DNA of 64,000 bases, taken from contig NZ_CP021780.1 of NCBI RefSeq assembly GCF_002192415.1, positions 1,984,001 to 2,048,000 of the forward strand, in the 5' to 3' direction. The notes beneath the pieces are model-generated. The model was given only the letters and a program-made list of their open reading frames with translations. It did no database searches and was not told the DNA's origin. This document shows, piece after piece, positions 1-64,000 of this stretch. Made by a program: the position numbers and the translations under genes. How positions within the stretch are numbered: the stretch's first letter is position 1; the number at the start of each line of letters is the position of its first letter. Source of the DNA: Paenibacillus donghaensis. Lineage in GTDB: Bacteria; Bacillota; Bacilli; Paenibacillales; Paenibacillaceae.

Positions 1-654
1 TTCAACCGGAAGATCTTCTACCGTATGCTGGATGAGCTGTTGGCTCTTTTTCCATCCATTAAAGTGATGGGCATTGGCATCCCCGGTCAGTCGGTAAACG
101 GCAAGATTATCGTCAGCAGCCACCAAGAGCTGCAAGGGGTTGAACTGGCCGGAGAGCTGGAGCGAAGATATGGATTGCCTGTGGTGCTGGAGAATGACGT
201 GAATGCCGCTGTGAGCGGGTATTGCCATCACAAGCAGACTGCTGAGGAGCAATGTATTCTAGGGATTTATTTTCCGGAGAAGTATCCGCCCGGGGTAGGG
301 ATTTACCTGAACGAAGGTATTGTAAAAGGCAAAAATGGAATGGCCGGAGAGATCAAGTTTCTTCCATTGAATGTGGATTGGTACCGTGCCATGACAGCTG
401 AAGTATTCATTGAAACCGTCTGTACGATTGTACAGACCTTAAGTGCGGTTCTTGCCCCGGATCAAATCGTGATCTACCGCGAACAGATCGATGTGGAAGC
501 CTGGCGCTCCGGATGGGATTCTTATCAATCCACCCACGGATTGCCGTCTGCTCCTGAGATCAGGATATCCAACGCCTTTTATGAGGACTTCAAGGAAGGC
601 ATGAAGTGGCTGACACTGCAAGCGCTGGAACCCAAACTACAAAATCAACTCTGA
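1..654 (+). CDS. ROK-family protein (C-terminal part; 5' end outside window)
   Basis: The reading frame is open from base 1, so the gene begins upstream of the window and only about 217 residues are visible. These residues contain an IGIPGQ-like glycine turn and a VVLENDVNAAVSGY stretch typical of the ROK sugar kinase/repressor fold. The cysteine-rich zinc motif of many ROK proteins is not visible, so this may be a divergent regulator rather than an active sugar kinase. The N-terminus, where a DNA-binding domain would lie, is missing. The following MFS transporter starts inside or just after its 3' end, which suggests joint transcription and perhaps a sugar-related role. Family assignment is fairly sure; kinase or regulator is open. 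Confidence 0.7.
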   Translation, partial: FNRKIFYRMLDELLALFPSIKVMGIGIPGQSVNGKIIVSSHQELQGVELAGELERRYGLPVVLENDVNAAVSGYCHHKQTAEEQCILGIYFPEKYPPGVGIYLNEGIVKGKNGMAGEIKFLPLNVDWYRAMTAEVFIETVCTIVQTLSAVLAPDQIVIYREQIDVEAWRSGWDSYQSTHGLPSAPEIRISNAFYEDFKEGMKWLTLQALEPKLQNQL

Positions 655-674
655 GAACGGATGAACATCAATCT

Positions 675-1868
675 ATGGCTACTTATTTCTTAATCGTGAT
701 TTATTTGGCATTTATCAGCTTGGGCTTGCCTGACTCCTTGCTTGGGTCGGCTTGGCCGCTTATGCGCCTGGATTTCGCAGCTCCCCTGGAGACGGCGGGT
801 CTGCTGTTTATGGTCATTTCGGCGGGGACTATCCTATCGAGTCTGGCCAGCGGAGCGGTGCTGAAACGGCTTGGAACAGGCAGAGTTACCCTGATCAGCT
901 GTATCATGACAGCCGGAGCACTGGCAGGCATTGCCTATTCGCCGTCTCTGCTATGGCTGATTCTCTGTGCGATTCCCCTGGGACTTGGCGCGGGTTCGGT
1001 AGATGCCGGGCTTAACAACTATGTCGCTGCAAATTACAAGGCCCATCATATGAGCTGGCTGCACTGCTTCTGGGGAGTGGGGGCTACCCTGGGTCCCATC
1101 ATTATGGCCCAGTTCATTTCAGGAGAGAATCATTGGAGATGGGGGTATTTAACAGTCTCCGGGATTCAGCTTCTGCTAGTGGTAGTTCTTGCCTTGACGC
1201 TCCCGTTGTGGAAACGGATTGAAGAGAATAACCCGCACAAGTCCAATGAAGGTGCGGAAGAACAGGAGCAGTCATTCGATACGGTCAAACCACTGCGGAT
1301 CAAAGGTGTGAAATGGGCGATGTTCACCTTCTTCTTCTTCTGTGGTGTGGAAGCAACCGTTAATCTGTGGGGGAGCAGCTTTCTGGTCAATATGAAGGAC
1401 CTGCCTCCGGCAACGGCTGCCCAGTGGGTATCGCTGTATTTCGGCGGGATCACGGTGGGCCGCTTGGTTACGGGGTTTATTACCTTCAAAGTCAGCAATC
1501 GCATGCTGATCCGAGCAGGTCAGTGGACGGCATTGGCTGGTGCGTTGCTTCTTCTCCTGCCGCTGCCATCCGCCTTCTCGTTAGCGGGTTTTATCATCAT
1601 TGGATTAGGGCTGGCTCCAATCTTCCCTTGTATGCTGCATGAAACGCCCGTACGATTTGGCAAAAAGCATTCTCAGAGCATTATGGGCTACCAGATGGCC
1701 ATGGCCTATACAGGAACCTGCCTGCTTCCACCGCTGTTTGGATTTCTGGCTTCCAATATAACGATTGCTATGTTCCCACTCTATGTGGCGGTACTTGCTG
1801 CGGCTATGCTCCTATTCTCTGAACAATTAAACTCTATAGTGAGGAGGGTACACAATGATAGGCTTTAA
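675..1868 (+). CDS. MFS transporter
   Basis: This encodes a hydrophobic protein of about 397 residues with roughly twelve membrane segments and a central hydrophilic loop rich in glutamate and lysine near residues 185-210. It fits a major facilitator superfamily permease of the FucP/sugar symporter-like type. I chose the ATG at 675, just before the first membrane segment. A GTG at 606, inside the preceding ROK gene, has a better ribosome binding site (AAGGAAGG six bases upstream) and would add 23 polar residues, so the start is uncertain. The gene overlaps the next small gene by 14 bases. The substrate cannot be told; the ROK neighbour makes a sugar plausible. Confidence 0.8.
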   Translation: MATYFLIVIYLAFISLGLPDSLLGSAWPLMRLDFAAPLETAGLLFMVISAGTILSSLASGAVLKRLGTGRVTLISCIMTAGALAGIAYSPSLLWLILCAIPLGLGAGSVDAGLNNYVAANYKAHHMSWLHCFWGVGATLGPIIMAQFISGENHWRWGYLTVSGIQLLLVVVLALTLPLWKRIEENNPHKSNEGAEEQEQSFDTVKPLRIKGVKWAMFTFFFFCGVEATVNLWGSSFLVNMKDLPPATAAQWVSLYFGGITVGRLVTGFITFKVSNRMLIRAGQWTALAGALLLLLPLPSAFSLAGFIIIGLGLAPIFPCMLHETPVRFGKKHSQSIMGYQMAMAYTGTCLLPPLFGFLASNITIAMFPLYVAVLAAAMLLFSEQLNSIVRRVHNDRL

Positions 1869-2085
1869 GAACTTGTTCCGTTCCTTCGCCGCGGAAGTTC
1901 ACAGAGTGGAGTGTGAAGATTATAAGAATATCAAGGAAATGGTCAACAGGTTCTCTCCTGAGCAATCACAAGCCTACCTGACCGCCCTGATCAAAGCGGG
2001 TGCTGACTTCGAAGGAGTGTCTCCTATGGCATTTGTGAACCAATTATGTCGGGATATCTCCAAGAACACAGACCTGAAGCAATAA
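1855..2085 (+). CDS. small hypothetical protein
   Basis: This encodes a 76-residue soluble protein of mixed charge without a signal peptide or membrane segment. I do not recognise its family. It has a strong ribosome binding site (GAGGAGGG) shortly before the ATG and overlaps the end of the MFS gene by 14 bases, so it is probably translated from the same transcript. The predicted character is helical, with the conserved-looking stretch FSPEQSQAYLTALIKAG. No function is proposed. Confidence 0.7.
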   Translation: MIGFKNLFRSFAAEVHRVECEDYKNIKEMVNRFSPEQSQAYLTALIKAGADFEGVSPMAFVNQLCRDISKNTDLKQ

Positions 2086-2215
2086 TCGTTTATGAATCCA
2101 TTGTATGAGCTGTTCAGCGAATAATATAAATATAATATTTTACAAATGATCAATGATTCCCCATACTAATCTTACGGTTAATAGAATTAATTAACTAGAG
2201 AAGAGAGGGAATACC

Positions 2216-4687
2216 GTGAGAAAGTATTGGATTGTAGCCGTATTGCTGGCTCTGGTGGTGACGGGGTGTGACAACAGCCTAGCCAATGATGAGGGGGCAT
2301 GGACCGGCAAGCTGGTTACCAACAGCGACATTGCAGGAACTGCCAACAGCGACATTGTAGGAGGCGGAGAGGGTTCGGATGCACCTGCAGACAGCTCTGC
2401 AGATGAGGAGTTGGCAGAGAAAAGCCGGGAGCTGTCCGAATTAATTGATGATTTAAGCTACACAACCAGCGTGCAGGAGTTGAAGAAGAAATATGGCACG
2501 GAGAAAGAGCAGCAGATTATGCCGCTCTATAATGTGGATGAGAGCCAGCCGTTTACGTTTCATTTCAAAGCCGATATGCTGGATGTGGATTATTTCGAGT
2601 CGGTTACTGTACATACGGATATTAAAGGGTTGCCTGAGAGCAAAATTTACAGTTTATTGGATGCCGATGTCTCTATTCCGGGTCAAACCTCCATTACTGT
2701 GAAGCCCTATTATGCCTTGCTAAGCTCATTGGATACGACAAGAGATGAGGAATCCTGGGGATATGCACCGGTTTATTATTTGCGTGTGAACTACGATCTG
2801 AATACAACGACACCCACGAAGCTCGCCAAGCCGCTGATTATTCCTTTTACGGTCAAAGCTCCGATTGAGTCGCCCGATCTGTCCTACGAGATCACTTCCG
2901 ACAACAGGCTGAAGCTGGTGTGGGATAAGGTGCCTGGTGCGGACCGTTATAAGGTGTACAATGTCTCTTCTTTTGATCACAACAAAAAGACCTTGGGCCC
3001 TGAAGAAGGCTATTCCGGCTCTTTCCCTGCTCTTATTGGGGAGGTGGAGGGTACGGAGTTCACAAATTTTGCCGAGGATAATTATGACGGTCAATATACG
3101 GATGACAGCGAAAGCGGAAGGGACGGCGTGATCTCTCAGAATTTGCTGGTGACTGGAGATTACTATGTGACTGCAGTAAAAGGGGACAAGGAGTCCAATT
3201 TCAGTCCGGTTGTCAGCACCCATTCGTTATCCAAGAATCTGCCGATGAGTCTCTCCGATAATGCAATGTTCTATTCCAACTATGAAACAGTCAAAGAACT
3301 CCCCCGGAAGACCAAAGTTCTCTTCATTGATGAGTCCGAAGTTACGAGGAATGTGATTTATGGAGATTACAAATTGGATGAATCCGGGTTCGGGATCATT
3401 GATTTCAAGATTGAAGGCACTGCGCTCCACGGTGCGGTGCTGGTGTTCGACTTCGATCTCCAGGCTTACGAGAAGCTGCGCAGCAGCTCGGAAGGGAATC
3501 AGAATAATAATTTCAACGGATATATCGAACCTTTGAATACTACCGCACATATTCCTGAACTCGATGTACCCACGTTCATAGGCGGCAGTATGTTCGATTT
3601 CGGCGATAAGGAGGATGTAATTGCCGCACAGCTCTCGAATACCCGCAAGCTGGTGGAGAAGGCTAATGAAGCCCGGGTCCCCATACTGAGAACAGAGACT
3701 CAGGTTCCAGTGAATGCCAATTCTGCACTGGAGGAGTATCTGGCTCTGCACCTGGTGAATGTCAGCGGTGTTATTCCGCTTGACGCATTTCCTGAAGCGC
3801 AGAATTTCGAAACGCTATCCGATACGTTCCAGCAGGTGATGTACCAGAATCCGCTGATTATGGATGTAGAGAACTATGGCTATGATTATAATTCCCTAAG
3901 CTTCTATGTGAGTTACAGTGATTCCAGAGAGAACATTCAACAGAAGCAGCAGGAGACGGTTGCAGCCGCCAAGCGGATTGTGGACACTATTATCAAGCCG
4001 GATATGAATAATAACGTCAAGCGTAAAGTGGTATACGACTATCTGAATGACAATGCACTCTATGATGATGATGCATTGGCCAACGCAGAAGCCTACAACT
4101 ACCTGAAAGTCGATAAAGAGTATAACGATTCTTTTAATGCTTATGGAATTATGGTTGACGGGATCGGGGTCTGCTCCAGCTATGCGTCTGCTTACAAAAT
4201 GTTAAGCGATCTGGCCGGTCTAGACAGCATTGTGGTTACCGGCAAACTTGGAACAGGGCCGCATGCCTGGAACAAGGTGCTGATCAACAAGCAATGGGTG
4301 AATGTAGACCCTACCAATAATGAGACCAACGCCGGAGTTCCTTATATGCTGTATAACACCAATGACAAAACGGCGGTAGCCCTGGATTTTCATGAGGATA
4401 AGGACTACTGGATCGACACCGAGCTGAAGAAGTTTGCTTCCAAAGACAACTCGCAGGATTATTATGTGAGCCATGGTTTAGAGGCAGCAACCCTGGCTGA
4501 ATATAAATCGAAGCTGATTAAAGAGCTGAAAGCGGGCGGAAGCTCTATCGTCATTCGTTTAAGCGCTGACCTGGATGATGATGAGATCATGAACCAGACG
4601 GCCGCGGCTTATAGTGCAGTTGCACCGGACAAACAGGAGAACGCGCAGATGTATGAACTGAAGAATTATATCATTATAGAGCATTAA
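2216..4687 (+). CDS. lipoprotein with fibronectin-like and transglutaminase-like domains
   Basis: This encodes an 823-residue exported lipoprotein. It starts at a GTG with AGAGAGGGA upstream. The signal peptide ends in the lipobox VTGC with the lipidated cysteine at residue 18. A short repeated linker (NSDIAG / NSDIVG) and an acidic low-complexity stretch follow. Around residues 215-330 there is a fibronectin type III-like segment (LKLVWDKVPGADRYKVYNV). The C-terminal part is a transglutaminase-like domain with a plausible triad at Cys653 (GVCSSYAS), His683 (GPHAWNK) and Asp698 (NVDPTNN). Known families of this type cross-link or cleave proteins or act as peptidases at the cell surface. The substrate is unknown. 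It appears to be transcribed alone and is followed by an intrinsic terminator. Confidence 0.85.
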   Translation: MRKYWIVAVLLALVVTGCDNSLANDEGAWTGKLVTNSDIAGTANSDIVGGGEGSDAPADSSADEELAEKSRELSELIDDLSYTTSVQELKKKYGTEKEQQIMPLYNVDESQPFTFHFKADMLDVDYFESVTVHTDIKGLPESKIYSLLDADVSIPGQTSITVKPYYALLSSLDTTRDEESWGYAPVYYLRVNYDLNTTTPTKLAKPLIIPFTVKAPIESPDLSYEITSDNRLKLVWDKVPGADRYKVYNVSSFDHNKKTLGPEEGYSGSFPALIGEVEGTEFTNFAEDNYDGQYTDDSESGRDGVISQNLLVTGDYYVTAVKGDKESNFSPVVSTHSLSKNLPMSLSDNAMFYSNYETVKELPRKTKVLFIDESEVTRNVIYGDYKLDESGFGIIDFKIEGTALHGAVLVFDFDLQAYEKLRSSSEGNQNNNFNGYIEPLNTTAHIPELDVPTFIGGSMFDFGDKEDVIAAQLSNTRKLVEKANEARVPILRTETQVPVNANSALEEYLALHLVNVSGVIPLDAFPEAQNFETLSDTFQQVMYQNPLIMDVENYGYDYNSLSFYVSYSDSRENIQQKQQETVAAAKRIVDTIIKPDMNNNVKRKVVYDYLNDNALYDDDALANAEAYNYLKVDKEYNDSFNAYGIMVDGIGVCSSYASAYKMLSDLAGLDSIVVTGKLGTGPHAWNKVLINKQWVNVDPTNNETNAGVPYMLYNTNDKTAVALDFHEDKDYWIDTELKKFASKDNSQDYYVSHGLEAATLAEYKSKLIKELKAGGSSIVIRLSADLDDDEIMNQTAAAYSAVAPDKQENAQMYELKNYIIIEH

Positions 4688-4715
4688 CGATTGGCCCTGA
4701 ACCTGGCGCGGGCAA

Positions 4716-4748
4716 GCCCTGATACGATTTATGGTATCAGGGCTTTTG
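4716..4748 (+). terminator. intrinsic terminator after the lipoprotein gene
   Basis: A perfect ten-base stem (GCCCTGATAC / GTATCAGGGC) with an eight-base loop is followed by a short T run 28 bases past the lipoprotein stop codon. Confidence 0.8.
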
Positions 4749-4968
4749 GTATTTCTTTGAGGCAGAAGTTTAAGCCATGAAGAAGATATTATGATGTTAG
4801 CATGCATAACATTAGCGGGTGTTTTTTGTGTATTTTCACTAATACATCTAGTTTATGATTGATAACGAGACGGCATTCAGTTTAAAATAGATGTACCGAG
4901 TGATATAAAGTGACATATAATAATCGAAAGATCGGCCAAATATACGGACAGATGAGAGGATGAGGGTC

Positions 4969-6015
4969 ATGACGAATGAGACAACGACACCACCAAAAGA
5001 GCTTGAGCTGCCTCGTGACTGTACGTTCACTCCCGAGGACTGGCGGGTGCTTGCCGAATATTGGTACCCTGTCGCGGTTGCCGATGAGGTGCAGGATAAG
5101 CCGGTAGCCGTGAAACTGCTGGATATGAAGCTGGTCTGTTACCGCAGCAACGGGAAGATCGTGATCGCCCGTGACCTCTGCTTCCACCGTGGAGCGCCGC
5201 TCAGCAAGGGCTGGGTTGATAACGGGGAGATTGTCTGTCCTTATCATGGCTTTCGTTATAATTGTGAGGGCAAATGTACGGCAGTGCCGGCACACCCCAG
5301 CTCCAGAATCTCACCCAAGCTGAAGCTGATCGTGTATCCTGCTGTGGAGCGTTATGGACTGGTATGGACCTGTCTTGGTTCAGCGTCTGAGCAGATTCCG
5401 GATTTTGCGGCCTGGGACGATCCCGATTATATCAATATTCTGATCCCAAGCTTCGATATTGCCGGTTCGGCCGGGCGGCAGATGGAAGGTTTTCTGGATG
5501 TGTCGCATTTCGCTTATGTCCACACCGCAACGTTCGGAGACCGCAATAATACAGAGGTTCCGCAATATAAAGTCAGACGTGAAGGCGACCAGCTGGTGGC
5601 CGAATACTGGAGCACGGTCAGCAATTACGGCAAAGGCCAGGATAACCCGGCCCCGGAGGGCTTCGAGTGGCTGCGTGAATTCCGGGTGTTCCCGCCGTTC
5701 GCCGCTTCTCTCCAAGTGTATTTTCCGGATGAAGGCAGGCTGAATATCCTGAACTGCGCTTCGCCGGTATCGGCCCGCTACACGCGGCTGTTCTGTCCAA
5801 TCTCACGCAATTTTGACAAAAACGCACCTGTGGAGGATACGATCAATTTTAACCTTCAGGTCTTCCAGGAGGATGCAGAGATGGTGGAGGCGCAGACCCC
5901 GGAGGATCTTCCGCTCGACCTGCAGGCCGAAGCCCACATCCCGGCAGACCGCACATCGATTGCTTACCGGCAGGTACTTACTTCATTGGGACTTGGGCAA
6001 TCTTATACTTCATAG
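4969..6015 (+). CDS. Rieske [2Fe-2S] non-heme iron oxygenase (alpha subunit type)
   Basis: This 348-residue protein has an N-terminal Rieske domain with the cluster ligands Cys71/His73 (DLCFHRG) and Cys90/His93 (CPYHGF). It then has the mononuclear iron site motif DVSHFAYVH, giving Asp177, His180 and His185. It therefore resembles ring-hydroxylating or O-demethylating oxygenases of the vanillate demethylase/chlorophyllide oxygenase type. The ATG at 4969 is preferred over 4960 because GAGAGG lies nine bases before it. No reductase or ferredoxin gene is adjacent, so its electron donor must be encoded elsewhere. Substrate unknown. Confidence 0.85.
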   Translation: MTNETTTPPKELELPRDCTFTPEDWRVLAEYWYPVAVADEVQDKPVAVKLLDMKLVCYRSNGKIVIARDLCFHRGAPLSKGWVDNGEIVCPYHGFRYNCEGKCTAVPAHPSSRISPKLKLIVYPAVERYGLVWTCLGSASEQIPDFAAWDDPDYINILIPSFDIAGSAGRQMEGFLDVSHFAYVHTATFGDRNNTEVPQYKVRREGDQLVAEYWSTVSNYGKGQDNPAPEGFEWLREFRVFPPFAASLQVYFPDEGRLNILNCASPVSARYTRLFCPISRNFDKNAPVEDTINFNLQVFQEDAEMVEAQTPEDLPLDLQAEAHIPADRTSIAYRQVLTSLGLGQSYTS

Positions 6016-6024
6016 AAGCAGTTG

Positions 6025-6068
6025 GCCGCTCTCATGCAGACAAGAATCTGCATCGGGGCGGTTTTTTT
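6025..6068 (+). terminator. intrinsic terminator after the Rieske oxygenase
   Basis: An imperfect stem (GCCGCTCTCATGCAG paired with CTGCATCGGGGCGG) is followed by seven T residues. Hairpin repeat copy A begins directly after the T run. Confidence 0.75.
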
Positions 6069-6206
6069 AAAATATAAGAAATTATATGTTCCACACTATA
6101 ATTCATCCTTCTATTTTTCGCAGAAATGGATGCCTGAAAGCGATACGTAGTATCGCTGCTTCGGAAGCATACGCTTTGCAGAGGACGGCGAAGCCGTTTC
6201 TTCTTA
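6069..6206. repeat. dispersed hairpin repeat, copy A (long form)
   Basis: This is a roughly 135 bp member of a family seen seven times in the window. It starts with ATATAAGAA and a T-rich arm, then CGCAGAAA(C/T)GGATG, an internal hairpin GCGATAC-GTA-GTATCGC, a second hairpin GCTTC-G-GAAGC, and a closing arm GACGGCGAAGCCGTTTCT. It lies between the terminator of the oxygenase and the end of the DUF2812 gene; its last bases supply that gene's stop codon. Confidence 0.85.
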
Positions 6207-6857
6207 TTTGTGTGTAAGTTTATCTTCTTGCGTCCTTTTATATTGTTTATTTGCCTTAAATGCGAAATACAGATATATCATTATTATAAAGGGTAATAAT
6301 ATCCACATAAAACCTCTACCCAGGGCGAATGGTGTTTCGAAAAGAAAGGCCCTCCAGAAAGCCACTCCGTTCAGATCCCATAGTCCCGGAGTATAATATA
6401 GTAATTTCGGATCAAGCAATGCTTCCAGATCGATCGCATCAGTAGAAATGAGTGCTGCCAGTACAAGGATGAAGGAACAAGCCAACATAGCCCACATATT
6501 CGACAGCCGCTTGTACCGACCGGCTCTGGAATCGACATCCGAAAAGATTTCTTCACTTCCCTGTGTGCCTTTTTTCTTGAAATACTGATATCCCGAGCTT
6601 TTTGTCCCCGTGATATGTTCCCAGCCGCTGTCCGCAAATAAAGAACAGTAATCATCGAAATCCTCCCGTTTTTTAAAGATGCGGTAGTCCATTTTTATAG
6701 TTGAATTCTCAGACCTTTCAGGTTTGAATTCATAGCCGAACGCCGTTTTTTTGGTGAATCGGTAACCCTGCCTCGCCATGTCAGTAAGCCAGCTTTCTTC
6801 TTTGTCGAAGTTAGTAAAAAACTTGAATTTTCTCATTCGCGGTTCCTCCATTCTCAT
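6204..6857 (-). CDS. DUF2812 membrane protein
   Basis: This 217-residue protein has an N-terminal soluble DUF2812-like domain (RKFKFFTNFDKEESWLTDMA, later GYRFTKK and DYRIFKKREDFDDYCSLFADSGWE) and two C-terminal membrane segments near residues 122-140 and 182-202. DUF2812 proteins are commonly encoded with a PadR regulator, as here: the start overlaps the padR-like stop by four bases. A second ATG at 6836 would remove seven residues. The biochemical role is unknown; a membrane-associated stress or efflux-linked function is only a guess. The stop codon lies in hairpin repeat copy A. Confidence 0.8.
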   Translation of the reverse strand: MRMEEPRMRKFKFFTNFDKEESWLTDMARQGYRFTKKTAFGYEFKPERSENSTIKMDYRIFKKREDFDDYCSLFADSGWEHITGTKSSGYQYFKKKGTQGSEEIFSDVDSRAGRYKRLSNMWAMLACSFILVLAALISTDAIDLEALLDPKLLYYTPGLWDLNGVAFWRAFLFETPFALGRGFMWILLPFIIMIYLYFAFKANKQYKRTQEDKLTHK

Positions 6858-7165
6858 TTCAATCGATCTATCGTACTGTCAATCATGTATTGCATTCGCT
6901 CAAGGTCAAGGCGTAAAATATCCAACCCTTTGTGGGTAATGGCATACACCTTGCGGCGGCTGTCCTCGCTGGCCACAGGCTGAATGAACTTTAGCTTTAC
7001 CAGATTCTCAATCGCGCCATACAGGGTTCCCGCAGCCATTCGAACTTGCCCGCCGCTGAGTTCCTCCACTTTCTGCATGATTAGATAACCGTGAGCAGGC
7101 TCGACCAAGGCCAACAGAATGTAATAAACAGTTTCAGTCAACGGCAAGTGCTTATCTCTTTCCAT
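6854..7165 (-). CDS. PadR-family transcriptional regulator
   Basis: This 103-residue winged-helix protein has the PadR pattern (LTETVYYILLALVEPAHGYLI, later RMAAGTLYGAIENLVKLKFI and RRKVYAITHKG) and a short C-terminal helix for dimerisation. GGAGGT precedes the ATG. It is the first gene of a two-gene unit with the DUF2812 protein. A perfect 19-base inverted repeat about 40 bases upstream is a candidate operator, so autoregulation is likely. The inducing ligand is unknown. Confidence 0.9.
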   Translation of the reverse strand: MERDKHLPLTETVYYILLALVEPAHGYLIMQKVEELSGGQVRMAAGTLYGAIENLVKLKFIQPVASEDSRRKVYAITHKGLDILRLDLERMQYMIDSTIDRLK

Positions 7166-7201
7166 GCTTACCTCCTGTGAAAAAAATATATCGTCTAACT
7201 G

Positions 7202-7248
7202 TATAAAGTTAAACTGTATAGTTATACTATATACAGTTTAACTTTATA
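7202..7248 (-). promoter_or_regulatory. candidate PadR operator/promoter palindrome
   Basis: Two perfect 19-base arms (7202-7220 and 7230-7248, core GTTAAACTGTATA / TATACAGTTTAAC) flank a nine-base spacer. The site is AT-rich and lies just upstream of the PadR gene, so it probably overlaps the promoter. Its size and symmetry suit a dimeric repressor. Confidence 0.65.
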
Positions 7249-7359
7249 TTGCAACATGGAAAAAGGGATTAAATCCAATCCGGTTTCTATGAATAGGGTG
7301 GAGGCCCAGCGGAATGAACGGGCAGATCTGCCCCATTGTTCAGCTTGGGACTGCGGTAG

Positions 7360-7971
7360 CAGGACATCACCTGTGATTTCGCAGAATTCTACCTGGATGC
7401 AGTCTGGAACGGTCCGACCGGGCAACTGGCAGCGGCATTATATGGTCTGGGCGAGACAGGGACAGCGGAGGTTGCCGAGGTCATTGCAGCCTATGCCGAC
7501 GGGGAGTCTGTAACGGTGCGTAAAGCCGTCATCCACGGTTTGTCCCGACTGCAGCCTGAAGCTTATCTGGGGCTGTTTCTGCAGGAGCTGCAGGATGAGC
7601 ACCCGGGCGTATCGCGGGCGGCTGCCAAGGCGCTGGGGTGTATCCCTTACCTGATTCCAAAACAGGAACTATCGGCAATAGCGACTAGGGAGCAGTCCTT
7701 ACATGTGCTGCGGAATACGCTGCGGGTACTTGGCTCGTTGAATAAGTGGGAGCAGCTGGATATTCTTCTGGGCATGCTGGAGACTGCTGCAACAGAATCT
7801 GTCCGGCAGGAATTATTGCAGCAGTTGGACGGCTGGATCGCGGGCTTCAACCGCCAATTCGCCGCCAAACCGCTGTCTACCGCCACATCTCTGCTGGAAG
7901 TTCGCTTGCAGAGCACCCGGCGTCTGCTGGGTGAACGCAGAGCGGACGTATTAACCTGGCTGATCAGCTGA
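7360..7971 (+). pseudogene. HEAT-repeat protein remnant
   Basis: The frame from 7360 to 7971 reads as alpha-helical repeats (for example GQLAAALYGLGETGTAEVAE and SVTVRKAVIHGLSRLQPEAY) of the HEAT/PBS-lyase repeat type. It is preceded directly by a TAG stop at 7357 and has no good start with a ribosome binding site; the first ATG is at 7516, inside a repeat. A plausible N-terminal piece lies in another frame from an ATG at 7314 after GGGTGGAGG and ends at a stop near 7375, as if one base shift separated the halves. I therefore read it as a truncated or frameshifted gene. HEAT proteins are usually scaffolds; no specific role can be given. Confidence 0.55.
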
Positions 7972-7979
7972 GGGCTAGG

Positions 7980-8070
7980 CTCTCTGTAATTTAATTCACA
8001 ATCAAGGGTCGATGCATAGTGTAAAGTATATTTATGCATGATTATGTTAGTTAACTTACAGAGAGAAAGG
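7980..8070 (+). promoter_or_regulatory. structured leader that may hide the permease ribosome binding site
   Basis: CTCTCTGTAA (7980-7989) can pair with TTACAGAGAG (8056-8065), and the second arm runs into the ribosome binding site GAAAGG. Inside lies another pair, ATGCATA (8012-8018) with TATGCAT (8033-8039). The nested pairing could control translation of the permease. This is inference from base pairing only. Confidence 0.4.
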
Positions 8071-8076
8071 GTCATT

Positions 8077-9396
8077 TTGAAATCTATGGAGAAGAACACA
8101 ACAATAACGAAATCCATCACATTTGTGCAGGCTCTGGCCATTGTGGTAGGGATGATTATCGGATCGGGCATCTTCCTGAAGCCGGGTATTGTGCTGAGTA
8201 ATGCCGGCACCCCCTGGCTGAGTATTCTTGCCTGGGTAGCAGGCGGCGTGATCACCCTGGCCTCCGCGTTGTCAGTGGCAGAAATTGCCGCCGCCATTCC
8301 CAAATCGGGTGGGCTGTACACGTATCTTGGAGAGCTGTACGGCAATGTTGCCGGGTTTCTGCTCGGCTGGGTGCAGGCGGTCATTTCTTATCCAGCCTCC
8401 GTTGCTGCGCTGGCGATTGCCTTCGCCACCTACTCCAATTTCTTCCTGCCAATGAACGGGATACAGCAGAAGCTGCTCGCGGTATTTATTCTGCTGTTCA
8501 TTCTGGCCATGAACGTCATTTCCACGACCTTCGGCGGGATGATCCAGACCATCGCAACCATCGGCAAGCTGATTCCAGTAGTAGGTATTGTCGCCTTTGG
8601 GCTGATCTCCGATCTGGCTCCCGGCTTCAGCGGCATAACAGCTACTGTGTCCGGGGCCGGCTTCGGCGCTGCGATCCTGGGTACGTTGTGGGCTTATGAT
8701 GGCTGGATCAGCGTGACTAATATGGCGGGTGAGATCAAGGACCCTGCGCGCACGCTGCCGCGGGCCATTACGGTCGGTGTTATTTTTGTAATCGTGGTGT
8801 ATGTGCTGTTTAATCTGGCGATCTTCCAGGTGCTTCCTTACGAATCCATTGTGGCTTCGACTACTCCGGGTGCGGATGCGGCGGAAGCGTTGTTCGGCAA
8901 CGGGGGCGGGGCGTTTATTACGGCAGGTATCATTATTTCGGTGTTAGGTGCGATGAACGGCTACCTGATGACAGCGGCTCGCGTGCCTCAGGCGATGGGG
9001 GAGAAGGGCGAGATTCCTTTTTCAGCCGTACTTAGCAGAATTCATCCCAAGTTCCGGACACCTGCCAACGCTCTGATCTTTCAGGCGCTGCTGGCGGTGA
9101 TCTACATTTTCTCGGGGACGTTCAATACGCTGACCGATCTGCTGGTGTTCGTGCTCTGGATCTTTTTCACAATGGGTGTGTTTGGCGTGTTCCTGCTGCG
9201 CAAGCAAATGCCGCCACAGAAAGGCAGATATAAAGTGCCGTTCTATCCGGTTACACCAATTATCGGTGTGGTGGGCGGAGGATACATTCTAGTCAGCACG
9301 GTGATAAGCGATCCGGTCCGTTCGCTGGTTGGGATCGGAATCACTTTGCTCGGACTGCCCATCTATTATTTCATGGCCGCGAAGAAAACAGTATAG
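8077..9396 (+). CDS. APC-family amino acid permease
   Basis: This encodes about 439 residues with twelve predicted membrane segments. The first segment has the APC signature GMIIGSGIFLKPGIVLSNAG, followed by a conserved ALSVAEIAAAIPKSGGLYTY stretch, as in SteT/LAT-type exchangers. I favour a TTG start at 8077, six bases after GAAAGG; the ATG at 8086 is also possible, and the ATG at 8038 lies before the ribosome binding site. It imports or exchanges an amino acid across the cytoplasmic membrane; the substrate cannot be read from sequence. It is apparently transcribed alone behind a structured leader. Confidence 0.85.
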   Translation: MKSMEKNTTITKSITFVQALAIVVGMIIGSGIFLKPGIVLSNAGTPWLSILAWVAGGVITLASALSVAEIAAAIPKSGGLYTYLGELYGNVAGFLLGWVQAVISYPASVAALAIAFATYSNFFLPMNGIQQKLLAVFILLFILAMNVISTTFGGMIQTIATIGKLIPVVGIVAFGLISDLAPGFSGITATVSGAGFGAAILGTLWAYDGWISVTNMAGEIKDPARTLPRAITVGVIFVIVVYVLFNLAIFQVLPYESIVASTTPGADAAEALFGNGGGAFITAGIIISVLGAMNGYLMTAARVPQAMGEKGEIPFSAVLSRIHPKFRTPANALIFQALLAVIYIFSGTFNTLTDLLVFVLWIFFTMGVFGVFLLRKQMPPQKGRYKVPFYPVTPIIGVVGGGYILVSTVISDPVRSLVGIGITLLGLPIYYFMAAKKTV

Positions 9397-9523
9397 AAGA
9401 GCATAATTAGTGGCTTTTGGCGTTCATATCTTAGCGTGCATTCTAAGCCCTGAATCGGTATGATATACAATGTGAACTTGATATCTAACAATCATATTGG
9501 GAAATAAGAGGGGTATTTCAGAA

Positions 9524-10762
9524 ATGCGCAAACGTCTGGGCGGCAATAATCGAGTATATATCATGCAATTGGCAACGATCTTCCTGGGTTTTATTATTTT
9601 CGGCTTCTCGGAGAATATCAAAGGTCCGGCCATTCCGCGGATTCAATTTGATTTCAATCTGGATGAGCAGCAGCTCGGCACGATGTTGTCGCTGAACGCG
9701 CTGGGGTATCTGATTGCCTGCTCCTTCACGGCTTATCTGGTCCGCAAGTGGGGGATCAAGGCGGTAACGCTAATGGCTTTTGGCTCGATGGTGTTATCGG
9801 GAATTCTGATCTTTATGTCGCGCACTTATCCGTTGTTCGCGTCCTCGTATTTCGTGATGTATATTGGCAACGGGATGCTGGAAATTGGGCTGGCGATTCT
9901 AGGCGCGCGGATCTTTGTGCGCAATACCGGCACGATGATGAATCTGTCGCATTTCTTCTATGGCCTCAGTTCAACGGTTGCGCCGATGATTGCCACGGGC
10001 TTGATGTCGGTGACATTGTTCGGGCAGTTGCTTGATTGGAGATGGATGTATCTAATTATGCTGAGCTTGTCGGTGCTGCCGATGATTCCGGCGTTTCTCA
10101 GCTCCTTCCCCGGTGATGATCTGGCGGAAGCCGACCGGATTCCGCTCAAGACGCTGGTGCGGGACCCCGCGCTGTGGCTGCTGGTGCTAATCCTGACCTT
10201 TGGGGTGGTATCGGAGCTGGCGGTGGGCGGCTGGCTGGTGAATTTCCTGGAAAAAGCATACCGCTGGGACACCGTCGCAGCTTCGGGCATGCTGTCGGCG
10301 TTCTTCCTGTGCTTCTCTGCCGCACGGCTGTTTCTCGGCCCGGTGACCGACAGAATCGGCTTCAACCTGTCCTTGATTCTGCTGTCGGCCTTCTCAGCGC
10401 TGTGTACGTTTGCCGCCATTCTGGGCGGGGAGCCTGCGGCATTCCTATTCGCTGCCGCCGGGATCGGGATCGCCCCGATTTATCCGACGGTCATGGCTTT
10501 TATTGCCCGCAGGTATCCCAAGGGCAGCGATACCGCGATTACCTTTACCGTTACCCTGATGGGGGTAGGCAGTGTAATCGGCAATTACGCAATCGGCGGA
10601 ATTACGAGCGGAATCAAGCGCAGCTACGGCAGCGGGAGTGAGCTAGGCCTGCTGCGCGGCCTTCAGGCCGGCTACGGATTCATCGGCTTATGCGCCCTGA
10701 TCTGCGCCGTGTCAGGCTGCGTGCTATACAGGTACCTGAAGGCGCGCCAGGAGCTGATCTGA
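9524..10762 (+). CDS. MFS transporter
   Basis: This 412-residue protein has twelve predicted membrane segments and motifs of a FucP-like sugar or drug major facilitator (ENIKGPAIPRIQFDF, AYLVRKWGIK, GMLEIGLAILGARIF). AGAGGGG lies about ten bases before the ATG at 9524. A TTG at 9497 would add nine residues but lacks such a site. It is broadly similar in layout to the MFS gene at 675. Substrate unknown. Downstream is a repeat region ending in a strong bidirectional terminator. Confidence 0.85.
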   Translation: MRKRLGGNNRVYIMQLATIFLGFIIFGFSENIKGPAIPRIQFDFNLDEQQLGTMLSLNALGYLIACSFTAYLVRKWGIKAVTLMAFGSMVLSGILIFMSRTYPLFASSYFVMYIGNGMLEIGLAILGARIFVRNTGTMMNLSHFFYGLSSTVAPMIATGLMSVTLFGQLLDWRWMYLIMLSLSVLPMIPAFLSSFPGDDLAEADRIPLKTLVRDPALWLLVLILTFGVVSELAVGGWLVNFLEKAYRWDTVAASGMLSAFFLCFSAARLFLGPVTDRIGFNLSLILLSAFSALCTFAAILGGEPAAFLFAAAGIGIAPIYPTVMAFIARRYPKGSDTAITFTVTLMGVGSVIGNYAIGGITSGIKRSYGSGSELGLLRGLQAGYGFIGLCALICAVSGCVLYRYLKARQELI

Positions 10763-10840
10763 TCACAACACATCACAATACATCACAACATAGGAACATT
10801 TCATTACGCTGCCGCGCTTATATCCATCCACAACAACATT

Positions 10841-11240
10841 GATTACTTGTTGGGTTCAGTGGGGAGTTAGACGGGTGTGCTGAGCTTACTTTGCAGAGGG
10901 ATTAGATGCGAGGTTGTTACTACTTAGGTGCTGGCGAGGCTAGGGAGTTTGCTTTGGAACGTTTGGAGCAATTAGATGCGATAGTGCAACTAAATTCAGT
11001 TGAAACTCATCTCAGCAGGCAAATAAGTGCGAAACTGCAACTGATTTCGAGTAAATCGACTCTGATGCGCTCAAATGACGAAATTAGATGCCTTTTTGCA
11101 TCTATTTCCTCCAAAATGCAAAAAAAACGGAAATTAGATGCGCTTTTGCAACTAAATACTAGTTTCGAACTTAGGAAGCCACCATGGAGCTTAATGTTTG
11201 ATATTCTACGCATCCCGAGACCTAGCAGCAACCGGTTTCG
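10841..11240. repeat. composite TAGATGC repeat, copy R1
   Basis: This block holds the left motif GTTACTACTTAGG (10917-10929) and the roughly 200 bp shared core (about 10960-11165). The core contains several TTAGATGC/GCAACTAATTT motifs in hairpin-forming pairs, then the tail motif CTTAGGAAGCCAC. It lacks the right-hand inverted motif present in copies R2, R3 and R4, so it appears to be an empty or deleted form. It contains an open frame of 113 codons, but the codons follow the repeat and it is not taken as a gene. The remainder of 10763-11320 shows nothing else. Confidence 0.75.
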
Positions 11241-11320
11241 CAGCTAAATCGGCGGGTGGATGGGATGAGCAAAAATTCCGCCAAGCCGCCATTCACAGGC
11301 AGCCTCTGACGGTTGTGAAC

Positions 11321-11365
11321 GCAAAAGAGTAGGCCCGTGTCGATGAGATGGGCCTACTCTTTTGC
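11321..11365. terminator. bidirectional terminator between MFS gene and pdxK
   Basis: A perfect 16-base stem (GCAAAAGAGTAGGCCC / GGGCCTACTCTTTTGC) with a 13-base loop sits between two convergent genes. The A/T ends on both sides allow termination in either direction. Confidence 0.85.
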
Positions 11366-11367
11366 TT

Positions 11368-11468
11368 AAATATAAGAATTAATATGGTTCACACCATCAA
11401 TTATCCTTCTATTTCTCGCAGAAACGGATGCCGCCTCTTACAGAGGACGGCGAAGCCGTTTCTACTTG
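11368..11468. repeat. dispersed hairpin repeat, copy B (short form)
   Basis: This copy has the outer arms of the family (TCTCGCAGAAACGGATG and GACGGCGAAGCCGTTTCT) but lacks the internal GCGATAC/GTATCGC and GCTTC/GAAGC hairpins. It begins immediately after the preceding terminator. Confidence 0.85.
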
Positions 11469-11491
11469 ATCTGCTTAAGGCTTGTCCGCTC

Positions 11492-12304
11492 TTATTGCTC
11501 CAGGCGGTAACCGCCATGGAAGACAGGGCCTACATATTCGTTGAATGCAAATCCGTTGCGGATGGCGGCGGATACGAAATCCTTGGCTTTTGCCACCGCT
11601 TCATCCACGCTCAGACCACAAGCGAGACCGCCGGTAATCGCAGCGGCGAAGGTGCAGCCTGCGCCGTGGTTGTGGGCTGGCTCAATCTTCGCTGTCTGGA
11701 AGACGGTGTAGTCCGTGCCATTGTAGAAGATGTCGATGGCCATGTCACCGCCCAGGGCCTTGCCGCCCTTGACCACAACATTATGTGCGCCAAGCTGATG
11801 AATCAGGCGTGCCGCTTCTTTCATATCCTCTACAGTAGACAGCTTGCCGAGTCCCGAAAGAACTCCTGCTTCGAACAGATTAGGCGTAACTACGGTTGCC
11901 AGTGGCAGCAGCAGATCACGGATCGCCTGGGCGCTCTCGGGATTCAGCACCTCGTCTTCACCTTTGCAGACCATCACCGGGTCGATGACTACATTGGCCT
12001 GCAGGTTCTCCCGAATGGCTTGCTCAGTTACGCGTACAATCTCCACACTGCCCAGCATGCCGGTCTTCATTGCATCCACCGGACCGCCGGCGAACACTGT
12101 CTTCAGCTGCTCGGCAACGATAGCGGCATCGATCGGATACACATTGTGGTGCCAGCCTTGGTCGGGGTCCATTGTGACAATGGTCGTTAAGGCGCTGAAA
12201 CCGTAGGTGCCGTATTCCTCAAAAGTTTTCAAATCAGCCTGAATGCCTGCGCCTCCGCTGGAGTCGCTTCCGGCAATGGTTAGTGTCTTGATGATCTTTG
12301 GCAA
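11492..12304 (-). CDS. pdxK: pyridoxine/pyridoxal kinase (ThiD-like PdxK)
   Basis: This 270-residue ribokinase-fold kinase has the N-terminal LTIAGSDSSGGAGIQADLKT, the VVIDPVMVCKG stretch and the C-terminal HGAGCTFAAAI anion-hole motif. It closely resembles the Bacillus subtilis PdxK/ThiD2 type in length and motif order. Such enzymes phosphorylate pyridoxal or pyridoxine, and some accept hydroxymethylpyrimidine of thiamine synthesis. I chose the TTG at 12304 because AAGGGG lies eight bases before it; a TTG at 12325 would add seven residues. It stands alone with its own terminator. Confidence 0.85.
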   Translation of the reverse strand: MPKIIKTLTIAGSDSSGGAGIQADLKTFEEYGTYGFSALTTIVTMDPDQGWHHNVYPIDAAIVAEQLKTVFAGGPVDAMKTGMLGSVEIVRVTEQAIRENLQANVVIDPVMVCKGEDEVLNPESAQAIRDLLLPLATVVTPNLFEAGVLSGLGKLSTVEDMKEAARLIHQLGAHNVVVKGGKALGGDMAIDIFYNGTDYTVFQTAKIEPAHNHGAGCTFAAAITGGLACGLSVDEAVAKAKDFVSAAIRNGFAFNEYVGPVFHGGYRLEQ

Positions 12305-12364
12305 AGTAAACGTCCCCTTTAGCAAGTTCTCAATTCATAAATTACGAATTGAATTGATTATAAC

Positions 12365-12421
12365 AAAAAACAGCACCCGCGTCTGTGTAAAAACAGGACG
12401 CCAGGGTGCTGCAGAACCCTT
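12365..12421 (-). terminator. terminator of the sigma factor operon
   Basis: On the minus strand CAGCACCC pairs with GGGTGCTG, with an inner GCGTC/GACGC pairing, and is followed by a T run. It lies just past the stop codon of the anti-sigma-like gene. Confidence 0.75.
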
Positions 12422-12424
12422 CCA

Positions 12425-13783
12425 TCAGGATTCGAAGCTTCTCAATGTCTGCTTGATCGTCCTGTCATAGGAGAACGCCACCTCGCTGTTGCCTCTGGTC
12501 CAATACGCCACCAGGAAATTGGCGCCCCGGAACACATGCGGATAAATACGCGCTCCGCCATCGTAGGTCGTACGGTTGATCTCCAGCTTCAGCGCTTCCA
12601 GGCCTGCGGCACATTCCTCCGCATTGCCGTAAGCATATACGGACAAACGCTCATGCATATCCGCCGATTTACTTTCATCTACCAGCAGCTCATCCGGCCA
12701 GACCCCGGCCAGCTTCTTATTGAACTGGTGCTCTTCGTGCTGTCCTACGGCAGTCAATTCCATTCCCTGCTCCTCCAGCGCGCTCTTCAGCGCCTTCAGC
12801 GTATACTCTTCATTAGCCTGATCCTCCTCGGCTCCGGGAATGGCCAACGGTCCGTGGTTGGCGGCAAAGAATCCCAGGATACTTTCCACTAGCTCGCTCT
12901 GGGAGAATTGCAGCGACAGCTTCATTTCTAGCAGCCTGAACAAATATCCCCACTCTCCGACATCATAATAGGCTGCGCCTTGATGCTGGATTCCCTGGTC
13001 GTTCAGCTCCAACGTGTATCTGGCGGTGCGTGAATCGGCGCCCGATTCACCCAGCAGCTGATGTTTCGTAAAGGCCAGCGGCTCGTAAACAGGGAAGCCC
13101 ATGCCATCCGCCCAAGACGCTTGATCTGGGAAATAGCTGCCGATACTGCCAATGGCACAGCCCGCACAGCCCCAGTTATTGTCCGTGTATTTTAGACTCT
13201 GAGCCGGGTTATCCGGGTCCTGAAAGGTTACGCCGTAGGAGCCGTTCTCGGCAATACTAACCTTAGCGGCCCACCCGGCCGGAGCCAGCAGCAGGTAGCT
13301 GGTGGTGAGATCGGGCCGGGTCACCCAGGTGGCTTCAAGACGGCCTTCCACGTCTTTGGGCAGTGGGAACGTCATCGCCGGAAGCTGCTTGGCGGGGGAG
13401 TGAATCTTCCGGGAAACCTCACCACTTGTATACACCTCTGCCATCACATGGTTTAGCTTCACTCGGACTTTCTCTGATCCGCCTTCCGCTACCGGAAAAG
13501 AGAGCCATCCTACAGCGGCTGGAGTGTCAGTATCCATGCCGGGGTCTGCCTGCTCTGCCAGCGGCGGAACCACTGCCCGCTCACTCAAGTGGCTGTAGCC
13601 CAGCCACAAGGCGACTACCATAAGGGCACAGCCCGCAGTGGCGAGACTCCATCTGGTGAAGGAGAACTTCCGTTTCTGCTCCAGCCTTTGCTCCACCTGC
13701 TGCTGCATTTGCGGTGTGAAATGTTTGCTGCTGAAGGGTTCGCCCTTCAATTCCTTGTCCCAATCCACTTCATTCTTGTTCAT
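12425..13783 (-). CDS. membrane protein encoded with an ECF sigma factor (anti-sigma candidate)
   Basis: This 452-residue protein has a cytoplasmic N-terminal segment of about 45 residues, one membrane segment near residues 47-65 (ATAGCALMVVALWLGY) and a long extracytoplasmic domain. The outer domain includes a cysteine-rich turn WGCAGCAIGS. Its start overlaps the sigma factor stop by four bases, a typical arrangement for an anti-sigma factor. I do not recognise a named family, and the N-terminal part lacks a clear zinc-binding HxxxCxxC motif, so the anti-sigma role is inferred from context. Confidence 0.65.
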   Translation of the reverse strand: MNKNEVDWDKELKGEPFSSKHFTPQMQQQVEQRLEQKRKFSFTRWSLATAGCALMVVALWLGYSHLSERAVVPPLAEQADPGMDTDTPAAVGWLSFPVAEGGSEKVRVKLNHVMAEVYTSGEVSRKIHSPAKQLPAMTFPLPKDVEGRLEATWVTRPDLTTSYLLLAPAGWAAKVSIAENGSYGVTFQDPDNPAQSLKYTDNNWGCAGCAIGSIGSYFPDQASWADGMGFPVYEPLAFTKHQLLGESGADSRTARYTLELNDQGIQHQGAAYYDVGEWGYLFRLLEMKLSLQFSQSELVESILGFFAANHGPLAIPGAEEDQANEEYTLKALKSALEEQGMELTAVGQHEEHQFNKKLAGVWPDELLVDESKSADMHERLSVYAYGNAEECAAGLEALKLEINRTTYDGGARIYPHVFRGANFLVAYWTRGNSEVAFSYDRTIKQTLRSFES

Positions 13784-14313
13784 AGCCGCTCCAGCTCCTT
13801 ATTCCAACATTCGTTGGCCTGTTTTCTCGCCCGCAGCAGCCGTGATTTGGCTCCCGACAAGGATAGCCCTAGTGTCAGGGCTAACTCCTCCATTGTCAGG
13901 TTGTAGTGGGCATGCAGAATCAGTACCTCTCTGTGCTTGCGGGGTAGCCGAAGGACCAGCCGCCAGATATCGCCGCTCAAGGATTGCTCCAGAAAAGCGT
14001 CCTCTGCCGAGACCGCCGCTCCAGGCTCAGGCTGCTCCTTCAGGATTACACGTTTCATAAATCCGCTGTTGCGGTAGGTGTACCAGCGGTTGCGGGTAAT
14101 CTGCAGCAGCCAGGTCTTGACGCTGGCTTCGCCGCGGAAGGAATTCATATGTTTGTAGGCCCTTATAAAGGTTTCCTGGGCGATATCGTCAGCTACAGCC
14201 CCGCTGCGGGACAGGAAATAAGCATAATTCCACACATCTTCGCCATACGTATTCATTAATTCTCTCAGTGTGCTTGCGTTCATCGTCGTAGGTTCATTTA
14301 GCTGGTCGGACAT
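13780..14313 (-). CDS. ECF RNA polymerase sigma factor
   Basis: This 177-residue protein has region 2 (DVWNYAYFLSRSGAVADDIAQETFIRAYKH, with the DDIAQETF core) and region 4 (LPRKHREVLILHAHYNLTMEELALTLGLS with the helix-turn-helix), joined by a short linker. It should direct RNA polymerase to a small set of envelope or stress promoters. It is the first gene of a two-gene unit with a membrane protein. A possible self-promoter with GAAAC and GTC elements lies at about 14341-14368 on the minus strand, but this is weak. Confidence 0.9.
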   Translation of the reverse strand: MSDQLNEPTTMNASTLRELMNTYGEDVWNYAYFLSRSGAVADDIAQETFIRAYKHMNSFRGEASVKTWLLQITRNRWYTYRNSGFMKRVILKEQPEPGAAVSAEDAFLEQSLSGDIWRLVLRLPRKHREVLILHAHYNLTMEELALTLGLSLSGAKSRLLRARKQANECWNKELERL

Positions 14314-14479
14314 CCTGCCCCTCCTTTGGTTCTACTTATCTGACCCCTTATCCAGGTGAAAAGTTTCTTACTATACAACAATAATTTGAATTGGGTGGCC
14401 TGACGGGAGTGAGCCAGAGGTGCGAATCTGCAAAGATTACATATTTATATAGCAGCGCAGTACATGCGAATGCTAATGA

Positions 14480-15031
14480 ATGGGTAAGGGGGAGGTGTTC
14501 TCGCCGCGCGACCAATATTATTATGCCAATGAGCTAAGAGACCATGGGCAGGATGCACAAGCCTGCGAATATTATGAGCGGTTTCTGGCCGGTGGGGCAG
14601 GCTGGGTGGAAGACAACCTGCAGGCTTGCCTGAAGCTGGCTGAATGCCGCGAGCGGCAGGGGGATAAGCAAGGAACGGCGGAGGCGTTATGCAGAACCTT
14701 GCAATATGACACGCCGCGGGCAGAGTTCTGTTGCTGGTTTGGCGGATATTTGCTGGAGCAGGGGGCCTTGCCGCAGGCCGTTTATTGGTATGAGCTGGCG
14801 CTGCAGCTTCCGCCGCAGACAGCTTCAATGGGGATCGTCAATGAGGCTTATGCCACCTGGCTGCGACATCTTCAGCTGGCCCTCTGCTATGATCGCCTGG
14901 GGCAGCACCCGCGGGCAAATCGTCATAATGAGACTGCCCTGCAGCTGAATCCGGGGCATCCGAGCATGCTGTACAACCGCAATTATTTTCGTAATCTGCT
15001 GGGAGCAGAGTATGAGGAGTTGGGTAGCTGA
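14480..15031 (+). pseudogene. C-terminal TPR part of a family 2 glycosyltransferase, truncated
   Basis: This frame encodes 183 residues that match the C-terminal half of TPR-containing family 2 glycosyltransferases (EVFSPRDQYYYANELRDHG, then NLQACLKLAECRERQGD, DTPRAEFCCWFGGYLLEQG, LQLALCYDRLGQHPRANRHN). The N-terminal catalytic GT-A domain is absent. A short in-family stretch (QYMRMLMNG) precedes it in another frame and ends at a TAA, which suggests a frameshift plus deletion. A GGGGGAGGT sequence is present but lies after the ATG. I read it as a decayed gene, although the TPR part could still be expressed. Confidence 0.6.
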
Positions 15032-15100
15032 TTAGGAAAAATGTGGATTTTTGCCGGGGGAAGCCTATAATTAGAGAATGCCAGTTAATCCTACGCAAAG

Positions 15101-15148
15101 AAAAAAGGGCTTTCCCAAGCAACCATTTCATGGTTACTGGGACAGCCC
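15101..15148 (-). terminator. minus-strand intrinsic terminator
   Basis: On the minus strand GGGCT-TCCCA-AACCAT pairs with ATGGTT-TGGGA-AGCCC around a GAA loop and is followed by six T residues. It is the nearest terminator downstream of the SGNH hydrolase gene but is separated from it by the long repeat P1. Confidence 0.7.
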
Positions 15149-15392
15149 GCTCTTGCTCTTAAGATCTTGCAGATTCCGAAGGAACAGCCCGCCCTTGACC
15201 TTAGGGCGCGCATCCCGTCAGGGATAGCGGGCCAGCCCATGCGGCGTCCAAGCGGTCCCGCAGGGATAAGCGCTCTTTCCACCCCAGCCGCCTAATCACC
15301 GTACCGCCAGGCTCATTCGCCAAACTTGCGGGTGTCCAGAGGGCAGAGCCCTCTGGGGCCCTCCCTTGGAAGGGAGGGTTTGGGAGGGATCG
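15143..15392. repeat. long dispersed repeat P, copy 1
   Basis: This roughly 250 bp block shares long near-identical stretches with 27901-28215, including ATTCCGAAGGAACAGCCCGC, GCGTCCAAGCGGTCCCGCAG, TTCGCCAA(A/G)CTTGC and the end CCCTCCCTTGGAAGGGAGGG followed by TTTGGGAGGGATCG. It abuts the stop codon of the SGNH hydrolase gene. No protein is supported. Confidence 0.8.
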
Positions 15393-15393
15393 C

Positions 15394-16140
15394 CTATACA
15401 GAGCTGTTCAGCAGCAACTGAGGTTCGCTATGGCTGAAGTAATCCATGACTTTGTCATAAATGATCCGGTGTCCTTCTTTATTGGGATGGATGCCGTCAC
15501 GGCAGATAAACCGGGTGAAGTCGGGATGCTGCAGAAATGCGCCGCGCACATCAATGATGCGGGTCTTGGTCCTCTCTGCGACCTTGATGATTACCGAGTT
15601 GTAGCGTTCTTGCCACCAATAGATCTTGGTCACGCTGCCTAGCCATTTGAGCAGAATGGCTTCGGTATCCGGACTACTCTGGCTGACCCATTTGATATAG
15701 TTCTCGGCATTCAGCGGCGGCAGGCTCATCAAGACCGGCATCACCTGCTGGCTGCGCAGGAAGTCAATCATATCATGCAGCATTTGCTCAAAAGCGTTGA
15801 AATCCGTCTTGGGATTATGCTCGGCTTCCGGATGCTCAGCGATTTCCTTCCAGTAGAAATCACAATCATTTCCGCCGTATTCGATCAGCACAACATCCGG
15901 TTTCTCCTTCAGCACATCTCTTTTGAGATTCGTTAAGCCCTTCAGCAGCGTATTGCCGAAACGGGCGGTATTGCGCAGCGCTCCACTTAGCTTGCCCTGC
16001 AGCAGGGATACATAATTGTCTTCAAGAATCACATATTTGCTGCGGTCTTCATCATAGACGACACCTTTGGAGATCGAATCCCCGCTTACGATATACTTGT
16101 ATTCAAGCTCTTGCGGTCCTGTAGTTTGGTTGTGGTTCAT
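15394..16140 (-). CDS. SGNH/GDSL-type hydrolase
   Basis: This 248-residue protein has GDSIS (block I, catalytic Ser), a later IEYGGNDCDF (block III) and DGIHPNKEG (block V, catalytic Asp and His). It is thus a lipase/esterase or carbohydrate deacetylase of the SGNH fold. No signal peptide is visible, so it acts in the cytosol. The start at 16140 follows AGGAGGTG; an ATG at 16161 lies ahead of that site. The gene is alone, and its 3' end abuts repeat P1. Substrate unknown. Confidence 0.85.
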   Translation of the reverse strand: MNHNQTTGPQELEYKYIVSGDSISKGVVYDEDRSKYVILEDNYVSLLQGKLSGALRNTARFGNTLLKGLTNLKRDVLKEKPDVVLIEYGGNDCDFYWKEIAEHPEAEHNPKTDFNAFEQMLHDMIDFLRSQQVMPVLMSLPPLNAENYIKWVSQSSPDTEAILLKWLGSVTKIYWWQERYNSVIIKVAERTKTRIIDVRGAFLQHPDFTRFICRDGIHPNKEGHRIIYDKVMDYFSHSEPQLLLNSSV

Positions 16141-16210
16141 AGGGCTCACCTCCTGCAGCATTAGTATAGATAACTCCAGTGTAAACTATTCGCCCAGGGA
16201 TTGCAGTGAT

Positions 16211-16244
16211 AAAAAGCCTGACGTTTCCGCGGAAACACCAGGCT
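16211..16244 (-). terminator. orphan minus-strand terminator
   Basis: On the minus strand AGCCTGGTGTTTCC pairs with GGAAACGTCAGGCT around a GC loop and is followed by TTTTTATC. No intact minus-strand gene lies upstream; only a short remnant does. Confidence 0.65.
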
Positions 16245-16267
16245 GACAGGTTTGCGTCCATAGAAGC

Positions 16268-16411
16268 CTAAGCCTTGCGGGATCTGCTGTAGATTCCGCC
16301 AAGCTTGCGCCGCAGACCGACGGGCAGGGGAAGGTGGTGGGTAGTCTGTGTCACAAATTCTGCGACCGCTTCCCTTCTGGAGAGTTGTAAACTGAATAGA
16401 CAAACTGCGTC
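16268..16411 (-). pseudogene. possible gene remnant upstream of an orphan terminator
   Basis: One minus-strand frame without a start codon reads REAVAEFVTQTTHHLPLP and then GLRRKLGGIYSRSRKA before a TAG stop placed 24 bases ahead of the terminator. This composition looks like the C-terminus of a real protein, but I do not recognise it. It could also be a chance frame. Confidence 0.3.
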
Positions 16412-16505
16412 CTACTTGCTAATTTATTCATAGAGAACAAAAAAGTACCGGATTCCGGTGCTCAAGTTGTACCCTTACTCACCCAATTCAAAGGAGGAAG
16501 CAGTG

Positions 16506-17012
16506 ATGAGTGAAATCATTGATGAATGTCTGAGAAGACTGGACCAGTCACTGGGTTATCTGGAACAGGCGCTTGGCGGATTGTCAGAAGAGCAAGTATG
16601 GTACCGCCCCAGGCCGAAGATGAATGCGATAGGCAACCTATGTCTGCATATAGCAGGCAGCGAATACCAGCATCTGGTCAGCGGGATTGGCGGCAGGCCT
16701 TTCAAGCGGAATCGTCCTGATGAATTCCTGACCCGGTCAGGTTATTCGCCGGAGGAATTGCTGGGTCAGCTGAGGGAAGTAAGAGAGGAGAGCCGGGAAG
16801 TGGTCCGCGCGCTGACGCAAGATGATCTGGAACGGGGAGTTACAATTCGCCATACAGCGGAGGCGGGGATGAATGATTACACCTGGAGTATCCAGAAGAT
16901 TCTGATCGGGGCTACCGAGCACTATTCCTACCATACCGGCCAGATCGTCTATGCCGCCAAGCTGCTGCAGGATACGGACAGGCATTTGTTGAACTGGAAG
17001 CATTACGACTGA
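16506..17012 (+). CDS. DinB-family protein
   Basis: This 168-residue four-helix-bundle protein has the DinB/DUF1572 layout with possible metal ligands in HIAGSEYQH and EHYSYHTGQIVYAAKLL. Such proteins form dimers with a divalent metal site and often act as thiol transferases (bacillithiol-linked) or have unknown roles. AGGAGG lies eight bases before the ATG at 16506; the longer frame from 16458 is unlikely. A shared terminator follows. Confidence 0.8.
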   Translation: MSEIIDECLRRLDQSLGYLEQALGGLSEEQVWYRPRPKMNAIGNLCLHIAGSEYQHLVSGIGGRPFKRNRPDEFLTRSGYSPEELLGQLREVREESREVVRALTQDDLERGVTIRHTAEAGMNDYTWSIQKILIGATEHYSYHTGQIVYAAKLLQDTDRHLLNWKHYD

Positions 17013-17050
17013 TAGGGAAGTTGTAAAGATTCATACACTATTGCCAAATT

Positions 17051-17090
17051 AAAAAACCCACTGAGCAGTTGTCCAGCTGCTCAGTGGGTT
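17051..17090. terminator. terminator between convergent DinB and isomerase genes
   Basis: A 14-base stem (AACCCACTGAGCAG / CTGCTCAGTGGGTT) lies between convergent genes. The T run follows it on the minus strand, so it mainly serves the minus-strand isomerase gene. Confidence 0.8.
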
Positions 17091-17117
17091 GGTAGGTTAG
17101 GCAGGAATTAGGCCGGG

Positions 17118-17984
17118 CTAGATACTGAACATCCGGTTCAGCCGGGCCACAGCTTCATTGATGTAAGGGCCGGGAGTGTCCTCCAGGGAGATGTCAATGC
17201 CCGGCTTGTATTCATGCAGCTTACGCAGGAAGTCTGCACTGTGGAACAAGCCGGCTCCGGCTTGTCCATGATATACCCGGCTGCCCTCCTGGTAGATATC
17301 CTTCAGATGAGCGAGAATAATACGGTCGCCGAACAGCTTGAAGCAGCTGTCAACGAGGGCGTCCTGCTCTTCTATCGCTTCACCGATCAGATTGCAGGGG
17401 TCAAGCACGACGCCAAGGGTACTGGAGGGAACCTCATCTAGGATGCGGCGCATTTTGTCCGGGGTAGACAGGGTATGGTGGCTTACGCCCTCCAATCCGA
17501 TGAACACTCCCCATTTCTCTGCTTCCTCAGCCAATTCCTCAATGGTAGACTTCAGCGCTTCCCAGCCGATTTCCTCATAACGGTAAGGGTCCAGCTCCTT
17601 GTAGGTGGTTAAGGCTCCGGTCTCGGTGGCGACCATGGGTGCGCCGAATTGGCGTGCGTAGCGAATCGTCTCCTTGAAACGGTCGATTTCGGCGCGGCGG
17701 ACGATCGGATCGGGATGAACCGGGTTGATGTAGCAGCCCATGACTCCGATACGGATGCCCGCTTTGTCGAATTGCTCTCCGATATGGCTGGCGAGACCGG
17801 GGCTAAGCTTGCCGGGTGAAAGATCAATGTCGGCGATAGCCTTGGATAAGGCCAGCTGTACGAATTCGATATTGTAGTTCTGCAGTGCCGCTGTAAGCTC
17901 TTTCAAAGGCAGGTGGCCTGCGGTATGGGCCAGAGTTCCGTAACTGATGGATAACAGCTCCTTTAACTTTGTAATAATCAACAA
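17118..17984 (-). CDS. sugar phosphate isomerase/epimerase-like protein
   Basis: This encodes about 288 residues of the xylose isomerase-like TIM barrel fold (AP_endonuc_2). Likely metal ligands lie in the ATETGAL, GLEGVSHHTL, VVLDPCNLIG, ILAHLKDIY and ISLEDTPGPY stretches. Relatives isomerise or epimerise sugars or act in inositol and hexuronate breakdown. The start is uncertain: TTG at 17984 is the first usable codon, yet a clear AAAGGAG sits downstream of it at 17958-17964, before SISYGTLAH, where no ATG, GTG or TTG is found. The gene is divergent from the esterase at 18142. Confidence 0.75.
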   Translation of the reverse strand: MLIITKLKELLSISYGTLAHTAGHLPLKELTAALQNYNIEFVQLALSKAIADIDLSPGKLSPGLASHIGEQFDKAGIRIGVMGCYINPVHPDPIVRRAEIDRFKETIRYARQFGAPMVATETGALTTYKELDPYRYEEIGWEALKSTIEELAEEAEKWGVFIGLEGVSHHTLSTPDKMRRILDEVPSSTLGVVLDPCNLIGEAIEEQDALVDSCFKLFGDRIILAHLKDIYQEGSRVYHGQAGAGLFHSADFLRKLHEYKPGIDISLEDTPGPYINEAVARLNRMFSI

Positions 17985-18141
17985 CCGATGAATGCAAATA
18001 GAACTAATAGCGCTTTCATATCCACAAAGCAGTATAATACTTATTGTACTTTTTTGCCAAACGAGAAGCAATGTTCTGTATAATAACAGCTGGAAGTTTC
18101 ATCAAATCACTGACAGGTCTCAGAGGAGAGAGAATAAGACT

Positions 18142-19116
18142 ATGAACACGATTCAATTACGCAAGCGGGAGCTGGAGAATTGCCGTCCGGCAGCTACACT
18201 GGATGCCGAAACGGCAAATCATTATTGGGACAACGCCTTGGCGGAATATGAGCAGAAGCCGCTGGAGCTAGTCATTGTTCCTGAAGAGACCCCGTATCCC
18301 GGAATGAGCGTAAGCAAGGTGAGCTTCAAAGGTTTCGACGACACGCTGATCTACGCCTGGCATATTCAACCGGCAGGCCATGCGGCTGCAACGGAGCAGC
18401 TGCCGTTGATTGTTACTTTTCCCGGCTACACAGGTGACCGCGGCTATCCCGAACGGTATTCGGCGTGGCTGCTGTCCGGACATGCCGTACTCGCCGTGGA
18501 TGCACGCGGCCAGAAAGGGGAGACCGGCAATCTGCTGCCCTATGAGAGCGGCGCGGTGAAGGGCTGGATCACCCAAGGCATTATGGAGAAGGAACGTTCC
18601 TATTACATGGCGATTGCCATGGATACCGTTCGTGCCGTTGAAGTTGCAGCCCAGCTGCCTGGAGTAGATCCGGCGCGGATCGGCATCACCGGCGGCAGCC
18701 AGGGCGGCGGAATCGCATTGCTGGCGGGAGCGCTCAGCAAGCGGATCTCTGCCATAGTCGCCGACATTCCCAACCTGTGCCGCATCGATTTCGGAGTGCT
18801 GAACTCCAGCAGCTCGCTGACGGAAGTGGCCGATTATGTGAAACGGTTCCCTGACCGGATGGATCAGGTGTTCGAGAACCTGTCCTATTTCGATATTGTC
18901 AATCTGGCCGGACGCATTACAGCCCCTGTGCTGATGTCGGTAGGCTGGAAGGATATGGTCTGTATGCCGGAAACCATCTACGCTGCGTACAACCGAATCG
19001 AATCCTATAAGGAGATCAATGACTATCCGTTCTCCGGGCATGAAGTGAGTGAATATCAGAACCGCCTGGCGGTAGAGTTTATGCAGAAGTATCTCGGTAA
19101 GCAGACGCTGCTGTAG
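18142..19116 (+). CDS. acetylxylan esterase/cephalosporin-C deacetylase family (CE7-like) hydrolase
   Basis: This 324-residue alpha/beta hydrolase has the length and order of CE7 esterases. It has a conserved LPLIVTFPGYTGDRG stretch, an AVDARGQ motif (RGQ in CE7), the nucleophile elbow GGSQGGG, an acid in VGWKDMVC and the catalytic histidine in FSGHE. Such enzymes remove acetyl groups from xylo-oligosaccharides or cephalosporin C in the cytosol. AGAGGAGAG precedes the ATG at 18142; the upstream extension to 17992 has no ribosome binding site. The neighbouring sugar isomerase-like gene fits carbohydrate use. Confidence 0.85.
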   Translation: MNTIQLRKRELENCRPAATLDAETANHYWDNALAEYEQKPLELVIVPEETPYPGMSVSKVSFKGFDDTLIYAWHIQPAGHAAATEQLPLIVTFPGYTGDRGYPERYSAWLLSGHAVLAVDARGQKGETGNLLPYESGAVKGWITQGIMEKERSYYMAIAMDTVRAVEVAAQLPGVDPARIGITGGSQGGGIALLAGALSKRISAIVADIPNLCRIDFGVLNSSSSLTEVADYVKRFPDRMDQVFENLSYFDIVNLAGRITAPVLMSVGWKDMVCMPETIYAAYNRIESYKEINDYPFSGHEVSEYQNRLAVEFMQKYLGKQTLL

Positions 19117-19259
19117 TTTCGATCTCCTCCTAAAAGATGTATAAACGCAGGTATGGTATGCAACAGCTTGTGATGTAACCGTATCTCCTGCAGAAAACTT
19201 GTTAAGGATGTCAAACATAGCTATCCTTAAGCTTGAGCAGTAACCAAATGATCTTCAAG

Positions 19260-19288
19260 CAGCCACCCTTCCAGGATGGCTGTTTAAA
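19260..19288 (+). terminator. weak terminator after the esterase
   Basis: CAGCCA pairs with TGGCTG and is followed by TTTAAAC. The stem is short and the T run brief. Confidence 0.4.
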
Positions 19289-19362
19289 CTTACAAGCAGG
19301 ATCAATGCCTGTATAAGAATGATTCTTATCGGCTGTAAGTGACTACAATTGATGCCTTTTTT

Positions 19363-19827
19363 TCAATTCGGCACAGGTGTAGGAATGATTTTGGTGAATA
19401 TAAACCGGGCCAGAGGACCCACGAGAATCAGCTGCAGGGGCAAAGCACAAATAAAGTTTTTACCCAGTGCAGCGAGATAAGCCATGGGTAATTCTGCAGT
19501 AAAGCCTACATGGAGCAAAGCGCCATACAGGGACATAAACATGACCATACCCATAACCATAAAAGAGGATATAAGCAGAATTTTTTTGATCATAGGATCG
19601 GATTCTTTAGTCAGTTTACGTACAATGCCTTTGGCGACTTTACCTACTACATACACATCCAGGATTAGAGCGACGATGAAGGCGGGAAGGTAGCCGATGA
19701 TCACTTTTTGTACTACTGCAGTCGACCATCCTTCCATTAGCAAAGTATTATAGATGCTCATTCCCAATACCATTAATGCACACATGATTAGCGTAAAAAT
19801 AAATCCTTCTCTTTTGTTTCTTCCCAT
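19363..19827 (-). CDS. DUF2798 membrane protein
   Basis: This 154-residue protein has four membrane segments arranged as two similar halves: REGFIFTLIMCALMVLGMSIYN and, later, KILLISSFMVMGMVMFMSLYG. This internal duplication is typical of DUF2798. AAGGAG lies seven bases before the ATG at 19827; an ATG six bases earlier is too close to it. It is divergent from a MarR-type regulator with a shared operator, so it is probably the regulator's target. Function unknown. Confidence 0.75.
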   Translation of the reverse strand: MGRNKREGFIFTLIMCALMVLGMSIYNTLLMEGWSTAVVQKVIIGYLPAFIVALILDVYVVGKVAKGIVRKLTKESDPMIKKILLISSFMVMGMVMFMSLYGALLHVGFTAELPMAYLAALGKNFICALPLQLILVGPLARFIFTKIIPTPVPN

Positions 19828-19891
19828 GCTCATACTCCTTATTTTCTCTGTATTGTCCACCTGGTTTACAATATCACAGATCTTTTTTTAA

Positions 19892-19930
19892 AGTCAACCA
19901 AGTTGACAATGTTATCGGATGCTTTATACT
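19892..19930. promoter_or_regulatory. divergent promoters with MarR-type operator
   Basis: A perfect palindrome GTCAAC-CAA-GTTGAC (19893-19907) overlaps both -35 elements. On the plus strand TTGACA (19903-19908) and TATACT (19925-19930) are 16 bases apart and drive the marR-like gene. On the minus strand TTGACT (19892-19897) with TATTGT downstream drives the DUF2798 gene. A weaker related site, GTCCAC-CTG-GTTTAC, lies at 19855-19869. Confidence 0.65.
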
Positions 19931-19957
19931 ATAGAAAACGCTATCAGGAGTGTTCAG

Positions 19958-20380
19958 ATGAACAAGAATTTGCAGGAAATGAATCTGATTGATTTGCTTA
20001 GCGAAAAACATCTGGCTTTACGTAAAAGAGTGACTGAACTGTACCCGGATAGTATTAATAAAACCGAATCTCATATTTTGGCTGTCCTTGAGGCTCGGCA
20101 AATGCTCTCTATCTCTGAAATAAGCCGAATAATTAATATCTCGCGGCAAGGAACGCATAAGAGTATTCAAGGTCTGTTGTCACAAGGCTATGTGGAGGCT
20201 GTAGATGTTGCGGGGAATAACCGCGATAAGCATATCGTTCTAAGTTCTAAGGGGTTAGAGTGCAATAAAAAAATGCTGATTCTCAAAAAGCAATTAGAGC
20301 AGCAAATCATCGATAAGCTGGGAAATAGCCATGTGGAGCTAATCAAAACGCTGCTGAAAGAGGATTGGCTGGACTCTTAA
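19958..20380 (+). CDS. MarR-family transcriptional regulator
   Basis: This 140-residue winged-helix protein has a recognition region SISEISRIINISRQGTHKSI and a wing with NNRDKHIVLSSKG, followed by a dimerisation helix. CAGGAG precedes the ATG at 19958. It is divergent from the DUF2798 membrane protein and shares with it a promoter region holding a perfect inverted repeat, so it probably represses both genes. The ligand is unknown. Confidence 0.85.
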   Translation: MNKNLQEMNLIDLLSEKHLALRKRVTELYPDSINKTESHILAVLEARQMLSISEISRIINISRQGTHKSIQGLLSQGYVEAVDVAGNNRDKHIVLSSKGLECNKKMLILKKQLEQQIIDKLGNSHVELIKTLLKEDWLDS

Positions 20381-20507
20381 TTAGTGCAGGGGTTACAACT
20401 GACAGCCCAACATAACACACCGCTTCGTAGGGTGCCCAAGGATTCAGGGACATGTCTTTGCGGTTAATTTAAGAGTGAGATTGATAGAGACCGGAGGGAA
20501 TTGGCTA

Positions 20508-20909
20508 ATGGACAAGAATGAGGAGAAGCTGGCGGTAGAAACAGCTGTGCAGGGAATCCCTTACAGCGTGGAGAATGAGAAGCTGGTGAAGAAGAAGTTT
20601 TGGTCCAAGACCAAGGCCTTTGCCGGCAAAATCCCCTTTACCCGCGAAGCGATAGCGATGTATTATTGTGCCCTTGATGCCAGAACGCCGCTCTGGGCCA
20701 AAGGCATTGCCTTCGGCGCACTGGCCTATTTCATCGCACCGGTGGATGCCATTCCCGATGTGTTTGTGGGTCTGGGCCTCACTGATGATGCGGCCATTAT
20801 CGCAGCTGGGTTCAGGGCTTTGTCCGGCCAAGTGACAGATGAGCACCGCCACAAGGCTGAAGAGTTTTTCGGAGATTCGCCGGCCCAGAAGGATTCTACC
20901 GATCTGTAA
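20508..20909 (+). CDS. YkvA-like DUF1232 protein
   Basis: This 133-residue protein carries the DUF1232 core in its C-terminal half ([32 protein letters not shown], followed by [16 protein letters not shown]), a short amphipathic membrane-associated domain seen in YkvA. GGAGGGA precedes the ATG at 20508. No partner gene is evident. Function unknown. Confidence 0.8.
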
Positions 20910-20912
20910 ACA

Positions 20913-21296
20913 TCATAGTTCCTTCTCCAGGCAGCTTTCCACGGAAAGCTGTTTATTTGTGTACACCTCGCCCCAGTCTTTCATCAGCAGGATGATCGGA
21001 ATCAGTGTGGCCCCGAACTCAGTCAGGGAATATTCAACCTTGGGCGGCACCTGATGGTACACCTCGCGGTGGACAACCCCGTCCTCTTCCAGTTCACGCA
21101 GCTGTAGCGTCAGCATCCGCTGGGTAATGCCGGGACAGATGCGGCGGAATTCGTTGAAGCGTTTCGTGCCATCCATGAGATGGTAGATCAGAATGCCTTT
21201 CCATTTGCCTCCGATCACATCTAGTGTATATTCGACGGGACAGGCTGCTTTATCGCAGCCCTGGATATTCCCGAAACCGCCTTTACGGTTGCGCAT
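20913..21296 (-). CDS. HxlR-family transcriptional regulator
   Basis: This 127-residue regulator has the HxlR signature CPVEYTLDVIGGKWKGIL and then FNEFRRICPGITQRMLTLQLREL. Cys19 in the CPVE context, with a nearby Cys14, is typical of redox- or electrophile-sensing members such as YodB, HypR and HxlR. It is divergent from a nitroreductase gene and probably controls it in response to reactive carbonyl, quinone or disulfide stress. That regulatory link is inferred from the layout. Confidence 0.88.
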   Translation of the reverse strand: MRNRKGGFGNIQGCDKAACPVEYTLDVIGGKWKGILIYHLMDGTKRFNEFRRICPGITQRMLTLQLRELEEDGVVHREVYHQVPPKVEYSLTEFGATLIPIILLMKDWGEVYTNKQLSVESCLEKEL

Positions 21297-21312
21297 AGTG
21301 CTTCAGCTCCCT

Positions 21313-21332
21313 TAGTATCATTTTGTATACTA
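21313..21332. promoter_or_regulatory. candidate HxlR operator
   Basis: The inverted repeat TAGTAT-N8-ATACTA lies 17 bases upstream of the hxlR-like start, in the region shared with the divergent nitroreductase. Spacing and half-sites suit a dimeric HxlR/YodB-type regulator. Confidence 0.5.
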
Positions 21333-21440
21333 CACCACATTATTGTGCGTACTTCAATTTACGTAATCTATATTCTAATATTAAGCGTGTGAAAGACAGT
21401 ACGTCAAACTCAAAATTAATCGCAGGAAGGGAGTATTAAT

Positions 21441-22121
21441 ATGCAAACCTTAGCTTTAACTCAGCAGCAGGAAGAGATTCTGTCCGCTTACCGCTTCCGT
21501 CATGCCACCAAGGAATTTGATTCCAGCCGGGTCGTCCCAGAGCGGGATTTCCGCTTCATTCTGGAGACGGGAAGGCTGTCGCCCAGCTCTTTCGGGTTCG
21601 AACCCTGGAAGTTTGTCGTGGTGCAGAATCCAGAAATCCGGGAGAAGCTGCGGGCTCACGCCTGGGGAGCGCAGAAGCAGTTGTCGACCGCCAGCCATTT
21701 CGTGCTGATTCTGGCCAGACTTCCCCAGGATATGATGGCGGATTCCGCATATATCCAGCATATGATGCAGGATGTGCATGAGCTGCCGGAGGAGGTAATT
21801 GCGGGGAGAGGCAAAGTGTATGACCAGTTTTTGAAGGTTGATTTTGCGCTTGCCCACAATGAAAGGGCTATGTTTGAGTGGGGCTGCCGCCAGACCTATC
21901 TGGCGCTGGGCAATATGATGACAGCCGCTGCACAGATTGGTGTGGATTCCTGCCCGATTGAAGGTTTTGACAAAGCGCGGATCGAGCAGGTTCTGACGGA
22001 AGAAGGCATTATGGACCCGGAACATTTTGGGATCTCCGTGATGGCAGCCTTTGGTTACCGCCTGAATGAGCCGCGTCCCAAGTCGCGCCAATCCTCCGAA
22101 GAGATTATTCAGTGGGTCTGA
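21441..22121 (+). CDS. NAD(P)H-dependent nitroreductase family oxidoreductase
   Basis: This 226-residue flavin enzyme has the nitroreductase-fold pattern YRFRHATKEFDSSRVV (FMN phosphate contacts), RLSPSSFGFEPWKFVVVQ and QTYLALGNMMTAAAQIGVDSCPIEGF. It resembles the MhqN/YodC/YfkO group that reduces quinones and nitroaromatics to limit electrophile damage. GGAAGGGAG precedes the ATG. It is divergent from the HxlR regulator and is followed by a strong terminator. Confidence 0.88.
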   Translation: MQTLALTQQQEEILSAYRFRHATKEFDSSRVVPERDFRFILETGRLSPSSFGFEPWKFVVVQNPEIREKLRAHAWGAQKQLSTASHFVLILARLPQDMMADSAYIQHMMQDVHELPEEVIAGRGKVYDQFLKVDFALAHNERAMFEWGCRQTYLALGNMMTAAAQIGVDSCPIEGFDKARIEQVLTEEGIMDPEHFGISVMAAFGYRLNEPRPKSRQSSEEIIQWV

Positions 22122-22147
22122 TCTCCTGCTGATCTCATATAGCCTAG

Positions 22148-22190
22148 CCGCACCGCAAGAACCCCGGGGTTCTTGCGGTGCGGTTTTTTG
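22148..22190 (+). terminator. strong intrinsic terminator after the nitroreductase
   Basis: An 18-base stem (CCGCACCGCAAGAACCCC / GGGGTTCTTGCGGTGCGG) is followed by TTTTTT. Confidence 0.9.
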
Positions 22191-22316
22191 TGTGTCAGCA
22201 AGTTTCATATAAGCTTCGAAAAATCATTGAAATTTTCATGAAAATTCTGATAAGGTAAGAGGGATCGGCATTTCGGCCGGTTCTTACTATCTAACGGATT
22301 GAAGGGATTCTGACTC

Positions 22317-22736
22317 ATGAAAAAAATCATTATCATCATCGCCCAGGTGATCCTGCTGTACCTGTTCTTCCAAGCCGGAAACTTCCTGCAAAGGCTGCTG
22401 CACCTTCCGGTGTCGGGAAGCATCGTGGGGCTGCTGCTGCTGTTTGTCCTGCTGCTCTGCAGAATTGTGCCGCTGAAATGGATTGAAGCCGGCTCTGTCA
22501 CTATAATGTCCTACCTCCCGTTATTCTTTATTCCGGCAACGGCAGGCATTGTGAACCATCTGGATATTTTTAGCGGGAAAGGGCTGCTGCTCATCCTGAT
22601 TCTGATCATCAGCAGTGTGCTGACGATGGCGGCAGCCGCACATGCCAGTCAATGGCTTGCCACGCTTAACGGGAGGCATCCCGGACGGAGCCGCTGGCTG
22701 GGCAGAAGGAGCATAGAGAAGGGGAAGGAAATCTGA
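22317..22736 (+). CDS. cidA: CidA/LrgA-family holin-like protein
   Basis: This 139-residue protein has four membrane segments and the CidA/LrgA pattern (QVILLYLFFQAGNFLQRLL, LPVSGSIVGLLLLFVLL, SYLPLFFIPATAGIVNH), with a basic C-terminal tail. The family has been linked to murein hydrolase export, programmed lysis and overflow metabolism, including pyruvate uptake in related systems. GAAGGG precedes the ATG. Its stop overlaps the start of the cidB-like gene by one base, a clear two-gene unit. No LysR regulator is adjacent. Confidence 0.85.
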   Translation: MKKIIIIIAQVILLYLFFQAGNFLQRLLHLPVSGSIVGLLLLFVLLLCRIVPLKWIEAGSVTIMSYLPLFFIPATAGIVNHLDIFSGKGLLLILILIISSVLTMAAAAHASQWLATLNGRHPGRSRWLGRRSIEKGKEI

Positions 22737-23422
22737 TGGTAATGCTTGCTGCCGGAATTGTATTGCTGAATGTTGCCATTTATCTGATGATGTCCGTGAT
22801 CTACAGACGGTATCACCTTCCGTTCCTGATCCCTGCGCTGACAGCTACTGCCGCTGTGGTTGCCATCCTGTTATGGTTCAAAATCCCCTATGATACCTAT
22901 ATGATCGGCGGTCAATGGATCAACCAGCTGCTGGGGCCTGCCGTGGTTTCACTGGCTTATCCGCTGTATAAGCAGCGCCATGTGCTTGTGCAGAATCTGC
23001 CCGCCATTCTGGGTGGAACGATTGCCGGATTGCTGGTGGGCATGTTCAGCGGGCTGCTGCTGGCGGCCGGACTAGGCTTCTCCAAAAGCTATGTGCTCTC
23101 GCTGCTGCCCAAATCGATTACCACGCCGGTGGCAATTCAAATCTCGGACAGTCTGGGCGGGGATTCCTCGCTGACCTCCGTTTTCGTGATGGTTGCCGGA
23201 TTTACGGGGGCCATTGGCGGCCCATATATCATTAAGCTGTTCCGAATCCGCAGTGAGGTGGGGATCGGCATCGGCTTCGGTACAGCCTCCCATGCCCTGG
23301 GGACAGCCAAAGCGCTGGAGTACGGCGAGCAGTCTGTCTCGATGAGTTCCGTAGCTATGACGGTCTGTGCGGTGGTAGGCTCCGTGATTGGCCCGCTTGT
23401 CGCCTGGCTGATGTATCCGTAA
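22736..23422 (+). CDS. cidB: CidB/LrgB-family membrane protein
   Basis: This 228-residue protein has about six membrane segments and the LrgB motif block YVLSLLPKSITTPVAIQISDSLGG followed by GFGTASHALGTAKALE. It is the usual partner of CidA/LrgA in a membrane complex. It is translationally coupled to the preceding gene. Bacillales have two to three such pairs, so the choice between cid and lrg names is not firm. Confidence 0.85.
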   Translation: MVMLAAGIVLLNVAIYLMMSVIYRRYHLPFLIPALTATAAVVAILLWFKIPYDTYMIGGQWINQLLGPAVVSLAYPLYKQRHVLVQNLPAILGGTIAGLLVGMFSGLLLAAGLGFSKSYVLSLLPKSITTPVAIQISDSLGGDSSLTSVFVMVAGFTGAIGGPYIIKLFRIRSEVGIGIGFGTASHALGTAKALEYGEQSVSMSSVAMTVCAVVGSVIGPLVAWLMYP

Positions 23423-23535
23423 CCGAAGTCCGCTTCACGGATATGCATGGGTTAGCTATGTTTGCGATTGACCTTAACGGGTAACTATAACTAGGTAACG
23501 AATCATGTATAGTCCATTTGAAGGAGGGTTTCACA

Positions 23536-23709
23536 ATGAGCGATTCTATTCAGAATGAAGCGGAAATCCGCAATAAAGAGAATAAGAACGACGATTCTCT
23601 GGCGGAGCAGAAGAAGATGGAAGCCGGGGTGGATATTGAGCCGGAGGCTGATGAATGGGTGGCGAAGCCTGCCCAGACTGCGCATCCTGACCCGCTGCCC
23701 AAGGATTAA
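23536..23709 (+). CDS. small hydrophilic hypothetical protein
   Basis: This encodes 57 residues that are strongly charged and probably disordered (KENKNDDSLAEQKKMEAG), ending in DPLPKD. AAGGAGGG stands before the ATG at 23536. No family is recognised. It is followed by an intrinsic terminator and is apparently transcribed alone. The strong ribosome binding site makes a real gene likely. Confidence 0.6.
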   Translation: MSDSIQNEAEIRNKENKNDDSLAEQKKMEAGVDIEPEADEWVAKPAQTAHPDPLPKD

Positions 23710-23750
23710 CGGGAACGGCTCAGAACTGTAGAGGAGTACATGAGACAGGT

Positions 23751-23791
23751 AACGCTCTCGCATGCCTTTGGGCATGATGAGGGCGTTTTTT
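23751..23791 (+). terminator. intrinsic terminator after the small hydrophilic protein
   Basis: CGCTCTCGCATGCC pairs imperfectly with GGCATGATGAGGGCG around a TTTG loop and is followed by TTTTTT. Hairpin repeat copy C begins directly after it. Confidence 0.8.
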
Positions 23792-23794
23792 ATG

Positions 23795-23933
23795 TAAAGA
23801 TTAAGAATTTATATGTTTCACGCCATCAATTATCCTTCTATTTCTCGCAGAAACGGATGCCTGAAAGCGATACGTAGTATCGCTGCTTCGGAAGCATATG
23901 CTTTACAGAGGACGGCGAAGCCGTTTCTACTTG
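23795..23933. repeat. dispersed hairpin repeat, copy C (long form)
   Basis: This copy is almost identical to copy A, with both internal hairpins (GCGATAC/GTATCGC and GCTTC/GAAGC) and the closing arm GACGGCGAAGCCGTTTCTAC. Confidence 0.88.
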
Positions 23934-24109
23934 TGAAGGCGACCCACACAGCCGTTCAGCACTGGCACTGCTGAGGTTCATGCGCCACCCGCACGCATAT
24001 CTCTGTCCGCACCAAGGCATAATAGTCGGCGAAGCATTATTGCAGACATTATGAACTGGAGGCGGAACTTATCAACACTACAGCTGTAATTACACAGGAG
24101 GGTTACGCG

Positions 24110-24640
24110 GTGGCTGCCGCGGGCTCCTATTTTTTCTATTTCATGCTGTATTCCTTTCTGGGCTGGGTGCTCGAAGGCTCCTATCAACTGTACACAGCGG
24201 GAACCTTTCGTAAGGAAGGATTCCTGAAAGGTCCGTTTAAGCCAATGTATGGACTCGCTCCGGTACTGCTGCTGGCCTGCAAGGACCTCGGATGGCCGCT
24301 GCCTCTGCTCCTGGTGCTGGCTCTCTTGGTTCCTTCGGCGGTTGAATATGCCAGCGGCTGGCTGCTGAAGACCTTGTTCCGCAAGCAGTGGTGGGATTAC
24401 TCTGCCATGCCTTATCAGCTGCAGGGTCATATTTGCCTGCGGTTCTCGCTCTACTGGTGGGGGCTGTCAGCCGCCTGCTTGTTTGGCTTGCAGCCGCTGG
24501 CAGGCTGGCTGTACCGTCTGGTTCAGCCGGTATGGAACTGGACAGCGCCGGGTTTCATGCTGCTGTTCGCCGCCGATCTGCTGTGGACCTGGCGCACGCG
24601 GCGGAGTGGGCAGACAGAACTGGAGCCAAGTGAAGGCTGA
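24110..24640 (+). CDS. putative ABC-transporter type IV membrane protein (CmpB-like)
   Basis: This 176-residue protein has about five membrane segments and the PF06541-like start FYFMLYSFLGWVLEGSYQLY, then GFLKGPFKPMYGLAPVLLL and WWDYSAMPYQLQGHICLRFSLYWW. It starts at GTG 24110 with AGGAGGG seven bases before. The family is annotated as a putative ABC transporter component, but no ATPase gene is nearby, so function is open. 23934-24109 shows no gene. Confidence 0.75.
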   Translation: MAAAGSYFFYFMLYSFLGWVLEGSYQLYTAGTFRKEGFLKGPFKPMYGLAPVLLLACKDLGWPLPLLLVLALLVPSAVEYASGWLLKTLFRKQWWDYSAMPYQLQGHICLRFSLYWWGLSAACLFGLQPLAGWLYRLVQPVWNWTAPGFMLLFAADLLWTWRTRRSGQTELEPSEG

Positions 24641-24762
24641 TTGGCATATCCCCTCCCTAAGGCTCATAGGCTGATAGTGGGGAGCGTAGCACGTCTTTTT
24701 GGGAGAGGAGACGCGATTGTCCGAAGAGCCATCCTACACCTTGTGGGAATGGAGGCGGACGC

Positions 24763-24843
24763 ATGAGTACCGATCAGCTCATATCCTTGCTCGTTCTTGT
24801 CGTTATGATCATCAAGCTGGCCAGCAGCAAAGGGAAATCATAA
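24763..24843 (+). CDS. 26-residue single-span membrane peptide
   Basis: A short frame from ATG 24763 reads MSTDQLISLLVLVVMIIKLA and continues SSKGKS to a TAA. GGAGG lies seven bases before the start, and a strong intrinsic terminator follows 20 bases after the stop. The hydrophobic middle with a short basic tail resembles small holin-like or type I toxin peptides of Firmicutes, or a regulatory micropeptide. No antisense RNA can be demonstrated from sequence alone. Function is inferred only from its shape. Confidence 0.5.
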   Translation: MSTDQLISLLVLVVMIIKLASSKGKS

Positions 24844-24864
24844 AGCAGAGCAGTCCTTTTTTCC

Positions 24865-24906
24865 GCCTCCGGCATCCGAATTCTGGGTGCGCGGAGGCTT
24901 TTTTTG
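24865..24906 (+). terminator. intrinsic terminator after the membrane peptide
   Basis: GCCTCCGGCATCC pairs with GGGTGCGCGGAGGC around a GAATTCT loop and is followed by seven T residues. Confidence 0.85.
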
Positions 24907-25097
24907 CTAAAATACAGGTAAATACATCCAGGCTGCAATGCTGCCGAGCGGGGAGACGGCAAGGACCGAATATGTCTGCGGGCTATAGGAATTGAGGAAG
25001 AAGCAGTTTCCTGAAGAGCAGGAGCTTGGGGTTGCTGTGTTCTGGAAAAATGAGCTGTAAGCGAAGTTAGAGGCATTGAGAGGAAAAGAGGGGAATC

Positions 25098-25697
25098 ATG
25101 ATAACATCTTTGTATATGGTGCGGCATGCCGCTTCACCATTCGTTGTAGGAGAAGAGTTGAAGAGGGGGCTGTCAGAGCAGGGGCTGAAGGACGCGCGAG
25201 TAATTAGTGATATTTTGATGAATGAGGAGATAGCGCTGCTGATATCAAGCCCTTACAAAAGGGCTATAGATACAATCTCTTTTTTGGCAGAAGCCTTAAA
25301 TCAGGAGATTCATAGGTATGAGGAACTCAGGGAAAGAGCGATCGTAAGCACGGAGATTGAGATTGCGCATGAAGAAATTCTGCGGGGGATAGAGCGTTCT
25401 TTTAGCGATGTGAATTATAAAATGCAGGGTGGAGAAAGCACGCTGGAGGCTCAGAAGCGAGTCATTCCGCTCATAGAGAAGATAATCAATCAGTATAAAG
25501 GTAAAAAGGTCGCAGTAGGTACGCACGGCAATATTATGACAATCATTCTGAATTACTTTGATCAGGAATATGGATATGCATTCTTCGCACAAACCTCCAA
25601 ACCCGATATTTATAAGCTGGAATTGGATGATTTGAAATTACTTAGGGTTGAGCGTCTTTGGCCTGCTTCGTGCGAAGCAGCCCCAAGGGGAATATGA
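25098..25697 (+). CDS. histidine phosphatase family protein
   Basis: This 199-residue protein has the phosphoglycerate mutase-like fold with the N-terminal LYMVRHAAS motif (usually RHG, here RHA), the second arginine in ISSPYKRAIDTI, a glutamate in EELRERAI and the second histidine in VAVGTHGNIMTIIL. It is likely a phosphatase for a small phosphorylated compound or protein. AAAGAGGGG precedes the ATG. Its stop overlaps the start of the DUF2809 gene. Substrate unknown. Confidence 0.85.
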   Translation: MITSLYMVRHAASPFVVGEELKRGLSEQGLKDARVISDILMNEEIALLISSPYKRAIDTISFLAEALNQEIHRYEELRERAIVSTEIEIAHEEILRGIERSFSDVNYKMQGGESTLEAQKRVIPLIEKIINQYKGKKVAVGTHGNIMTIILNYFDQEYGYAFFAQTSKPDIYKLELDDLKLLRVERLWPASCEAAPRGI

Positions 25698-26092
25698 TGT
25701 GGGCAAATAGAGCGGTGTACGCGGGCTTCACGCTGCTGGTTATGGCTCTGGGATTAGGGTCCAGGAAGTTTGGCGGTCTGCTGCCGGAGTTCGTTCATGC
25801 TCATGCGGGAGATGCGCTGTGGGCCAGTATGGTTTACCTGATGTTCCGTGTGCTGCTGGTGGACCGAAGCCGGCTCCTTGCGTTGAAGCTAAGTCTGCTG
25901 CTGAGCTTCGGGATCGAATTCAGCCAGCTCTATCAGAGTGACTGGATCAATGGGTTACGTGCCACGACCTTGGGGGCATTGGTTCTGGGAAAAGGGTTTC
26001 TGTGGATCGATTTGCTCCGGTATGCGGTAGGAATTCTGCTAACGTTCGCCGCTGACGGCTATCTCCGAACGCGCAAACAGCAGCTTGATTAA
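25694..26092 (+). CDS. DUF2809 membrane protein
   Basis: This encodes about 132 residues with four membrane segments and the DUF2809 pattern (GLGSRKFGGLLPEFVHAHAGD, ALWASMVYLMFRVLL, LLLSFGIEFSQLYQSDWIN). AAGGGG precedes the ATG at 25694, which overlaps the previous stop by four bases, so the two genes are probably co-transcribed. Function unknown. Confidence 0.8.
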   Translation: MMWANRAVYAGFTLLVMALGLGSRKFGGLLPEFVHAHAGDALWASMVYLMFRVLLVDRSRLLALKLSLLLSFGIEFSQLYQSDWINGLRATTLGALVLGKGFLWIDLLRYAVGILLTFAADGYLRTRKQQLD

Positions 26093-26190
26093 TAAATGTA
26101 GTTATGATACTATTCCTCCGTCGCTATACATAATATAGTATATAAAATGGGATGTAAGGTTGACCAGGACAACTAACGAGGGAGATGCAC

Positions 26191-27123
26191 ATGAAAGCAG
26201 AGGAAATGGGAAACGTGTCTTGCGATCTGGAGACAGGCCTGTGCAGTCCACAAGAAGACAATGGTGCTGAAGAGATATGGATTCAGGAGCCGCCCAAAGT
26301 AAGCGTGATCTATTACACCGACCCAATCTGCTCGGCTTGCTGGGCGCTGGAGCCTTCGATCCGCAAGCTGCAGGAGGAATATGGCAGCCAGTTTAAGCTG
26401 GAGTACCGCATGGGCGGATTGCTTCCCGGCTGGCAGGCGTTCAGCGATGCCGGGAACGGAATCTCCAAGCCTTCCGACGTAGCCGGACATTGGGAGGAAA
26501 TTGCCCGCCATTTCAACATGTCGATGGACGGCGACGTCTGGCTGGAGGACCCGCTGGATTCCTCCTATCCGCCATCCATTGCCTATAAGGCGGCTCAGTT
26601 GCAAGGCGAGAAGCGGGCTGAAGCTTATCTGCGCCGCATCCGTGAGATGGTATTTCTGGAGAAGACCAACATCGCTAAGGAGGAACATCTGCTGGCGGCC
26701 GCCGGAGAAGTCGGGCTGGATACCGGCTTGTTCCTCGCCGACTTCCACAGTGAAGCGGCCCGGATAGCCTTCGACAAAGACATGGAGGATGGCCGCAGCT
26801 ATAATGTGCGCGGATTTCCTACCCTGATCTTCGTGGGGCCTGCAGGCAAAGGGTATGCCCAGTCCGGCATCCGCCCGTATGAGCAATATGTACAGCTGCT
26901 GGAGAAGGCGGCGGGGCATAGTCTGGAGCGCCAGCCGGTAGAGCTCGGCGTGGAACAGACGATGCAGAAATACGGGTTCCTCGGTACAGAGGAAGTGCGA
27001 GTGCTGCTGGATCTGGACCAGGCCGGTGCGCTGAGCCAGCTGGCCGCGCTGGAGGCTGCCGGGAAGCTGAAGCGGGTGCCGGTGAAATTCGGCGAGTTCT
27101 GGCGCTGGAACAAGGTATCCTGA
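26191..27123 (+). CDS. DsbA-family thioredoxin-fold protein, SpxH/YjbH-like
   Basis: This 310-residue protein has a thioredoxin-like start YYTDPICSACWALEPSIRKL. The CxxCWALEP context is characteristic of the SpxH/YjbH adaptor group, in which the protein brings the regulator Spx to the ClpXP protease. A later cis-proline region, VRGFPTLIFVG, supports the DsbA/FrnE fold. The C-terminal 70 residues form a separate helical region. GAGGGAG lies six bases before the ATG at 26191. It acts in the cytosol; no signal peptide is seen. It could instead be a FrnE-like disulfide enzyme. A strong terminator follows. Confidence 0.7.
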   Translation: MKAEEMGNVSCDLETGLCSPQEDNGAEEIWIQEPPKVSVIYYTDPICSACWALEPSIRKLQEEYGSQFKLEYRMGGLLPGWQAFSDAGNGISKPSDVAGHWEEIARHFNMSMDGDVWLEDPLDSSYPPSIAYKAAQLQGEKRAEAYLRRIREMVFLEKTNIAKEEHLLAAAGEVGLDTGLFLADFHSEAARIAFDKDMEDGRSYNVRGFPTLIFVGPAGKGYAQSGIRPYEQYVQLLEKAAGHSLERQPVELGVEQTMQKYGFLGTEEVRVLLDLDQAGALSQLAALEAAGKLKRVPVKFGEFWRWNKVS

Positions 27124-27153
27124 GGCCACGTTGCCAGTGGCACAGGAATCGAT

Positions 27154-27197
27154 AAAAAGGCTGTCACACACCAAACTGCGTGTGTGACAGCCTTTTT
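27154..27197. terminator. strong terminator after the SpxH-like gene
   Basis: A 17-base perfect stem (AAAAAGGCTGTCACACA / TGTGTGACAGCCTTTTT) with a ten-base loop can work in both directions. Confidence 0.9.
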
Positions 27198-27223
27198 ATG
27201 ATTTGGCGGATTCGCTGCTTCAG

Positions 27224-27462
27224 CTGCCGCTGCTATTGTCGCCCGCCGCCGCCAACTGGCTGCCGCTGCTACTGTCGCCCGCTGCCGCCAACTGGCTGCC
27301 GCTGCTACTGTCGCCCGCTGCCGCCAACTGGCTGCCGCTGCTACTGTCGCCCGCTGCCGCCAACTGGCTGCCGCTGCTACTGTCGCCCGCCGCCGCCAAC
27401 TGCTGCCGCTGCTATTGTCGCTCGCTGCCGCCAACTGCTGCCGCTGCTCGCCGCCGCTGCTA
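27224..27462. repeat. 36-bp GC-rich tandem repeat (about 6 units)
   Basis: Units of 36 bases starting CTGCCGCTGCTA-TGTCGCCCG occur at 27224, 27260, 27296, 27332 and 27368, followed by shortened degenerate units to about 27462. Long frames are open on both strands because the unit is a multiple of three and lacks stops. The encoded peptides (PLLLSPAAANWL or ATVAAAASWRQR) have no ribosome binding site or recognisable character, so no gene is called. Confidence 0.85.
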
Positions 27463-27467
27463 ACTGC

Positions 27468-27648
27468 ATTCAGTACAGCTATTTCAGGTAAATACTGGGC
27501 CTGAGCAACTTTAGCTGTATTTTGTACATTTATTTTTCGGCAAAATGCTCTAAAACGTCTAAATGAGCAAATATAGCTGTACGAAATGCAGCTATATCTG
27601 AATCAGCCGCCCAAACCGCGACTTTAGCTGCACGGAATACAGTTATAG
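27468..27648. repeat. cluster of AGCTGTA imperfect palindromes
   Basis: Near-palindromic sites occur around 27509 (TTAGCTGTATTTTGTACA), 27573 (ATAGCTGTACGAAATGCAGC) and 27623 (TTTAGCTGCACGGAATACAG), with a partial one at 27468. They can form small hairpins. The role is unknown; they may belong to another dispersed intergenic family. Confidence 0.5.
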
Positions 27649-27810
27649 CCTGCCACGCCCCTGTTTATCAGCCGCTGTCCCCGATTCCGTTTACCAGCCG
27701 CCGGTACGGGCATAAAGCGCAGATCATGCGGAATGTTCATCCACCGGCAACATTTAGATAGCTCTTACGCATGAGCGAAGCTTGAACAAGATGTTCAGTA
27801 AGTTATAGAG

Positions 27811-27840
27811 CAGACACCTTCATCCGGTGTCTGTTTTTAT
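27811..27840 (+). terminator. intrinsic terminator in a gene-free region
   Basis: CAGACACC pairs with GGTGTCTG around a seven-base loop and is followed by TTTTT. No gene precedes it on the plus strand for over 680 bases, so an untranslated RNA or a lost gene may end here. 27649-27810 shows no coding sequence. Confidence 0.65.
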
Positions 27841-27900
27841 TTATGTAGAGAAAATTATGATTTACTTTTCTTGGGAATAAGGTTTATATAAAGATAATGT

Positions 27901-28215
27901 CTTGCGCATTCCGAAGGAACAGCCCGCTTTTGCCTTTAAGATCTTGCGCATTCCGAAGGAACAGCCCGCCTTTGCCCTTAAGATCTTGCGCATTCCGAAG
28001 GAACAGCCCGCCTTTGACCTTAGCCCTCGGCCGTGCATCCCGGCAGGGATAGCGGCCATACCCTGCGACGTCCAAGCGGTCCCGCAGGGATAAGCGCTCC
28101 TACCACCCAGCCCCCTAATCACTGTACCGCCAAGCTCATTCGCCAAGCTTGCAGGTGTCCAGAGGGTGCAACCCTTTGGGGCCCTCCCTTGGAAGGGAGG
28201 GTTTGGGAGGGATCG
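27901..28215. repeat. long dispersed repeat P, copy 2, with 42-bp tandem units
   Basis: This copy matches P1 (15143-15392) over most of its length. Its left part holds three tandem 42-base units starting CTTGCGCATTCCGAAGGAAC at 27901, 27943 and 27985; P1 has one full unit and a partial one. The right end lies 14 bases ahead of the amj ribosome binding site. Confidence 0.8.
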
Positions 28216-28243
28216 ATTTCACCATAAAGGAGATGAAGCCTGA

Positions 28244-29050
28244 ATGACAAATAGTTTAATTGTAGTATGCCTGCTGACGATGATCATCCACACTGCGGAA
28301 ACCTTGTCCTATTCGGTGCGTTTTGCCGGAGTCCGGCTGAATAAAATTGCGATTGCCCTGTCGCTGACCGGGATTATCGTGCTGGTCTCCCGCACGGCGA
28401 ATATGGTACAGGCACCGCTCACCGCCAAGTTTGTCGATTATGCCAATACCGTCAATTCCAACGGAGGGCCTGTATTTCCGCTGGAGAACTATTTGCGGAT
28501 TATCCTGCTGGCTTCTTCGCTCGGCACTCTGCTGGCGATCGCGGTTTTTCCGACCTTTGTCGGCCTGTTTCAGCGTATTATCGCCAGGCTGGAGATTGAG
28601 GGCTCGCTGCCCAAGCTACTGGGGAGTGTGACCATAGGCCAGCTTAAGAACACCCGAAAGTACATAAGGAAGCCAAAAATCAAGCTGTACAGCTTCAGAT
28701 ACCTCGGCATCCCCAAACGGTTTATTGTGCTGAATATCTTCGTCACCGCGTTCTATACGGTAGGGGTGCTCGCCTCGCTGTATGCTGCCCATCTAGTGCC
28801 TGCATTCAGCACTACAGCCTCCCAGGCATCGGGGTTGATCAACGGGATGGCGACCATCCTGCTGACAATCTTCATTGACCCGCAGCTGGGCCTCATTACT
28901 CACAAAGCGATTGAGAACATTGAATACCGCGACCAGCTAGGCAAAATCTACGTCCTGCTGATGGGCTCCCGGTTTCTCGGCACCTTGCTGGCCCAGCTGT
29001 TTCTTGAGCCGTCCGCACATTTCATTACAATGCTGGTGAAGCTGCTGTGA
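28244..29050 (+). CDS. amj: lipid II flippase Amj
   Basis: This 268-residue protein has six or more membrane segments and the DUF2837/Amj signature: LLTMIIHTAETLSYSVRFAG at the N-terminus, SLTGIIVLVSRTANMVQAPL, and FIDPQLGLITHKAIE near the C-terminus. In Bacillus subtilis Amj is an alternative to MurJ that moves lipid II across the membrane for wall synthesis and is induced by envelope stress. Length and motifs match. AAAGGAG precedes the ATG. The upstream region is entirely repeat P2, so its promoter may lie in or before the repeat. Confidence 0.85.
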   Translation: MTNSLIVVCLLTMIIHTAETLSYSVRFAGVRLNKIAIALSLTGIIVLVSRTANMVQAPLTAKFVDYANTVNSNGGPVFPLENYLRIILLASSLGTLLAIAVFPTFVGLFQRIIARLEIEGSLPKLLGSVTIGQLKNTRKYIRKPKIKLYSFRYLGIPKRFIVLNIFVTAFYTVGVLASLYAAHLVPAFSTTASQASGLINGMATILLTIFIDPQLGLITHKAIENIEYRDQLGKIYVLLMGSRFLGTLLAQLFLEPSAHFITMLVKLL

Positions 29051-29066
29051 GCAGAAGGAGGCGCTG

Positions 29067-29876
29067 CTAGTTGGGCAGTTTCGATTCGGCTGTGCGCAGC
29101 GCTTGCGCGACCTTCTGCTCCAGTGTGTATAACGTCTGCTGCAGCGTCTGGATCGACGCCATTTGCGAATAGGACGCTTTCATCTCCGCTGCGGCGGCAA
29201 CCGCATTGCCTTGCTTAACTGCAGCATTATACCCTTTGTCCGCTTCCGAGCGGGCTTTCTGTGCTGTGCTGAGTGTCTTGTTGCTGCTGGTGATCTGCTT
29301 CTTCAACTCGCTGACTGTGGCCAGAGCATCCTTGACCGGCTTGATGCGGGCCGCTGTTTGTTTCCTGGCCGCAGCCAGGGCATCCGCTTTAACCTTCACG
29401 TCCGCCCGGGCCGCAGTTGCTGAAGCCTTCAGCCGGTTCCGCTTCAGATCAAGCAGGGCTGCCGCCTTCAGGTCTTTGACTTTCCTGGCCGCTGCTGCCT
29501 GCTTGCCGAGCGTGGTATATTGGTCCAGCAGCGGAGCATGTTTCTTGCGAATCGTATCGGCTTCGTTCTGCAACCGGTCCAATAGTGCCCGATCCACAGC
29601 CTGCAGCCTGGTCTTGACGGATTTCTGTGCGGCGGTATTCTGCTTGCGAAGCTGCTGGAGTTTCGAGCTGTCATTCTTAAGCGTTGTCTGCAACGCGGAA
29701 TAATTGCTATAAAGGTCGTTGATCGTATCCAGCGCGGCATCCCAGTCCGTGGCGGCATGCACCCGTCCGGTACTCGTCAGCAGAGATATTACAAGGATCA
29801 GTCCTGCGAGACCTCTCCATCTGTGTCCACCCCCCAACCTGCCACGTTCTGCCGCTTGACCACTGTGAATACTCAT
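29067..29876 (-). CDS. secreted coiled-coil protein
   Basis: This 269-residue protein has a signal peptide after a basic start (WRGLAGLILVISLLTSTGRV, cleavage probably after HAA). The rest is almost wholly alanine-, lysine- and glutamine-rich helix with heptad character. No enzyme motif is seen. GGGAG lies nine bases before the ATG at 29876. A promoter (TTGACG at 30015-30020 and TATAGT at 29992-29997 on the minus strand, 17 bases apart) and a leader hairpin lie upstream. It may be a wall- or S-layer-associated spacer protein. No family name is offered. Confidence 0.75.
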   Translation of the reverse strand: MSIHSGQAAERGRLGGGHRWRGLAGLILVISLLTSTGRVHAATDWDAALDTINDLYSNYSALQTTLKNDSSKLQQLRKQNTAAQKSVKTRLQAVDRALLDRLQNEADTIRKKHAPLLDQYTTLGKQAAAARKVKDLKAAALLDLKRNRLKASATAARADVKVKADALAAARKQTAARIKPVKDALATVSELKKQITSSNKTLSTAQKARSEADKGYNAAVKQGNAVAAAAEMKASYSQMASIQTLQQTLYTLEQKVAQALRTAESKLPN

Positions 29877-29920
29877 TTGCTTCAGCTCCCATCTTTTATT
29901 AGTCCAAATCCACGCCAAAA

Positions 29921-29968
29921 AGCACCCCCAAAACAGGCATCTTTGCCTGTCTTGCGAGGTGCTTCGCC
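29921..29968 (-). promoter_or_regulatory. leader hairpin with T run (possible attenuator)
   Basis: On the minus strand AGCACC pairs with GGTGCT and encloses CAGGCA-AAGA-TGCCTG; the outer stem is followed by TTTT. It lies between the likely promoter at 29992-30020 and the start codon at 29876, so it could terminate transcription conditionally. No known riboswitch class is recognised. Confidence 0.4.
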
Positions 29969-30198
29969 CGCACGTTATGATTTGTTCATTTACTATAACT
30001 TGAAATTAATGGAACGTCAACGGTTAAATGGAACGTTTGTTTGTGTTGCAAGGATTTCAGACAAGTTTAGTTTTTTAGGAGGTGCTTATATAGTAGAATA
30101 TATGTATATATACTTTTTAATACCAGAATAAAGGCAGTTTCATAGATTGCACCTGAGCTAACGAACAGATAGCCAATTCCAGTGGGAGATGACACTAT

Positions 30199-31200
30199 AT
30201 GCAGCTTAGACGTGTAAAAATAATCGGAACCGGCAAATATTTACCCGAACATGTAGTAACGGATGAGGAACTGGATCTCAAGCTGGAGGTGCCGGCGGGC
30301 TGGGTCAACAAGACGACCGGTGTCGGCAAGCGTCATTATGTCGGCGAAGGAGAAACCTCCTCCAGCATGGGCGCAAAGGCGGCCTATGCAGCATTGGCAG
30401 ACGCCGGGCTTGACTTCTCCGACATTGACTGTCTGGTCTGCACCAGCGGAACGAAAGAGCAGCCTCTGCCAAGTACAGCCGTATTTATTCAACAGGCGAT
30501 GGGGCAGGAGGACTCGGGAGTTCCCGCTTTTGATATGGATGCCACCTGTCTCAGCTTTCTGGTGGGGCTTGATGTGATGTCATACCTGGTCGATGCGGGA
30601 CGTTACAAGAATGTGCTGCTGGTTGCCACAGAGATTGCTTCCGCCGGATTAAACTGGGACGAGAAGGAAAGCGCGGCGCTGTTTGGCGACGGTGCAGCAG
30701 CAGTGATTATCGGTCCCGCGGGGGCCGGCGAATCTTCAAGCATCATCCATACCTCGTTGAATACGTACAGCAAGGGGGCGCGTTATTCCGAGATTGCCGG
30801 CGGTGGTACCCGGAAGCATGCCAGAGGATACAGTGAGGAGCAGAAGCAGTTCTATTTGTTTCATATGGACGGACAGGCGATTTTCAGGATGGCCTCCAAG
30901 CTGCTGCCAGACTTCATTGCCGGCATGCTGGGGCAAGCCGGAATGGCAATGGAGGATTTCAAGCTAGTGATCCCGCATCAGGGCAGTGCCATGGCGATGA
31001 GGCTGATGCGCAAGAAGCTGGGGATTGCCGAATCCCGCTTTATGAACATTACGCCGAACCATGGCAACACGATTGCCGCTTCCATCCCCATGGGCCTGCA
31101 TGAAGGCATTCAGCAGGGCAGATTCCAGCGCGGAGACCGCATCCTGCTGATTGGCACAGCGGCTGGACTGTCGCTTGGAGGCATGATCCTTGAATATTGA
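30199..31200 (+). CDS. 3-oxoacyl-ACP synthase III-like condensing enzyme (OleA/FabH type)
   Basis: This 333-residue thiolase-fold enzyme has Cys117 (FDMDATCLSFLVGLD), His260 (VIPHQGSAM) and Asn290 (PNHGNTIAASIP), the Cys-His-Asn triad of KAS III enzymes. It could join an acyl-CoA to malonyl-ACP like FabH, or two acyl-CoAs head to head like OleA. Being first in a coupled run with an OleD-like reductase and an adenylating enzyme, a dedicated secondary pathway is more likely than housekeeping fatty acid synthesis. GGGAGA precedes the ATG. The next gene starts inside its last codons. Confidence 0.88.
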   Translation: MQLRRVKIIGTGKYLPEHVVTDEELDLKLEVPAGWVNKTTGVGKRHYVGEGETSSSMGAKAAYAALADAGLDFSDIDCLVCTSGTKEQPLPSTAVFIQQAMGQEDSGVPAFDMDATCLSFLVGLDVMSYLVDAGRYKNVLLVATEIASAGLNWDEKESAALFGDGAAAVIIGPAGAGESSSIIHTSLNTYSKGARYSEIAGGGTRKHARGYSEEQKQFYLFHMDGQAIFRMASKLLPDFIAGMLGQAGMAMEDFKLVIPHQGSAMAMRLMRKKLGIAESRFMNITPNHGNTIAASIPMGLHEGIQQGRFQRGDRILLIGTAAGLSLGGMILEY

Positions 31201-32404
31201 TCTTCCGGTGGATGTGGGTAGCAGGAATGTCCTGATAACCGGAGGGCGCGCCCCGGTCGCACTGGAACTGGCCCGTCTGCTGCATGGGGCGGGACACCGG
31301 GTATATGTGGCGGAAAGCGCCGCCTATCATTTATGCCGCGTGTCCGCTGCCGTGGAGCAGAGCTTCAGGGTGCCGCCGCCCAGGCAGAACCCGCAAGGCT
31401 TCATCGCGGAGCTGGAAGTGCTGGTCCGCCGTTTCAAGATCGATCTCCTTGTGCCGATGTGTGAGGAGATTTTCTACATTGCCCGAGGTCTTGATCTGCT
31501 GGGCAGCCACTGCCGGGTGCTCTGCTCCCCGCTTGAACTGCTGCATGGTCTGCATCATAAGGCCGAATTTATCTCGCAAGCCAAGCAGCTTGGACTCGCC
31601 GTTCCGGCAACAGAGCTGATTGCCAGTCCCCAGGAATGGAGCCGGGCGATGGAAGCGCAAGTGCAGCAGCCCCAGCGTGTATTCAAACCGGTGTATTCAC
31701 GTTTCGCGTCTAAGGTGATCATGCCGGAAGGAAGCGCTAAGCGTGGCCACAATCCTGCCGCACCCTTCGCCATTTCGCAGTCTTTCCCTTGGGTGGCACA
31801 GCAGTATATTCAAGGAACGGCAATCTGCACCTATAGTATTGTGCATGAAGGAACCGTGGTGGCTCATGCAGCATACGGGAGCCAATATCGCACGGGGCAG
31901 GTGGGGGCCAGCGTTTATTTTGAAGCGCTGAATCATCCGTCCGCTATGGATTTTGTCCGCCGGTTCGTGCAGGCAATCGGCTTCAGCGGCCAGATCGGCT
32001 TTGATTTCATAGAGGCGGAGGACGGGACGCTCTATCCGATTGAATGCAATCCGCGCGCGACCAGTGGACTGCATTTGTTTGCTCCGGCAGATCACCTGCC
32101 GCAGGCGCTGCTGTCACCGGGCACGCTGGCCGCCGCAGGCAAGGTAATTACCCCGCACACCGGCAAAAAAGTGATGTTGGCGCTGCCAATGCTCGCCTGC
32201 GGTTTGTCTGCAGGCAGAGGAAATCTGGCCAGCTGGTGGGGGGCCTTCCGCACAGCGGGAGATGCGGTGCACCGGAGGAGCGATCTCCGCCCTTCAATAG
32301 AACAGCTGCGGATAGTATACAAGGCCTGGCGATTGGCGGCTGCACATAAGCTGACGATGACCGAAGCCTTGACAGAGGATATAGAATGGAACGGTGAACG
32401 ATGA
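31190..32404 (+). CDS. ATP-grasp ligase
   Basis: This 404-residue protein has an N-terminal Rossmann-like domain (NVLITGGRAPVALELARLLH), a middle ATP-grasp region with VFKPVYSRFASKV, WVAQQYIQG and the metal-binding IGFDFIEAEDGTLYPIECNPR, and a C-terminal helical tail. ATP-grasp enzymes activate a carboxylate as acyl phosphate and join it to an amine, thiol or other nucleophile. It starts at TTG 31190 with GGAGG eight bases before, overlapping the KAS III gene by 11 bases. It overlaps the next gene by four bases. Substrates unknown. Confidence 0.85.
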   Translation: MNIDLPVDVGSRNVLITGGRAPVALELARLLHGAGHRVYVAESAAYHLCRVSAAVEQSFRVPPPRQNPQGFIAELEVLVRRFKIDLLVPMCEEIFYIARGLDLLGSHCRVLCSPLELLHGLHHKAEFISQAKQLGLAVPATELIASPQEWSRAMEAQVQQPQRVFKPVYSRFASKVIMPEGSAKRGHNPAAPFAISQSFPWVAQQYIQGTAICTYSIVHEGTVVAHAAYGSQYRTGQVGASVYFEALNHPSAMDFVRRFVQAIGFSGQIGFDFIEAEDGTLYPIECNPRATSGLHLFAPADHLPQALLSPGTLAAAGKVITPHTGKKVMLALPMLACGLSAGRGNLASWWGAFRTAGDAVHRRSDLRPSIEQLRIVYKAWRLAAAHKLTMTEALTEDIEWNGER

Positions 32405-33393
32405 CAAAAGCACTTGTAACCGGTGCCACCGGGTTTCTGGGCCGGCACACGGTAAGGCGGCTGATACAGCTGGGTTGGGAAGTCAGCGCATTGGGGCGCA
32501 GCCGTGAGGCCGGGGAGCAGTTGAAGCGTGACGGGGCTGTTTTTATGGCTCAGGATCTGCGCAATACAGCGGAGATTATCCGGTCCTGTGCGGGCCAGGA
32601 TTATGTATTTCACTGTGGTGCCCTGTCATCCCCGTGGGGCAAGTACAGCGAGTTCTACGGCTGCAATGTCGAGGGTACACGCAATATTGTTGCAGGTTGT
32701 CTGAAGCACGGGGTGGGGCGGTTAATTCATATCTCCACGCCCAGCGTATATTTCAATTATCAGAACCGGCTCGGCTTGTCGGAAGAGGCTGAACTGGCCC
32801 TAAAGCCTGCGAATGCCTACGCCGCTACGAAGCGGCTGGCAGAGCTGGAAGTGGAGCGGGCAGCAAGCTCTGGGCTGGTCTCGGTCATTCTGCGGCCCAG
32901 AGCGATCTTTGGCCCGATGGACAACGCCCTGTTTCCACGAATATTAAGTGTAAATGAGGGGAAGGGGGTCCCGCTGCTGGATGGCGGGATTGCCCTGATC
33001 GACCTGACCTATGTCGATAATGTAGTCGATGCCATGCTGCTGGGCAGCAGTGCTCCGGATGCAGCGACAGGAAGGATCTATAATATCTCCAACGGAGAGC
33101 CGATGCCTTTCGTGGAGCTGCTCACCAGCTTGTTCGCCAAGCTGGATATCCCGCTGCATACCCGCAGCGTCTCCTACCGGACGGCGCATCTTGCGGCGGG
33201 CTTGCTAGAAGGTCTGCACCGGCTGCTGCCCGGGCTTGGGGAGCCGGCGCTGACCCGTTATTCGGTTGGGTCGCTGGCCTTGTCCCAGACCCTGGATATT
33301 TCGCTTGCCCGCAGCTTGCTTGGCTATGAACCAAGGATAACGGTAGCGGAGGGTCTTCAGAACTTCGCGGATTGGTGGAGGGAACAGAAATGA
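32401..33393 (+). CDS. NAD(P)-dependent epimerase/3-beta-HSD family reductase (OleD-like)
   Basis: This 330-residue extended short-chain dehydrogenase has the nucleotide-binding TGATGFLGRH at residues 7-16, a Ser/Thr at 112-113 and the catalytic Tyr140/Lys144 pair (NAYAATKRLAE). Its overall pattern (HCGALSSPWG, STPSVYFN, RPRAIFGP, LIDLTYVDN) resembles OleD-type enzymes that reduce 2-alkyl-3-keto acids in olefin/beta-lactone synthesis, and 3-beta-hydroxysteroid dehydrogenases. Next to a KAS III enzyme this fits reduction of a beta-keto acid to a beta-hydroxy acid. Both ends overlap neighbours by four bases. Confidence 0.82.
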   Translation: MTKALVTGATGFLGRHTVRRLIQLGWEVSALGRSREAGEQLKRDGAVFMAQDLRNTAEIIRSCAGQDYVFHCGALSSPWGKYSEFYGCNVEGTRNIVAGCLKHGVGRLIHISTPSVYFNYQNRLGLSEEAELALKPANAYAATKRLAELEVERAASSGLVSVILRPRAIFGPMDNALFPRILSVNEGKGVPLLDGGIALIDLTYVDNVVDAMLLGSSAPDAATGRIYNISNGEPMPFVELLTSLFAKLDIPLHTRSVSYRTAHLAAGLLEGLHRLLPGLGEPALTRYSVGSLALSQTLDISLARSLLGYEPRITVAEGLQNFADWWREQK

Positions 33394-34244
33394 TTACAGC
33401 TAGTCCTGTTGTATTATCGATATTGTCAGCCGGTTATTGCCGGCACCCGGAGCTTCTTACGCTGCGCGGCGGCTCCTTGCGGCCGGTAGCCTTTCCGGCG
33501 GGTTATGCCGTCATCCGGCATCCTCAGTTCGGCCCGATCTTGTTCGATACGGGCTACAGCAGCCGTTTCTTTCAAGAAACAGCCAAGCTGCCTGCAGCCT
33601 TGTACCGGCATATTACGCCGGTAGTCTTCATGGAGGAGGAGAGCGCCGCCCACCGCCTGCGCCAGGCGGGAATTGCGCCCGAGGAGGTGCGGCTTGTAGT
33701 GCTGTCGCATTTCCACGCCGATCATATCGGCGGCGTACGGGATTTCCCGCAGGCCGAATTCATCTACCTGCAGAAATCCTATGACGCGGTCCGTGACCTG
33801 GGGCCGGTCAAGGCGGTGCGGGCAGGCTTCCTGCCGGGCTTGCTGCCGGAGGATTTCCTGGAGCGGTCCCGGCCGGTGAACGGGGCCTCACCGAAACGGC
33901 CGCTGCCGGCGGGGCTGCCCTTCAGTGAGGGCTATGACCTGCTGGAGGACGGCAGCCTGCTGGCGGTGGAGCTGTCGGGTCATGCAGCAGGCATGATCGG
34001 TGTCTTCCTGTCCTCTGGCGGACACGACTATCTGCTCTGCGCGGACACGGTCTGGTCCAGCCGGGCCTTCCGTGAGAACCGCAGGCCACATCCGGCAGCA
34101 GGACTGATTATGTCCAGTCGCAAGGAATATGCGCTGAATTTCGACCGGCTGTGCGAGCTGCACAGCGGGCATCCGGAGCTGCGCATTGTACCCAGCCATT
34201 GCCGCGAGGCGCTCGCGGCTTGGGGTACGGGAGGCGTGCAGTGA
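33390..34244 (+). CDS. metallo-beta-lactamase-fold hydrolase
   Basis: This 284-residue protein has the zinc motif HFHADHIGG (His107, His109, Asp111, His112), further ligands near SGHAAGM and in the C-terminal VPSHCRE, and a lactonase-like layout similar to AHL lactonases. It probably opens a lactone or cleaves a thioester or ester in the pathway. The ATG at 33390 overlaps the preceding stop by four bases, with GGAGG before it. An OleB-type alpha/beta hydrolase is absent from this cluster, so this enzyme might take that position; that is inference. Confidence 0.82.
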   Translation: MITASPVVLSILSAGYCRHPELLTLRGGSLRPVAFPAGYAVIRHPQFGPILFDTGYSSRFFQETAKLPAALYRHITPVVFMEEESAAHRLRQAGIAPEEVRLVVLSHFHADHIGGVRDFPQAEFIYLQKSYDAVRDLGPVKAVRAGFLPGLLPEDFLERSRPVNGASPKRPLPAGLPFSEGYDLLEDGSLLAVELSGHAAGMIGVFLSSGGHDYLLCADTVWSSRAFRENRRPHPAAGLIMSSRKEYALNFDRLCELHSGHPELRIVPSHCREALAAWGTGGVQ

Positions 34245-35566
34245 AGCGGGTCCTGCTGACGGTCTATCATTACTGGCTGGCCCGCAGGGCAGGCAGAGGG
34301 GGGAGATGGAGGAACCCTGCAGCTCTTGCGCAGTGGCAGGAGCGGCGCATCCGGCGTCATATCGAGAAGCTGCGGAAGCTATCGCCCTTCTACCGTAGCC
34401 TGTGGGCGGGAATTCCTTCGGAAGAGTGGCGCCGGTTCCCCATCATTGACAAGGCGGCAATGATGGATCATTTCGACACCCTGAATACCGTCGGAATATC
34501 CAAATCACAGGCGTTTGACGTGGCTTATGAAGCGGAGAACAGCCGCCACTTCAAGCCTACCCTGAACGGAGTTACGGTAGGCTTGTCCTCCGGTACCTCG
34601 GGCAACCGGGGAATCTTTCTGGTCAGTCCCTCAGAGCAGGCCGCCTGGACGGGAGCGGTGCTGGGCAAGCTGCTGCCCGGCGGGCTGTGGAAGCGGGCAC
34701 GGATTGCTTTTTTTCTGCGGGCGAACAGTAATCTGTACGAATCCGTGCAGCGCGGTCGTCTCGAGTTCCGTTACTTCGATCTGCTGGAGCCGGTGGGCAA
34801 GCTGGTGGAACGCCTGGAGAGCTACCGCCCGGACATCTGGATTGCGCCGCCCTCCATGCTTCGCCTGCTGGCGGAGGAACATCAGGCTGGGCGGCTGGGT
34901 ATACAGCCCCGCACGCTGATCTCGGTGGCAGAGGTGCTGGACCCGCTGGACAAGACTTATATTGAGCAGTGCTTCCAGCTGACTCTCCAGCAGGCCTACC
35001 AATGTACCGAAGGTTTTCTTGGCTCCACCTGTCAGCACGGCATGCTGCATTTAAATGAGGATATTGTGCATATAGAGAAGGAATACCTGGACCCGCAGTC
35101 GCGGCGGTTTGTTCCGATCATTACCGATTTCTCGCGGACGGCCCAGCCGATCATCCGCTATCGGCTGGGTGATATCCTTACCGAAGCGGCTGCACCTTGT
35201 CCGTGTGGCTCGCCGCTTACCGCTATAGAGCGGATTGAAGGGCGCTGTGATGACATCCTGTATCTGCCGCATACCGAAACCGGGCAGCTGGTTACGCTGT
35301 TTCCCGATTTCGCCACCCGGGCAGTGATGGCGGCTTCAGCACATATTCATCATTACCGTGTGATTCAGCACAGCCCGCTGGATATGGAGATCTCCTTCAG
35401 TCTGGCGGAGGGCAGTCGTGCGGAGACGGAAGGGCTGATCGCCGGGCAGCTGGAGCAGCTCTGCGGACGTCTGCACTGCATCCTGCCCAAGCTCAGTTTT
35501 ACTGAATATGAATTCACCCCGGGACTTGTGAAGCTGCGGCGGGTGGAGCGCAGATGGATCCTTTGA
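34241..35566 (+). CDS. F390 synthetase/PaaK-like adenylate-forming enzyme
   Basis: This 441-residue protein resembles coenzyme F390 synthetase-related and CapK/PaaK enzymes: SPFYRSLW near the start, the phosphate-binding SSGTSGNRGIFLVSP, YQCTEGFLGSTC, and RYRLGDILTEAAAPCPCGSP with a paired-cysteine turn. Such enzymes form acyl or aryl adenylates and often CoA esters. It starts at GTG 34241, overlapping the previous stop by four bases, with GGAGG before it. It may activate the beta-hydroxy acid or a separate acid partner. Substrate unknown. Confidence 0.82.
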   Translation: MKRVLLTVYHYWLARRAGRGGRWRNPAALAQWQERRIRRHIEKLRKLSPFYRSLWAGIPSEEWRRFPIIDKAAMMDHFDTLNTVGISKSQAFDVAYEAENSRHFKPTLNGVTVGLSSGTSGNRGIFLVSPSEQAAWTGAVLGKLLPGGLWKRARIAFFLRANSNLYESVQRGRLEFRYFDLLEPVGKLVERLESYRPDIWIAPPSMLRLLAEEHQAGRLGIQPRTLISVAEVLDPLDKTYIEQCFQLTLQQAYQCTEGFLGSTCQHGMLHLNEDIVHIEKEYLDPQSRRFVPIITDFSRTAQPIIRYRLGDILTEAAAPCPCGSPLTAIERIEGRCDDILYLPHTETGQLVTLFPDFATRAVMAASAHIHHYRVIQHSPLDMEISFSLAEGSRAETEGLIAGQLEQLCGRLHCILPKLSFTEYEFTPGLVKLRRVERRWIL

Positions 35567-35629
35567 GCGGAGCCGTGAACGCAAATGAAACCTATACAAC
35601 TTTAGCCGAAAGTAGGAATGATGGAAGTG

Positions 35630-36493
35630 ATGAATGCTGAACGGTTAGCGGCTAATGAACTTGACCGTGTAGCCTTGATTACGGGCGCCTCCAGCGGCTT
35701 CGGGCTGCTGAGTGCGCTGAAGCTGGCGGGCCAAGGCTTCGTGGTGATTGCCACCATGCGGGATTTGAACAGCAGGGGCGAGCTGCAGCGTCAGGCTGAG
35801 GAAGCGGGGGTACTGCAGCGGCTGCACTTCGTCACCCTCGATGTCACCTCGGAAACATCCATAGCTGCTGCGGTGCAGAAGGTAAGCGGAAGCTTTGGCA
35901 GAATTGATCTGCTGGTGAACAATGCAGGCCTCGCTGTTGGCGGATTTGTGGAGGAGGTACCCATGGAACGCTGGCGGATGCAGCTGGAGACCAACTTCTT
36001 CGGGCTGGTTACCGTGACGCGGGCTGTTCTGCCGCTAATGCGCAAGCAGGGGAGCGGGATGATTATTAATGTAGGCAGCATCAGCGGTTTGGCGGGTTTC
36101 CCCGGATATGCTCCGTACGCCGCTTCCAAATTCGCTGTCGAGGGCTTCAGTGAGAGTCTGCGCCATGAGATGCTGCCCTTTGGCATCAAAGTGGTGCTGA
36201 TCGAGCCTGGTTCGTTCCGAACCCCGATATGGGGTAAAGGCATCGCCGATATGGCTCAGCAGCCGGATTCCCCCTACACAGCCAAGCTTGCGGCGGTATT
36301 GCGCTATTCCCAGAGCGCTGCGGAGACCGCTCCCGATCCACAGCAGGTGGCGGATCTGATTGGCCGGATCAGCAGGATGAAAGCTCCCCGTCTGCGCTAC
36401 CCGATCGGACGCGGCACCCGGCTGCTGATTCTCGGTAAGACCCTGCTGCCCTGGAAGTGGCTGGAGCGGATCATCGCCCGTGTTTTGGGGTAG
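35630..36493 (+). CDS. short-chain dehydrogenase/reductase
   Basis: This encodes about 287 residues (291 if the ATG at 35618 is used) of a classical SDR with TGASSGFGLL, NNAGLAVGG, the serine in NVGSISG and the YAASK catalytic pair. It has an extended C-terminus with a hydrophobic helix. It lies 63 bases past the adenylating enzyme gene and probably belongs to the same unit, acting on an alcohol/ketone of the pathway product. None of the clustered ATGs has an ideally spaced ribosome binding site, so the start is unsure. Confidence 0.82.
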   Translation: MNAERLAANELDRVALITGASSGFGLLSALKLAGQGFVVIATMRDLNSRGELQRQAEEAGVLQRLHFVTLDVTSETSIAAAVQKVSGSFGRIDLLVNNAGLAVGGFVEEVPMERWRMQLETNFFGLVTVTRAVLPLMRKQGSGMIINVGSISGLAGFPGYAPYAASKFAVEGFSESLRHEMLPFGIKVVLIEPGSFRTPIWGKGIADMAQQPDSPYTAKLAAVLRYSQSAAETAPDPQQVADLIGRISRMKAPRLRYPIGRGTRLLILGKTLLPWKWLERIIARVLG

Positions 36494-36587
36494 CGTTAGA
36501 GCCGAAGGCGGGCTGAAGTGGCGGAACTGATTATTTTCGTTTAAGCTGGAAAGAGATAAAGAGTCAGAAGTGAATGGAGGTGCGCCG

Positions 36588-36989
36588 TTGCCGGGAGCTA
36601 TCGGACTGCATTTGAGCTTTGATGAGCAAGGCCGCGAGATTGAGATTCTGGATGTGATTCGTGTGGATGAGGACAAATACCGCATTGAGGAAACTCCGAT
36701 TTTTAATCCGGCGGTGACTATGGGTGATGTAATCCGGGTCAGGGAAGAACATGGCATCTATTATTATGTGGAAACCGTCGAGAAATCACCTTTCCGGCGA
36801 ATGGCCTGGCTGCTTAGCAAGGAGACAGTCATTTCTGCGGAGATCGCCGCGTTCAAGGAACGGATTATAGCCTCGGGCGGCAAATGGGAGCAGATTTTTG
36901 GCGGACTGTTTGTGGTTCATATGCCCAAGAATAGTGTGATCGATGTGGAAACGGAAATGAATCGGATAATCGAGCGTTTTGAACGCTGA
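36588..36989 (+). CDS. DUF4265-like protein
   Basis: This encodes about 133 residues of a small soluble protein with the DUF4265 pattern (EILDVIRVDEDKYRIEETPI, FNPAVTMGDVI, then ISAEIAAFKERIIASGGKWE). I prefer the TTG at 36588, seven bases after GGAGGT; the ATG at 36570 precedes that site. The gene follows the acyl cluster by under 100 bases but shows no link to it. Function unknown. Confidence 0.65.
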   Translation: MPGAIGLHLSFDEQGREIEILDVIRVDEDKYRIEETPIFNPAVTMGDVIRVREEHGIYYYVETVEKSPFRRMAWLLSKETVISAEIAAFKERIIASGGKWEQIFGGLFVVHMPKNSVIDVETEMNRIIERFER

Positions 36990-37040
36990 AGAACAGAATG
37001 CCGGACGTATCTATTTTATATAATAGGAGGATTTGTGCAA

Positions 37041-37538
37041 ATGAAATTTCTGAAGCAATGGGTACCTAGTATCGTTATCGGGATTGTAATTTCCTTATTT
37101 GTACGTACATATGTAGCAGAAGCGATGAGAGTGCCTACCGGGTCGATGATTCCTACAATCCAGATCAACGACCATTTAATTGTTGAAAAGATGCTCTGGG
37201 CATCCTCGCTGGAGCATGGAGATATCATCGTCTTCAATCATAAACCATCCGTAGCCGAGGAGCGCATGAGGTTAGTGAAACGTCTGATCGGGCTTCCGGG
37301 CGATACCGTGGAGGTGAAGGAAGGCGTGCTGTACAGAAATGGGGCACAGGTCGATGAGCCTTACCTTCAGCTGACGATGGATTACGACTTTGGACCGGTT
37401 ACCGTACCTGCGGCGCATTATTTTTTCATGGGGGACAATCGCAATATCAGCTATGATGGCCATCTCTGGGAGAACAAATTTGTGTCCGAAGACGAGCTGG
37501 TCGGCAAGGTGATTGCCGAGTTCAGCAGCCCTTTCTAA
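37041..37538 (+). CDS. type I signal peptidase
   Basis: This 165-residue membrane protease has one N-terminal membrane segment, catalytic Ser35 (VPTGSMIPTI), Lys80 (RLVKRLIGLPGD) and the box MGDNRNISYDGHLW. The last box departs slightly from the usual GDNRNNSxDSR. It removes signal peptides from exported proteins on the outer face of the membrane. TAGGAGG precedes the start; a GTG six bases earlier is possible. Bacillales carry several such enzymes, so the exact sip/lep name is left open. Confidence 0.9.
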   Translation: MKFLKQWVPSIVIGIVISLFVRTYVAEAMRVPTGSMIPTIQINDHLIVEKMLWASSLEHGDIIVFNHKPSVAEERMRLVKRLIGLPGDTVEVKEGVLYRNGAQVDEPYLQLTMDYDFGPVTVPAAHYFFMGDNRNISYDGHLWENKFVSEDELVGKVIAEFSSPF

Positions 37539-37844
37539 CTATGTGTTGACCGGATAATCGACAACGACGACTTGGTCCAGGATGCCTCCAAGCAGTCCTA
37601 CAAAATACTGGTGAGCCGGATGCGGCCCATAAGCGAGCAGCGCCTCCCGGCTCTCGAACGTCACCCGCAGACCCAGCGTATAGCCATGAATATTGGCGGT
37701 TTCTTCTGTAACATTAACCCCTGCCGTGATCTCCACAATTCCGGGGATCTGCTCCTTCAGCGATATCAGTGTCTGAATTAGCAGGTCCCCCTCCTCCGGG
37801 TTATAACTGTCATTGAATCGAAAAGCAACCAAATGCTCAAACAT
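37539..37844 (-). CDS. Dabb-family (stress responsive alpha-beta barrel) protein
   Basis: This 101-residue protein has the Dabb pattern FEHLVAFRFNDSYNPEEG, GVNVTEETANIHGYTLGLRV and YGPHPAHQYFVG. These small dimeric ferredoxin-like proteins are stress-linked and some are cyclases or heme/monooxygenase-like enzymes. AAAGGAGG precedes the ATG. It converges with the signal peptidase gene with no base between stop codons, so the 3' ends overlap at the RNA level. Confidence 0.82.
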   Translation of the reverse strand: MFEHLVAFRFNDSYNPEEGDLLIQTLISLKEQIPGIVEITAGVNVTEETANIHGYTLGLRVTFESREALLAYGPHPAHQYFVGLLGGILDQVVVVDYPVNT

Positions 37845-38030
37845 GCCTCAGCCTCCTTTATTGGTGAACACATTCATTATACGGGTCTATTTAACCTGTC
37901 TCAGAATAAAATGTCAACTCTGCTGCCCAGGCCAAGATCCCGGTTGTTCCACCGCTGCAGCGTTTTAGGGGTGGCTAAAGTAGCGATTCATTTGTCCTAG
38001 TTGTCGAAACGACCCGTGACTTTAACCATA

Positions 38031-38059
38031 TTGTTACTTTGCTCCCTTTTAGCTATGAT
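38031..38059 (+). promoter_or_regulatory. promoter of the HD-GYP gene
   Basis: TTGTTA (38031-38036) and TATGAT (38054-38059) are separated by 17 bases and lie about 55 bases upstream of the start codon. They match the vegetative sigma-A pattern moderately well. Confidence 0.55.
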
Positions 38060-38112
38060 CAAGTAAACACTTAGGGGGATTTTACCTAATACATAAGAAG
38101 GGGTGCTGATTC

Positions 38113-39147
38113 TTGAAAGTTCATGTCACGGATCTTAAACACGGCGATTGTCTTTTGACTGACACTTTCAATAGTGTAGGCCTGCACGTGCTTCCCAAAG
38201 GCACTGTAGTATACAGCGAGGAGATCACGATTCTGATTCGGCACAAGATTGATTATGCCGATATCGAACCACGAAAGGTAGTGGATTCCGGAGAGAATAA
38301 CCCGCTGGAGCATAACCTGAATGAGAATATTGATCTGGCAATCCAGAGCTATGAGTCGATCTTTCTGGAAGCCTTGACCAAAGGCAGCTTCACACAGTCG
38401 ATGGTTGACGATACGCTGAAGCCGCTGCTGGAGACACTCGATGAGCAGAAGGATGTAGTTTCCCTGCTGCTGCTGCTGGACCGCGACAATATTGATACTT
38501 ATAACCATTCCCTGCAGGTGGGTTTGCTGTCGTATTATATTGCCGCCTGGATGGGCCGCTCCAAGGAAGAACGGTATGAGATCAGTAAGGCAGGTTATCT
38601 GCACGACATTGGCAAAAGCCGGATCTCCCCCTCCATCCTTAATAAGACGGGGCTTCTGACCGCAGAGGAAGAGGATGAAATGAAACGCCACACACTGTAT
38701 GGCTACGATATCATCCGCAATTCGATGGATGACGAGATAACAGCGCTGGTGGCACTGCAGCATCATGAATTCGAGGACGGCACGGGGTATCCGAAACGTC
38801 TGTTCAAGAATGACATCCATCCCTATACCCAGATCGTGGCGGTTGCCAATGTGTATATGGGCATGACTACAACGCGGGCCAATCAGCCGAAGCAGGGGCT
38901 GGTTGCGGTGTTGCGCAAGGTGCATGAGCTGGGCTTCGGCAAGCTGAACGGGAATGCCGTACAGGCGCTGACCGGACATTTGCTGCCGAACTTTGTAGGC
39001 AAGAATGTACAGTTAAGCAACGGCGAGATGGGAACGATCGTGATGAATAATCCACTGGATATGTTCAAGCCGCTGGTGAAGGTCAACAATACGTTCAGAG
39101 ACCTGTCGAAGGAACGCAGCTTGTCTGTGGAAGAAGTTTTTATGTAG
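38113..39147 (+). CDS. HD-GYP domain protein (c-di-GMP phosphodiesterase type)
   Basis: This 344-residue protein has an N-terminal regulatory part, then an HD-GYP domain with TYNHSLQVGLLSYYIA, the HDIGKSRIS pair and HHEFEDGTGYPKRL. The signature ends in GTGYP, a common variant in Bacillales. Such enzymes break down cyclic di-GMP, affecting motility and biofilm formation. It starts at TTG 38113 after AAGGGGTG. The diguanylate cyclase at 55619 could oppose it. A strong bidirectional terminator follows. Confidence 0.85.
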   Translation: MKVHVTDLKHGDCLLTDTFNSVGLHVLPKGTVVYSEEITILIRHKIDYADIEPRKVVDSGENNPLEHNLNENIDLAIQSYESIFLEALTKGSFTQSMVDDTLKPLLETLDEQKDVVSLLLLLDRDNIDTYNHSLQVGLLSYYIAAWMGRSKEERYEISKAGYLHDIGKSRISPSILNKTGLLTAEEEDEMKRHTLYGYDIIRNSMDDEITALVALQHHEFEDGTGYPKRLFKNDIHPYTQIVAVANVYMGMTTTRANQPKQGLVAVLRKVHELGFGKLNGNAVQALTGHLLPNFVGKNVQLSNGEMGTIVMNNPLDMFKPLVKVNNTFRDLSKERSLSVEEVFM

Positions 39148-39165
39148 GACAATAGTTAAATATGT

Positions 39166-39222
39166 GAAACAAGAAACGGCAATGTCCCCCTTAACGGGAG
39201 GCATTGCCGTTTCTTGTTTCAT
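39166..39222. terminator. bidirectional terminator
   Basis: A very long stem (GAAACAAGAAACGGCAATG with the matching arm CATTGCCGTTTCTTGTTTC) lies between the HD-GYP gene and the opposing MATE remnant. Confidence 0.9.
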
Positions 39223-39465
39223 TTAGGCCGATTCGGCTTTGCTCATCGCGAGAGTGAGCAGCGATTTCTGCTGCCACTTGCGGCCCTTCCAGCGGAAATA
39301 ATGAAACACTCCACGCACCCATTCGTCGGCGGCATGGGCAAACCACACGCCCAGCACGTCATAGCCCTGGTGGATGCCAAGGAAATAGGCAAGAGGCACC
39401 TTGATACCCCACATGGAGATGATCGCCATCATCAGTGAGAACTGCACATCTCCCGCCGCCCGCAA
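39223..39465 (-). pseudogene. MATE efflux transporter, C-terminal remnant
   Basis: The frame encodes about 80 residues matching the C-terminal end of a MATE-family drug/sodium antiporter (LRAAGDVQFSLMMAIISMWG, IKVPLAYFLG, DEWVRGVFHYFRWKGRKWQ). It runs directly into a TAG stop upstream, and the other eleven membrane segments are missing. The region before it belongs to the upstream sequence of the RelP-like gene, so a deletion joined the two. The native terminator of the lost gene remains. It is not functional as a transporter. Confidence 0.75.
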
Positions 39466-39543
39466 CTAGTTGATCACGGCATGATTGAATTCTCCCAGGA
39501 GATTGGCTATGATTGATGTAGCTTTAATAGAGGAGAATGAATA

Positions 39544-40282
39544 ATGAAACCCGAGATTCAGCTTGAACAATTTAAAAAAATGAAATACGAGCTTACCCGT
39601 TTTATGCTGATTTACAAATTTGCCCTGGACGAAATGGAAACCAAAATCGAAATTCTGAAGCAGGAATTTCAGTCCCTGCATGATTACAGTCCTATCGAAC
39701 ATACCAAGTCGCGCATCAAATCCCCCGAGAGCATTATGAACAAGATGCTCCGCAAAAATAATGAGCTGTCCCTGCCCTCGATCCGAAACAGCATTAAGGA
39801 TATTGCCGGCCTGCGGATCACCTGCTCGTTCATCTCTGATATTTACCAGGTCAGCGAAATGCTGCAGAAGCAGGATGATTTGACGATTCTCGAAGTAAAA
39901 GACTATATCAAGAATCCTAAGCCAAATGGATACCAGAGTCTGCATCTGCTGGTTCAGGTGCCGGTATTTATGTCGGATTGCCAGGAGCTGGTGTGCGTCC
40001 GAGGTTCAGATCAGAACGATTGCGATGGATTTCTGGGCTAGCCTGGAACACAAAATCTTCTATAAATACAATCAATCCGTACCGGAGAGTATGACGCGGG
40101 AACTGAAGAACGCGGCCGATACGGCTAATGCGCTCGACCTGCAGATGGAACGGCTGCACCGCGAGATCCAGGAGATCAAGGATGCCAATGATGATGCTGC
40201 TGACGATGAGCTGCGGCGTATTTTTATTAACAACCAGCAGTTTACCCTTCCGGCCAATTTCATTAAGCTGCTGGGAGAATAA
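39544..40282 (+). pseudogene. RelP/YwaC-like small alarmone synthetase with a frameshift
   Basis: The first frame (39544-40041) covers the RelA/SpoT nucleotidyltransferase core (KSRIKSPESIMNKM, DIAGLRITCSFI, NPKPNGYQSLHLLV). At QELVCV it shifts and runs to an early stop. The expected continuation EVQIRTIAMDFWASLEHKIF lies in the next frame and runs to 40282, giving about 245 residues in all. Removing one C at 39999/40000 restores a single frame. Intact enzymes make (p)ppGpp. It is either a true null allele, a phase-variable site or a sequencing error; the rest of the gene looks well conserved, which favours a recent change. Confidence 0.82.
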
Positions 40283-40301
40283 CAATAGAGGAGCAATGAA
40301 T

Positions 40302-41933
40302 ATGGGAGAATGTTCAGTTCGTCCGATTGTTGTGAATCAGGTAGGTTATCCGTTGCGCGGTGAGAAGCTGGCGGTATTTACCGGCGGGAGCCATCAATTC
40401 CGGGTAGTAGAGGAGGCGACCGGAGCGGTCGTTCTGGAAGGTGTCAGTGGTCCGGCAAGATTTGATGTGTCCTGTGGGGCAACCCTACACACCGGTGATT
40501 TCTCGGAGCTTACGGCTCCGGGACGTTACCGGATTGAGCAGGTAGACGGGGCGGCATCGGCGGTATTCAGCCTGGCCGAGCGGCCTTACCATGAGCTGCA
40601 GCAGGGACTGTTGAAGGCTTTTTATTATTACCGCTGCGGGGTCACGTTGACGGAGGAATTCGCCGGACCTTGGGCACATCAAGCCTGCCATACCGCTGAA
40701 GGGAGGGTGCACGGCAATGAGCTGCTTGTTCAAGACAGTGCCGGCGGTTGGCATGATGCGGGCGATTATGGCAAATACAGCGGACCTGGAGCCAAGGCGG
40801 TAGCGGACTTGCTGCTGGCGTATGAGTTATATCCTTCGTCCTTTGAAAGCGCTATCCCCCTTCCCGAGAGCGACGGGGTAATGCTGGATGTGCTGCATGA
40901 ATGCAAGGTGGAGCTGGACTGGCTGTTCAAGATGTTCGATCCTGCAACCGGGGGCGTGTTCCATAAGCTGACAACCCTGAAGTTCCCCGGGCTTGATGTT
41001 ATGCCAGAGGATGATAGGGCAGAGCTATATTTCTCGCCGGTTTCTGCTGCGGCAACCGGCGATGTGGCAGCTGTGATGGCCTTGGCGGCGCGGATTTATG
41101 AGCCGTTTGACCACGTTTATGCGGAGAAATGCCTGCAAGCCGCATTAAGAGCTTGGGAGTGGCTGGAACGGCATCCGCAGGTGCCGGGATTCGTGAATCC
41201 TCCGGACATTGTTACCGGAGAATACGGGGATGCCGTGGATACGGATGAGCGCTATTGGGCAGCGGCGGAGCTGCTGCGCACGACGGGCGAGGAGAAGTAT
41301 CATACGGCTGTTCAAGAGCTGGCACAGCTCGATTACCCGAAATACAGCCTGGGCTGGGCGGATATGGGCGGTTACGGCACGCTGGCCTACCTGCTGCGTG
41401 GCGAGACGATAGCCGATGCTGCCCTGTATGCGACCCTGAAGGAGGGGCTGCTGGCCGAAGCGGCAAGGCTGATGGAGCAGAGCGCAGCGGACGGCTACCG
41501 GATTTCACTTCGCGAAGAGGATTACATCTGGGGCAGCAATATGCTGGTGATGAACCATGCCCTGCTGCTGCTGGCGGCTGAGCATGTCAGCGGAGACAGG
41601 CGCTATGCAGCATGTGCGCTCGATCATTTGCATTACCTGCTAGGCCGAAATGTGCTGGATATAAGCTATGTGACCGGATTTGGCGATCAGTCGGTCAGAC
41701 ATCCGCATCACCGCCCATCGGTGGGAGACGGAGTAGAAGCGCCTGTGCCCGGCCTTGTTGCGGGGGGCCCTGACCGAGGACTGCATGACGAATATGTCGT
41801 GGAGCACTTGCAAGGCAAACCGGCGGCCCAATGCTTCGCCGACCATGAGCTGAGCTATTCCACGAACGAGGTTACGATTTATTGGAACTCACCGGCGGTG
41901 TTTGTGGCGGCGAGGTTTAATCTACTGAAATAG
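40302..41933 (+). CDS. glycoside hydrolase family 9 (endoglucanase-like)
   Basis: This 543-residue protein starts with an Ig-like CelD_N domain of about 85 residues (IVVNQVGYPLRGEKLAVF) and then a GH9 catalytic domain. The domain has the aspartates of GGWHDAGDYGKY, the histidine region SVRHPHHRPS and the proposed acid glutamate in STNEVTIYWNSPAVF. No signal peptide is present, so it probably acts inside the cell on imported beta-glucan oligosaccharides. AGAGGAG lies eight bases before the ATG at 40302. It stands close behind the RelP-like pseudogene. Confidence 0.88.
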   Translation: MGECSVRPIVVNQVGYPLRGEKLAVFTGGSHQFRVVEEATGAVVLEGVSGPARFDVSCGATLHTGDFSELTAPGRYRIEQVDGAASAVFSLAERPYHELQQGLLKAFYYYRCGVTLTEEFAGPWAHQACHTAEGRVHGNELLVQDSAGGWHDAGDYGKYSGPGAKAVADLLLAYELYPSSFESAIPLPESDGVMLDVLHECKVELDWLFKMFDPATGGVFHKLTTLKFPGLDVMPEDDRAELYFSPVSAAATGDVAAVMALAARIYEPFDHVYAEKCLQAALRAWEWLERHPQVPGFVNPPDIVTGEYGDAVDTDERYWAAAELLRTTGEEKYHTAVQELAQLDYPKYSLGWADMGGYGTLAYLLRGETIADAALYATLKEGLLAEAARLMEQSAADGYRISLREEDYIWGSNMLVMNHALLLLAAEHVSGDRRYAACALDHLHYLLGRNVLDISYVTGFGDQSVRHPHHRPSVGDGVEAPVPGLVAGGPDRGLHDEYVVEHLQGKPAAQCFADHELSYSTNEVTIYWNSPAVFVAARFNLLK

Positions 41934-41949
41934 CTGGAACGTCAGAGTA

Positions 41950-42470
41950 ATTAGATGCAAAACAGTTACTACCTAGATTCCAGCGAGGATTTAGAGCGCT
42001 GTCCTAGAGCTTTAGGAGAAATTAGATGCGAATCTGGTTACTACTTGGGTCCAGTGAGGAATGATAGGGAAATTCTACCGCTAGTTGGATGAAAGCTGGG
42101 GGGTGAATCCGCTCCGAAAAGCCCTGGATAGACAAATTAGTGGTAACTTTTCCCTATAGGCAACGAGAATCGCACAAAAGTCAGCAGTTAACGGTAGTTT
42201 TTCCCCATAGCATCTCTGTTTCCCTACTCCGAAGCTCAAACCTACTGGAAGAAGGCTGGAGTCCTAAGTAGTAACCGAATCTGCAACTAATTTCAGTCGA
42301 AACTCATGTTATCGGGTAAATAAGTGCGAATCTGCAACTATTTTCGAGTAAATCGCTTCTTTAACGCTCAAAATCCGAAATTAGATGCGCTTACGCACTT
42401 ATTTGCTCCAGAACGGAAAAAATCCGCTAATTAGATGCAGTTTCGCATCTAATTAGCGGATTGGACTTAT
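41950..42470. repeat. composite TAGATGC repeat, copy R2
   Basis: Outer flank TTAGATGCGAATCT is followed by the left inverted motif GGTTACTACTTG (42036-42047), about 217 bp of cargo, the right motif TAAGTAGTAACC (42265-42276) and the shared core (42277-42470). The cargo differs from R3 and R4 and has two imperfect direct repeats, GGTAACTTTTCCCTATAG (42142) and GGTAGTTTTTCCCCATAG (42193). No gene is supported in 41934-42482. Confidence 0.78.
42417..42459 (-). terminator. terminator of the excalibur gene, formed by repeat R2
   Basis: The 15-base perfect stem CCGCTAATTAGATGC / GCATCTAATTAGCGG is part of the R2 core. On the minus strand it is followed by six T residues and lies 24 bases past the excalibur stop codon. 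Confidence 0.75.
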
Positions 42471-42482
42471 GAAACTATTTGC

Positions 42483-42767
42483 TTATTTCTCACAGGCGAT
42501 CCCGTCTTTATCGCGATCGCTTTTTTTGTTTGCATTGTACAGCTCTTTGGAGACATGGGGTTTGTGTTTGGTTTTGCCGCCTTCATTGGTAGTGGAGCTG
42601 GAGAGGGCTACCCCGCCTTTATAGTCTTTGCGCAGCTCAGTGCAGTTCTTGTAGGTCTTGGCTTTGGTTTTGGCTTCAGCGGTACCTGTACCCGTCAGCG
42701 CGGCTGCAGCTGTGGATAAAGACAGCACCAGGCATGCTGTGAGGGAAATACGTAATCCTTTGTTCAT
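42483..42767 (-). CDS. secreted excalibur calcium-binding domain protein
   Basis: This 94-residue protein has a signal peptide (LRISLTACLVLSLSTAAAAL) and then a C-terminal excalibur domain. The domain has the conserved cysteines in YKNCTELRKDY and DGIACEK and the calcium loop DRDKDGIACE. Such domains are found in extracellular nucleases and wall proteins; here the domain stands alone. CGGAG precedes the ATG. Its terminator is part of the adjacent repeat R2. Confidence 0.85.
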   Translation of the reverse strand: MNKGLRISLTACLVLSLSTAAAALTGTGTAEAKTKAKTYKNCTELRKDYKGGVALSSSTTNEGGKTKHKPHVSKELYNANKKSDRDKDGIACEK

Positions 42768-42859
42768 TTAGTCAACTCCGTTCTGGCTTGGTTGTGGATG
42801 TTCATTTCTCTTATTCGCTAAAATTTATGGAAAAACCTGCAAATCTGCAGGATTTTTGA

Positions 42860-43007
42860 AAATATAAGAAAATATAAGAAAGTATAAGTTTCACCTGATT
42901 CTTTATCCTTCTATTTCTCGCAGAAACGGATGTCTAAAAGCGATACGTAGTATCGCTGCTTCGGAAGCATACGCTCTTTCAGAGGACGGCGAAGCCGTTT
43001 CTACTTG
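42860..43007. repeat. dispersed hairpin repeat, copy D (long form)
   Basis: This copy has an extended ATATAAGAAA start (three ATAAG units), both internal hairpins and the closing arm GACGGCGAAGCCGTTTCTAC. It follows a small hairpin (CCTGCA-AATC-TGCAGG) with a T run at 42836-42857. Confidence 0.85.
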
Positions 43008-43037
43008 AATAAAATTAAGTTCACGTTTCTAGAGCGT

Positions 43038-43065
43038 TTGAATTTCAAGTAGGCTCCTATATAAT
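43038..43065 (+). promoter_or_regulatory. promoter of the malKR-like operon
   Basis: TTGAAT (43038-43043) and TATAAT (43060-43065) are 16 bases apart, about 80 bases upstream of the kinase start. Confidence 0.6.
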
Positions 43066-43144
43066 GATGTGTAGCCTGCGGCCTTAACCTATCCTGCGCC
43101 GCAGCTCTACATAGGGAAAAAACCTTAACATCGGGGTGAGTCTT

Positions 43145-44752
43145 GTGAGAATCGGTAAACATACGCTGCGGCTGCAGACGACAATCAGCCTGATGATCTG
43201 CAGTGTACTGGCGGTGGTGCTGCTCGTTGTCTATATCATGCTTGGGCTGAAGGTAGCTACGCAAACGAAGGATTCGCTGGAGCAGCAGGCCGTGATGCTG
43301 GCCCGTACGATTTCCCGGACTCCGCTGGTGATTGAATCGCTTGAGGACACCCGTAACACTGCAGAGCTGCAGTCGTATGCCGAGGAGATGCAGAAGATTA
43401 ATGCGGTACAGTTTGTGGTCGTAATCGATATGAATGGCATCAGGTATACGCATCCTGATCTGGACAAGATCGGCGAGCACTTTACTGGCGGGGACGAACA
43501 GGCGGTGCTGGAAGGCCGGGAGAGTATTTCTGAAGCGAAGGGGTCGCTCGGTTCATCCGTGAGAGCGTTCTCTCCAGTGAGGGCAACGGATGGAACACAG
43601 GTCGGAGCGGTATCCGTAGGCATCTCGCTCAGCAGTGTGCAAACGGCCGTACAGGAGAATGAAGGCATTCTGTATTGGGGTATTCTGATAGGTTGCGCCA
43701 TGGGCGCGGCAGGCGCGCTGCTGCTGGCCCGCAAGATTAAGCGGATTATGTTCGGAATGGAGCCGTCCGCCATCGCCAAGCTGCTGGAGGAACGCAGCGC
43801 GATGCTGCAATCCGTCCGCGAGGGGATTATCGCTGTCGATCAACATTCGCGGATCACACTTGTCAATGCCGAGGCCAGGCGGTTGCTGGCGGATACAGGG
43901 ATGCAAGGCGAGCCGCTTAGCCAGTCGATTGCCGATATCTGGCCTTCGCTGCGCATGGAGACCGTGCTGGAGAGTGGAGAAGCCAGCCAGGATCTGGAAG
44001 TCGAGCTGGGAGGCATTACGTTGCTGATGAATGTGCTACCGGTGCGGGTCAGCGGCAAGGTGGAGGGGGCGATCGCTACGTTCCGCGACAAGACTGAGAT
44101 CAGCCTGCTGCTGGAACGACTGTCTGGCATCTCCCTGTACGCCGAGGCACTGCGCGCTCAGGCTCATGAATTCATGAACAAGCTGCATGTGATACTCGGC
44201 CTTACCCACATGCGCCGCTATGACCGGCTGGAGGAATACATAACCGGGACTGTGTCCAAGGTGCAGGAGGAGGTAGGCATGATGGTCCGCCAGGTGAGGG
44301 ACCCCGTGATGGCCGGATTCCTGCTGGGCAAGCTGAGTCGTGCAAGAGAAGCTGGCATTCGCCTGGTCGTGCTGGAGGATGGTATTCTGCCCGAGGCTGG
44401 TGATCCCGAGGTTTCGCGCGAGCTGATTACGATTGTTGGCAATCTGCTGGACAACGCCATGGAGGCCCCGGAGGGGGTAGCCGGCAAACGGATTCATATT
44501 GGATTTCAATACAAGGAAGGCGGACTTATAATAACGGTAAGCGATAATGGACGCGGGATGCCGAAGGGGGTCCAGCCTCATATCTTCAGCCAGGGGTATT
44601 CCACGAAGGGCAAGGACCGGGGGAGCGGACTCTATCTGGTTGAACGGAGTCTTCTGAAGACAGGAGGAACAATTATTTGTGAGACAGGTGAAGGCGAAGG
44701 AACAAGGTTTACGGTTAAGCTGCCATATCAGGTGAAGGGGGACAGCTTATGA
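43145..44752 (+). CDS. malK: sensor histidine kinase of the CitA/DcuS/MalK type
   Basis: This 535-residue kinase has an N-terminal membrane segment, an extracytoplasmic PAS-like (CitAP) sensor with FVVVIDMNGIRYTHPD, a second membrane segment near residues 175-195, a cytoplasmic PAS, the phosphorylation site region ALRAQAHEFMNKLHVILGL and the ATPase motifs NLLDNAMEA and GRGMP. Length and order match B. subtilis MalK (YufL), which senses malate. GTG 43145 is preferred; a GTG nine bases earlier is possible. It overlaps the response regulator gene by four bases. Confidence 0.85.
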   Translation: MRIGKHTLRLQTTISLMICSVLAVVLLVVYIMLGLKVATQTKDSLEQQAVMLARTISRTPLVIESLEDTRNTAELQSYAEEMQKINAVQFVVVIDMNGIRYTHPDLDKIGEHFTGGDEQAVLEGRESISEAKGSLGSSVRAFSPVRATDGTQVGAVSVGISLSSVQTAVQENEGILYWGILIGCAMGAAGALLLARKIKRIMFGMEPSAIAKLLEERSAMLQSVREGIIAVDQHSRITLVNAEARRLLADTGMQGEPLSQSIADIWPSLRMETVLESGEASQDLEVELGGITLLMNVLPVRVSGKVEGAIATFRDKTEISLLLERLSGISLYAEALRAQAHEFMNKLHVILGLTHMRRYDRLEEYITGTVSKVQEEVGMMVRQVRDPVMAGFLLGKLSRAREAGIRLVVLEDGILPEAGDPEVSRELITIVGNLLDNAMEAPEGVAGKRIHIGFQYKEGGLIITVSDNGRGMPKGVQPHIFSQGYSTKGKDRGSGLYLVERSLLKTGGTIICETGEGEGTRFTVKLPYQVKGDSL

Positions 44753-45459
44753 TTAGAGTGCTGATTGTGGAAGATGATCCGATGGTAGCCGAGATGAACC
44801 GCTTCTATCTGGAGCAGGTGGAAGGCTTCAAGTGGCAGGGCTGGGCCCGGTCTGCGGACGAAGCCATGGAAATGCTGCTGGAGAACGGTCCATATGAGCT
44901 GATCCTGCTAGATGTATACATGAAGGAAACGAACGGGCTTGAACTGCTGTCTGCCATCCGCCACCGGGAGCTTGGGGTCGATGTGGTTGTCATATCGGCG
45001 GCAAGCGACAAGGAGAGCATCCGCCACGCGTTGCAGAACGGCGCGGTAGACTATCTGATCAAGCCGTTTGAGTTCAACCGGTTTCGTGCGGCGCTTACCG
45101 CTTACCGGGAACGGCATAAGGTGTTCCGGCAGCAGGATTCGCTGGATCAGAGCGAGCTGGACAAGCTGTCCAGATTCCGCTGGGAGCAAGGCCCGTCACA
45201 GGAGTTATCCAAGGGCTTCACCAGGCGCACCCTGCAGACGGTCTGGAGAGCGGTCGAGTCCTGTCAGGCAGAGACATTCTCCACCGAGGATATTGCCACG
45301 GCAACCGGCATCTCCCGTGTTTCGGTCGGCAAGTATCTGGCTGAGCTGGCCGAGATGGGAGCATTGATCTGTGAATTGAATTACGGGGCGCTGGGCAGAC
45401 CAGTTCAGCGTTACAGGGTCTCGCCGCATGGCGGATCGGTCATATCGAAGTTTATATAA
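44749..45459 (+). CDS. malR: response regulator of the CitB/MalR type
   Basis: This 236-residue protein has a receiver domain with acidic residues EDD near the start, the phosphoacceptor Asp in LILLDVYMKETNG and the conserved lysine in LIKPFEFNRF. A C-terminal winged-helix follows (FSTEDIATATGISRVSVGKYLAELAEMGAL). Length equals B. subtilis MalR (YufM) within one residue. It should activate the maeN-like transporter gene that follows. A terminator separates the two genes. Confidence 0.88.
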   Translation: MIRVLIVEDDPMVAEMNRFYLEQVEGFKWQGWARSADEAMEMLLENGPYELILLDVYMKETNGLELLSAIRHRELGVDVVVISAASDKESIRHALQNGAVDYLIKPFEFNRFRAALTAYRERHKVFRQQDSLDQSELDKLSRFRWEQGPSQELSKGFTRRTLQTVWRAVESCQAETFSTEDIATATGISRVSVGKYLAELAEMGALICELNYGALGRPVQRYRVSPHGGSVISKFI

Positions 45460-45471
45460 CCCACAGATTAA

Positions 45472-45510
45472 GCCGTTTCCCCATTATTTATGAGGGGAAA
45501 CGGCTTTTTG
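45472..45510 (+). terminator. terminator after malR
   Basis: GCCGTTTCCCC pairs with GGGGAAACGGC around an 11-base loop and is followed by TTTTT. Confidence 0.9.
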
Positions 45511-45543
45511 GTTTTTTTAGTTTGATAACGCTTACTTTAATAA

Positions 45544-45602
45544 TTTACATAACTCAATCAATATTTACATAAAAACAAAAGCGCTTTCATTCTCGCTATA
45601 GT
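45544..45602 (+). promoter_or_regulatory. maeN control region: MalR-type direct repeats, cre-like site, promoter
   Basis: Two TTTACATAA direct repeats (45544-45552 and 45564-45572) are exactly 20 bases apart, as expected for a regulator binding one face of DNA. A cre-like palindrome AAAAGCGCTTTCA (about 45577-45589) suggests CcpA control. TATAGT (45597-45602) is a good -10, while no good -35 is seen, which suits an activator-dependent promoter. Confidence 0.6.
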
Positions 45603-45634
45603 AAGGGTGTAAACGAGATAAGGAGGTAGCAAAC

Positions 45635-46981
45635 ATGCAAAAAGCAGTATCATCACCGATTCCCCAAGGGAATGTCCTTCCCCTCCCGGAAAAGGCCGGA
45701 TTCCTAAAAAGACTGACTCAAATCAAGGTGGGGGTCATTCCGCTTCCCCTGTATGTCATCCTGGCATTGATCATTTACGGCGCTGCAGTTACAGGAAATC
45801 TGCCGAACGACATGATCGGAGGATTCGCCGTCATTATGATCCTCGGCATGCTGCTGAGCGATATCGGCTTCAAAATGCCACTGCTCAAAAATATCGGCGG
45901 ACCGGCTATTCTGGCCCTGATGGTGCCCTCGTTCCTGGTCTTCTGGAATGTGCTCAGCCCTTCGGCGATGGATTCCGTCAAGACGCTGATGAAGACCTCG
46001 AACTTCCTGTATCTGTACATCTCCTGTCTGGTTGCAGGCAGTATCCTGGGGATGAACCGCAAGACCTTGATTAACGGGGTTGTCAAAATCTTCATTCCAA
46101 TGGTAGTCGGCACCATAGCCGCTGTAGGCGCAGGGATTGCAGTTGGAACTATGCTTGGCTACACCGTGCATCACACGATCTTTTACATTATTGTTCCGAT
46201 CATCTGCGGAGGTATTGGTGAGGGCATCCTGCCTCTGTCGATTGCTTACTCGCAAATTGTCGGCGGTGAATCCGGTGCGTTCGTAGCCCAGATGATTCCG
46301 GCAGCCATTATCGGCAATATCGTAGCCATCATCGGTGCGGGACTGCTGAAGAAGCTCGGCGACAAGAGACCCGCACTGTCCGGCAACGGCTTGCTGGTCA
46401 AGGAGAAGGACGGCGAGAAGCTCGGAGGCGGAAGCTATGAGGATAAGCCTGTAGTGTTCACATTAATGGGAGGCGGGCTGCTGCTTGCTTGCGGATTATT
46501 TATCTTCGGTTCCCTCGCTTCCAGCGTAGTTGGCATTCCCGGTCCGATCCTGATGATTTTTGCCGCTGCACTCATTAAATGCTTCAAAGCGATGCCGGAG
46601 AAAATCGAGCAGGGTGCGTTTCACCTGTACAAATTCGTATCTTCCAGCTTGACCTGGCCACTGATGGTGGGTCTGGGCATGCTCTATGTGCCACTGAATG
46701 ACGTAGCTGCAATCATCTCTGTGCCTTATATTCTGACCTGCACCGCTGTCATCGTGGCCATGATTATTTCTGGCTTCTATGTCGGCAAAATGATCCGGAT
46801 GTATCCGGTAGAAGCCGCTATTGTAACAGGCTGCCGCGGCGGATTGGGCGGAACGGGCGATGTGGCCATTCTGTCGGCTTCGAACCGTATGGAGTTAATG
46901 CCTTTTGCCCAAATCTCAACCCGGATTGGCGGAGCGTGTACCGTGATTCTGGCCACCCTCCTGCTGCAGATGTGGCATTAA
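45635..46981 (+). CDS. maeN: 2-hydroxycarboxylate transporter (malate/citrate symporter)
   Basis: This 448-residue membrane protein has the two GGxG re-entrant motifs of the 2HCT family (CGGIGEGILPLSIAYS and CRGGLGGTGDVAILSAS), in opposed halves of the protein. Its length equals that of B. subtilis MaeN, a sodium-malate symporter. It lies directly after the malKR-like pair, with candidate regulator sites in its promoter, and 15 bases before a malic enzyme gene. Uptake of malate with sodium is the best call; citrate remains possible. Confidence 0.87.
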   Translation: MQKAVSSPIPQGNVLPLPEKAGFLKRLTQIKVGVIPLPLYVILALIIYGAAVTGNLPNDMIGGFAVIMILGMLLSDIGFKMPLLKNIGGPAILALMVPSFLVFWNVLSPSAMDSVKTLMKTSNFLYLYISCLVAGSILGMNRKTLINGVVKIFIPMVVGTIAAVGAGIAVGTMLGYTVHHTIFYIIVPIICGGIGEGILPLSIAYSQIVGGESGAFVAQMIPAAIIGNIVAIIGAGLLKKLGDKRPALSGNGLLVKEKDGEKLGGGSYEDKPVVFTLMGGGLLLACGLFIFGSLASSVVGIPGPILMIFAAALIKCFKAMPEKIEQGAFHLYKFVSSSLTWPLMVGLGMLYVPLNDVAAIISVPYILTCTAVIVAMIISGFYVGKMIRMYPVEAAIVTGCRGGLGGTGDVAILSASNRMELMPFAQISTRIGGACTVILATLLLQMWH

Positions 46982-46996
46982 GGGAGGTGGGGAGGA

Positions 46997-48424
46997 ATGA
47001 CTGCTGCAGACCTGAAGCAGGTTAGCCTGAGGATGCGGATTCAGTATCCGCTTGCCGGAAGTTATCTGGGAGACATGTTACGGCTGATCGAATGCTACGG
47101 CGGCGATATTTCAGAGGTCCGGCATGTTGCAGCAACGGGGTCAGAGCTGGCTCAAGACATTGTGTTCAAGGCTTCTGACGCTACAGGCAGAAAGCTGATC
47201 GAGATTAACGCTCAACAATTGACTGGAGGGATAGTAATGACAATGATCGATGAAGTAATGCAGCTGCACCTTGGCGGGAAGCTGACAACCGGTCTGAAGA
47301 ATGAGATTCTATCGATGGAGGATCTGTCCAAGGTCTACACACCGGGAGTAGCACGGGTCTGCCAGGCCATTGCGGCCAATGAAGATGCGGCTTATGAGTA
47401 TACGATCAAAAAAAATACGGTAGCCGTGGTAAGTGACGGAACGGCGGTACTGGGTCTGGGCGATATCGGGCCTAAGGCAGCTATGCCGGTCATGGAAGGC
47501 AAAGCGGCGTTGTTCAAACAATTCGCCGGTGTGGATGCGTTCCCGATCTGTCTGGATACCAAGGACACAGAAGAGATTATTGCGATTGTGAAGGCGCTCG
47601 CGCCTGCTTTTGGCGGCATTAACCTGGAGGATATTGCTTCGCCACGTTGCTTCGAGATTGAAGCCCGGCTGAAGCAGGAGCTGGACATTCCAGTCTTCCA
47701 TGACGACCAGCACGGAACAGCGATCGTGGTGCTTGCGGGCATTCTAAACGCACTGAAGGTATGCGGCAAGGACATCAAGGATGTGAAGATCGTGGTGAAT
47801 GGAGTCGGAGCGGCCGGAATTGCCGTATCCAAAATGCTGCTGCATGCCGGAGCCGTCAATTTGATCGGTGTCGACCGTAGAGGGGCGATTAACCGTCTGG
47901 AGGTATATGACAAATCGCATTGGACGGAATTCTCGCTGATCTCGAACCCGTTTACAGAAGCAGGTTCGCTGTCTGAGGTGATTAAGGGGGCAGACGTATT
48001 TATCGGATTGTCGGCGCCGAATATTTTACAGCTGAGTGATGTGAAAAGCATGGCCAAGGACCCGATCATCTTCGCCATGGCGAATCCTACGCCCGAGATT
48101 GATCCGGAACTTGCCGCTCCGTTTGTTAGAGTAATGGCGACCGGACGTTCGGATTTCCCGAACCAGATCAACAATGTATTATGCTTCCCTGGCATCTTCA
48201 GAGGGGCGCTGGACTGCGGAGCGACCGATATTACCGAGGATATGAAACTGGCGGCGGCCCGGGCGATTTCCTCGGTGATCGAGGAGAGCGAGCTTAGCGA
48301 GACGAATATTATCCCGAACGCTTTTGACCCTAGAGTGGTGGAGCGCATTCGTGAAGCGGTCATCCGTGCAGCGGTGGACAATGGTGTAGCCAGATATCCC
48401 GGTCTGCTGCTGGGAAGCAAATAG
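46997..48424 (+). CDS. NAD(P)-dependent malic enzyme with ACT-like N-terminus
   Basis: This 475-residue enzyme has an extra N-terminal domain of about 75 residues resembling an ACT fold (MRIQYPLAGSYLGDMLRLIE), then the malic enzyme domains: VYTPGVARVCQAI, the metal site in FHDDQHGTAIVVLAG, the nucleotide turn NGVGAAGIAV and SGL/IFAMANPTPEI motifs. It converts malate to pyruvate and CO2. GGGGAGGA precedes the ATG, 15 bases after the maeN stop, so the two are co-transcribed. A paralogue lies at 60400. The cofactor (NAD or NADP) cannot be assigned. Confidence 0.9.
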   Translation: MTAADLKQVSLRMRIQYPLAGSYLGDMLRLIECYGGDISEVRHVAATGSELAQDIVFKASDATGRKLIEINAQQLTGGIVMTMIDEVMQLHLGGKLTTGLKNEILSMEDLSKVYTPGVARVCQAIAANEDAAYEYTIKKNTVAVVSDGTAVLGLGDIGPKAAMPVMEGKAALFKQFAGVDAFPICLDTKDTEEIIAIVKALAPAFGGINLEDIASPRCFEIEARLKQELDIPVFHDDQHGTAIVVLAGILNALKVCGKDIKDVKIVVNGVGAAGIAVSKMLLHAGAVNLIGVDRRGAINRLEVYDKSHWTEFSLISNPFTEAGSLSEVIKGADVFIGLSAPNILQLSDVKSMAKDPIIFAMANPTPEIDPELAAPFVRVMATGRSDFPNQINNVLCFPGIFRGALDCGATDITEDMKLAAARAISSVIEESELSETNIIPNAFDPRVVERIREAVIRAAVDNGVARYPGLLLGSK

Positions 48425-48551
48425 AGATTGATAAATAAAGATAGATAACCACAGATAAACAGAGATGAACAGAGATAGATAAACAGAGATACAAGCAACA
48501 GTTCAAGACTGGATGATGTCGGCGATTAAATTCATATCATCCTATATAAGA

Positions 48552-48638
48552 TGAACTTAAGAATGGGACAGTAGAGTTGCCAGAAAGTCTGATATACAGG
48601 GCTTCCTGGCAACTCCATTTATAACATTCTTAAGTTCA
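48552..48638. repeat. nested perfect palindrome upstream of ppdK
   Basis: Outer arms TGAACTTAAGAATG (48552-48565) and CATTCTTAAGTTCA (48625-48638) enclose inner arms GAGTTGCCAG (48574-48583) and CTGGCAACTC (48606-48615). The element ends 37 bases before the ppdK start. It could be a small MITE or a structured leader. The AT-rich region 48425-48490 has short imperfect repeats of ACAGAGATAGATAA. Confidence 0.7.
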
Positions 48639-48675
48639 CGTTCTATAAATCCAATTTATGATGGAGGGGCAGCCT

Positions 48676-51369
48676 ATGAGCGCAGTGAAAAGAGTATATC
48701 GTTTTGAAGAGGGAAATTGCGACATGGGGACATTGCTTGGAGGCAAAGGCGCCAATCTGGCAGAAATGACACGGCTGGGCTTACCAATTCCTCCAGGCTT
48801 CACCCTGACAACAGAGGTGTGCCGGGCGTTCCATCAAGCAGGCGGCCAGCTTACAGACGATATATTTGCGGAGATTTGTGCTGCCTTGAAGGTTTTGGAG
48901 ACCAGCAAACAAACGTTTTTTGGTGATGAAGACAATCCGCTGCTGGTGTCTGTGCGCTCCGGCTCGGTATCGTCGATGCCCGGGATGATGGATACCATCC
49001 TGAATCTGGGCTTGAATGACTTCACGATCCAGGGTCTCGCCAAGCAGACGGGCAACGAAGGTTTCGCCTATGATTGCTACCGCAGATTCATTCAGATGTT
49101 CGGTGAGATTGTGCTAGGGATACCCGCTCTGCATTTCGACAAGCATCTGGAACAGCTCAAGGAGCAGAAGGGCCGGGAGAACGACCAGGAGGTCACGGCC
49201 GAGGAATGGAAGCAGTTGGTGCTGCGATACCACTGGCTTGTGGAAGAGCAGAGCGGCAAGGCGTTTCCACAGGATGTGTACGTACAGCTCAGAATGGCGG
49301 TCTGTGCCGTACTGCGCAGCTGGAACAATACCCGGGCGAAGGTGTACCGGAAGCTGTACCAGATCCCGGATGAGCAGGGGACAGCGGTCAACGTGCAGGC
49401 TATGGTCTTCGGCAACAAGGGGGATAACTGCGGAACGGGAGTGCTGTTCACGCGCAATCCTTCCAGTGGAGCCAAAGAGCTGTACGGCGAATATCTGATC
49501 AATGCCCAAGGTGAGGATGTGGTGGCTGGCGTGCGTACGCCGCGCAGTCTGAGTGAGCTGGGTGAAGAAATGCCGGAGGTGTATGCGGAGCTGAGCCGGG
49601 TTGCCGGGCAACTGGAACAACATTACAGAGATATGCAGGATGTAGAGTTCACTGTGGAGAACGGGAAGTTGTTCCTGCTGCAGACCCGCAGCGGCAAACG
49701 GACAGCGCAGGCGGCTGTCAACATCGCCGTTGCTCTGGTGGAGGAAGGTCTGATTACGAAGCAGGAGGCGGTCAGCCGAATCGAAGCCGGGCATCTGGAT
49801 CAATTGCTGCACCGTTCCATCGAAGGACCGGAGGGTCTCAGAGTGATTGCGGCCGGACTGCCCGCTTCTCCGGGGGCGGCGACCGGCGCTGTGGTGCTGG
49901 ATGCCGATACGGCCGAGGAATGGGCCAAGGCCGGTACCAGAACCATTCTCGTCAGCTCCGAAACCTCGCCGGAGGATATCCATGGCATCCTAGCCGCCGA
50001 AGGGGTGCTTACCAGCCGGGGCGGTATGACCAGCCATGCCGCTGTTGTAGCGAGAGGCATGGGCAAGCCGTGCATCTGCGGCTGTGACGGGCTGGCCATC
50101 GACCGTGAGCAAGGGACCATTACCCTCGGCGAGCATACGCTGCGCCAAGGGGATGTGATCTCCCTTGACGGCACCTCCGGCCAGGTATACCTGGGCAGCG
50201 TTTCGCTCAGCGATCCGGTCGTTTCGCCCGGACTGCTGAAGCTGCTGCAATACGCCGACGAGTTCCGTGAGCTGTCGATCTACACCAATGCCGATACTCC
50301 GGCAGACGCTGCCAAGGCGCGGGAATGGGGGGCGGAGGGGATCGGGCTGTGCCGGACGGAGCATATGTTCTTCTCCGATACGCGGCTGCCTATTGTACAG
50401 GCGATGATTCTGGCGGAGACCAAGGAAGAGCGAATTCATCAGCTGGGCAAAATTCTGCCGATGCAGCAATCCGATTTCGAGGAGATGTTCCGGGTGATGC
50501 ATGGCTTGCCCGTAACGATTCGTCTGCTGGACCCGCCGCTCCATGAATTCCTGCCTAACCTCGAGCAGATCGTGGAACAATACCGTGCTGCAGTGGCGGA
50601 GGGCAGCGATAAGGAAGAGGTGCAGCGGCTGAAGCGGCTCATGGCCAAGGTACGTTCGCTCCAGGAGAGCAACCCGATGCTGGGTCTGCGCGGCTGCCGC
50701 CTCGGGTTGATGTTCCCGGAAATTTACGATATGCAGATTGAAGCGATTTTTCGCGCGGCGGCAACGGTGGTCCGCGAACGACTGGAGGTACGTCCCGAGA
50801 TCATGATTCCGCTTGTCGGCCATCCCGATGAACTGAAGGCGATGCGGGCGCTGGTGGATGAGGTTGCCAGCCAGGTCCTGTCGGAAGAGATGAAGCATTT
50901 CAAATATCGGGTCGGTACAATGATTGAAGTGCCAAGAGCGGCAATAGTCGCCGATGCCATTGCGGAACATGCCGATTTCTTCTCCTTCGGCACCAATGAT
51001 CTGACACAGATGACCTTCGGCTACAGTCGTGATGATGCGGAAGGCAAATTCCTGAACGGGTATCTGGAGAAACGGGTTCTTCAGGATAATCCATTCCAGG
51101 TGCTGGATGAAGAAGGCGTGGGTGTATTGATCCAGTGGGCTGTGGATAAAGGCAAAGCCCGCAAGTTCTTCCTGAAGACCGGACTGTGCGGCGAGCATGG
51201 AGGCGATATGCGCTCGATTTCATTCTGCCAGCAGATTGGGCTGGACTACGTCAGCTGTTCCCCGTACCGGATTCCGTATGCCCGGATTTCGGCAGCCAAG
51301 GCGGCACTGATTTGGCCTCGTAGAAAGCAGGCATTTGCCAGCTTGCCGGAGGAGAGTCCATCGCTGTAA
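48676..51369 (+). CDS. ppdK: pyruvate, phosphate dikinase
   Basis: This 897-residue enzyme has the N-terminal ATP-grasp nucleotide domain (GTLLGGKGANLAEMTRLGLP and VSVRSGSVSSMPGMMDT), the swivelling histidine domain (LTSRGGMTSHAAVVARGMGK) and the C-terminal PEP barrel (GLCRTEHMFF, GTMIEVPRAAIVAD, FGTNDLTQMTFG, TGLCGEHGGD). It interconverts pyruvate, ATP and phosphate with phosphoenolpyruvate, AMP and pyrophosphate. GGAGGGG precedes the ATG at 48676. The gene for its regulatory protein follows. Together with malic enzyme it offers a malate-to-PEP route. Confidence 0.95.
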   Translation: MSAVKRVYRFEEGNCDMGTLLGGKGANLAEMTRLGLPIPPGFTLTTEVCRAFHQAGGQLTDDIFAEICAALKVLETSKQTFFGDEDNPLLVSVRSGSVSSMPGMMDTILNLGLNDFTIQGLAKQTGNEGFAYDCYRRFIQMFGEIVLGIPALHFDKHLEQLKEQKGRENDQEVTAEEWKQLVLRYHWLVEEQSGKAFPQDVYVQLRMAVCAVLRSWNNTRAKVYRKLYQIPDEQGTAVNVQAMVFGNKGDNCGTGVLFTRNPSSGAKELYGEYLINAQGEDVVAGVRTPRSLSELGEEMPEVYAELSRVAGQLEQHYRDMQDVEFTVENGKLFLLQTRSGKRTAQAAVNIAVALVEEGLITKQEAVSRIEAGHLDQLLHRSIEGPEGLRVIAAGLPASPGAATGAVVLDADTAEEWAKAGTRTILVSSETSPEDIHGILAAEGVLTSRGGMTSHAAVVARGMGKPCICGCDGLAIDREQGTITLGEHTLRQGDVISLDGTSGQVYLGSVSLSDPVVSPGLLKLLQYADEFRELSIYTNADTPADAAKAREWGAEGIGLCRTEHMFFSDTRLPIVQAMILAETKEERIHQLGKILPMQQSDFEEMFRVMHGLPVTIRLLDPPLHEFLPNLEQIVEQYRAAVAEGSDKEEVQRLKRLMAKVRSLQESNPMLGLRGCRLGLMFPEIYDMQIEAIFRAAATVVRERLEVRPEIMIPLVGHPDELKAMRALVDEVASQVLSEEMKHFKYRVGTMIEVPRAAIVADAIAEHADFFSFGTNDLTQMTFGYSRDDAEGKFLNGYLEKRVLQDNPFQVLDEEGVGVLIQWAVDKGKARKFFLKTGLCGEHGGDMRSISFCQQIGLDYVSCSPYRIPYARISAAKAALIWPRRKQAFASLPEESPSL

Positions 51370-51403
51370 ATTGTCGGGCTATACGGTGAGAGGGGTTATC
51401 AGG

Positions 51404-52198
51404 GTGACGGAGAAGCATGTATTTATCTGCTCGGATTCAATTGGAGAGACGGCAGAAGCGGTGGCCGGTGCAGCGATCCGGCAATTTAATCTGGAAACGG
51501 TGGCGGTCCGGCCATTTCGGCGGATAACTAGCGTGCGGGAGATAGCTGACATCGTTGAACTGGCGCATAGGCAGCAGTCGGTTATCGTGTACACCCTCGT
51601 CCAGCAGGAACTGCGCGAGGCCATCGCCAGGCACAGCCTGAAGCTGGGCGTTGCGATCGTAGACGTGATGGGTCCTGTCATTACCGCGTTCAGCCAATCA
51701 TTCCATCATGTTCCGCTTCAGCAGCCAGGGCGTCATAACGATCTGGATGACCATTATTACCGCCGGATTGAAGCGATCGAATTCGCGGTTAAATATGACG
51801 ACGGGCGGGACGGGCGCGGGATTGGCCTAGCCGACCTGGTGCTCGTCGGCGTCTCGCGCACCTCCAAGACGCCGCTCAGCATGTATATGGCTTACAAGGG
51901 CATCAAGGTAGCCAACTGCCCCTTGACCCCGGAAGTCCCGCCGCCGCCCGAGCTGCTGCAGGTTCCGCGCAATCGGATCTTCGGCTTGACAATGGATATG
52001 GAGGCGCTGATCAAGATCCGTACCGAACGGCTCCGCGCGCTGGGGCTGACAACCAGTGCAGGGTATGCTTCCGAGCTGCAGGTGCTGGAGGAATACAGCT
52101 ACGCCGAGGAGCTGATGAAGAAGCTAGGCTGCAAGATTATAGACGTCACGAACCAATCCATTGAGGAGTCCGCCGGACTAATCCTGGATTGCTTGTGA
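51404..52198 (+). CDS. pyruvate, phosphate dikinase regulatory protein (DUF299/PDRP)
   Basis: This 264-residue protein has the DUF299 pattern: CSDSIGETAEAVAGAAIRQF, FHHVPLQQPGRHNDLDDHYY, the P-loop GVSRTSKTPLSMYMAYKG and TSAGYASELQVLEEYSYAEEL. PDRP proteins both inactivate the dikinase by ADP-dependent phosphorylation and reactivate it by phosphorolysis. It starts at GTG 51404 after AGAGGGG, 34 bases past the ppdK stop, so the pair is one unit. A strong terminator follows. Confidence 0.9.
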   Translation: MTEKHVFICSDSIGETAEAVAGAAIRQFNLETVAVRPFRRITSVREIADIVELAHRQQSVIVYTLVQQELREAIARHSLKLGVAIVDVMGPVITAFSQSFHHVPLQQPGRHNDLDDHYYRRIEAIEFAVKYDDGRDGRGIGLADLVLVGVSRTSKTPLSMYMAYKGIKVANCPLTPEVPPPPELLQVPRNRIFGLTMDMEALIKIRTERLRALGLTTSAGYASELQVLEEYSYAEELMKKLGCKIIDVTNQSIEESAGLILDCL

Positions 52199-52209
52199 GA
52201 GGCTGTCTG

Positions 52210-52240
52210 CAGAAGAGGACCGCTATGCGGTCCTCTTCTG
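52210..52240 (+). terminator. terminator of the ppdK operon
   Basis: CAGAAGAGGACCG and CGGTCCTCTTCTG form a perfect 13-base stem with a five-base loop. There is no long T run; hairpin repeat copy E starts immediately after, so insertion may have displaced it. Confidence 0.7.
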
Positions 52241-52242
52241 CA

Positions 52243-52335
52243 TATATAAGAAAGTTAACACCTGAATCTTTATCCTTCTATTTCCCGCAGAAACGGTTGT
52301 CGTCCCTAAAAGGACGGCAAAGCCGTTTCTACTTG
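52243..52335. repeat. dispersed hairpin repeat, copy E (short, diverged)
   Basis: ATATAAGAAAG start, TTTATCCTTCTATTTCCCGC, arm AGAAACGG and closing arm GACGGCAAAGCCGTTTCTAC. The middle is replaced by a short GTCGTCCCTAAAAGGACGGC hairpin. Confidence 0.8.
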
Positions 52336-52414
52336 TGTCTTATACATAATTTTCATCGGTTAAGGGAAGAATTGCGTGGTAAGCCAGGTTATTCCTTAAA
52401 GGAGGATGGATTGT

Positions 52415-53053
52415 TTGTTTGGAGTTAACAAGAAGAGATGGACCGCGGGCTTGCTGGCCGTGATGCTGCTGCACCCCGGTATGGCATCAGCTGCGGCAAC
52501 CCGAGATATTATACAGACGGTAACAGCGGTGACGTACAAAACGGCTGTGAATGCGCCATTCTCCGAGAAGATGGAGCCTGGGCTGAGTCTTCCGGTCAGC
52601 GCCATGCCAAGAAAGGCAACGGAGTCGAAGCGGATGATTCTGACTGCGGCCAGCGAGGCTGCGGAGCTGTATGCCTATGGCCTGCAGCAGCGTAATGCTT
52701 CCATCCAGTATGTGGTATTCTCCAAAGCCTTCAAGAAGCAGATGTATCCACGCTTCATGGAGCTGAACTGGAATACGGGCGGCTCCAGTCCTTGGATCAC
52801 CGGCTGGAAGGTAGAGAAGGAGGTCGCAGCCGGGAGCGGAACCAAGCTGCTGGAGCTGAAGCTGACGACCGCCACCTCCGGCGGTCCCGAAGCGCCCGTG
52901 CTGCTGACCCTCCGGCTTGTGCTGGAGCATGGCAGCTGGGCTGTTGATGGTGCGGCCACGGACCGCGAGCTGCCGCGCAGCGGCCTGCCGGTGAAGCCGC
53001 AAGGCGTGCTGCTGCGGCACGGTTCCGCGCAGCCGGGCGGAGCCGCGTCCTGA
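52415..53053 (+). CDS. secreted hypothetical protein
   Basis: This 212-residue protein has a signal peptide (KKRWTAGLLAVMLLHPGM, cleavage near ASAAA) and a soluble domain that resembles DUF/NTF2-like exported proteins of Paenibacillus in layout (ILTAASEAAELYAYGLQQRN, TGWKVEKEVAAGSGTKLLEL). No catalytic motif is seen. I prefer TTG 52415, nine bases after GGAGG; the ATG at 52406 touches that site. The end is GC-rich, and a terminator lies 160 bases on. Confidence 0.65.
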   Translation: MFGVNKKRWTAGLLAVMLLHPGMASAAATRDIIQTVTAVTYKTAVNAPFSEKMEPGLSLPVSAMPRKATESKRMILTAASEAAELYAYGLQQRNASIQYVVFSKAFKKQMYPRFMELNWNTGGSSPWITGWKVEKEVAAGSGTKLLELKLTTATSGGPEAPVLLTLRLVLEHGSWAVDGAATDRELPRSGLPVKPQGVLLRHGSAQPGGAAS

Positions 53054-53215
53054 CGCCGCGGCCGCCGGGCCTTGCGGGTGTGGGCGCAGCCTACCCGCGT
53101 GCGTTGGCGGTGCGCCGCTGCTGCTATCAGCGGCGCTCGCGGGGGCGCTGCGCTGCTGACGCTGGCAGCGCTAGTCCGGCTCCGGCGTGCGCAGCACCGC
53201 CGGAGGGACAACGAA

Positions 53216-53259
53216 GAGCAGGGGGAACAGTGGGTTCACTGTTCCGCCCTGCTCTTTTT
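53216..53259 (+). terminator. intrinsic terminator
   Basis: GAGCAGGGGGAACAGTG pairs with CACTGTTCCGCCCTGCTC around GGTT and is followed by TTTTT. It closes the secreted protein unit. Confidence 0.88.
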
Positions 53260-53429
53260 GCAGTGGCGGCGGCAATAGCACCGACGCCTGTGAACACTCG
53301 CGTAACACTGATGTTACGCTGACTTAAGGCAGTCGTTACGCCGGTTAGGGCTGGCGATGACGCTTGAAGATTACCCTCTGCACTCTGAATCAACAATTTA
53401 AGTAACATTAAGCATGTCGCCCGGACATT

Positions 53430-54245
53430 CGGAGTAAATAGATGCGAAAGTGGTTACTACTTAGAGCCCCTTTGTGTTCCATGTGTTACTCGTCCGAGCC
53501 AGTCATACCACACCGCGCGACAAGGAGGCTGAGCATAACCAAAGGAAGGCTGTCGCCGGTAACCAGCGATTAACTTTCAGACTATTAACGGACTCAGGAG
53601 CCCCTATTTGCTGTAAAAAGGCTGTTTTGCAGCTCTAACGGACTCAGGAGCCCCTATTCAAGCCGAAACCCACTAGGTAAGGCCTGTTTTTCCGATATAG
53701 AGGCTATGCGGTCCGTTACATTCCAAACCAGCGCAGAAATGAGGAAATAGGAGCTATACGGAGGCTGTCGATTCATTGTGGATAAATCAAAAATGCAGTT
53801 GAGCAACCCCAAAATCTCCTCTCAGAGACGCTCAGATCCATTTTCTGATGGAAATTTTCGTTTTCCAACACAAAAATCGATTTGAGAGAACCAAGTTTAC
53901 AGTTGTCCACAATGAATCGACACGCTCATACGGTCCGTTAGGACGTAGGTTACCTGAAGTTCCGGGTGGGGGAGGGTTTGGATTACGCTAGTGCAATCCC
54001 TAACCTTCTATATCCTCGCAGGGTCCTAAGTAGTAACCGAAAGTGCAACTAATTTCAGCCGAATCGTGAGCTAACGAGTGATTAAGTGCGAATCTGCAAC
54101 TAATTTTGAGTGAAATTAGCATCTAGCGCTCAAAGCCCCAAATTAGATGCGTTTTTGCATCTATTCGCCTCAAAATGGAGGAAATTCGCCAATTAGATGC
54201 ATTTTCGCATCTAAATTAATGGTTCGAAACTTAGGAAGCCATCGC
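53430..54245. repeat. composite TAGATGC repeat, copy R3 (interior in orientation 1, with a nested MITE)
   Basis: Left inverted motif GGTTACTACTTA (53452-53463) and right motif TAAGTAGTAACC (54027-54038) enclose 587 bp. The interior reads CGTCCGAGCC..., two direct TAACGGACTCAGGAGCCCCT units (53586 and 53637 area), then ATAGAGGCTATGCGGTCCGT and GAGCTATACG, and ends AACCTTCTATATCCTCGCAG. The shared core follows (54039-54230). No gene is supported in 53263-54429. Confidence 0.82.
53761..53927. mobile_element. 167-bp MITE-like element
   Basis: The ends GAG-N2-TGTCGATTCATTGTGGA and its complement form nearly perfect terminal inverted repeats of about 22 bases. It is flanked by the direct duplication ATACG (53756-53760 and 53928-53932). 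The matching locus in R4 has the uninterrupted site CTATACGGTCCG, so insertion is directly supported. It has no coding capacity and would need a transposase in trans. Confidence 0.85.
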
Positions 54246-54429
54246 GAAGTTTGATGTTATCGGCATACGCAGACTCATCATTCGCGCTCCATGCCAGCCG
54301 CCACGCAGACTCATCACCCGCCGAGCCCACAGACTTACCCGCCGCGCCGCCACCCAGTCAGTTCAGACGGAAGCAACTCGCCAATCCGTTCAACGTCAGT
54401 CTGCGTTAAACGGCAGATGAGTTGCAACA

Positions 54430-55308
54430 CTAGTCCCGCGAGGCCTGAACGATCAGCTCAGCCAGCCGTTTGGGCTCTTTATGCGCGGTGGTCATGTGGT
54501 CGCCGTGCCCGGCAATGTACCGGTAGGCCCCCAGATGGGCGGACTGCGAAGGGTGGTAGCCGAAGGGAGTCTGTGGCAGGGCAGTATCCTCGGTCAGGAA
54601 AAGATAGCTTTTGGGAATATCCAGGCTGTAGAATTTCTTCAGGTCAAGCTTCTGGAAGGCTGGACCTGCAGGCTCGGGAATGACATAAGTATAGTAGTCC
54701 TGAGCTTCGGCAAGGGTAGCGGTGTTGACAAAAGCTTCACGGAACAGCGGGAACGGCAGGCTAATCGTGTTGTTGCCGGAAGACTTCCGCAGCTGCTCAA
54801 AGGATTCCCTCACCGGTGCTGCAAACTGGTCAGCCACACTCTGTCCGTCCAACGGCACAAAGGCATCGAAGAAGACCAGCCGTCTGATTCGGTCCGGGAG
54901 CTGCTCGGCGGTTTTTTGCACAATGCTTCCTCCAAAGCTGTGTCCCAGCAGTACCACATCCTTCAGCTTCTTCCGGTTCATGTAATCCACTACAGATCGG
55001 GTCATCTGCTCATGGGTAACACTGCCAAGCTGCGTCGAACCAACTCCGCCATGGCCGGCGTACTCCGGTGTGTAGACCTCGTGCCCCATTAAGCGCAGCT
55101 CGGCGGCTGTTTCCTTCCAGAAACCGGCATCGACCCAGGAACCGTGGATAAGCACAAACATAAGCGGTTTCTCGATGGCCGCAGATTTCGGTGGGGTGGC
55201 TGCTTCGGCTCGGGCCATTGAGTTCATAGGGGTGAAGCCAATGAGGGAGAAGAACATCAAACTGGTCATGATCCATATCCATAGCAGACTCTGGCGAAAA
55301 TGCTTCAT
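54430..55308 (-). CDS. secreted alpha/beta hydrolase
   Basis: This 292-residue protein has a signal peptide (SLLWIWIMTSLMFFSLIGF, cleavage near ARAEA) and an alpha/beta hydrolase domain. The domain has an oxyanion region FVLIHGSWVDAGFWKETAAE, the nucleophile elbow LLGHSFGGSIVQK and a C-terminal histidine in AGHGDHMTTAHKEP. It resembles methyl esterase/EstC-like hydrolases. AGGAGG lies nine bases before the ATG at 55308. Substrate unknown. Confidence 0.85.
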   Translation of the reverse strand: MKHFRQSLLWIWIMTSLMFFSLIGFTPMNSMARAEAATPPKSAAIEKPLMFVLIHGSWVDAGFWKETAAELRLMGHEVYTPEYAGHGGVGSTQLGSVTHEQMTRSVVDYMNRKKLKDVVLLGHSFGGSIVQKTAEQLPDRIRRLVFFDAFVPLDGQSVADQFAAPVRESFEQLRKSSGNNTISLPFPLFREAFVNTATLAEAQDYYTYVIPEPAGPAFQKLDLKKFYSLDIPKSYLFLTEDTALPQTPFGYHPSQSAHLGAYRYIAGHGDHMTTAHKEPKRLAELIVQASRD

Positions 55309-55333
55309 CTTGGGCATCCTCCTGAGGTTTGGT

Positions 55334-55412
55334 TGCACCTGATTTTTATCCTTCTATTTCCCGCAGAAACGGACGTCCCCCCTCTTTCAGAGGAAGGTGA
55401 AACCGTTACTAC
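55334..55412. repeat. dispersed hairpin repeat, copy F (short, diverged)
   Basis: CACCTGATTTTTATCCTTCT, arm CCCGCAGAAACGGACG, the small hairpin CCTCTTTCAGAGG and closing arm GTGAAACCGTTACTACT. It lies 26 bases upstream of the hydrolase start and lacks the ATATAAG start. Confidence 0.75.
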
Positions 55413-55618
55413 TCTATCTATAAGATTGCCCCAAAGAGGGCGGGTTTACTCGGAGACCATTAAATGGAACTAAAGGACGTTCCTTCCTAGTGATTGTGTC
55501 TAACAATCGTTTATAATGGAGACTGAAAATGCAGGTTGCTGTCGGATTTCTTCGCATTTTGTTGTGAATTCTTCAATTTAAGCGGACTGCGTGTTTTTTG
55601 GTAGATAGGGGGTAGATC

Positions 55619-57211
55619 ATGCCGGATCACAAATATAGACAAACACGGCAGAAACACAAAATTAGCCTCACCACATTGTTAACGGGCCTGGTCTCACTGG
55701 TAGTCCTTCTGACATCCACGATACTGCTTATCGCTTCTTATGAATCCAAGAAACAATCCTTGATCGAAACAACGCTTCATCTGAATTCCTTTAATGCCCA
55801 CAAATTAAGTCAGACGATGGATTCGCTGTTTATTTCCATGCGCAGCAGTCTGGAGTTTAGCGCCCGGACGTTTTCCAGCATGGAGCAGATGGATTCAGAT
55901 GTAGTTAGCCGGGAACTGGAGCTGATGCGCAACAGCAGCAATTATTTTAATTCGGTGGTCCTCGTTGAAAAAGGCGGGCTTGTGCTGCATTCGGCACCAG
56001 AGTCACTGAATATGTCGGGCAAATATATCGTTTCTCCCACCGCCCTCGACGCGCTGAAGCTGCAGAAGCCTTATGTCTCGGAGCCTTACACAACCTCCAG
56101 CACCGGGAGAATGATCGTGTTTATGAGTCAGCCGGTATTTAATACGGAAGGAATGTATGTCGGACTTATTGGAGGCTCGTTCTATCTTCAGCAGGATAAT
56201 GTCCTAAGCATGGCTTTTGGGGCGAATGCGATTGATGATTCCGGCTCCTATTATTATATCGTCGACTCCAAGGGTCATCTGCTGTTTCATCCGGACAAAA
56301 AGCGGATCGGAGATGATATCAGCGGGAATAGCATTGTTCAGAAGCTCATGAGAGGAGAGAGCGGACAGGCGCAGGCATTTAATTTGCAATCCGTCAATCT
56401 GCTGGCAGGTTATGCCCATGTGCCGTCCAATGGCTGGGGCGTGGTGGTGGTCTCTCCGAGCAGTGTTATCTTCGACCAATTGTACCAGTATTTGCGAATG
56501 ACGTTCATGTACACACTGATCCCGTTTGTGCTGCTGCTGTTTGGCGTTATTTATGTTTCGCATCGGCTGGCGCAGCCTTTTGTCTACCTGGCAGATCTGG
56601 TCAGCAAGTTTAGTACGGAAAAAATAGAGCTGCCTGAGCCTAAATCCCACTGGAACAGAGAGGCCGAGCTGCTGACCCAAGCTATTTTTCTTGCCTATAA
56701 CAATATACAGAAGCAGACGGAATCCCTCACCCAGGAAGCTATGACCGACCCGTTGACTGGTCTGGACAACCGCAGAATGCTGGAGCAGAAGCTGCAGGAG
56801 TGGATTGCCGCTGAGCTGTCCTTCTCGCTGATTGTGGTGGATGTGGATAAATTCAAGTTCGTTAATGATACCTATGGCCATCTGACCGGGGACGAGGTGC
56901 TGAAGCATGTGGCCGCGATTATCTCCGCTTCGGTCCGTCCAAGCGATATCTGCTGCCGCTATGGGGGCGAAGAATTTGTCCTGCTGCTGTTAAACACCCG
57001 CACACCTGAAGCCCTGACCGTTGCCGAGCGAATTCGTGTGGGTCTGGAGGAGAGCCGGGTACCGACAGGCTCGCGGATTACGGTATCGCAGGGGATTGCG
57101 CATTACCCGTCACAAGCTGGATCAGGCGCGGAGCTGCTGCAGCGTGCAGACGAGGCGCTATATGAGGCCAAGAACCGCGGGCGCAACCGGACGGTGGTCT
57201 CTGGTGAATAA
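55619..57211 (+). CDS. diguanylate cyclase with Cache-type sensor
   Basis: This 530-residue protein has a first membrane segment (residues 17-40), an extracytoplasmic dCache-like domain of about 250 residues, a second membrane segment near residue 300, and a C-terminal GGDEF domain with DPLTGLDNRRMLEQ and the active site RYGGEEFVLLL near residue 450. The inhibitory RxxD site (RPSD) stands five residues before it. It makes cyclic di-GMP in response to an outside signal. GGGGGTAG precedes the ATG. The HD-GYP protein at 38113 is a possible counterpart. Confidence 0.92.
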   Translation: MPDHKYRQTRQKHKISLTTLLTGLVSLVVLLTSTILLIASYESKKQSLIETTLHLNSFNAHKLSQTMDSLFISMRSSLEFSARTFSSMEQMDSDVVSRELELMRNSSNYFNSVVLVEKGGLVLHSAPESLNMSGKYIVSPTALDALKLQKPYVSEPYTTSSTGRMIVFMSQPVFNTEGMYVGLIGGSFYLQQDNVLSMAFGANAIDDSGSYYYIVDSKGHLLFHPDKKRIGDDISGNSIVQKLMRGESGQAQAFNLQSVNLLAGYAHVPSNGWGVVVVSPSSVIFDQLYQYLRMTFMYTLIPFVLLLFGVIYVSHRLAQPFVYLADLVSKFSTEKIELPEPKSHWNREAELLTQAIFLAYNNIQKQTESLTQEAMTDPLTGLDNRRMLEQKLQEWIAAELSFSLIVVDVDKFKFVNDTYGHLTGDEVLKHVAAIISASVRPSDICCRYGGEEFVLLLLNTRTPEALTVAERIRVGLEESRVPTGSRITVSQGIAHYPSQAGSGAELLQRADEALYEAKNRGRNRTVVSGE

Positions 57212-57305
57212 ACTCTGCTTTTTGTGTGCACCTGGGCATAGGCATATGCATACTCTACTGTTAAGAAGTGCAGAACGTTTGCACAGCAGAAGGGCAGGAA
57301 TTGAA

Positions 57306-58235
57306 ATGACCGCATACATGGATTACACATCACCCGATGTAGAGTTTACTTACGATTTAAGCAACAAAACACTGTTTAGAAAAGATGCCTGCAACTACAT
57401 CAATCTGTTGTCCGTGAAGCAGCTGAATACGCTCAAAGGAACTTCGCTGCTTGATATTTTTCTGAGCAAAAGCAATGTCGTAGAACCTCATTATCACCAG
57501 AATGCCGCCGAACTGGTCTATTGCATCTGCGGGGAAGCCGTGGTCTCTCTGATTAATCCGTTCACCAATGAGCTGCTGCATTTCCCGATTTGTCCCGGCC
57601 AGGTGGCCAATGTGCCGCAAGGCTGGTGGCATTATGAGACAGCGACGGTGGATAATACCCATCTGCTGGCGATCTTTGATGCCCCGGTACCGGAAGTGAT
57701 CCTCGGCTCGGATCTGCTGAGCCTGACGCCGTCCAAAGTGCTGGCCCATACGTATTGTCTGAACGAAGCCAAGCTCAAAGAAGCGCTCGCGCCTATCCAG
57801 CCTGGAACCTTCATTGGTCCTCCGGCGGACTGCTGTCCGCCAGGGCAGGTTCAAGCAGCCGCAACACCTAACATGAAGGAAAACAGCTATCATGGAATGC
57901 CAATGGGCAATGGAATGCCGCTGCCGAATATGATGCCTATGTCCGGCAATATGCCGCCGAACAACATGATGCCTATATCCGGCAATATGCCGCCGAACAA
58001 CATGATGCCTATGTCCGGCAATATGCCGCCGAACAATATGATGCCTATGTCCGGTAATATGCCGCCGAACAATATGATGCCTATATCCGGCAATATGCCG
58101 TCGATGCCTTATGGCTATCATCAATACCCGATGCCCGTATATCCGATGGGGATGGGTTATCCCCGTGGCTTCCAGCCGCAGCCGTATGTCCTGCCGCAGT
58201 TCGTCGACGTTTCAGAGGCAGCTGGCAAGGAATAG
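57306..58235 (+). CDS. cupin-domain protein with tandem NMMPMSGNMPPN repeats
   Basis: This 309-residue protein has a single cupin domain in residues 40-140, with likely metal ligands in EPHYHQNAAELVYCICGEA and the histidine in VPQGWWHYETA. Five tandem 12-residue units (NMMPMSGNMPPN, encoded by 36-base repeats at 57927-58106) follow, then a Met/Pro/Tyr-rich tail. Such tails are common in spore coat or exosporium proteins of Bacillales, so a coat-associated role is plausible but inferred. No signal peptide is present. The ATG at 57306 follows a weak AGGAA site. A terminator follows. Confidence 0.8.
   Translation: MTAYMDYTSPDVEFTYDLSNKTLFRKDACNYINLLSVKQLNTLKGTSLLDIFLSKSNVVEPHYHQNAAELVYCICGEAVVSLINPFTNELLHFPICPGQVANVPQGWWHYETATVDNTHLLAIFDAPVPEVILGSDLLSLTPSKVLAHTYCLNEAKLKEALAPIQPGTFIGPPADCCPPGQVQAAATPNMKENSYHGMPMGNGMPLPNMMPMSGNMPPNNMMPISGNMPPNNMMPMSGNMPPNNMMPMSGNMPPNNMMPISGNMPSMPYGYHQYPMPVYPMGMGYPRGFQPQPYVLPQFVDVSEAAGKE
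57927..58106 (+). repeat. 36-bp in-frame tandem repeat (5 units)
   Basis: Units begin AATATGATGCCTAT at 57927, 57963, 57999, 58035 and 58071 and differ only at a few third positions and one ATA/ATG codon. The last unit degenerates at its end. Copy number may vary between strains. Confidence 0.9.
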
Positions 58236-58306
58236 ACTCTTGCTAAGAATGCAAGCAGAGTTCTCAACTTCCTGATGAAAAAGGGCGCGCCAATATTCAC
58301 TCGAAA

Positions 58307-58341
58307 ACACCCCTCCGGAAACTTCCGGAGGGGTGTTCCTT
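58307..58341. terminator. terminator between convergent cupin and oxidoreductase genes
   Basis: ACACCCCTCCGGAA pairs with TTCCGGAGGGGTGT with a tiny loop. T-rich sequence follows on the plus strand. Confidence 0.8.
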
Positions 58342-58386
58342 ATATTGTTGCTGCTTAGGTCCAGGTATTAGTGCTTTGGGGGCTTC

Positions 58387-59379
58387 TTAGAACAAGCGGA
58401 CAAGCACGCGCCCGATTGTCTTCGACTGGAGAATGTCGCCCAGTGCTTCCGGCAGCGATTCCAGCGTAACCTCACGGTCTACCAGCTGCTCCAGATTGGC
58501 CGGCTTCAGATCAGCGCCCATCCGCTTCCAGATCAGCTGGCGGATGTCTGCCGGACACATCACGGAATCAATGCCCAGCAGATTGACCCCGCGCAGAATG
58601 AACGGAAGCACGGTAGCGGGCACGCTGGTGCCTGCGGTCAGGCCGCTGGCAGCAACCGAACCCTTGTACCTAAGCCTGCTCAGAATGGAAGCCAGCGGGC
58701 TGCCACCCACAGAATCCACTGCCGCCTGCCACAGCTGCTTGTCCAGCGGCTTGCCTGTGCCGAGCACATCCTCGCGGGAGATAACCTCGGATGCCCCAAG
58801 CCCCTCCAGATAAGCGACTGCGTCTGCCTGGCCCGTACTGGCAACCACCTGGTAACCTTGGCCTGCGAGCATGGCAATTGCCGCTCCACCCACTCCACCC
58901 GTCGCTCCGGTAACAAGCACCTTGCCTTTATCCTTATCCAGTCCATGCTGCTCCAGCTCATGGATGGACAAGGCGGCGGTGAAGCCTGCCGTACCATAGA
59001 TCATTGCTTCTCTTGCCGTCAGACCTGCCGGCATCGGGATCACCCAATCCGCAGGGATGCGGGCGTATTGGCTGTAACCGCCAAAATGGCTTACGCCGAT
59101 GCCGTTGCCCGAAGCAATGACCTGGTCGCCTTCGCGGAACCGCTCATCCGTCGAGGATACCACCTCTCCTGCCAGATCGACCCCGGGGATAAACGGGTAG
59201 CTCTTGAGGATTTTGCCGTCAGGAATGGCTGCCAGTCCATCCTTATAGTTCACACTTGAGTAGGCAACGCGGATCAGCACCTCGCCCTCCGGCAAGTCCT
59301 TAAGGGCAACTGGCTTCACCTCAACGGTAAAGCTCTGTTCAGTCTTATTCACCACTAGCGCTTGAAAAGTTTCGGACAT
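58387..59379 (-). CDS. YhdH/YhfP-family quinone oxidoreductase (acryloyl-CoA reductase-like)
   Basis: This 330-residue zinc-independent medium-chain dehydrogenase has YSSVNYKDGLAAIPDGKI, PFIPGVDLAGEVV, GFTAALSIHELEQ and the NADP-binding VLVTGATGGVGGAAIAML, all typical of YhdH/AcuI/YhfP. These enzymes reduce acryloyl-CoA or quinone-like electrophiles. AAAAGGAG precedes the ATG. It is divergent from a TetR regulator that likely controls it. Confidence 0.88.
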   Translation of the reverse strand: MSETFQALVVNKTEQSFTVEVKPVALKDLPEGEVLIRVAYSSVNYKDGLAAIPDGKILKSYPFIPGVDLAGEVVSSTDERFREGDQVIASGNGIGVSHFGGYSQYARIPADWVIPMPAGLTAREAMIYGTAGFTAALSIHELEQHGLDKDKGKVLVTGATGGVGGAAIAMLAGQGYQVVASTGQADAVAYLEGLGASEVISREDVLGTGKPLDKQLWQAAVDSVGGSPLASILSRLRYKGSVAASGLTAGTSVPATVLPFILRGVNLLGIDSVMCPADIRQLIWKRMGADLKPANLEQLVDREVTLESLPEALGDILQSKTIGRVLVRLF

Positions 59380-59419
59380 GGTATAAGCTCCTTTTATGAA
59401 TGAATTTATTAAACGGGTT

Positions 59420-59480
59420 GATATAAGTTCTTTATATATGATTTATTCTGACTGGTCAACTTTTTTATGGCTATGATATA
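59420..59480. promoter_or_regulatory. divergent promoter region with TetR-type site
   Basis: The near-palindrome TGACTGGTCA (59449-59458) overlaps the minus-strand -35 TTGACC, which is 17 bases from TATAAA and drives the oxidoreductase gene. On the plus strand TATAAT (59475-59480) serves the tetR-like gene. Confidence 0.55.
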
Positions 59481-59515
59481 ATGTACAGCATCATCCCCAT
59501 AACAACGGAGGTTCT

Positions 59516-60112
59516 ATGGTACGGTATAAGAAATCAGAAGAGAAACGTAAGCAGATTCTGTATGCTGCCTTTCAGGCGTTATCTGGACAGGGCTACGATG
59601 CAGTGACCCTGCAGATGATTGCCGATCATGCACAGGTCAGCAAAGGAGTCGTTCATTATTATTTTGCCAGCAAAGAAGCGGTATTGATTGAACTGCTGGA
59701 ATGGCTGACCTCCAGAATCTATCTGAAAGAGCATGAAGCTGTCAGAGAGCAGGAGACCGCTGCCGGGAAGCTTGCCGCTTATATTGGCTCGGCGTTTGTC
59801 TCCCCGGAGAAGAACCGCGCGTTCTACCGCGTCTACCTGGACTTTCTGGCCCGCGCCAGCCGGATTCCGGCTTACCGGGAGATCAACCAGCGGTTCTACG
59901 ACAACTGCACCAGCATCAGCACGGAGATTCTTCTTCTTGGCCAGAAGGAAGGGATGGTATCGCCTCACCTGTCAGCGGAGCAGACGGCACCGCAGATCCG
60001 TGCTCTTATTGACGGCTGTCTGATCCAATGGCTGATGACGGATGAGGATGCGCTGCATGAGACATACCGGCAGTCCTGTGAAGAGGCGGTCAGGAAGCTG
60101 CTGGGTATATAA
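59516..60112 (+). CDS. TetR-family transcriptional regulator
   Basis: This 198-residue protein has an N-terminal helix-turn-helix (RKQILYAAFQALSGQGYDAV, then MIADHAQVSKGVVHYYFASKEAV) and a C-terminal ligand domain of the BetI-like type (FYRVYLDFLARASRIPAYRE). GGAGGT precedes the ATG. It is divergent from the YhfP-like oxidoreductase, its likely target. The inducer may be a quinone or alpha,beta-unsaturated compound, judged from the target only. Confidence 0.9.
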   Translation: MVRYKKSEEKRKQILYAAFQALSGQGYDAVTLQMIADHAQVSKGVVHYYFASKEAVLIELLEWLTSRIYLKEHEAVREQETAAGKLAAYIGSAFVSPEKNRAFYRVYLDFLARASRIPAYREINQRFYDNCTSISTEILLLGQKEGMVSPHLSAEQTAPQIRALIDGCLIQWLMTDEDALHETYRQSCEEAVRKLLGI

Positions 60113-60133
60113 ATAAGGAAGGCAGCTTGCGAC

Positions 60134-60280
60134 GTGGCAGCATTTCCTAACCAGTTATACGAATTACCGTTAGGGTCGAGGTCTGCAGCGGCGGCTGAGC
60201 TTCACGTGGCCGGTAAGGTCAAGGAAGAGGTCCTGGCGACGATGAAACAGTATTGGCAGGAGCTTTTTCCAACTATATAA
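60134..60280 (+). pseudogene. short frame, possible gene remnant
   Basis: The frame from GTG 60134 encodes 48 residues (ending AGKVKEEVLATMKQYWQELF PTI). It lies in the same frame as the preceding TetR gene, with no well-placed ribosome binding site. It looks like the C-terminal end of a lost protein. I do not recognise the family, and chance cannot be excluded. Confidence 0.3.
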
Positions 60281-60399
60281 GATTCACTTTCTATATTCAG
60301 CTGTTTGAGGGTTGAACTGAAGCTAATCTATGACTTGGGGATAGGTCCGTAGTGTAGTATATTGGAGATAGCTTGTAGCCAAAAAAGGGGGATTCGCTC

Positions 60400-61833
60400 A
60401 TGTCAATAGCAACAACGATGATTATCCGGCTGGAAATCCGCAAATCGGTTGCATCCTTCGCGGATGTGGCTTCCGGCATTGCCGCTGCGGGCGGAGATAT
60501 TGTGGCGATTGACGTGATTCGGGCCGGTAAGGAAGTGACTACACGGGACATCACTGTCAATGTGCAGGATGCCACGAATGAAGAAATTCATCGTATCTTG
60601 TCCGCTATGGACGGCATTAAGGTGATTAACGTATCGGATTCCACCTTCCTGGCCCACCTCGGGGGCAAGATTGAGATTATGCCCAAGATGAAGATTAAGA
60701 ACCGCGAAGACCTCTCACAGGTCTATACTCCCGGCGTAGCCAGGGTGAGCATGGCGATTGCCGAAGATCCTGCCAAAGCCTACTCACTCACCATAAAAAG
60801 AAATACGGTAGCCGTCGTTACAGACGGGACAGCTGTGCTTGGTCTTGGCGACATCGGGCCGGAGGCGGCGATGCCGGTGATGGAAGGCAAAGCCATGCTG
60901 TTCAAGCAGCTGGCGGGCATTGACGCATTCCCCCTCTGCCTGGATACGAAGGACTCCGAGGAAATCATTCGGATTGTGAAAGCGGTCTCTCCGGGCTTTG
61001 GCGGCATTAACCTGGAGGACATCAGCTCGCCCCGCTGCTTCGAGATTGAGCGCAGGCTGGCGGAGGAGCTGGACATTCCCGTGTTCCACGATGACCAGCA
61101 TGGAACTGCAGTGGTGGCCTTGGCGGGGCTGCTGAACGCGCTGAAGGTAGTCGGCCTTACCCTCGCTGAAGCCAGAATTGTTGTGGTGGGCATAGGCGCT
61201 GCCGGTGTCTCCATCTGCAATCTGCTGCTGGCGGCGGGGGCCCGCTGCATTTATGCGGTCGACCGTGAAGGGGTGCTGGTAAGGGAAGCTGCTTACGGGA
61301 ATCCGGAATGGACCAAGCTGGCTGCACGGACGAATCCCGATAATGTGCAGGGTGGTTTGGCAGAGGTGATGCAGGGAGCGGATGTGTTCATCGGCGTAGC
61401 CGGAGGCGGAATTCTGAATGTGGAGCATCTGAAGAGCATGTCGGCGAACAACATCGTGTTCGCGATGGCTAACCCGAACCCGGAGATTGAGCCGGAGCTG
61501 GCTGAGCCGCATGTGCGGGTGCTGGCTACAGGGCGGAGCGATTATCCCAACCAGATCAACAATGTGCTCTGTTTCCCCGGTATCTTCCGGGGAGCGCTGG
61601 ATTGCCGGGCTGCAGTGGTGAATCTGGAGATGAAGCTGGCAGCGGCGAAGGCGATTGCTTCAGTGGTGCTGGAGGAGGAACTGAACGAGCAATATATTAT
61701 CCCCAGCATATTTAACGACAAAGTGGTCGAACAGGTCCGCCTGGCGGTAATCCGGGCAGCCATGTCTACGGGTGTTGCCCGCCGTGTGCCGCCGGATGTC
61801 GCGGGAATCGAACCGCTGATTAAGGAGAATTGA
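60400..61833 (+). CDS. NAD(P)-dependent malic enzyme with ACT-like N-terminus (second copy)
   Basis: This 477-residue enzyme has the same layout as the one at 46997: an N-terminal ACT-like domain (MIIRLEIRKSVASFADVASG), VYTPGVARVSMAI, FHDDQHGTAVVALAG, the nucleotide turn VGIGAAGVSI and FAMANPNPEIEPELAEPHVR. It is paralogous but clearly diverged. AAAGGGGGA precedes the ATG. It stands outside the malKR/maeN cluster and is followed directly by a broken cupin gene with an AAGGAG site inside its last codons. The two paralogues may differ in cofactor or control. Confidence 0.9.
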   Translation: MSIATTMIIRLEIRKSVASFADVASGIAAAGGDIVAIDVIRAGKEVTTRDITVNVQDATNEEIHRILSAMDGIKVINVSDSTFLAHLGGKIEIMPKMKIKNREDLSQVYTPGVARVSMAIAEDPAKAYSLTIKRNTVAVVTDGTAVLGLGDIGPEAAMPVMEGKAMLFKQLAGIDAFPLCLDTKDSEEIIRIVKAVSPGFGGINLEDISSPRCFEIERRLAEELDIPVFHDDQHGTAVVALAGLLNALKVVGLTLAEARIVVVGIGAAGVSICNLLLAAGARCIYAVDREGVLVREAAYGNPEWTKLAARTNPDNVQGGLAEVMQGADVFIGVAGGGILNVEHLKSMSANNIVFAMANPNPEIEPELAEPHVRVLATGRSDYPNQINNVLCFPGIFRGALDCRAAVVNLEMKLAAAKAIASVVLEEELNEQYIIPSIFNDKVVEQVRLAVIRAAMSTGVARRVPPDVAGIEPLIKEN

Positions 61834-61834
61834 A

Positions 61835-62272
61835 TTGAAATTATATAGTTTTGCCCGGGAAGCAGGCAGAAAAATAAACAAATTTGATTCCGATTTTGGT
61901 AATGTCCAGAATTCTGCACACACAGCAGCCGGCCCATCTGGGCGCAATGTTTCTTGAAGCCGGCGGCAGCATTGGCTACCATCAGGCGCCGATACCCCGG
62001 CTGCTGCTGATTGTGGCCGGTGAGGGAAAGGTTAAGGGTGCTGAGGAGGTATATTGTCCGGTGCAGGCCGGTGATGCGGTGTTCTGGAAATATAAGTGAG
62101 TAGAAACGGATGCCGCCTCTTTCAGAGGACGACGAAGCTGTTTCTTCTTAGCAAGGGAGAGTGGCATGAAACGTTAACAGACTGCTCACTGACCGCCATT
62201 GTCGTGGAAAGTGAGTTATTGGACCTGTCGGGGATGGCACTAAAGGAGCCGCTGCATGAAACGGAGGAATAG
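61835..62272 (+). pseudogene. cupin-domain gene broken by a frameshift and by hairpin repeat copy G
   Basis: The gene begins at TTG 61835 (MKLYSFAREAGRKINKFDSD), seven bases after AAGGAG. An extra G near 61897-61899 shifts the frame before MSRILHTQQPAHLG. The cupin part (LEAGGSIGYHQAPIPRLLLI, CPVQAGDAVFWK) then meets a 62 bp insertion at 62091-62152 with a stop. The remainder (KGEWHETLTDCSLTAIVVES) resumes after it and ends at 62272. Joining the parts gives an ordinary single-domain cupin of about 124 residues. Confidence 0.82.
62091..62152. mobile_element. hairpin repeat copy G inserted in the cupin gene
   Basis: The insert reads TATAAG, then AGTAGAAACGGATGCCGCCT, the hairpin CCTCTTTCAGAGG and a closing arm GACGAAGCTGTTTCTTCTTA. 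It matches the outer parts of copies A, B and F. Its removal restores AAA-AAG-GGA-GAG-TGG (KKGEW), so the borders are defined by the disrupted protein. Confidence 0.78.
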
Positions 62273-62284
62273 GAGAGGGATGAC

Positions 62285-62960
62285 ATTTGGAGCGAACAGA
62301 TGCGAAACTGGTTACTACTCAGATCCCTGCGAGGGTATAGAAGGTTTACTTGCGAAGGTTATGGGATCGCGCTACCTTACCCCCCCAAACACTCCCCCCT
62401 TCAGGTAACCCACGTCCTAGCGGACCGTATAGCTCCTGTTTCCGCATTCCTGCGATGGTTTGGAGTCTAGCGGACCGCATAGCCTCTATATTGGAAAAAC
62501 AGGCCCTAACTAGTGGATTTTTGCCTGAATAGAGGCTCCTGAGTCCGTTATACCTGCAAAACAGCCTTTTTACAGCAAATAGAGACTCCTGAGTCCGTTA
62601 GTAGTCTGAAATTTAAGTGCAGGTTACTGGCGACGGCCTTCATTTGTTATTCTTAGCCTCCTTGTCGCGCAGTGTTGTATGACAGGCTCGGACGAGTAAC
62701 ACATGGAAAAAAAGGGGGCCCTAAGTAGTAACCGAAACTGCAACTAATTTCAGCCGGATCGTGCGCCAGCGGGCAATTAAGTGCGATAATGCAACTAATT
62801 TCGAGTAAATCGAGTCCTTTTCGCTCAAACGCCTGAATTAAGTGCCTTTTGGCAACTATTTGCTCCAAAACGTAAAAAATCGGCTAATTAGATGCACTTT
62901 CGCAACTAATTGAATGGCTCGGACTTTATGAAACCACTACGAAGTTAAAACTTCGATATT
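62285..62960. repeat. composite TAGATGC repeat, copy R4 (interior in orientation 2)
   Basis: Left motif GGTTACTACTCA (62310-62321) and right motif TAAGTAGTAACC (62722-62733) enclose 424 bp. The interior is the reverse complement of the R3 interior: it begins GATCCCTGCGAGGGTATAGA and ends GGCTCGGACGAGTAACACAT. The core after it (62734-62920) is in the same orientation as in R3. No gene is supported in 62273-63000. Confidence 0.82.
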
Positions 62961-63021
62961 CTCATCATACGGAGGCCGACCAGAAGAGGAGGGGATTCGC
63001 ATCTACACCAGGATTCATATC

Positions 63022-63546
63022 ATGGGAGCGTCGGGTGCGGGTACCAGCACGCTGGGCCGGGATCTCTGCCAGGTGCTGCCCCATGCTCATCTCGACACGG
63101 ACGATTATTTCTGGGAGCATAAATTTACCGTGCAAAGTGATCCGCAGGAACGGCTCCTCAGAATAAAAGCGGATCTGCTGGCGCAAGAGCCGTATATTCT
63201 CTCCGGCGCGGTTTGCGGCTGGGGAGATTCGCTAAGGCCGCTGTTTGATCTTGTGATCTTCTTGTGGGTACCGCCGGATGTTCGGCTGGAACGTCTGAGA
63301 GCAAGGGAATATGGGCGTTATGGCGATGAGATTCTGCCCGGCGGCGTGCGTTATGAGGCGGAACAAGCTTTTCTGGAATGGGCCTCCTTGTATGACACCG
63401 CAGGTCTGGAGGTTAGAAGCAAGGCGCTTCATGAGGATTGGATAACCCGGCTGAATTGTCCGCTGCTGCGCTTGGAAGAGAACCTGACCCCGGCGGAGCG
63501 AGTGAAGGCTGTAATGAAATACATAGAAGAGGTCGGAAGAATGTAA
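63022..63546 (+). CDS. P-loop kinase/adenylate kinase-like protein
   Basis: This protein of about 174 residues has a Walker A motif GASGAGTSTLGRDL at its very start, the LDTDDYFWEHKF acidic turn and LVIFLWVPPDVRLERLRARE. It resembles topology modulation/AAA_18-type small nucleotide kinases. The ATG at 63022 would cut off the first beta strand (RIHIM), which is present just upstream in frame. AGGAGGGG lies at 62987-62994, so initiation at ATC 63001 or ATT 62995 may be used, or the original start has been lost. Function unknown. Confidence 0.7.
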   Translation: MGASGAGTSTLGRDLCQVLPHAHLDTDDYFWEHKFTVQSDPQERLLRIKADLLAQEPYILSGAVCGWGDSLRPLFDLVIFLWVPPDVRLERLRAREYGRYGDEILPGGVRYEAEQAFLEWASLYDTAGLEVRSKALHEDWITRLNCPLLRLEENLTPAERVKAVMKYIEEVGRM

Positions 63547-63586
63547 GTATAATACTGCATATCAATGATATGGAAGAGGGAGAGTA

Positions 63587-64000
63587 ATGATGAATCGAAT
63601 GAAGCTTGCCGTCGCATGTGCGGTCCTGCTGGCTGCGCTCAGCCTGTCCGGCTGCAGCGCCGCGTCAGAGACACAGAAGCAAATGTACGGCAGCAATTCA
63701 GCCATAGCGGGTTCAGCTGACAGCTATACGTTTGGAGACCGTACGGGAGAAACCAAAGACAACGAAAGTGAGCTGTCCTTCAGTAAATTCTACGGCACGG
63801 ATTCCATCTGGACGATAGATGCAGACAGTGAAGCAGCTCTAAAAGTAGAATATGATCAGGAAATAGACGGCGGTAAATTGAAGCTGGTGCTGGTCACTCC
63901 GGGCCAAGAGGTAGTAACGATAGCCGAAGGCAGCGGCCAAGGCGCCAGCGAGCTGCTGCTTGCAGCCGGTACAAGCACAATCAAGCTTGTTGGCAATCAA
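63587..64000 (+). CDS. lipoprotein, 5' part only (runs off the window)
   Basis: The frame stays open to the last base. It encodes at least 138 residues, beginning with a lipoprotein signal peptide (MKLAVACAVLLAALSLSGCS, lipobox LSGC) and then a polar, serine-rich domain. ATG 63587 and 63590 are both possible after AGAGGGAGAG. It follows the kinase-like gene by about 40 bases. No family can be named from the visible part. Confidence 0.75.
   Translation, partial: MMNRMKLAVACAVLLAALSLSGCSAASETQKQMYGSNSAIAGSADSYTFGDRTGETKDNESELSFSKFYGTDSIWTIDADSEAALKVEYDQEIDGGKLKLVLVTPGQEVVTIAEGSGQGASELLLAAGTSTIKLVGNQ

Follow-up and report, generated by a model that had tools for sequence, protein, structure and literature searches.

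Several described bacterial systems resemble, each in part, the locus that we analyse here. MxnB and CorB, the two-chain ketosynthases of the myxopyronin and corallopyronin systems, act on beta-ketoacyl chains that have an acidic alpha carbon and are bound to a polyketide synthase (PKS), with pyrone closure. The PQS/alkylquinolone pathway (PqsA-E) combines an ANL ligase, a KAS III enzyme and a metallo-beta-lactamase (MBL)-fold enzyme, and the Ole pathway (OleABCD) combines a KAS III enzyme, the extended SDR OleD and an AMP-forming enzyme. For MxnB, a published account describes two tunnels and the condensation of two acyl chains (PMC5724707), and according to another, bacterial sphingolipid synthesis depends on serine palmitoyltransferase together with an acyltransferase and a reductase (PMC11087976).

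The locus that we set beside these systems consists of six open reading frames (ORFs), all on the + strand, at positions 30199..36493 of a 64-kb stretch of the Paenibacillus donghaensis contig NZ_CP021780.1 (the window, meaning the whole stretch of DNA that was analysed). Searches of an open-access library, judged by titles and the openings of abstracts, listed no description of such a cluster, and the word ‘undescribed’ used in a first-pass annotation of this DNA holds only as far as those searches reach. We propose, with a probability of roughly 0.4, that a lipid-type pathway, widespread but uncharacterised and composed of a four-gene core and interchangeable tailoring modules, is represented here in one of its versions. 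The Ole-like interpretation offered by the first-pass annotation is partly supported.

Layout of the locus

The six genes are as follows.

30199..31200, + strand: KAS III ketosynthase, PRK07204 family, core gene 1; Cys117-His260-Asn290 triad, Gln88, and Leu90 where OleA has Glu117
31190..32404, + strand: ATP-grasp ligase, PRK06849-like, accessory module gene; begins with TTG; fold similar to those of PylC, PurK and L-amino acid ligase
32401..33393, + strand: OleD-like extended SDR reductase, core gene 2; Tyr140/Lys144
33390..34244, + strand: MBL-fold hydrolase, core gene 3; ATG start; complete HxHxDH site; family profile nearest acyl-homoserine-lactone lactonases
34241..35566, + strand: F390 synthetase-related/PaaK-type adenylate-forming enzyme, core gene 4; TIGR02304; GTG start
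35618..36493, + strand: SDR, PRK06914 family, accessory gene; some likeness to 3-ketodihydrosphingosine reductases

The KAS III and ATP-grasp genes overlap by 11 bases, and overlaps of 4 bases each join ATP-grasp to the OleD-like gene, the OleD-like gene to the MBL gene and the MBL gene to the F390-related gene. The ORFs and overlaps therefore agree with the initial description of six genes in one direction, the first five coupled by 4-11 bases. The SDR begins 51 bases past the F390-related gene and so is not coupled in this way. Two starts proposed by the ORF lister were dropped in favour of alternatives with a fitting ribosome site and a 4-base overlap: TTG 33372 of the MBL gene, which would give an overlap of 22 bases, gave way to ATG 33390, and 34151 of the F390-related gene gave way to GTG 34241.

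Family scans agree with the family names first assigned to these genes, and among the six window genes they reveal no acyl carrier protein, OleB or OleC, as had been claimed. The accompanying idea that adenylating and hydrolase functions stand in place of OleB and OleC is supported. A scan for expression signals returned 8 promoter-like sites (3.8 expected) and 11 terminator-like sites (7.0 expected), with no + strand terminator-like site evident between cluster genes. Of the promoter-like sites, a weak one (9 of 12) has its end 218 bases upstream of the start of the KAS III gene.

Kinship of the ketosynthase

The KAS III protein is a clear member of its family (444 bits against NF005541/PRK07204, cut-off 402), and its nearest solved relatives are MxnB (234 bits) and CorB (226 bits), whereas OleA, at 68 bits, falls far behind both MxnB and FabH. 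It passes the broad KAS 3 subfamily model PRK09352 (259.8 bits over 249), remains under the cut-off of TIGR00747 (244.7 against 292.1 bits) and shares 31% and 26% identity with the two FabH-like copies of its own genome. The catalytic residues Cys117, His260 and Asn290, like Tyr140 and Lys144 of the reductase, are real, as first noted, and are kept in aligned homologues. Specifically, in an alignment of 113 KAS III rows, which include two stand-alone KAS III proteins, some genomes twice and the window itself among the locus set, the Cys is kept in every row, and His and Asn are each kept in 112 with one gap each. The column of OleA Glu117 holds Leu (58 rows), Ile (54) or Gly (1).

Phylogenetic trees place the cluster proteins together with MxnB and CorB. 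In a tree of 56 rows, this group is divided from FabH with a support of 94/98, just under the star threshold. Firm grouping with housekeeping FabH had been named at the outset as an outcome that would count against the reading, and what we find is the same split, with an SH-aLRT of 100, in a tree built without OleA and four far paralogues. In both trees, the KAS III is also separate from its genome's own two FabH copies, and the trees thus rule out a housekeeping FabH identity. Within the group, MxnB and CorB branch apart from the cluster proteins. OleA lies outside the set, although its place is unsure, given that it is represented by residues 85-344 only and that its branch is very long (3.7-5.7 changes per column).

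The cluster KAS III and MxnB/CorB therefore have in common their side of the tree relative to FabH, the CHN triad and an active-site signature of Gln88, a CLSF-type motif and Val, Leu or Ile instead of the OleA/PpyS glutamate. They differ in that the window cluster has no PKS, and in that the cluster KAS III is nearly always accompanied by a reductase, a hydrolase and an adenylating enzyme. Given the bit scores and the lack of this glutamate in all 113 rows, the description of the KAS III as ‘OleA-like’ is not supported. MxnB and CorB have substrates with an acidic alpha carbon, and the missing glutamate counts against the proposal that the window KAS III joins two plain fatty acyl chains.

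The companion enzymes

The reductase scores 235 bits against NF042422, far under the OleD equivalog cut-off of 580. Its Tyr140 and Lys144 are each kept in 97 of 98 aligned homologues, with one gap each. The hydrolase belongs to PF00753, and among 97 aligned homologues the HxHxDH motif is kept in all, the next two ligands in 96 and the last His in 89. Its profile is nearest to lactonases rather than thioesterases, the PqsE thioesterase being matched only at 6.5e-4.

With 491 bits against a cut-off of 251.9, the F390-related protein is a full member of TIGR02304. It also scores against PaaK-type aryl acid ligases and stays under the cut-off of the Pfam AMP-binding model (20.8 against 29.9 bits). 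Ser116, Glu257, Asp311 and Arg335 are kept in 101 of 101 aligned homologues and Lys431 in 100, with one gap; we take these residues to be the ANL P-loop, Glu/Asp/Arg and C-terminal Lys motifs. PaaK-type ligases mostly use aryl acids as substrates. To our knowledge, ‘F390 synthetase-related’ is a family name to which no established function is attached, and the partners of this family have not been assembled in any paper that we found. Of the two accessory proteins, the ATP-grasp ligase comes just under the PRK06849 cut-off (389 against 406 bits), and the matches to its fold, which is near those of PylC, PurK and L-amino acid ligase, also span carboxylases. The SDR passes NF005372 (386 bits over 320).

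Conservation of the gene order

A chance or lone arrangement is ruled out, since the order is conserved across phyla. Among the best 80 of at least 584 confirmed loci, a sample that is biased to Paenibacillaceae and comprises 79 Bacillota and one cyanobacterial MAG contig, the order KAS III-ATP-grasp-OleD-MBL-F390 is kept in 72, as would be expected of the biosynthetic unit first suggested for other Bacillota; a failure of the order to recur elsewhere, which had also been named as contrary evidence, is not what these genomes reveal. In the same 80 loci, the four-gene core (KAS III, OleD-like, MBL, F390-related) retains its order in 73, and ATP-grasp is found in 77, the SDR in 61 and an MprF/FemX-fold transferase in 51. 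One locus (L090) was scored out of order solely through overlapping long ORF starts, four (L070, L072, L080, L096) contain ATP-grasp but neither the transferase nor the SDR, two from Brevibacillus (L040/L041) lack the reductase and two (L089/L095) lack the MBL gene.

Plasmids extend this distribution. In a selection of 22 plasmid loci drawn from three sets of hits (14 + 5 + 3; L013-L018, L120-L135) rather than from all hits, 18 hold the core together, with or without ATP-grasp, in Bacillota, Alpha-, Beta- and Gammaproteobacteria and Fusobacterium, where KAS III comes last. One locus (L129) is filed as Roseateles and flagged UNVERIFIED_ORG. In the other four loci, the core is scattered over 10 kb (L123), KAS III occurs alone (L131, L133), or KAS III and OleD lie about 17-19 kb away, outside the examined stretch (L015). 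A KAS III match at 1e-40 occurs in 30 plasmid records, of which 25 have an F390-related gene within 10 kb; the remainder are L131, L133, a P. amygdali record, in which the distance is 18 kb, and two unfetched records from Neisseria. Cross-phylum relatives in the same order share 27-63% protein identity with the window proteins.

Only 8 of the 18 core plasmid loci have ATP-grasp; it was not found within the examined stretch in the other 10, which come from E. coli, Burkholderia, Rhodobacterales, Fusobacterium, Pseudomonas and the DUF3419 group. ATP-grasp therefore cannot be what defines the pathway across all lineages, although it may determine the product in Bacillota. Thus, the initial proposal of a conserved biosynthetic unit stands, but this unit is the four-gene core rather than six genes, and ATP-grasp and the SDR are lineage-specific additions. 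The marker family TIGR02304 has a match above the cut-off in 112 of the 295 genomes that were sampled from Paenibacillaceae, the family of the window. At least 80% of a seven-gene E. coli version, composed of the core plus three more genes, is present in 671-672 of 5426 complete E. coli genomes. A phage origin was rejected on the basis that 50,697 phage records hold no F390-related match at 1e-20.

Lineage-specific neighbours

The genes that vary around the core include ATP-grasp with the MprF/FemX-fold transferase, a GT21 glycosyltransferase that matches ceramide glucosyltransferase (two loci, one without KAS III in the examined stretch), a set of PAP2, FA_hydroxylase and FA_desaturase genes, DUF3419 (three loci) and a divergently placed sulfotransferase (three loci); the E. 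coli/Burkholderia module is represented by two loci. For PAP2, the search returned LpxE at 0.49 as its sole match. The transferase fold matches the MprF/aminoacyl-PG-synthase domain loosely (MprF/FemX hits at TM 0.41-0.51 on the query and 10-17% identity), and a PDB sequence search with its profile gave no match. Plain tandem GNATs and N-myristoyltransferases also appear in its list of fold matches. No match to this transferase occurs in the window's genome, where ATP-grasp is present, and all four same-genus genomes that were checked have one.

Taken as sequence matches, these neighbour genes suggest lipids. Like tailoring enzymes (GT21 resembling ceramide glucosyltransferase, MprF/FemX-fold transferase, fatty-acid hydroxylase) serve bacterial sphingolipid and aminoacyl-lipid synthesis. 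However, around the clusters that carry annotation, as several loci do not, no PLP enzyme of the serine palmitoyltransferase type appears, and none is found in the six genes of the window, which makes a different backbone probable. In the best 80 of at least 584 loci, no further same-strand family occurs in more than 16, except for one set of 22 that is an out-of-frame overlap. Thus, no constant exporter or regulator shows among the widely recurring families, smaller families not having been annotated.

A proposed pathway and its alternatives

From the gene content and order, their conservation, the catalytic residues and the kinship of KAS III, we infer a tentative scheme, with its substrates, its sequence of steps and its product, held at the same strength as the reading to which it belongs. 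In this scheme, the core would join and reduce acyl chains, and the resulting hydroxylated lipid would afterwards be decorated. We know of no product, mutant or assay for the core. KAS III might join two long acyl thioesters, as MxnB and CorB do with their chains, to yield a 2-alkyl-3-oxoacyl thioester or, less likely, might extend a single chain with malonyl. The OleD-like reductase would then produce the 3-hydroxyl, the MBL enzyme would cut the thioester (or a lactone) to release a free acid, and the F390-related enzyme would convert this acid to an acyl-adenylate or acyl-CoA, ready to be transferred or reduced. The core would thereby yield a mycolic-type acyl lipid, branched at the alpha carbon and hydroxylated at the beta carbon, or a diol derived from such a lipid, to which lineage-specific enzymes may add a head group. 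For Bacillota, ATP-grasp, often together with the MprF/FemX-fold transferase, points to a possible amino-acid head. Counting against this scheme are the lactonase-like MBL profile, the aryl acids that PaaK-type ligases mostly use, the loose or mixed fold matches of the transferase and ATP-grasp, the small number of loci behind each head module, the loci with incomplete gene sets or a lone KAS III, and the missing transferase in the window's genome.

It seems appropriate to ask whether the same genes could serve a different end. A small secreted metabolite or signal of the pyrone, quinolone-like, tetronate or lactone type, for which KAS III would make a beta-keto compound, the MBL enzyme would hydrolyse in a PqsE-like manner and the PaaK-type enzyme would load an aryl or acyl starter, is in our judgment somewhat unlikely. 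It draws on the pyrone-forming MxnB and CorB as nearest solved relatives, on the resemblance of the MBL family to quorum-quenching lactonases and, weakly, to PqsE, on the F390-related scores against aryl acid ligases and on the similar logic of PQS synthesis. Yet the cluster enzymes are from other families than those of the PQS pathway and include an extra reductase, the modules of other lineages (GT21; PAP2 with hydroxylase and desaturase; MprF-fold transferase) handle lipids, and there is the lack of a constant exporter or regulator noted above. The claim that KAS III acts like a decarboxylating FabH, supplying special 3-hydroxy acids to ordinary phospholipids or lipoproteins as part of a fatty-acid starter or chain-modifying system, strikes us as clearly unlikely: the CHN triad, the PRK09352 score and the identity to the FabH-like copies fit it, but its position apart from those copies in the trees does not, and such a role would leave the conserved hydrolase and adenylating enzyme superfluous.

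More improbable still is an amino-acid-conjugated acyl product (an N-acyl amino acid or peptide) for which the ATP-grasp and F390-related enzymes would do most of the work and ATP-grasp would catalyse the defining step. The frequency of ATP-grasp in Bacillota and the similarity of its fold to those of PylC and L-amino acid ligases would suit this scheme, whereas the 10 core plasmid loci in which it was not found would not. Finally, the similar reaction types in a published outline of the Ole pathway (PMC4090904), the adjacency of an OleD-like reductase to KAS III and an adenylating enzyme, and the unsettled branch position of OleA might suggest a variant that makes a long-chain ketone, beta-lactone or olefin, with the F390-related enzyme in place of OleC and the MBL enzyme in place of OleB. 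We give this very little credence. Membership in the Ole pathway was rejected on the missing glutamate, the sub-cut-off reductase and the lack of OleB and OleC among the six genes (on its own, the tree leaves the position of OleA unsettled), KAS III is far closer in score to MxnB, and polar head-group modules would be senseless on a hydrocarbon end product.

Implications

The lipid-type pathway that we prefer can be stated at several levels. A set of four enzymes that stays together in several phyla very likely makes something of value to its carriers, and we found no product described for it. The molecule built by the core is probably a fatty one, so far undescribed, with head groups that vary between bacteria. 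A bolder version, which we consider rather unlikely, is that this molecule represents a new class of bacterial membrane lipid, built on something other than glycerol or a sphingoid base. Two fused acyl chains, forming a branched hydroxy-lipid in the shape of an acid or a 1,3-diol, would take the role of diacylglycerol or ceramide and would carry glucosyl, phospho-, homoserine-type, aminoacyl or sulfate heads depending on the phylum, including in about one-eighth of complete E. coli genomes. Given the occurrence of the seven-gene version in E. coli, an acyl pathway that still lacks an explanation is present in a well-studied species, where it is testable at once. The changing tailoring genes predict a shared backbone with different heads, and lipidomics could confirm or kill this prediction.

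Gene content and conservation of the cluster

The first-pass annotation placed six genes of one direction, the first five of them coupled, in the window, and all six open reading frames were found there, uninterrupted, in a genome of 8.54 Mb that forms one contig. Among the genomes compared, those closest to it belong to Paenibacillus. This region and its surroundings are as follows.

27223-27448: tandem array, 36-base unit, 6.3 copies, 96% matching
27900-28022: tandem array, 42-base unit, 2.9 copies, 96% matching
28244-29050 and 36570-37538: flanking genes for Amj (alternate MurJ), a DUF4265 protein and a signal peptidase
30199-36493, forward strand: KAS III, ATP-grasp ligase, OleD-like reductase, metallo-beta-lactamase (MBL)-fold hydrolase, F390-related (TIGR02304) enzyme, SDR
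43136-52198: C4-acid gene run (Cache sensor kinase, 2-hydroxycarboxylate transporter, malic enzyme, pyruvate phosphate dikinase and its kinase/pyrophosphorylase)
60400-61833: second malic enzyme, beyond this run

No gene is evident around the two tandem arrays. The claimed coupling of genes one to five was confirmed, with overlaps of 11, 4, 4 and 4 bases when start codons preceded by a ribosome-binding-like stretch are chosen, and the SDR gene starts 51 bases past the F390-related gene. Family scans back the enzyme names, and the catalytic residues originally named for KAS III and the reductase are conserved among aligned homologues. Specifically, C117 of KAS III is kept in 113/113 rows, H260 and N290 each in 112/113, and reductase Y140 and K144 in 97/98; each single exception in these and the following counts is a gap, and certain genomes are present twice. 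Also conserved are the MBL motif HxHxDH (97/97), Ser116 (101/101) and Lys431 (100/101) of the F390-related protein, ATP-grasp D272, E285, N287 and R289 (91/92), and SDR Y167 and K171 (63/63). The F390-related protein retains the residues expected of a PaaK-branch ANL adenylating enzyme.

A GTDB genome scan with a seven-sequence F390-related alignment confirmed at least 584 relatives, and the best 80 loci were read for seven gene families by profile HMMs. Among these 80, KAS III is present in 79, the MBL gene in 78, the ATP-grasp and OleD-like genes in 77 each, the SDR in 61 and a GNAT-type transferase in 51. Conservation of gene order had been proposed as a check on the cluster, and the order KAS III, ATP-grasp, OleD-like, MBL, F390-related indeed recurs in 72/80 loci, with the four core genes (the same set minus ATP-grasp) in order in 73/80. 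Paenibacillaceae predominate (Paenibacillus, Cohnella, Saccharibacillus, Brevibacillus), alongside Thermoactinomycetaceae and two MAGs, one clostridial and one cyanobacterial. The TIGR02304 cut-off is exceeded in 112/295 sampled genomes of the window's own family, in 6/299 of a phylum-wide sample, and in the named control genome of Deinobacterium chartae.

Outside the seven families, each same-strand family beside the cluster is limited to at most 16 of the best 80 loci, once a 22-locus set produced by out-of-frame overlap with the KAS III gene is set aside. The Amj, DUF4265 and signal peptidase arrangement recurs at three loci (L019, L020, L042), and L052 has the latter two genes only; since it was not found at the remaining loci read, these genes look like neighbours rather than cluster members. 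Two Brevibacillus clusters (L040, L041) keep the order and lack the OleD-like gene, and two Paenibacillus clusters (L089, L095) keep it and lack the MBL gene. These exceptions may indicate the step that genes outside the cluster can provide.

Kinship of the KAS III

The closest solved relatives of the window KAS III are the two-chain ketosynthases MxnB (234 bits) and CorB (226 bits), compared with 191 bits for FabH and 68 bits for OleA. In a 56-row tree, FabH copies, including two from the window's own genome, stand opposite a single group made up of the 37 cluster proteins, MxnB, CorB and two stand-alone relatives; the cluster protein is thus separate from housekeeping FabH, the comparison that the first-pass annotation had called for. 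Support for this split is 94/98, slightly below the program's star. SH-aLRT reaches 100 without OleA and four far paralogues and falls to 69 when OleA is restored, because the OleA branch is long (up to 5.7 changes per column). We conclude firmly from these sequence comparisons that the cluster KAS III is kin to MxnB and CorB rather than to FabH.

The further suggestion that the KAS III is OleA-like was not borne out. MxnB and CorB have Val in place of the glutamate that OleA (E117) and PpyS (E105) require (PMC4578411), and in all 113 KAS III rows the same column holds Leu, Ile or, once, Gly. Two residues earlier, Gln88 occurs in 113/113 rows as well as in MxnB and CorB, and is absent from the FabH and OleA rows of the alignment. 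The reductase belongs to the broad OleD/HpnA/3beta-HSD group, with E. coli YbjS as a further relative, and scores far beneath the OleD equivalog. We therefore reject the Ole label on the features tested. MxnB has two tunnels for binding and condenses two carrier-bound beta-ketoacyl chains (PMC5724707). Given this activity, the kinship and the glutamate column, the cluster KAS III may well join two chains by the MxnB/CorB mechanism rather than by that of OleA.

On a Priestia megaterium plasmid, the stretch L131 7995-11623 combines a stand-alone KAS III, which falls on the MxnB/CorB side of the tree on a long branch, with an acyl carrier protein and a transporter resembling MmpL3 (317 bits, below the model cut-off). 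This set is possibly a related lipid-export system.

Spread and lineage-specific modules

The core occurs in plasmid records of Ketogulonicigenium, Paracoccus, Rhizobium, Shinella, Burkholderia, Paraburkholderia, Pseudomonas, Novosphingobium, Fusobacterium and E. coli, and in one filed under Roseateles. Of 22 such loci examined, two are Bacillota clusters resembling the window's, and 18 have the four core genes together; ATP-grasp lies near the core in 8 of these 18 and was not found within the examined stretch in the other 10. In two Pseudomonas megaplasmids (L015, L123; search matches H72, H109) the core genes are spread across ~10-20 kb with no operon. The E. coli version, the core plus three genes, sits between narI and the tyrosine tRNAs/purU. 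It has a match in 672/5426 complete E. coli genomes, coverage of the seven genes reaches 80% or more in 671/5426, and 671/673 of its places are on chromosomes. Burkholderia stagnalis carries seven genes identical in kind.

Modules beside the core, those other than ATP-grasp each known from few loci

ATP-grasp, with or without GNAT-type transferase: Bacillota, Paraburkholderia, and Rhizobiaceae and relatives (the last with a Rieske oxygenase alongside)
DUF3419 and a homologue of the GNAT-type transferase: Rhizobium NIBRBAC, Shinella oryzae, R. rhododendri
PAP2 protein, fatty-acid hydroxylase, fatty-acid desaturase: E. coli, Burkholderia
GT21 and a 215-aa protein: Fusobacterium; weaker likeness (166 and 26 bits) beside the cyanobacterial MAG cluster, where the examined stretch has no KAS III
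Sulfotransferase, divergently placed: Ketogulonicigenium, two Paracoccus

The window itself holds a Rieske/VanA-type oxygenase gene (4960-6015), 24 kb upstream, and nothing ties it to the cluster. Its amino-acid module is incomplete, with the transferase missing: two queries found no match in the whole genome, and the gene is present in 4/4 same-genus control genomes. Fifteen further loci from the best 80 of at least 584 (L021-L035, P. amylolyticus and others) also lack it in their clusters, so transferase-less clusters are common.

The modelled Cohnella transferase (L078; pLDDT 91.6) is closest in fold to the MprF aminoacyl-phosphatidylglycerol synthase domain, aminoacyl-tRNA-dependent peptide synthases and FemX (TM 0.41-0.51 on the query, 10-17% identity), followed by tandem GNATs and N-myristoyltransferases. 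The modelled window ATP-grasp (pLDDT 92.0) falls in a broad neighbourhood of a carbamoyl-phosphate-synthase-like protein, PylC, PurK and L-amino acid ligase. Fusobacterium GT21 matches ceramide glucosyltransferase at 4.6e-6, and the sole PDB match of the E. coli PAP2 protein is LpxE at 0.49. BtaA-type homoserine-lipid enzymes are among DUF3419 members, and inositol-phosphorylceramide synthases among those of PAP2_3.

A proposed lipid pathway

Judging each step by enzyme family alone, we propose that KAS III would join the chains, the OleD-like enzyme would reduce the beta-keto group, the MBL enzyme (best matched by AHL lactonases, weakly by the PqsE thioesterase) would release the product, and the F390-related enzyme would activate it, with the head group added afterwards. 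In searches of an open-access library we found no paper on this cluster. The analysis lends more weight to the original idea of an undescribed acyl or lipid pathway and carries it far outside the Bacillota. Most of the tailoring enzyme types found here act on a lipid hydroxyl in known systems, and a core whose product is a two-chain lipid with a hydroxyl group would account for the presence of such diverse head-group enzymes nearby.
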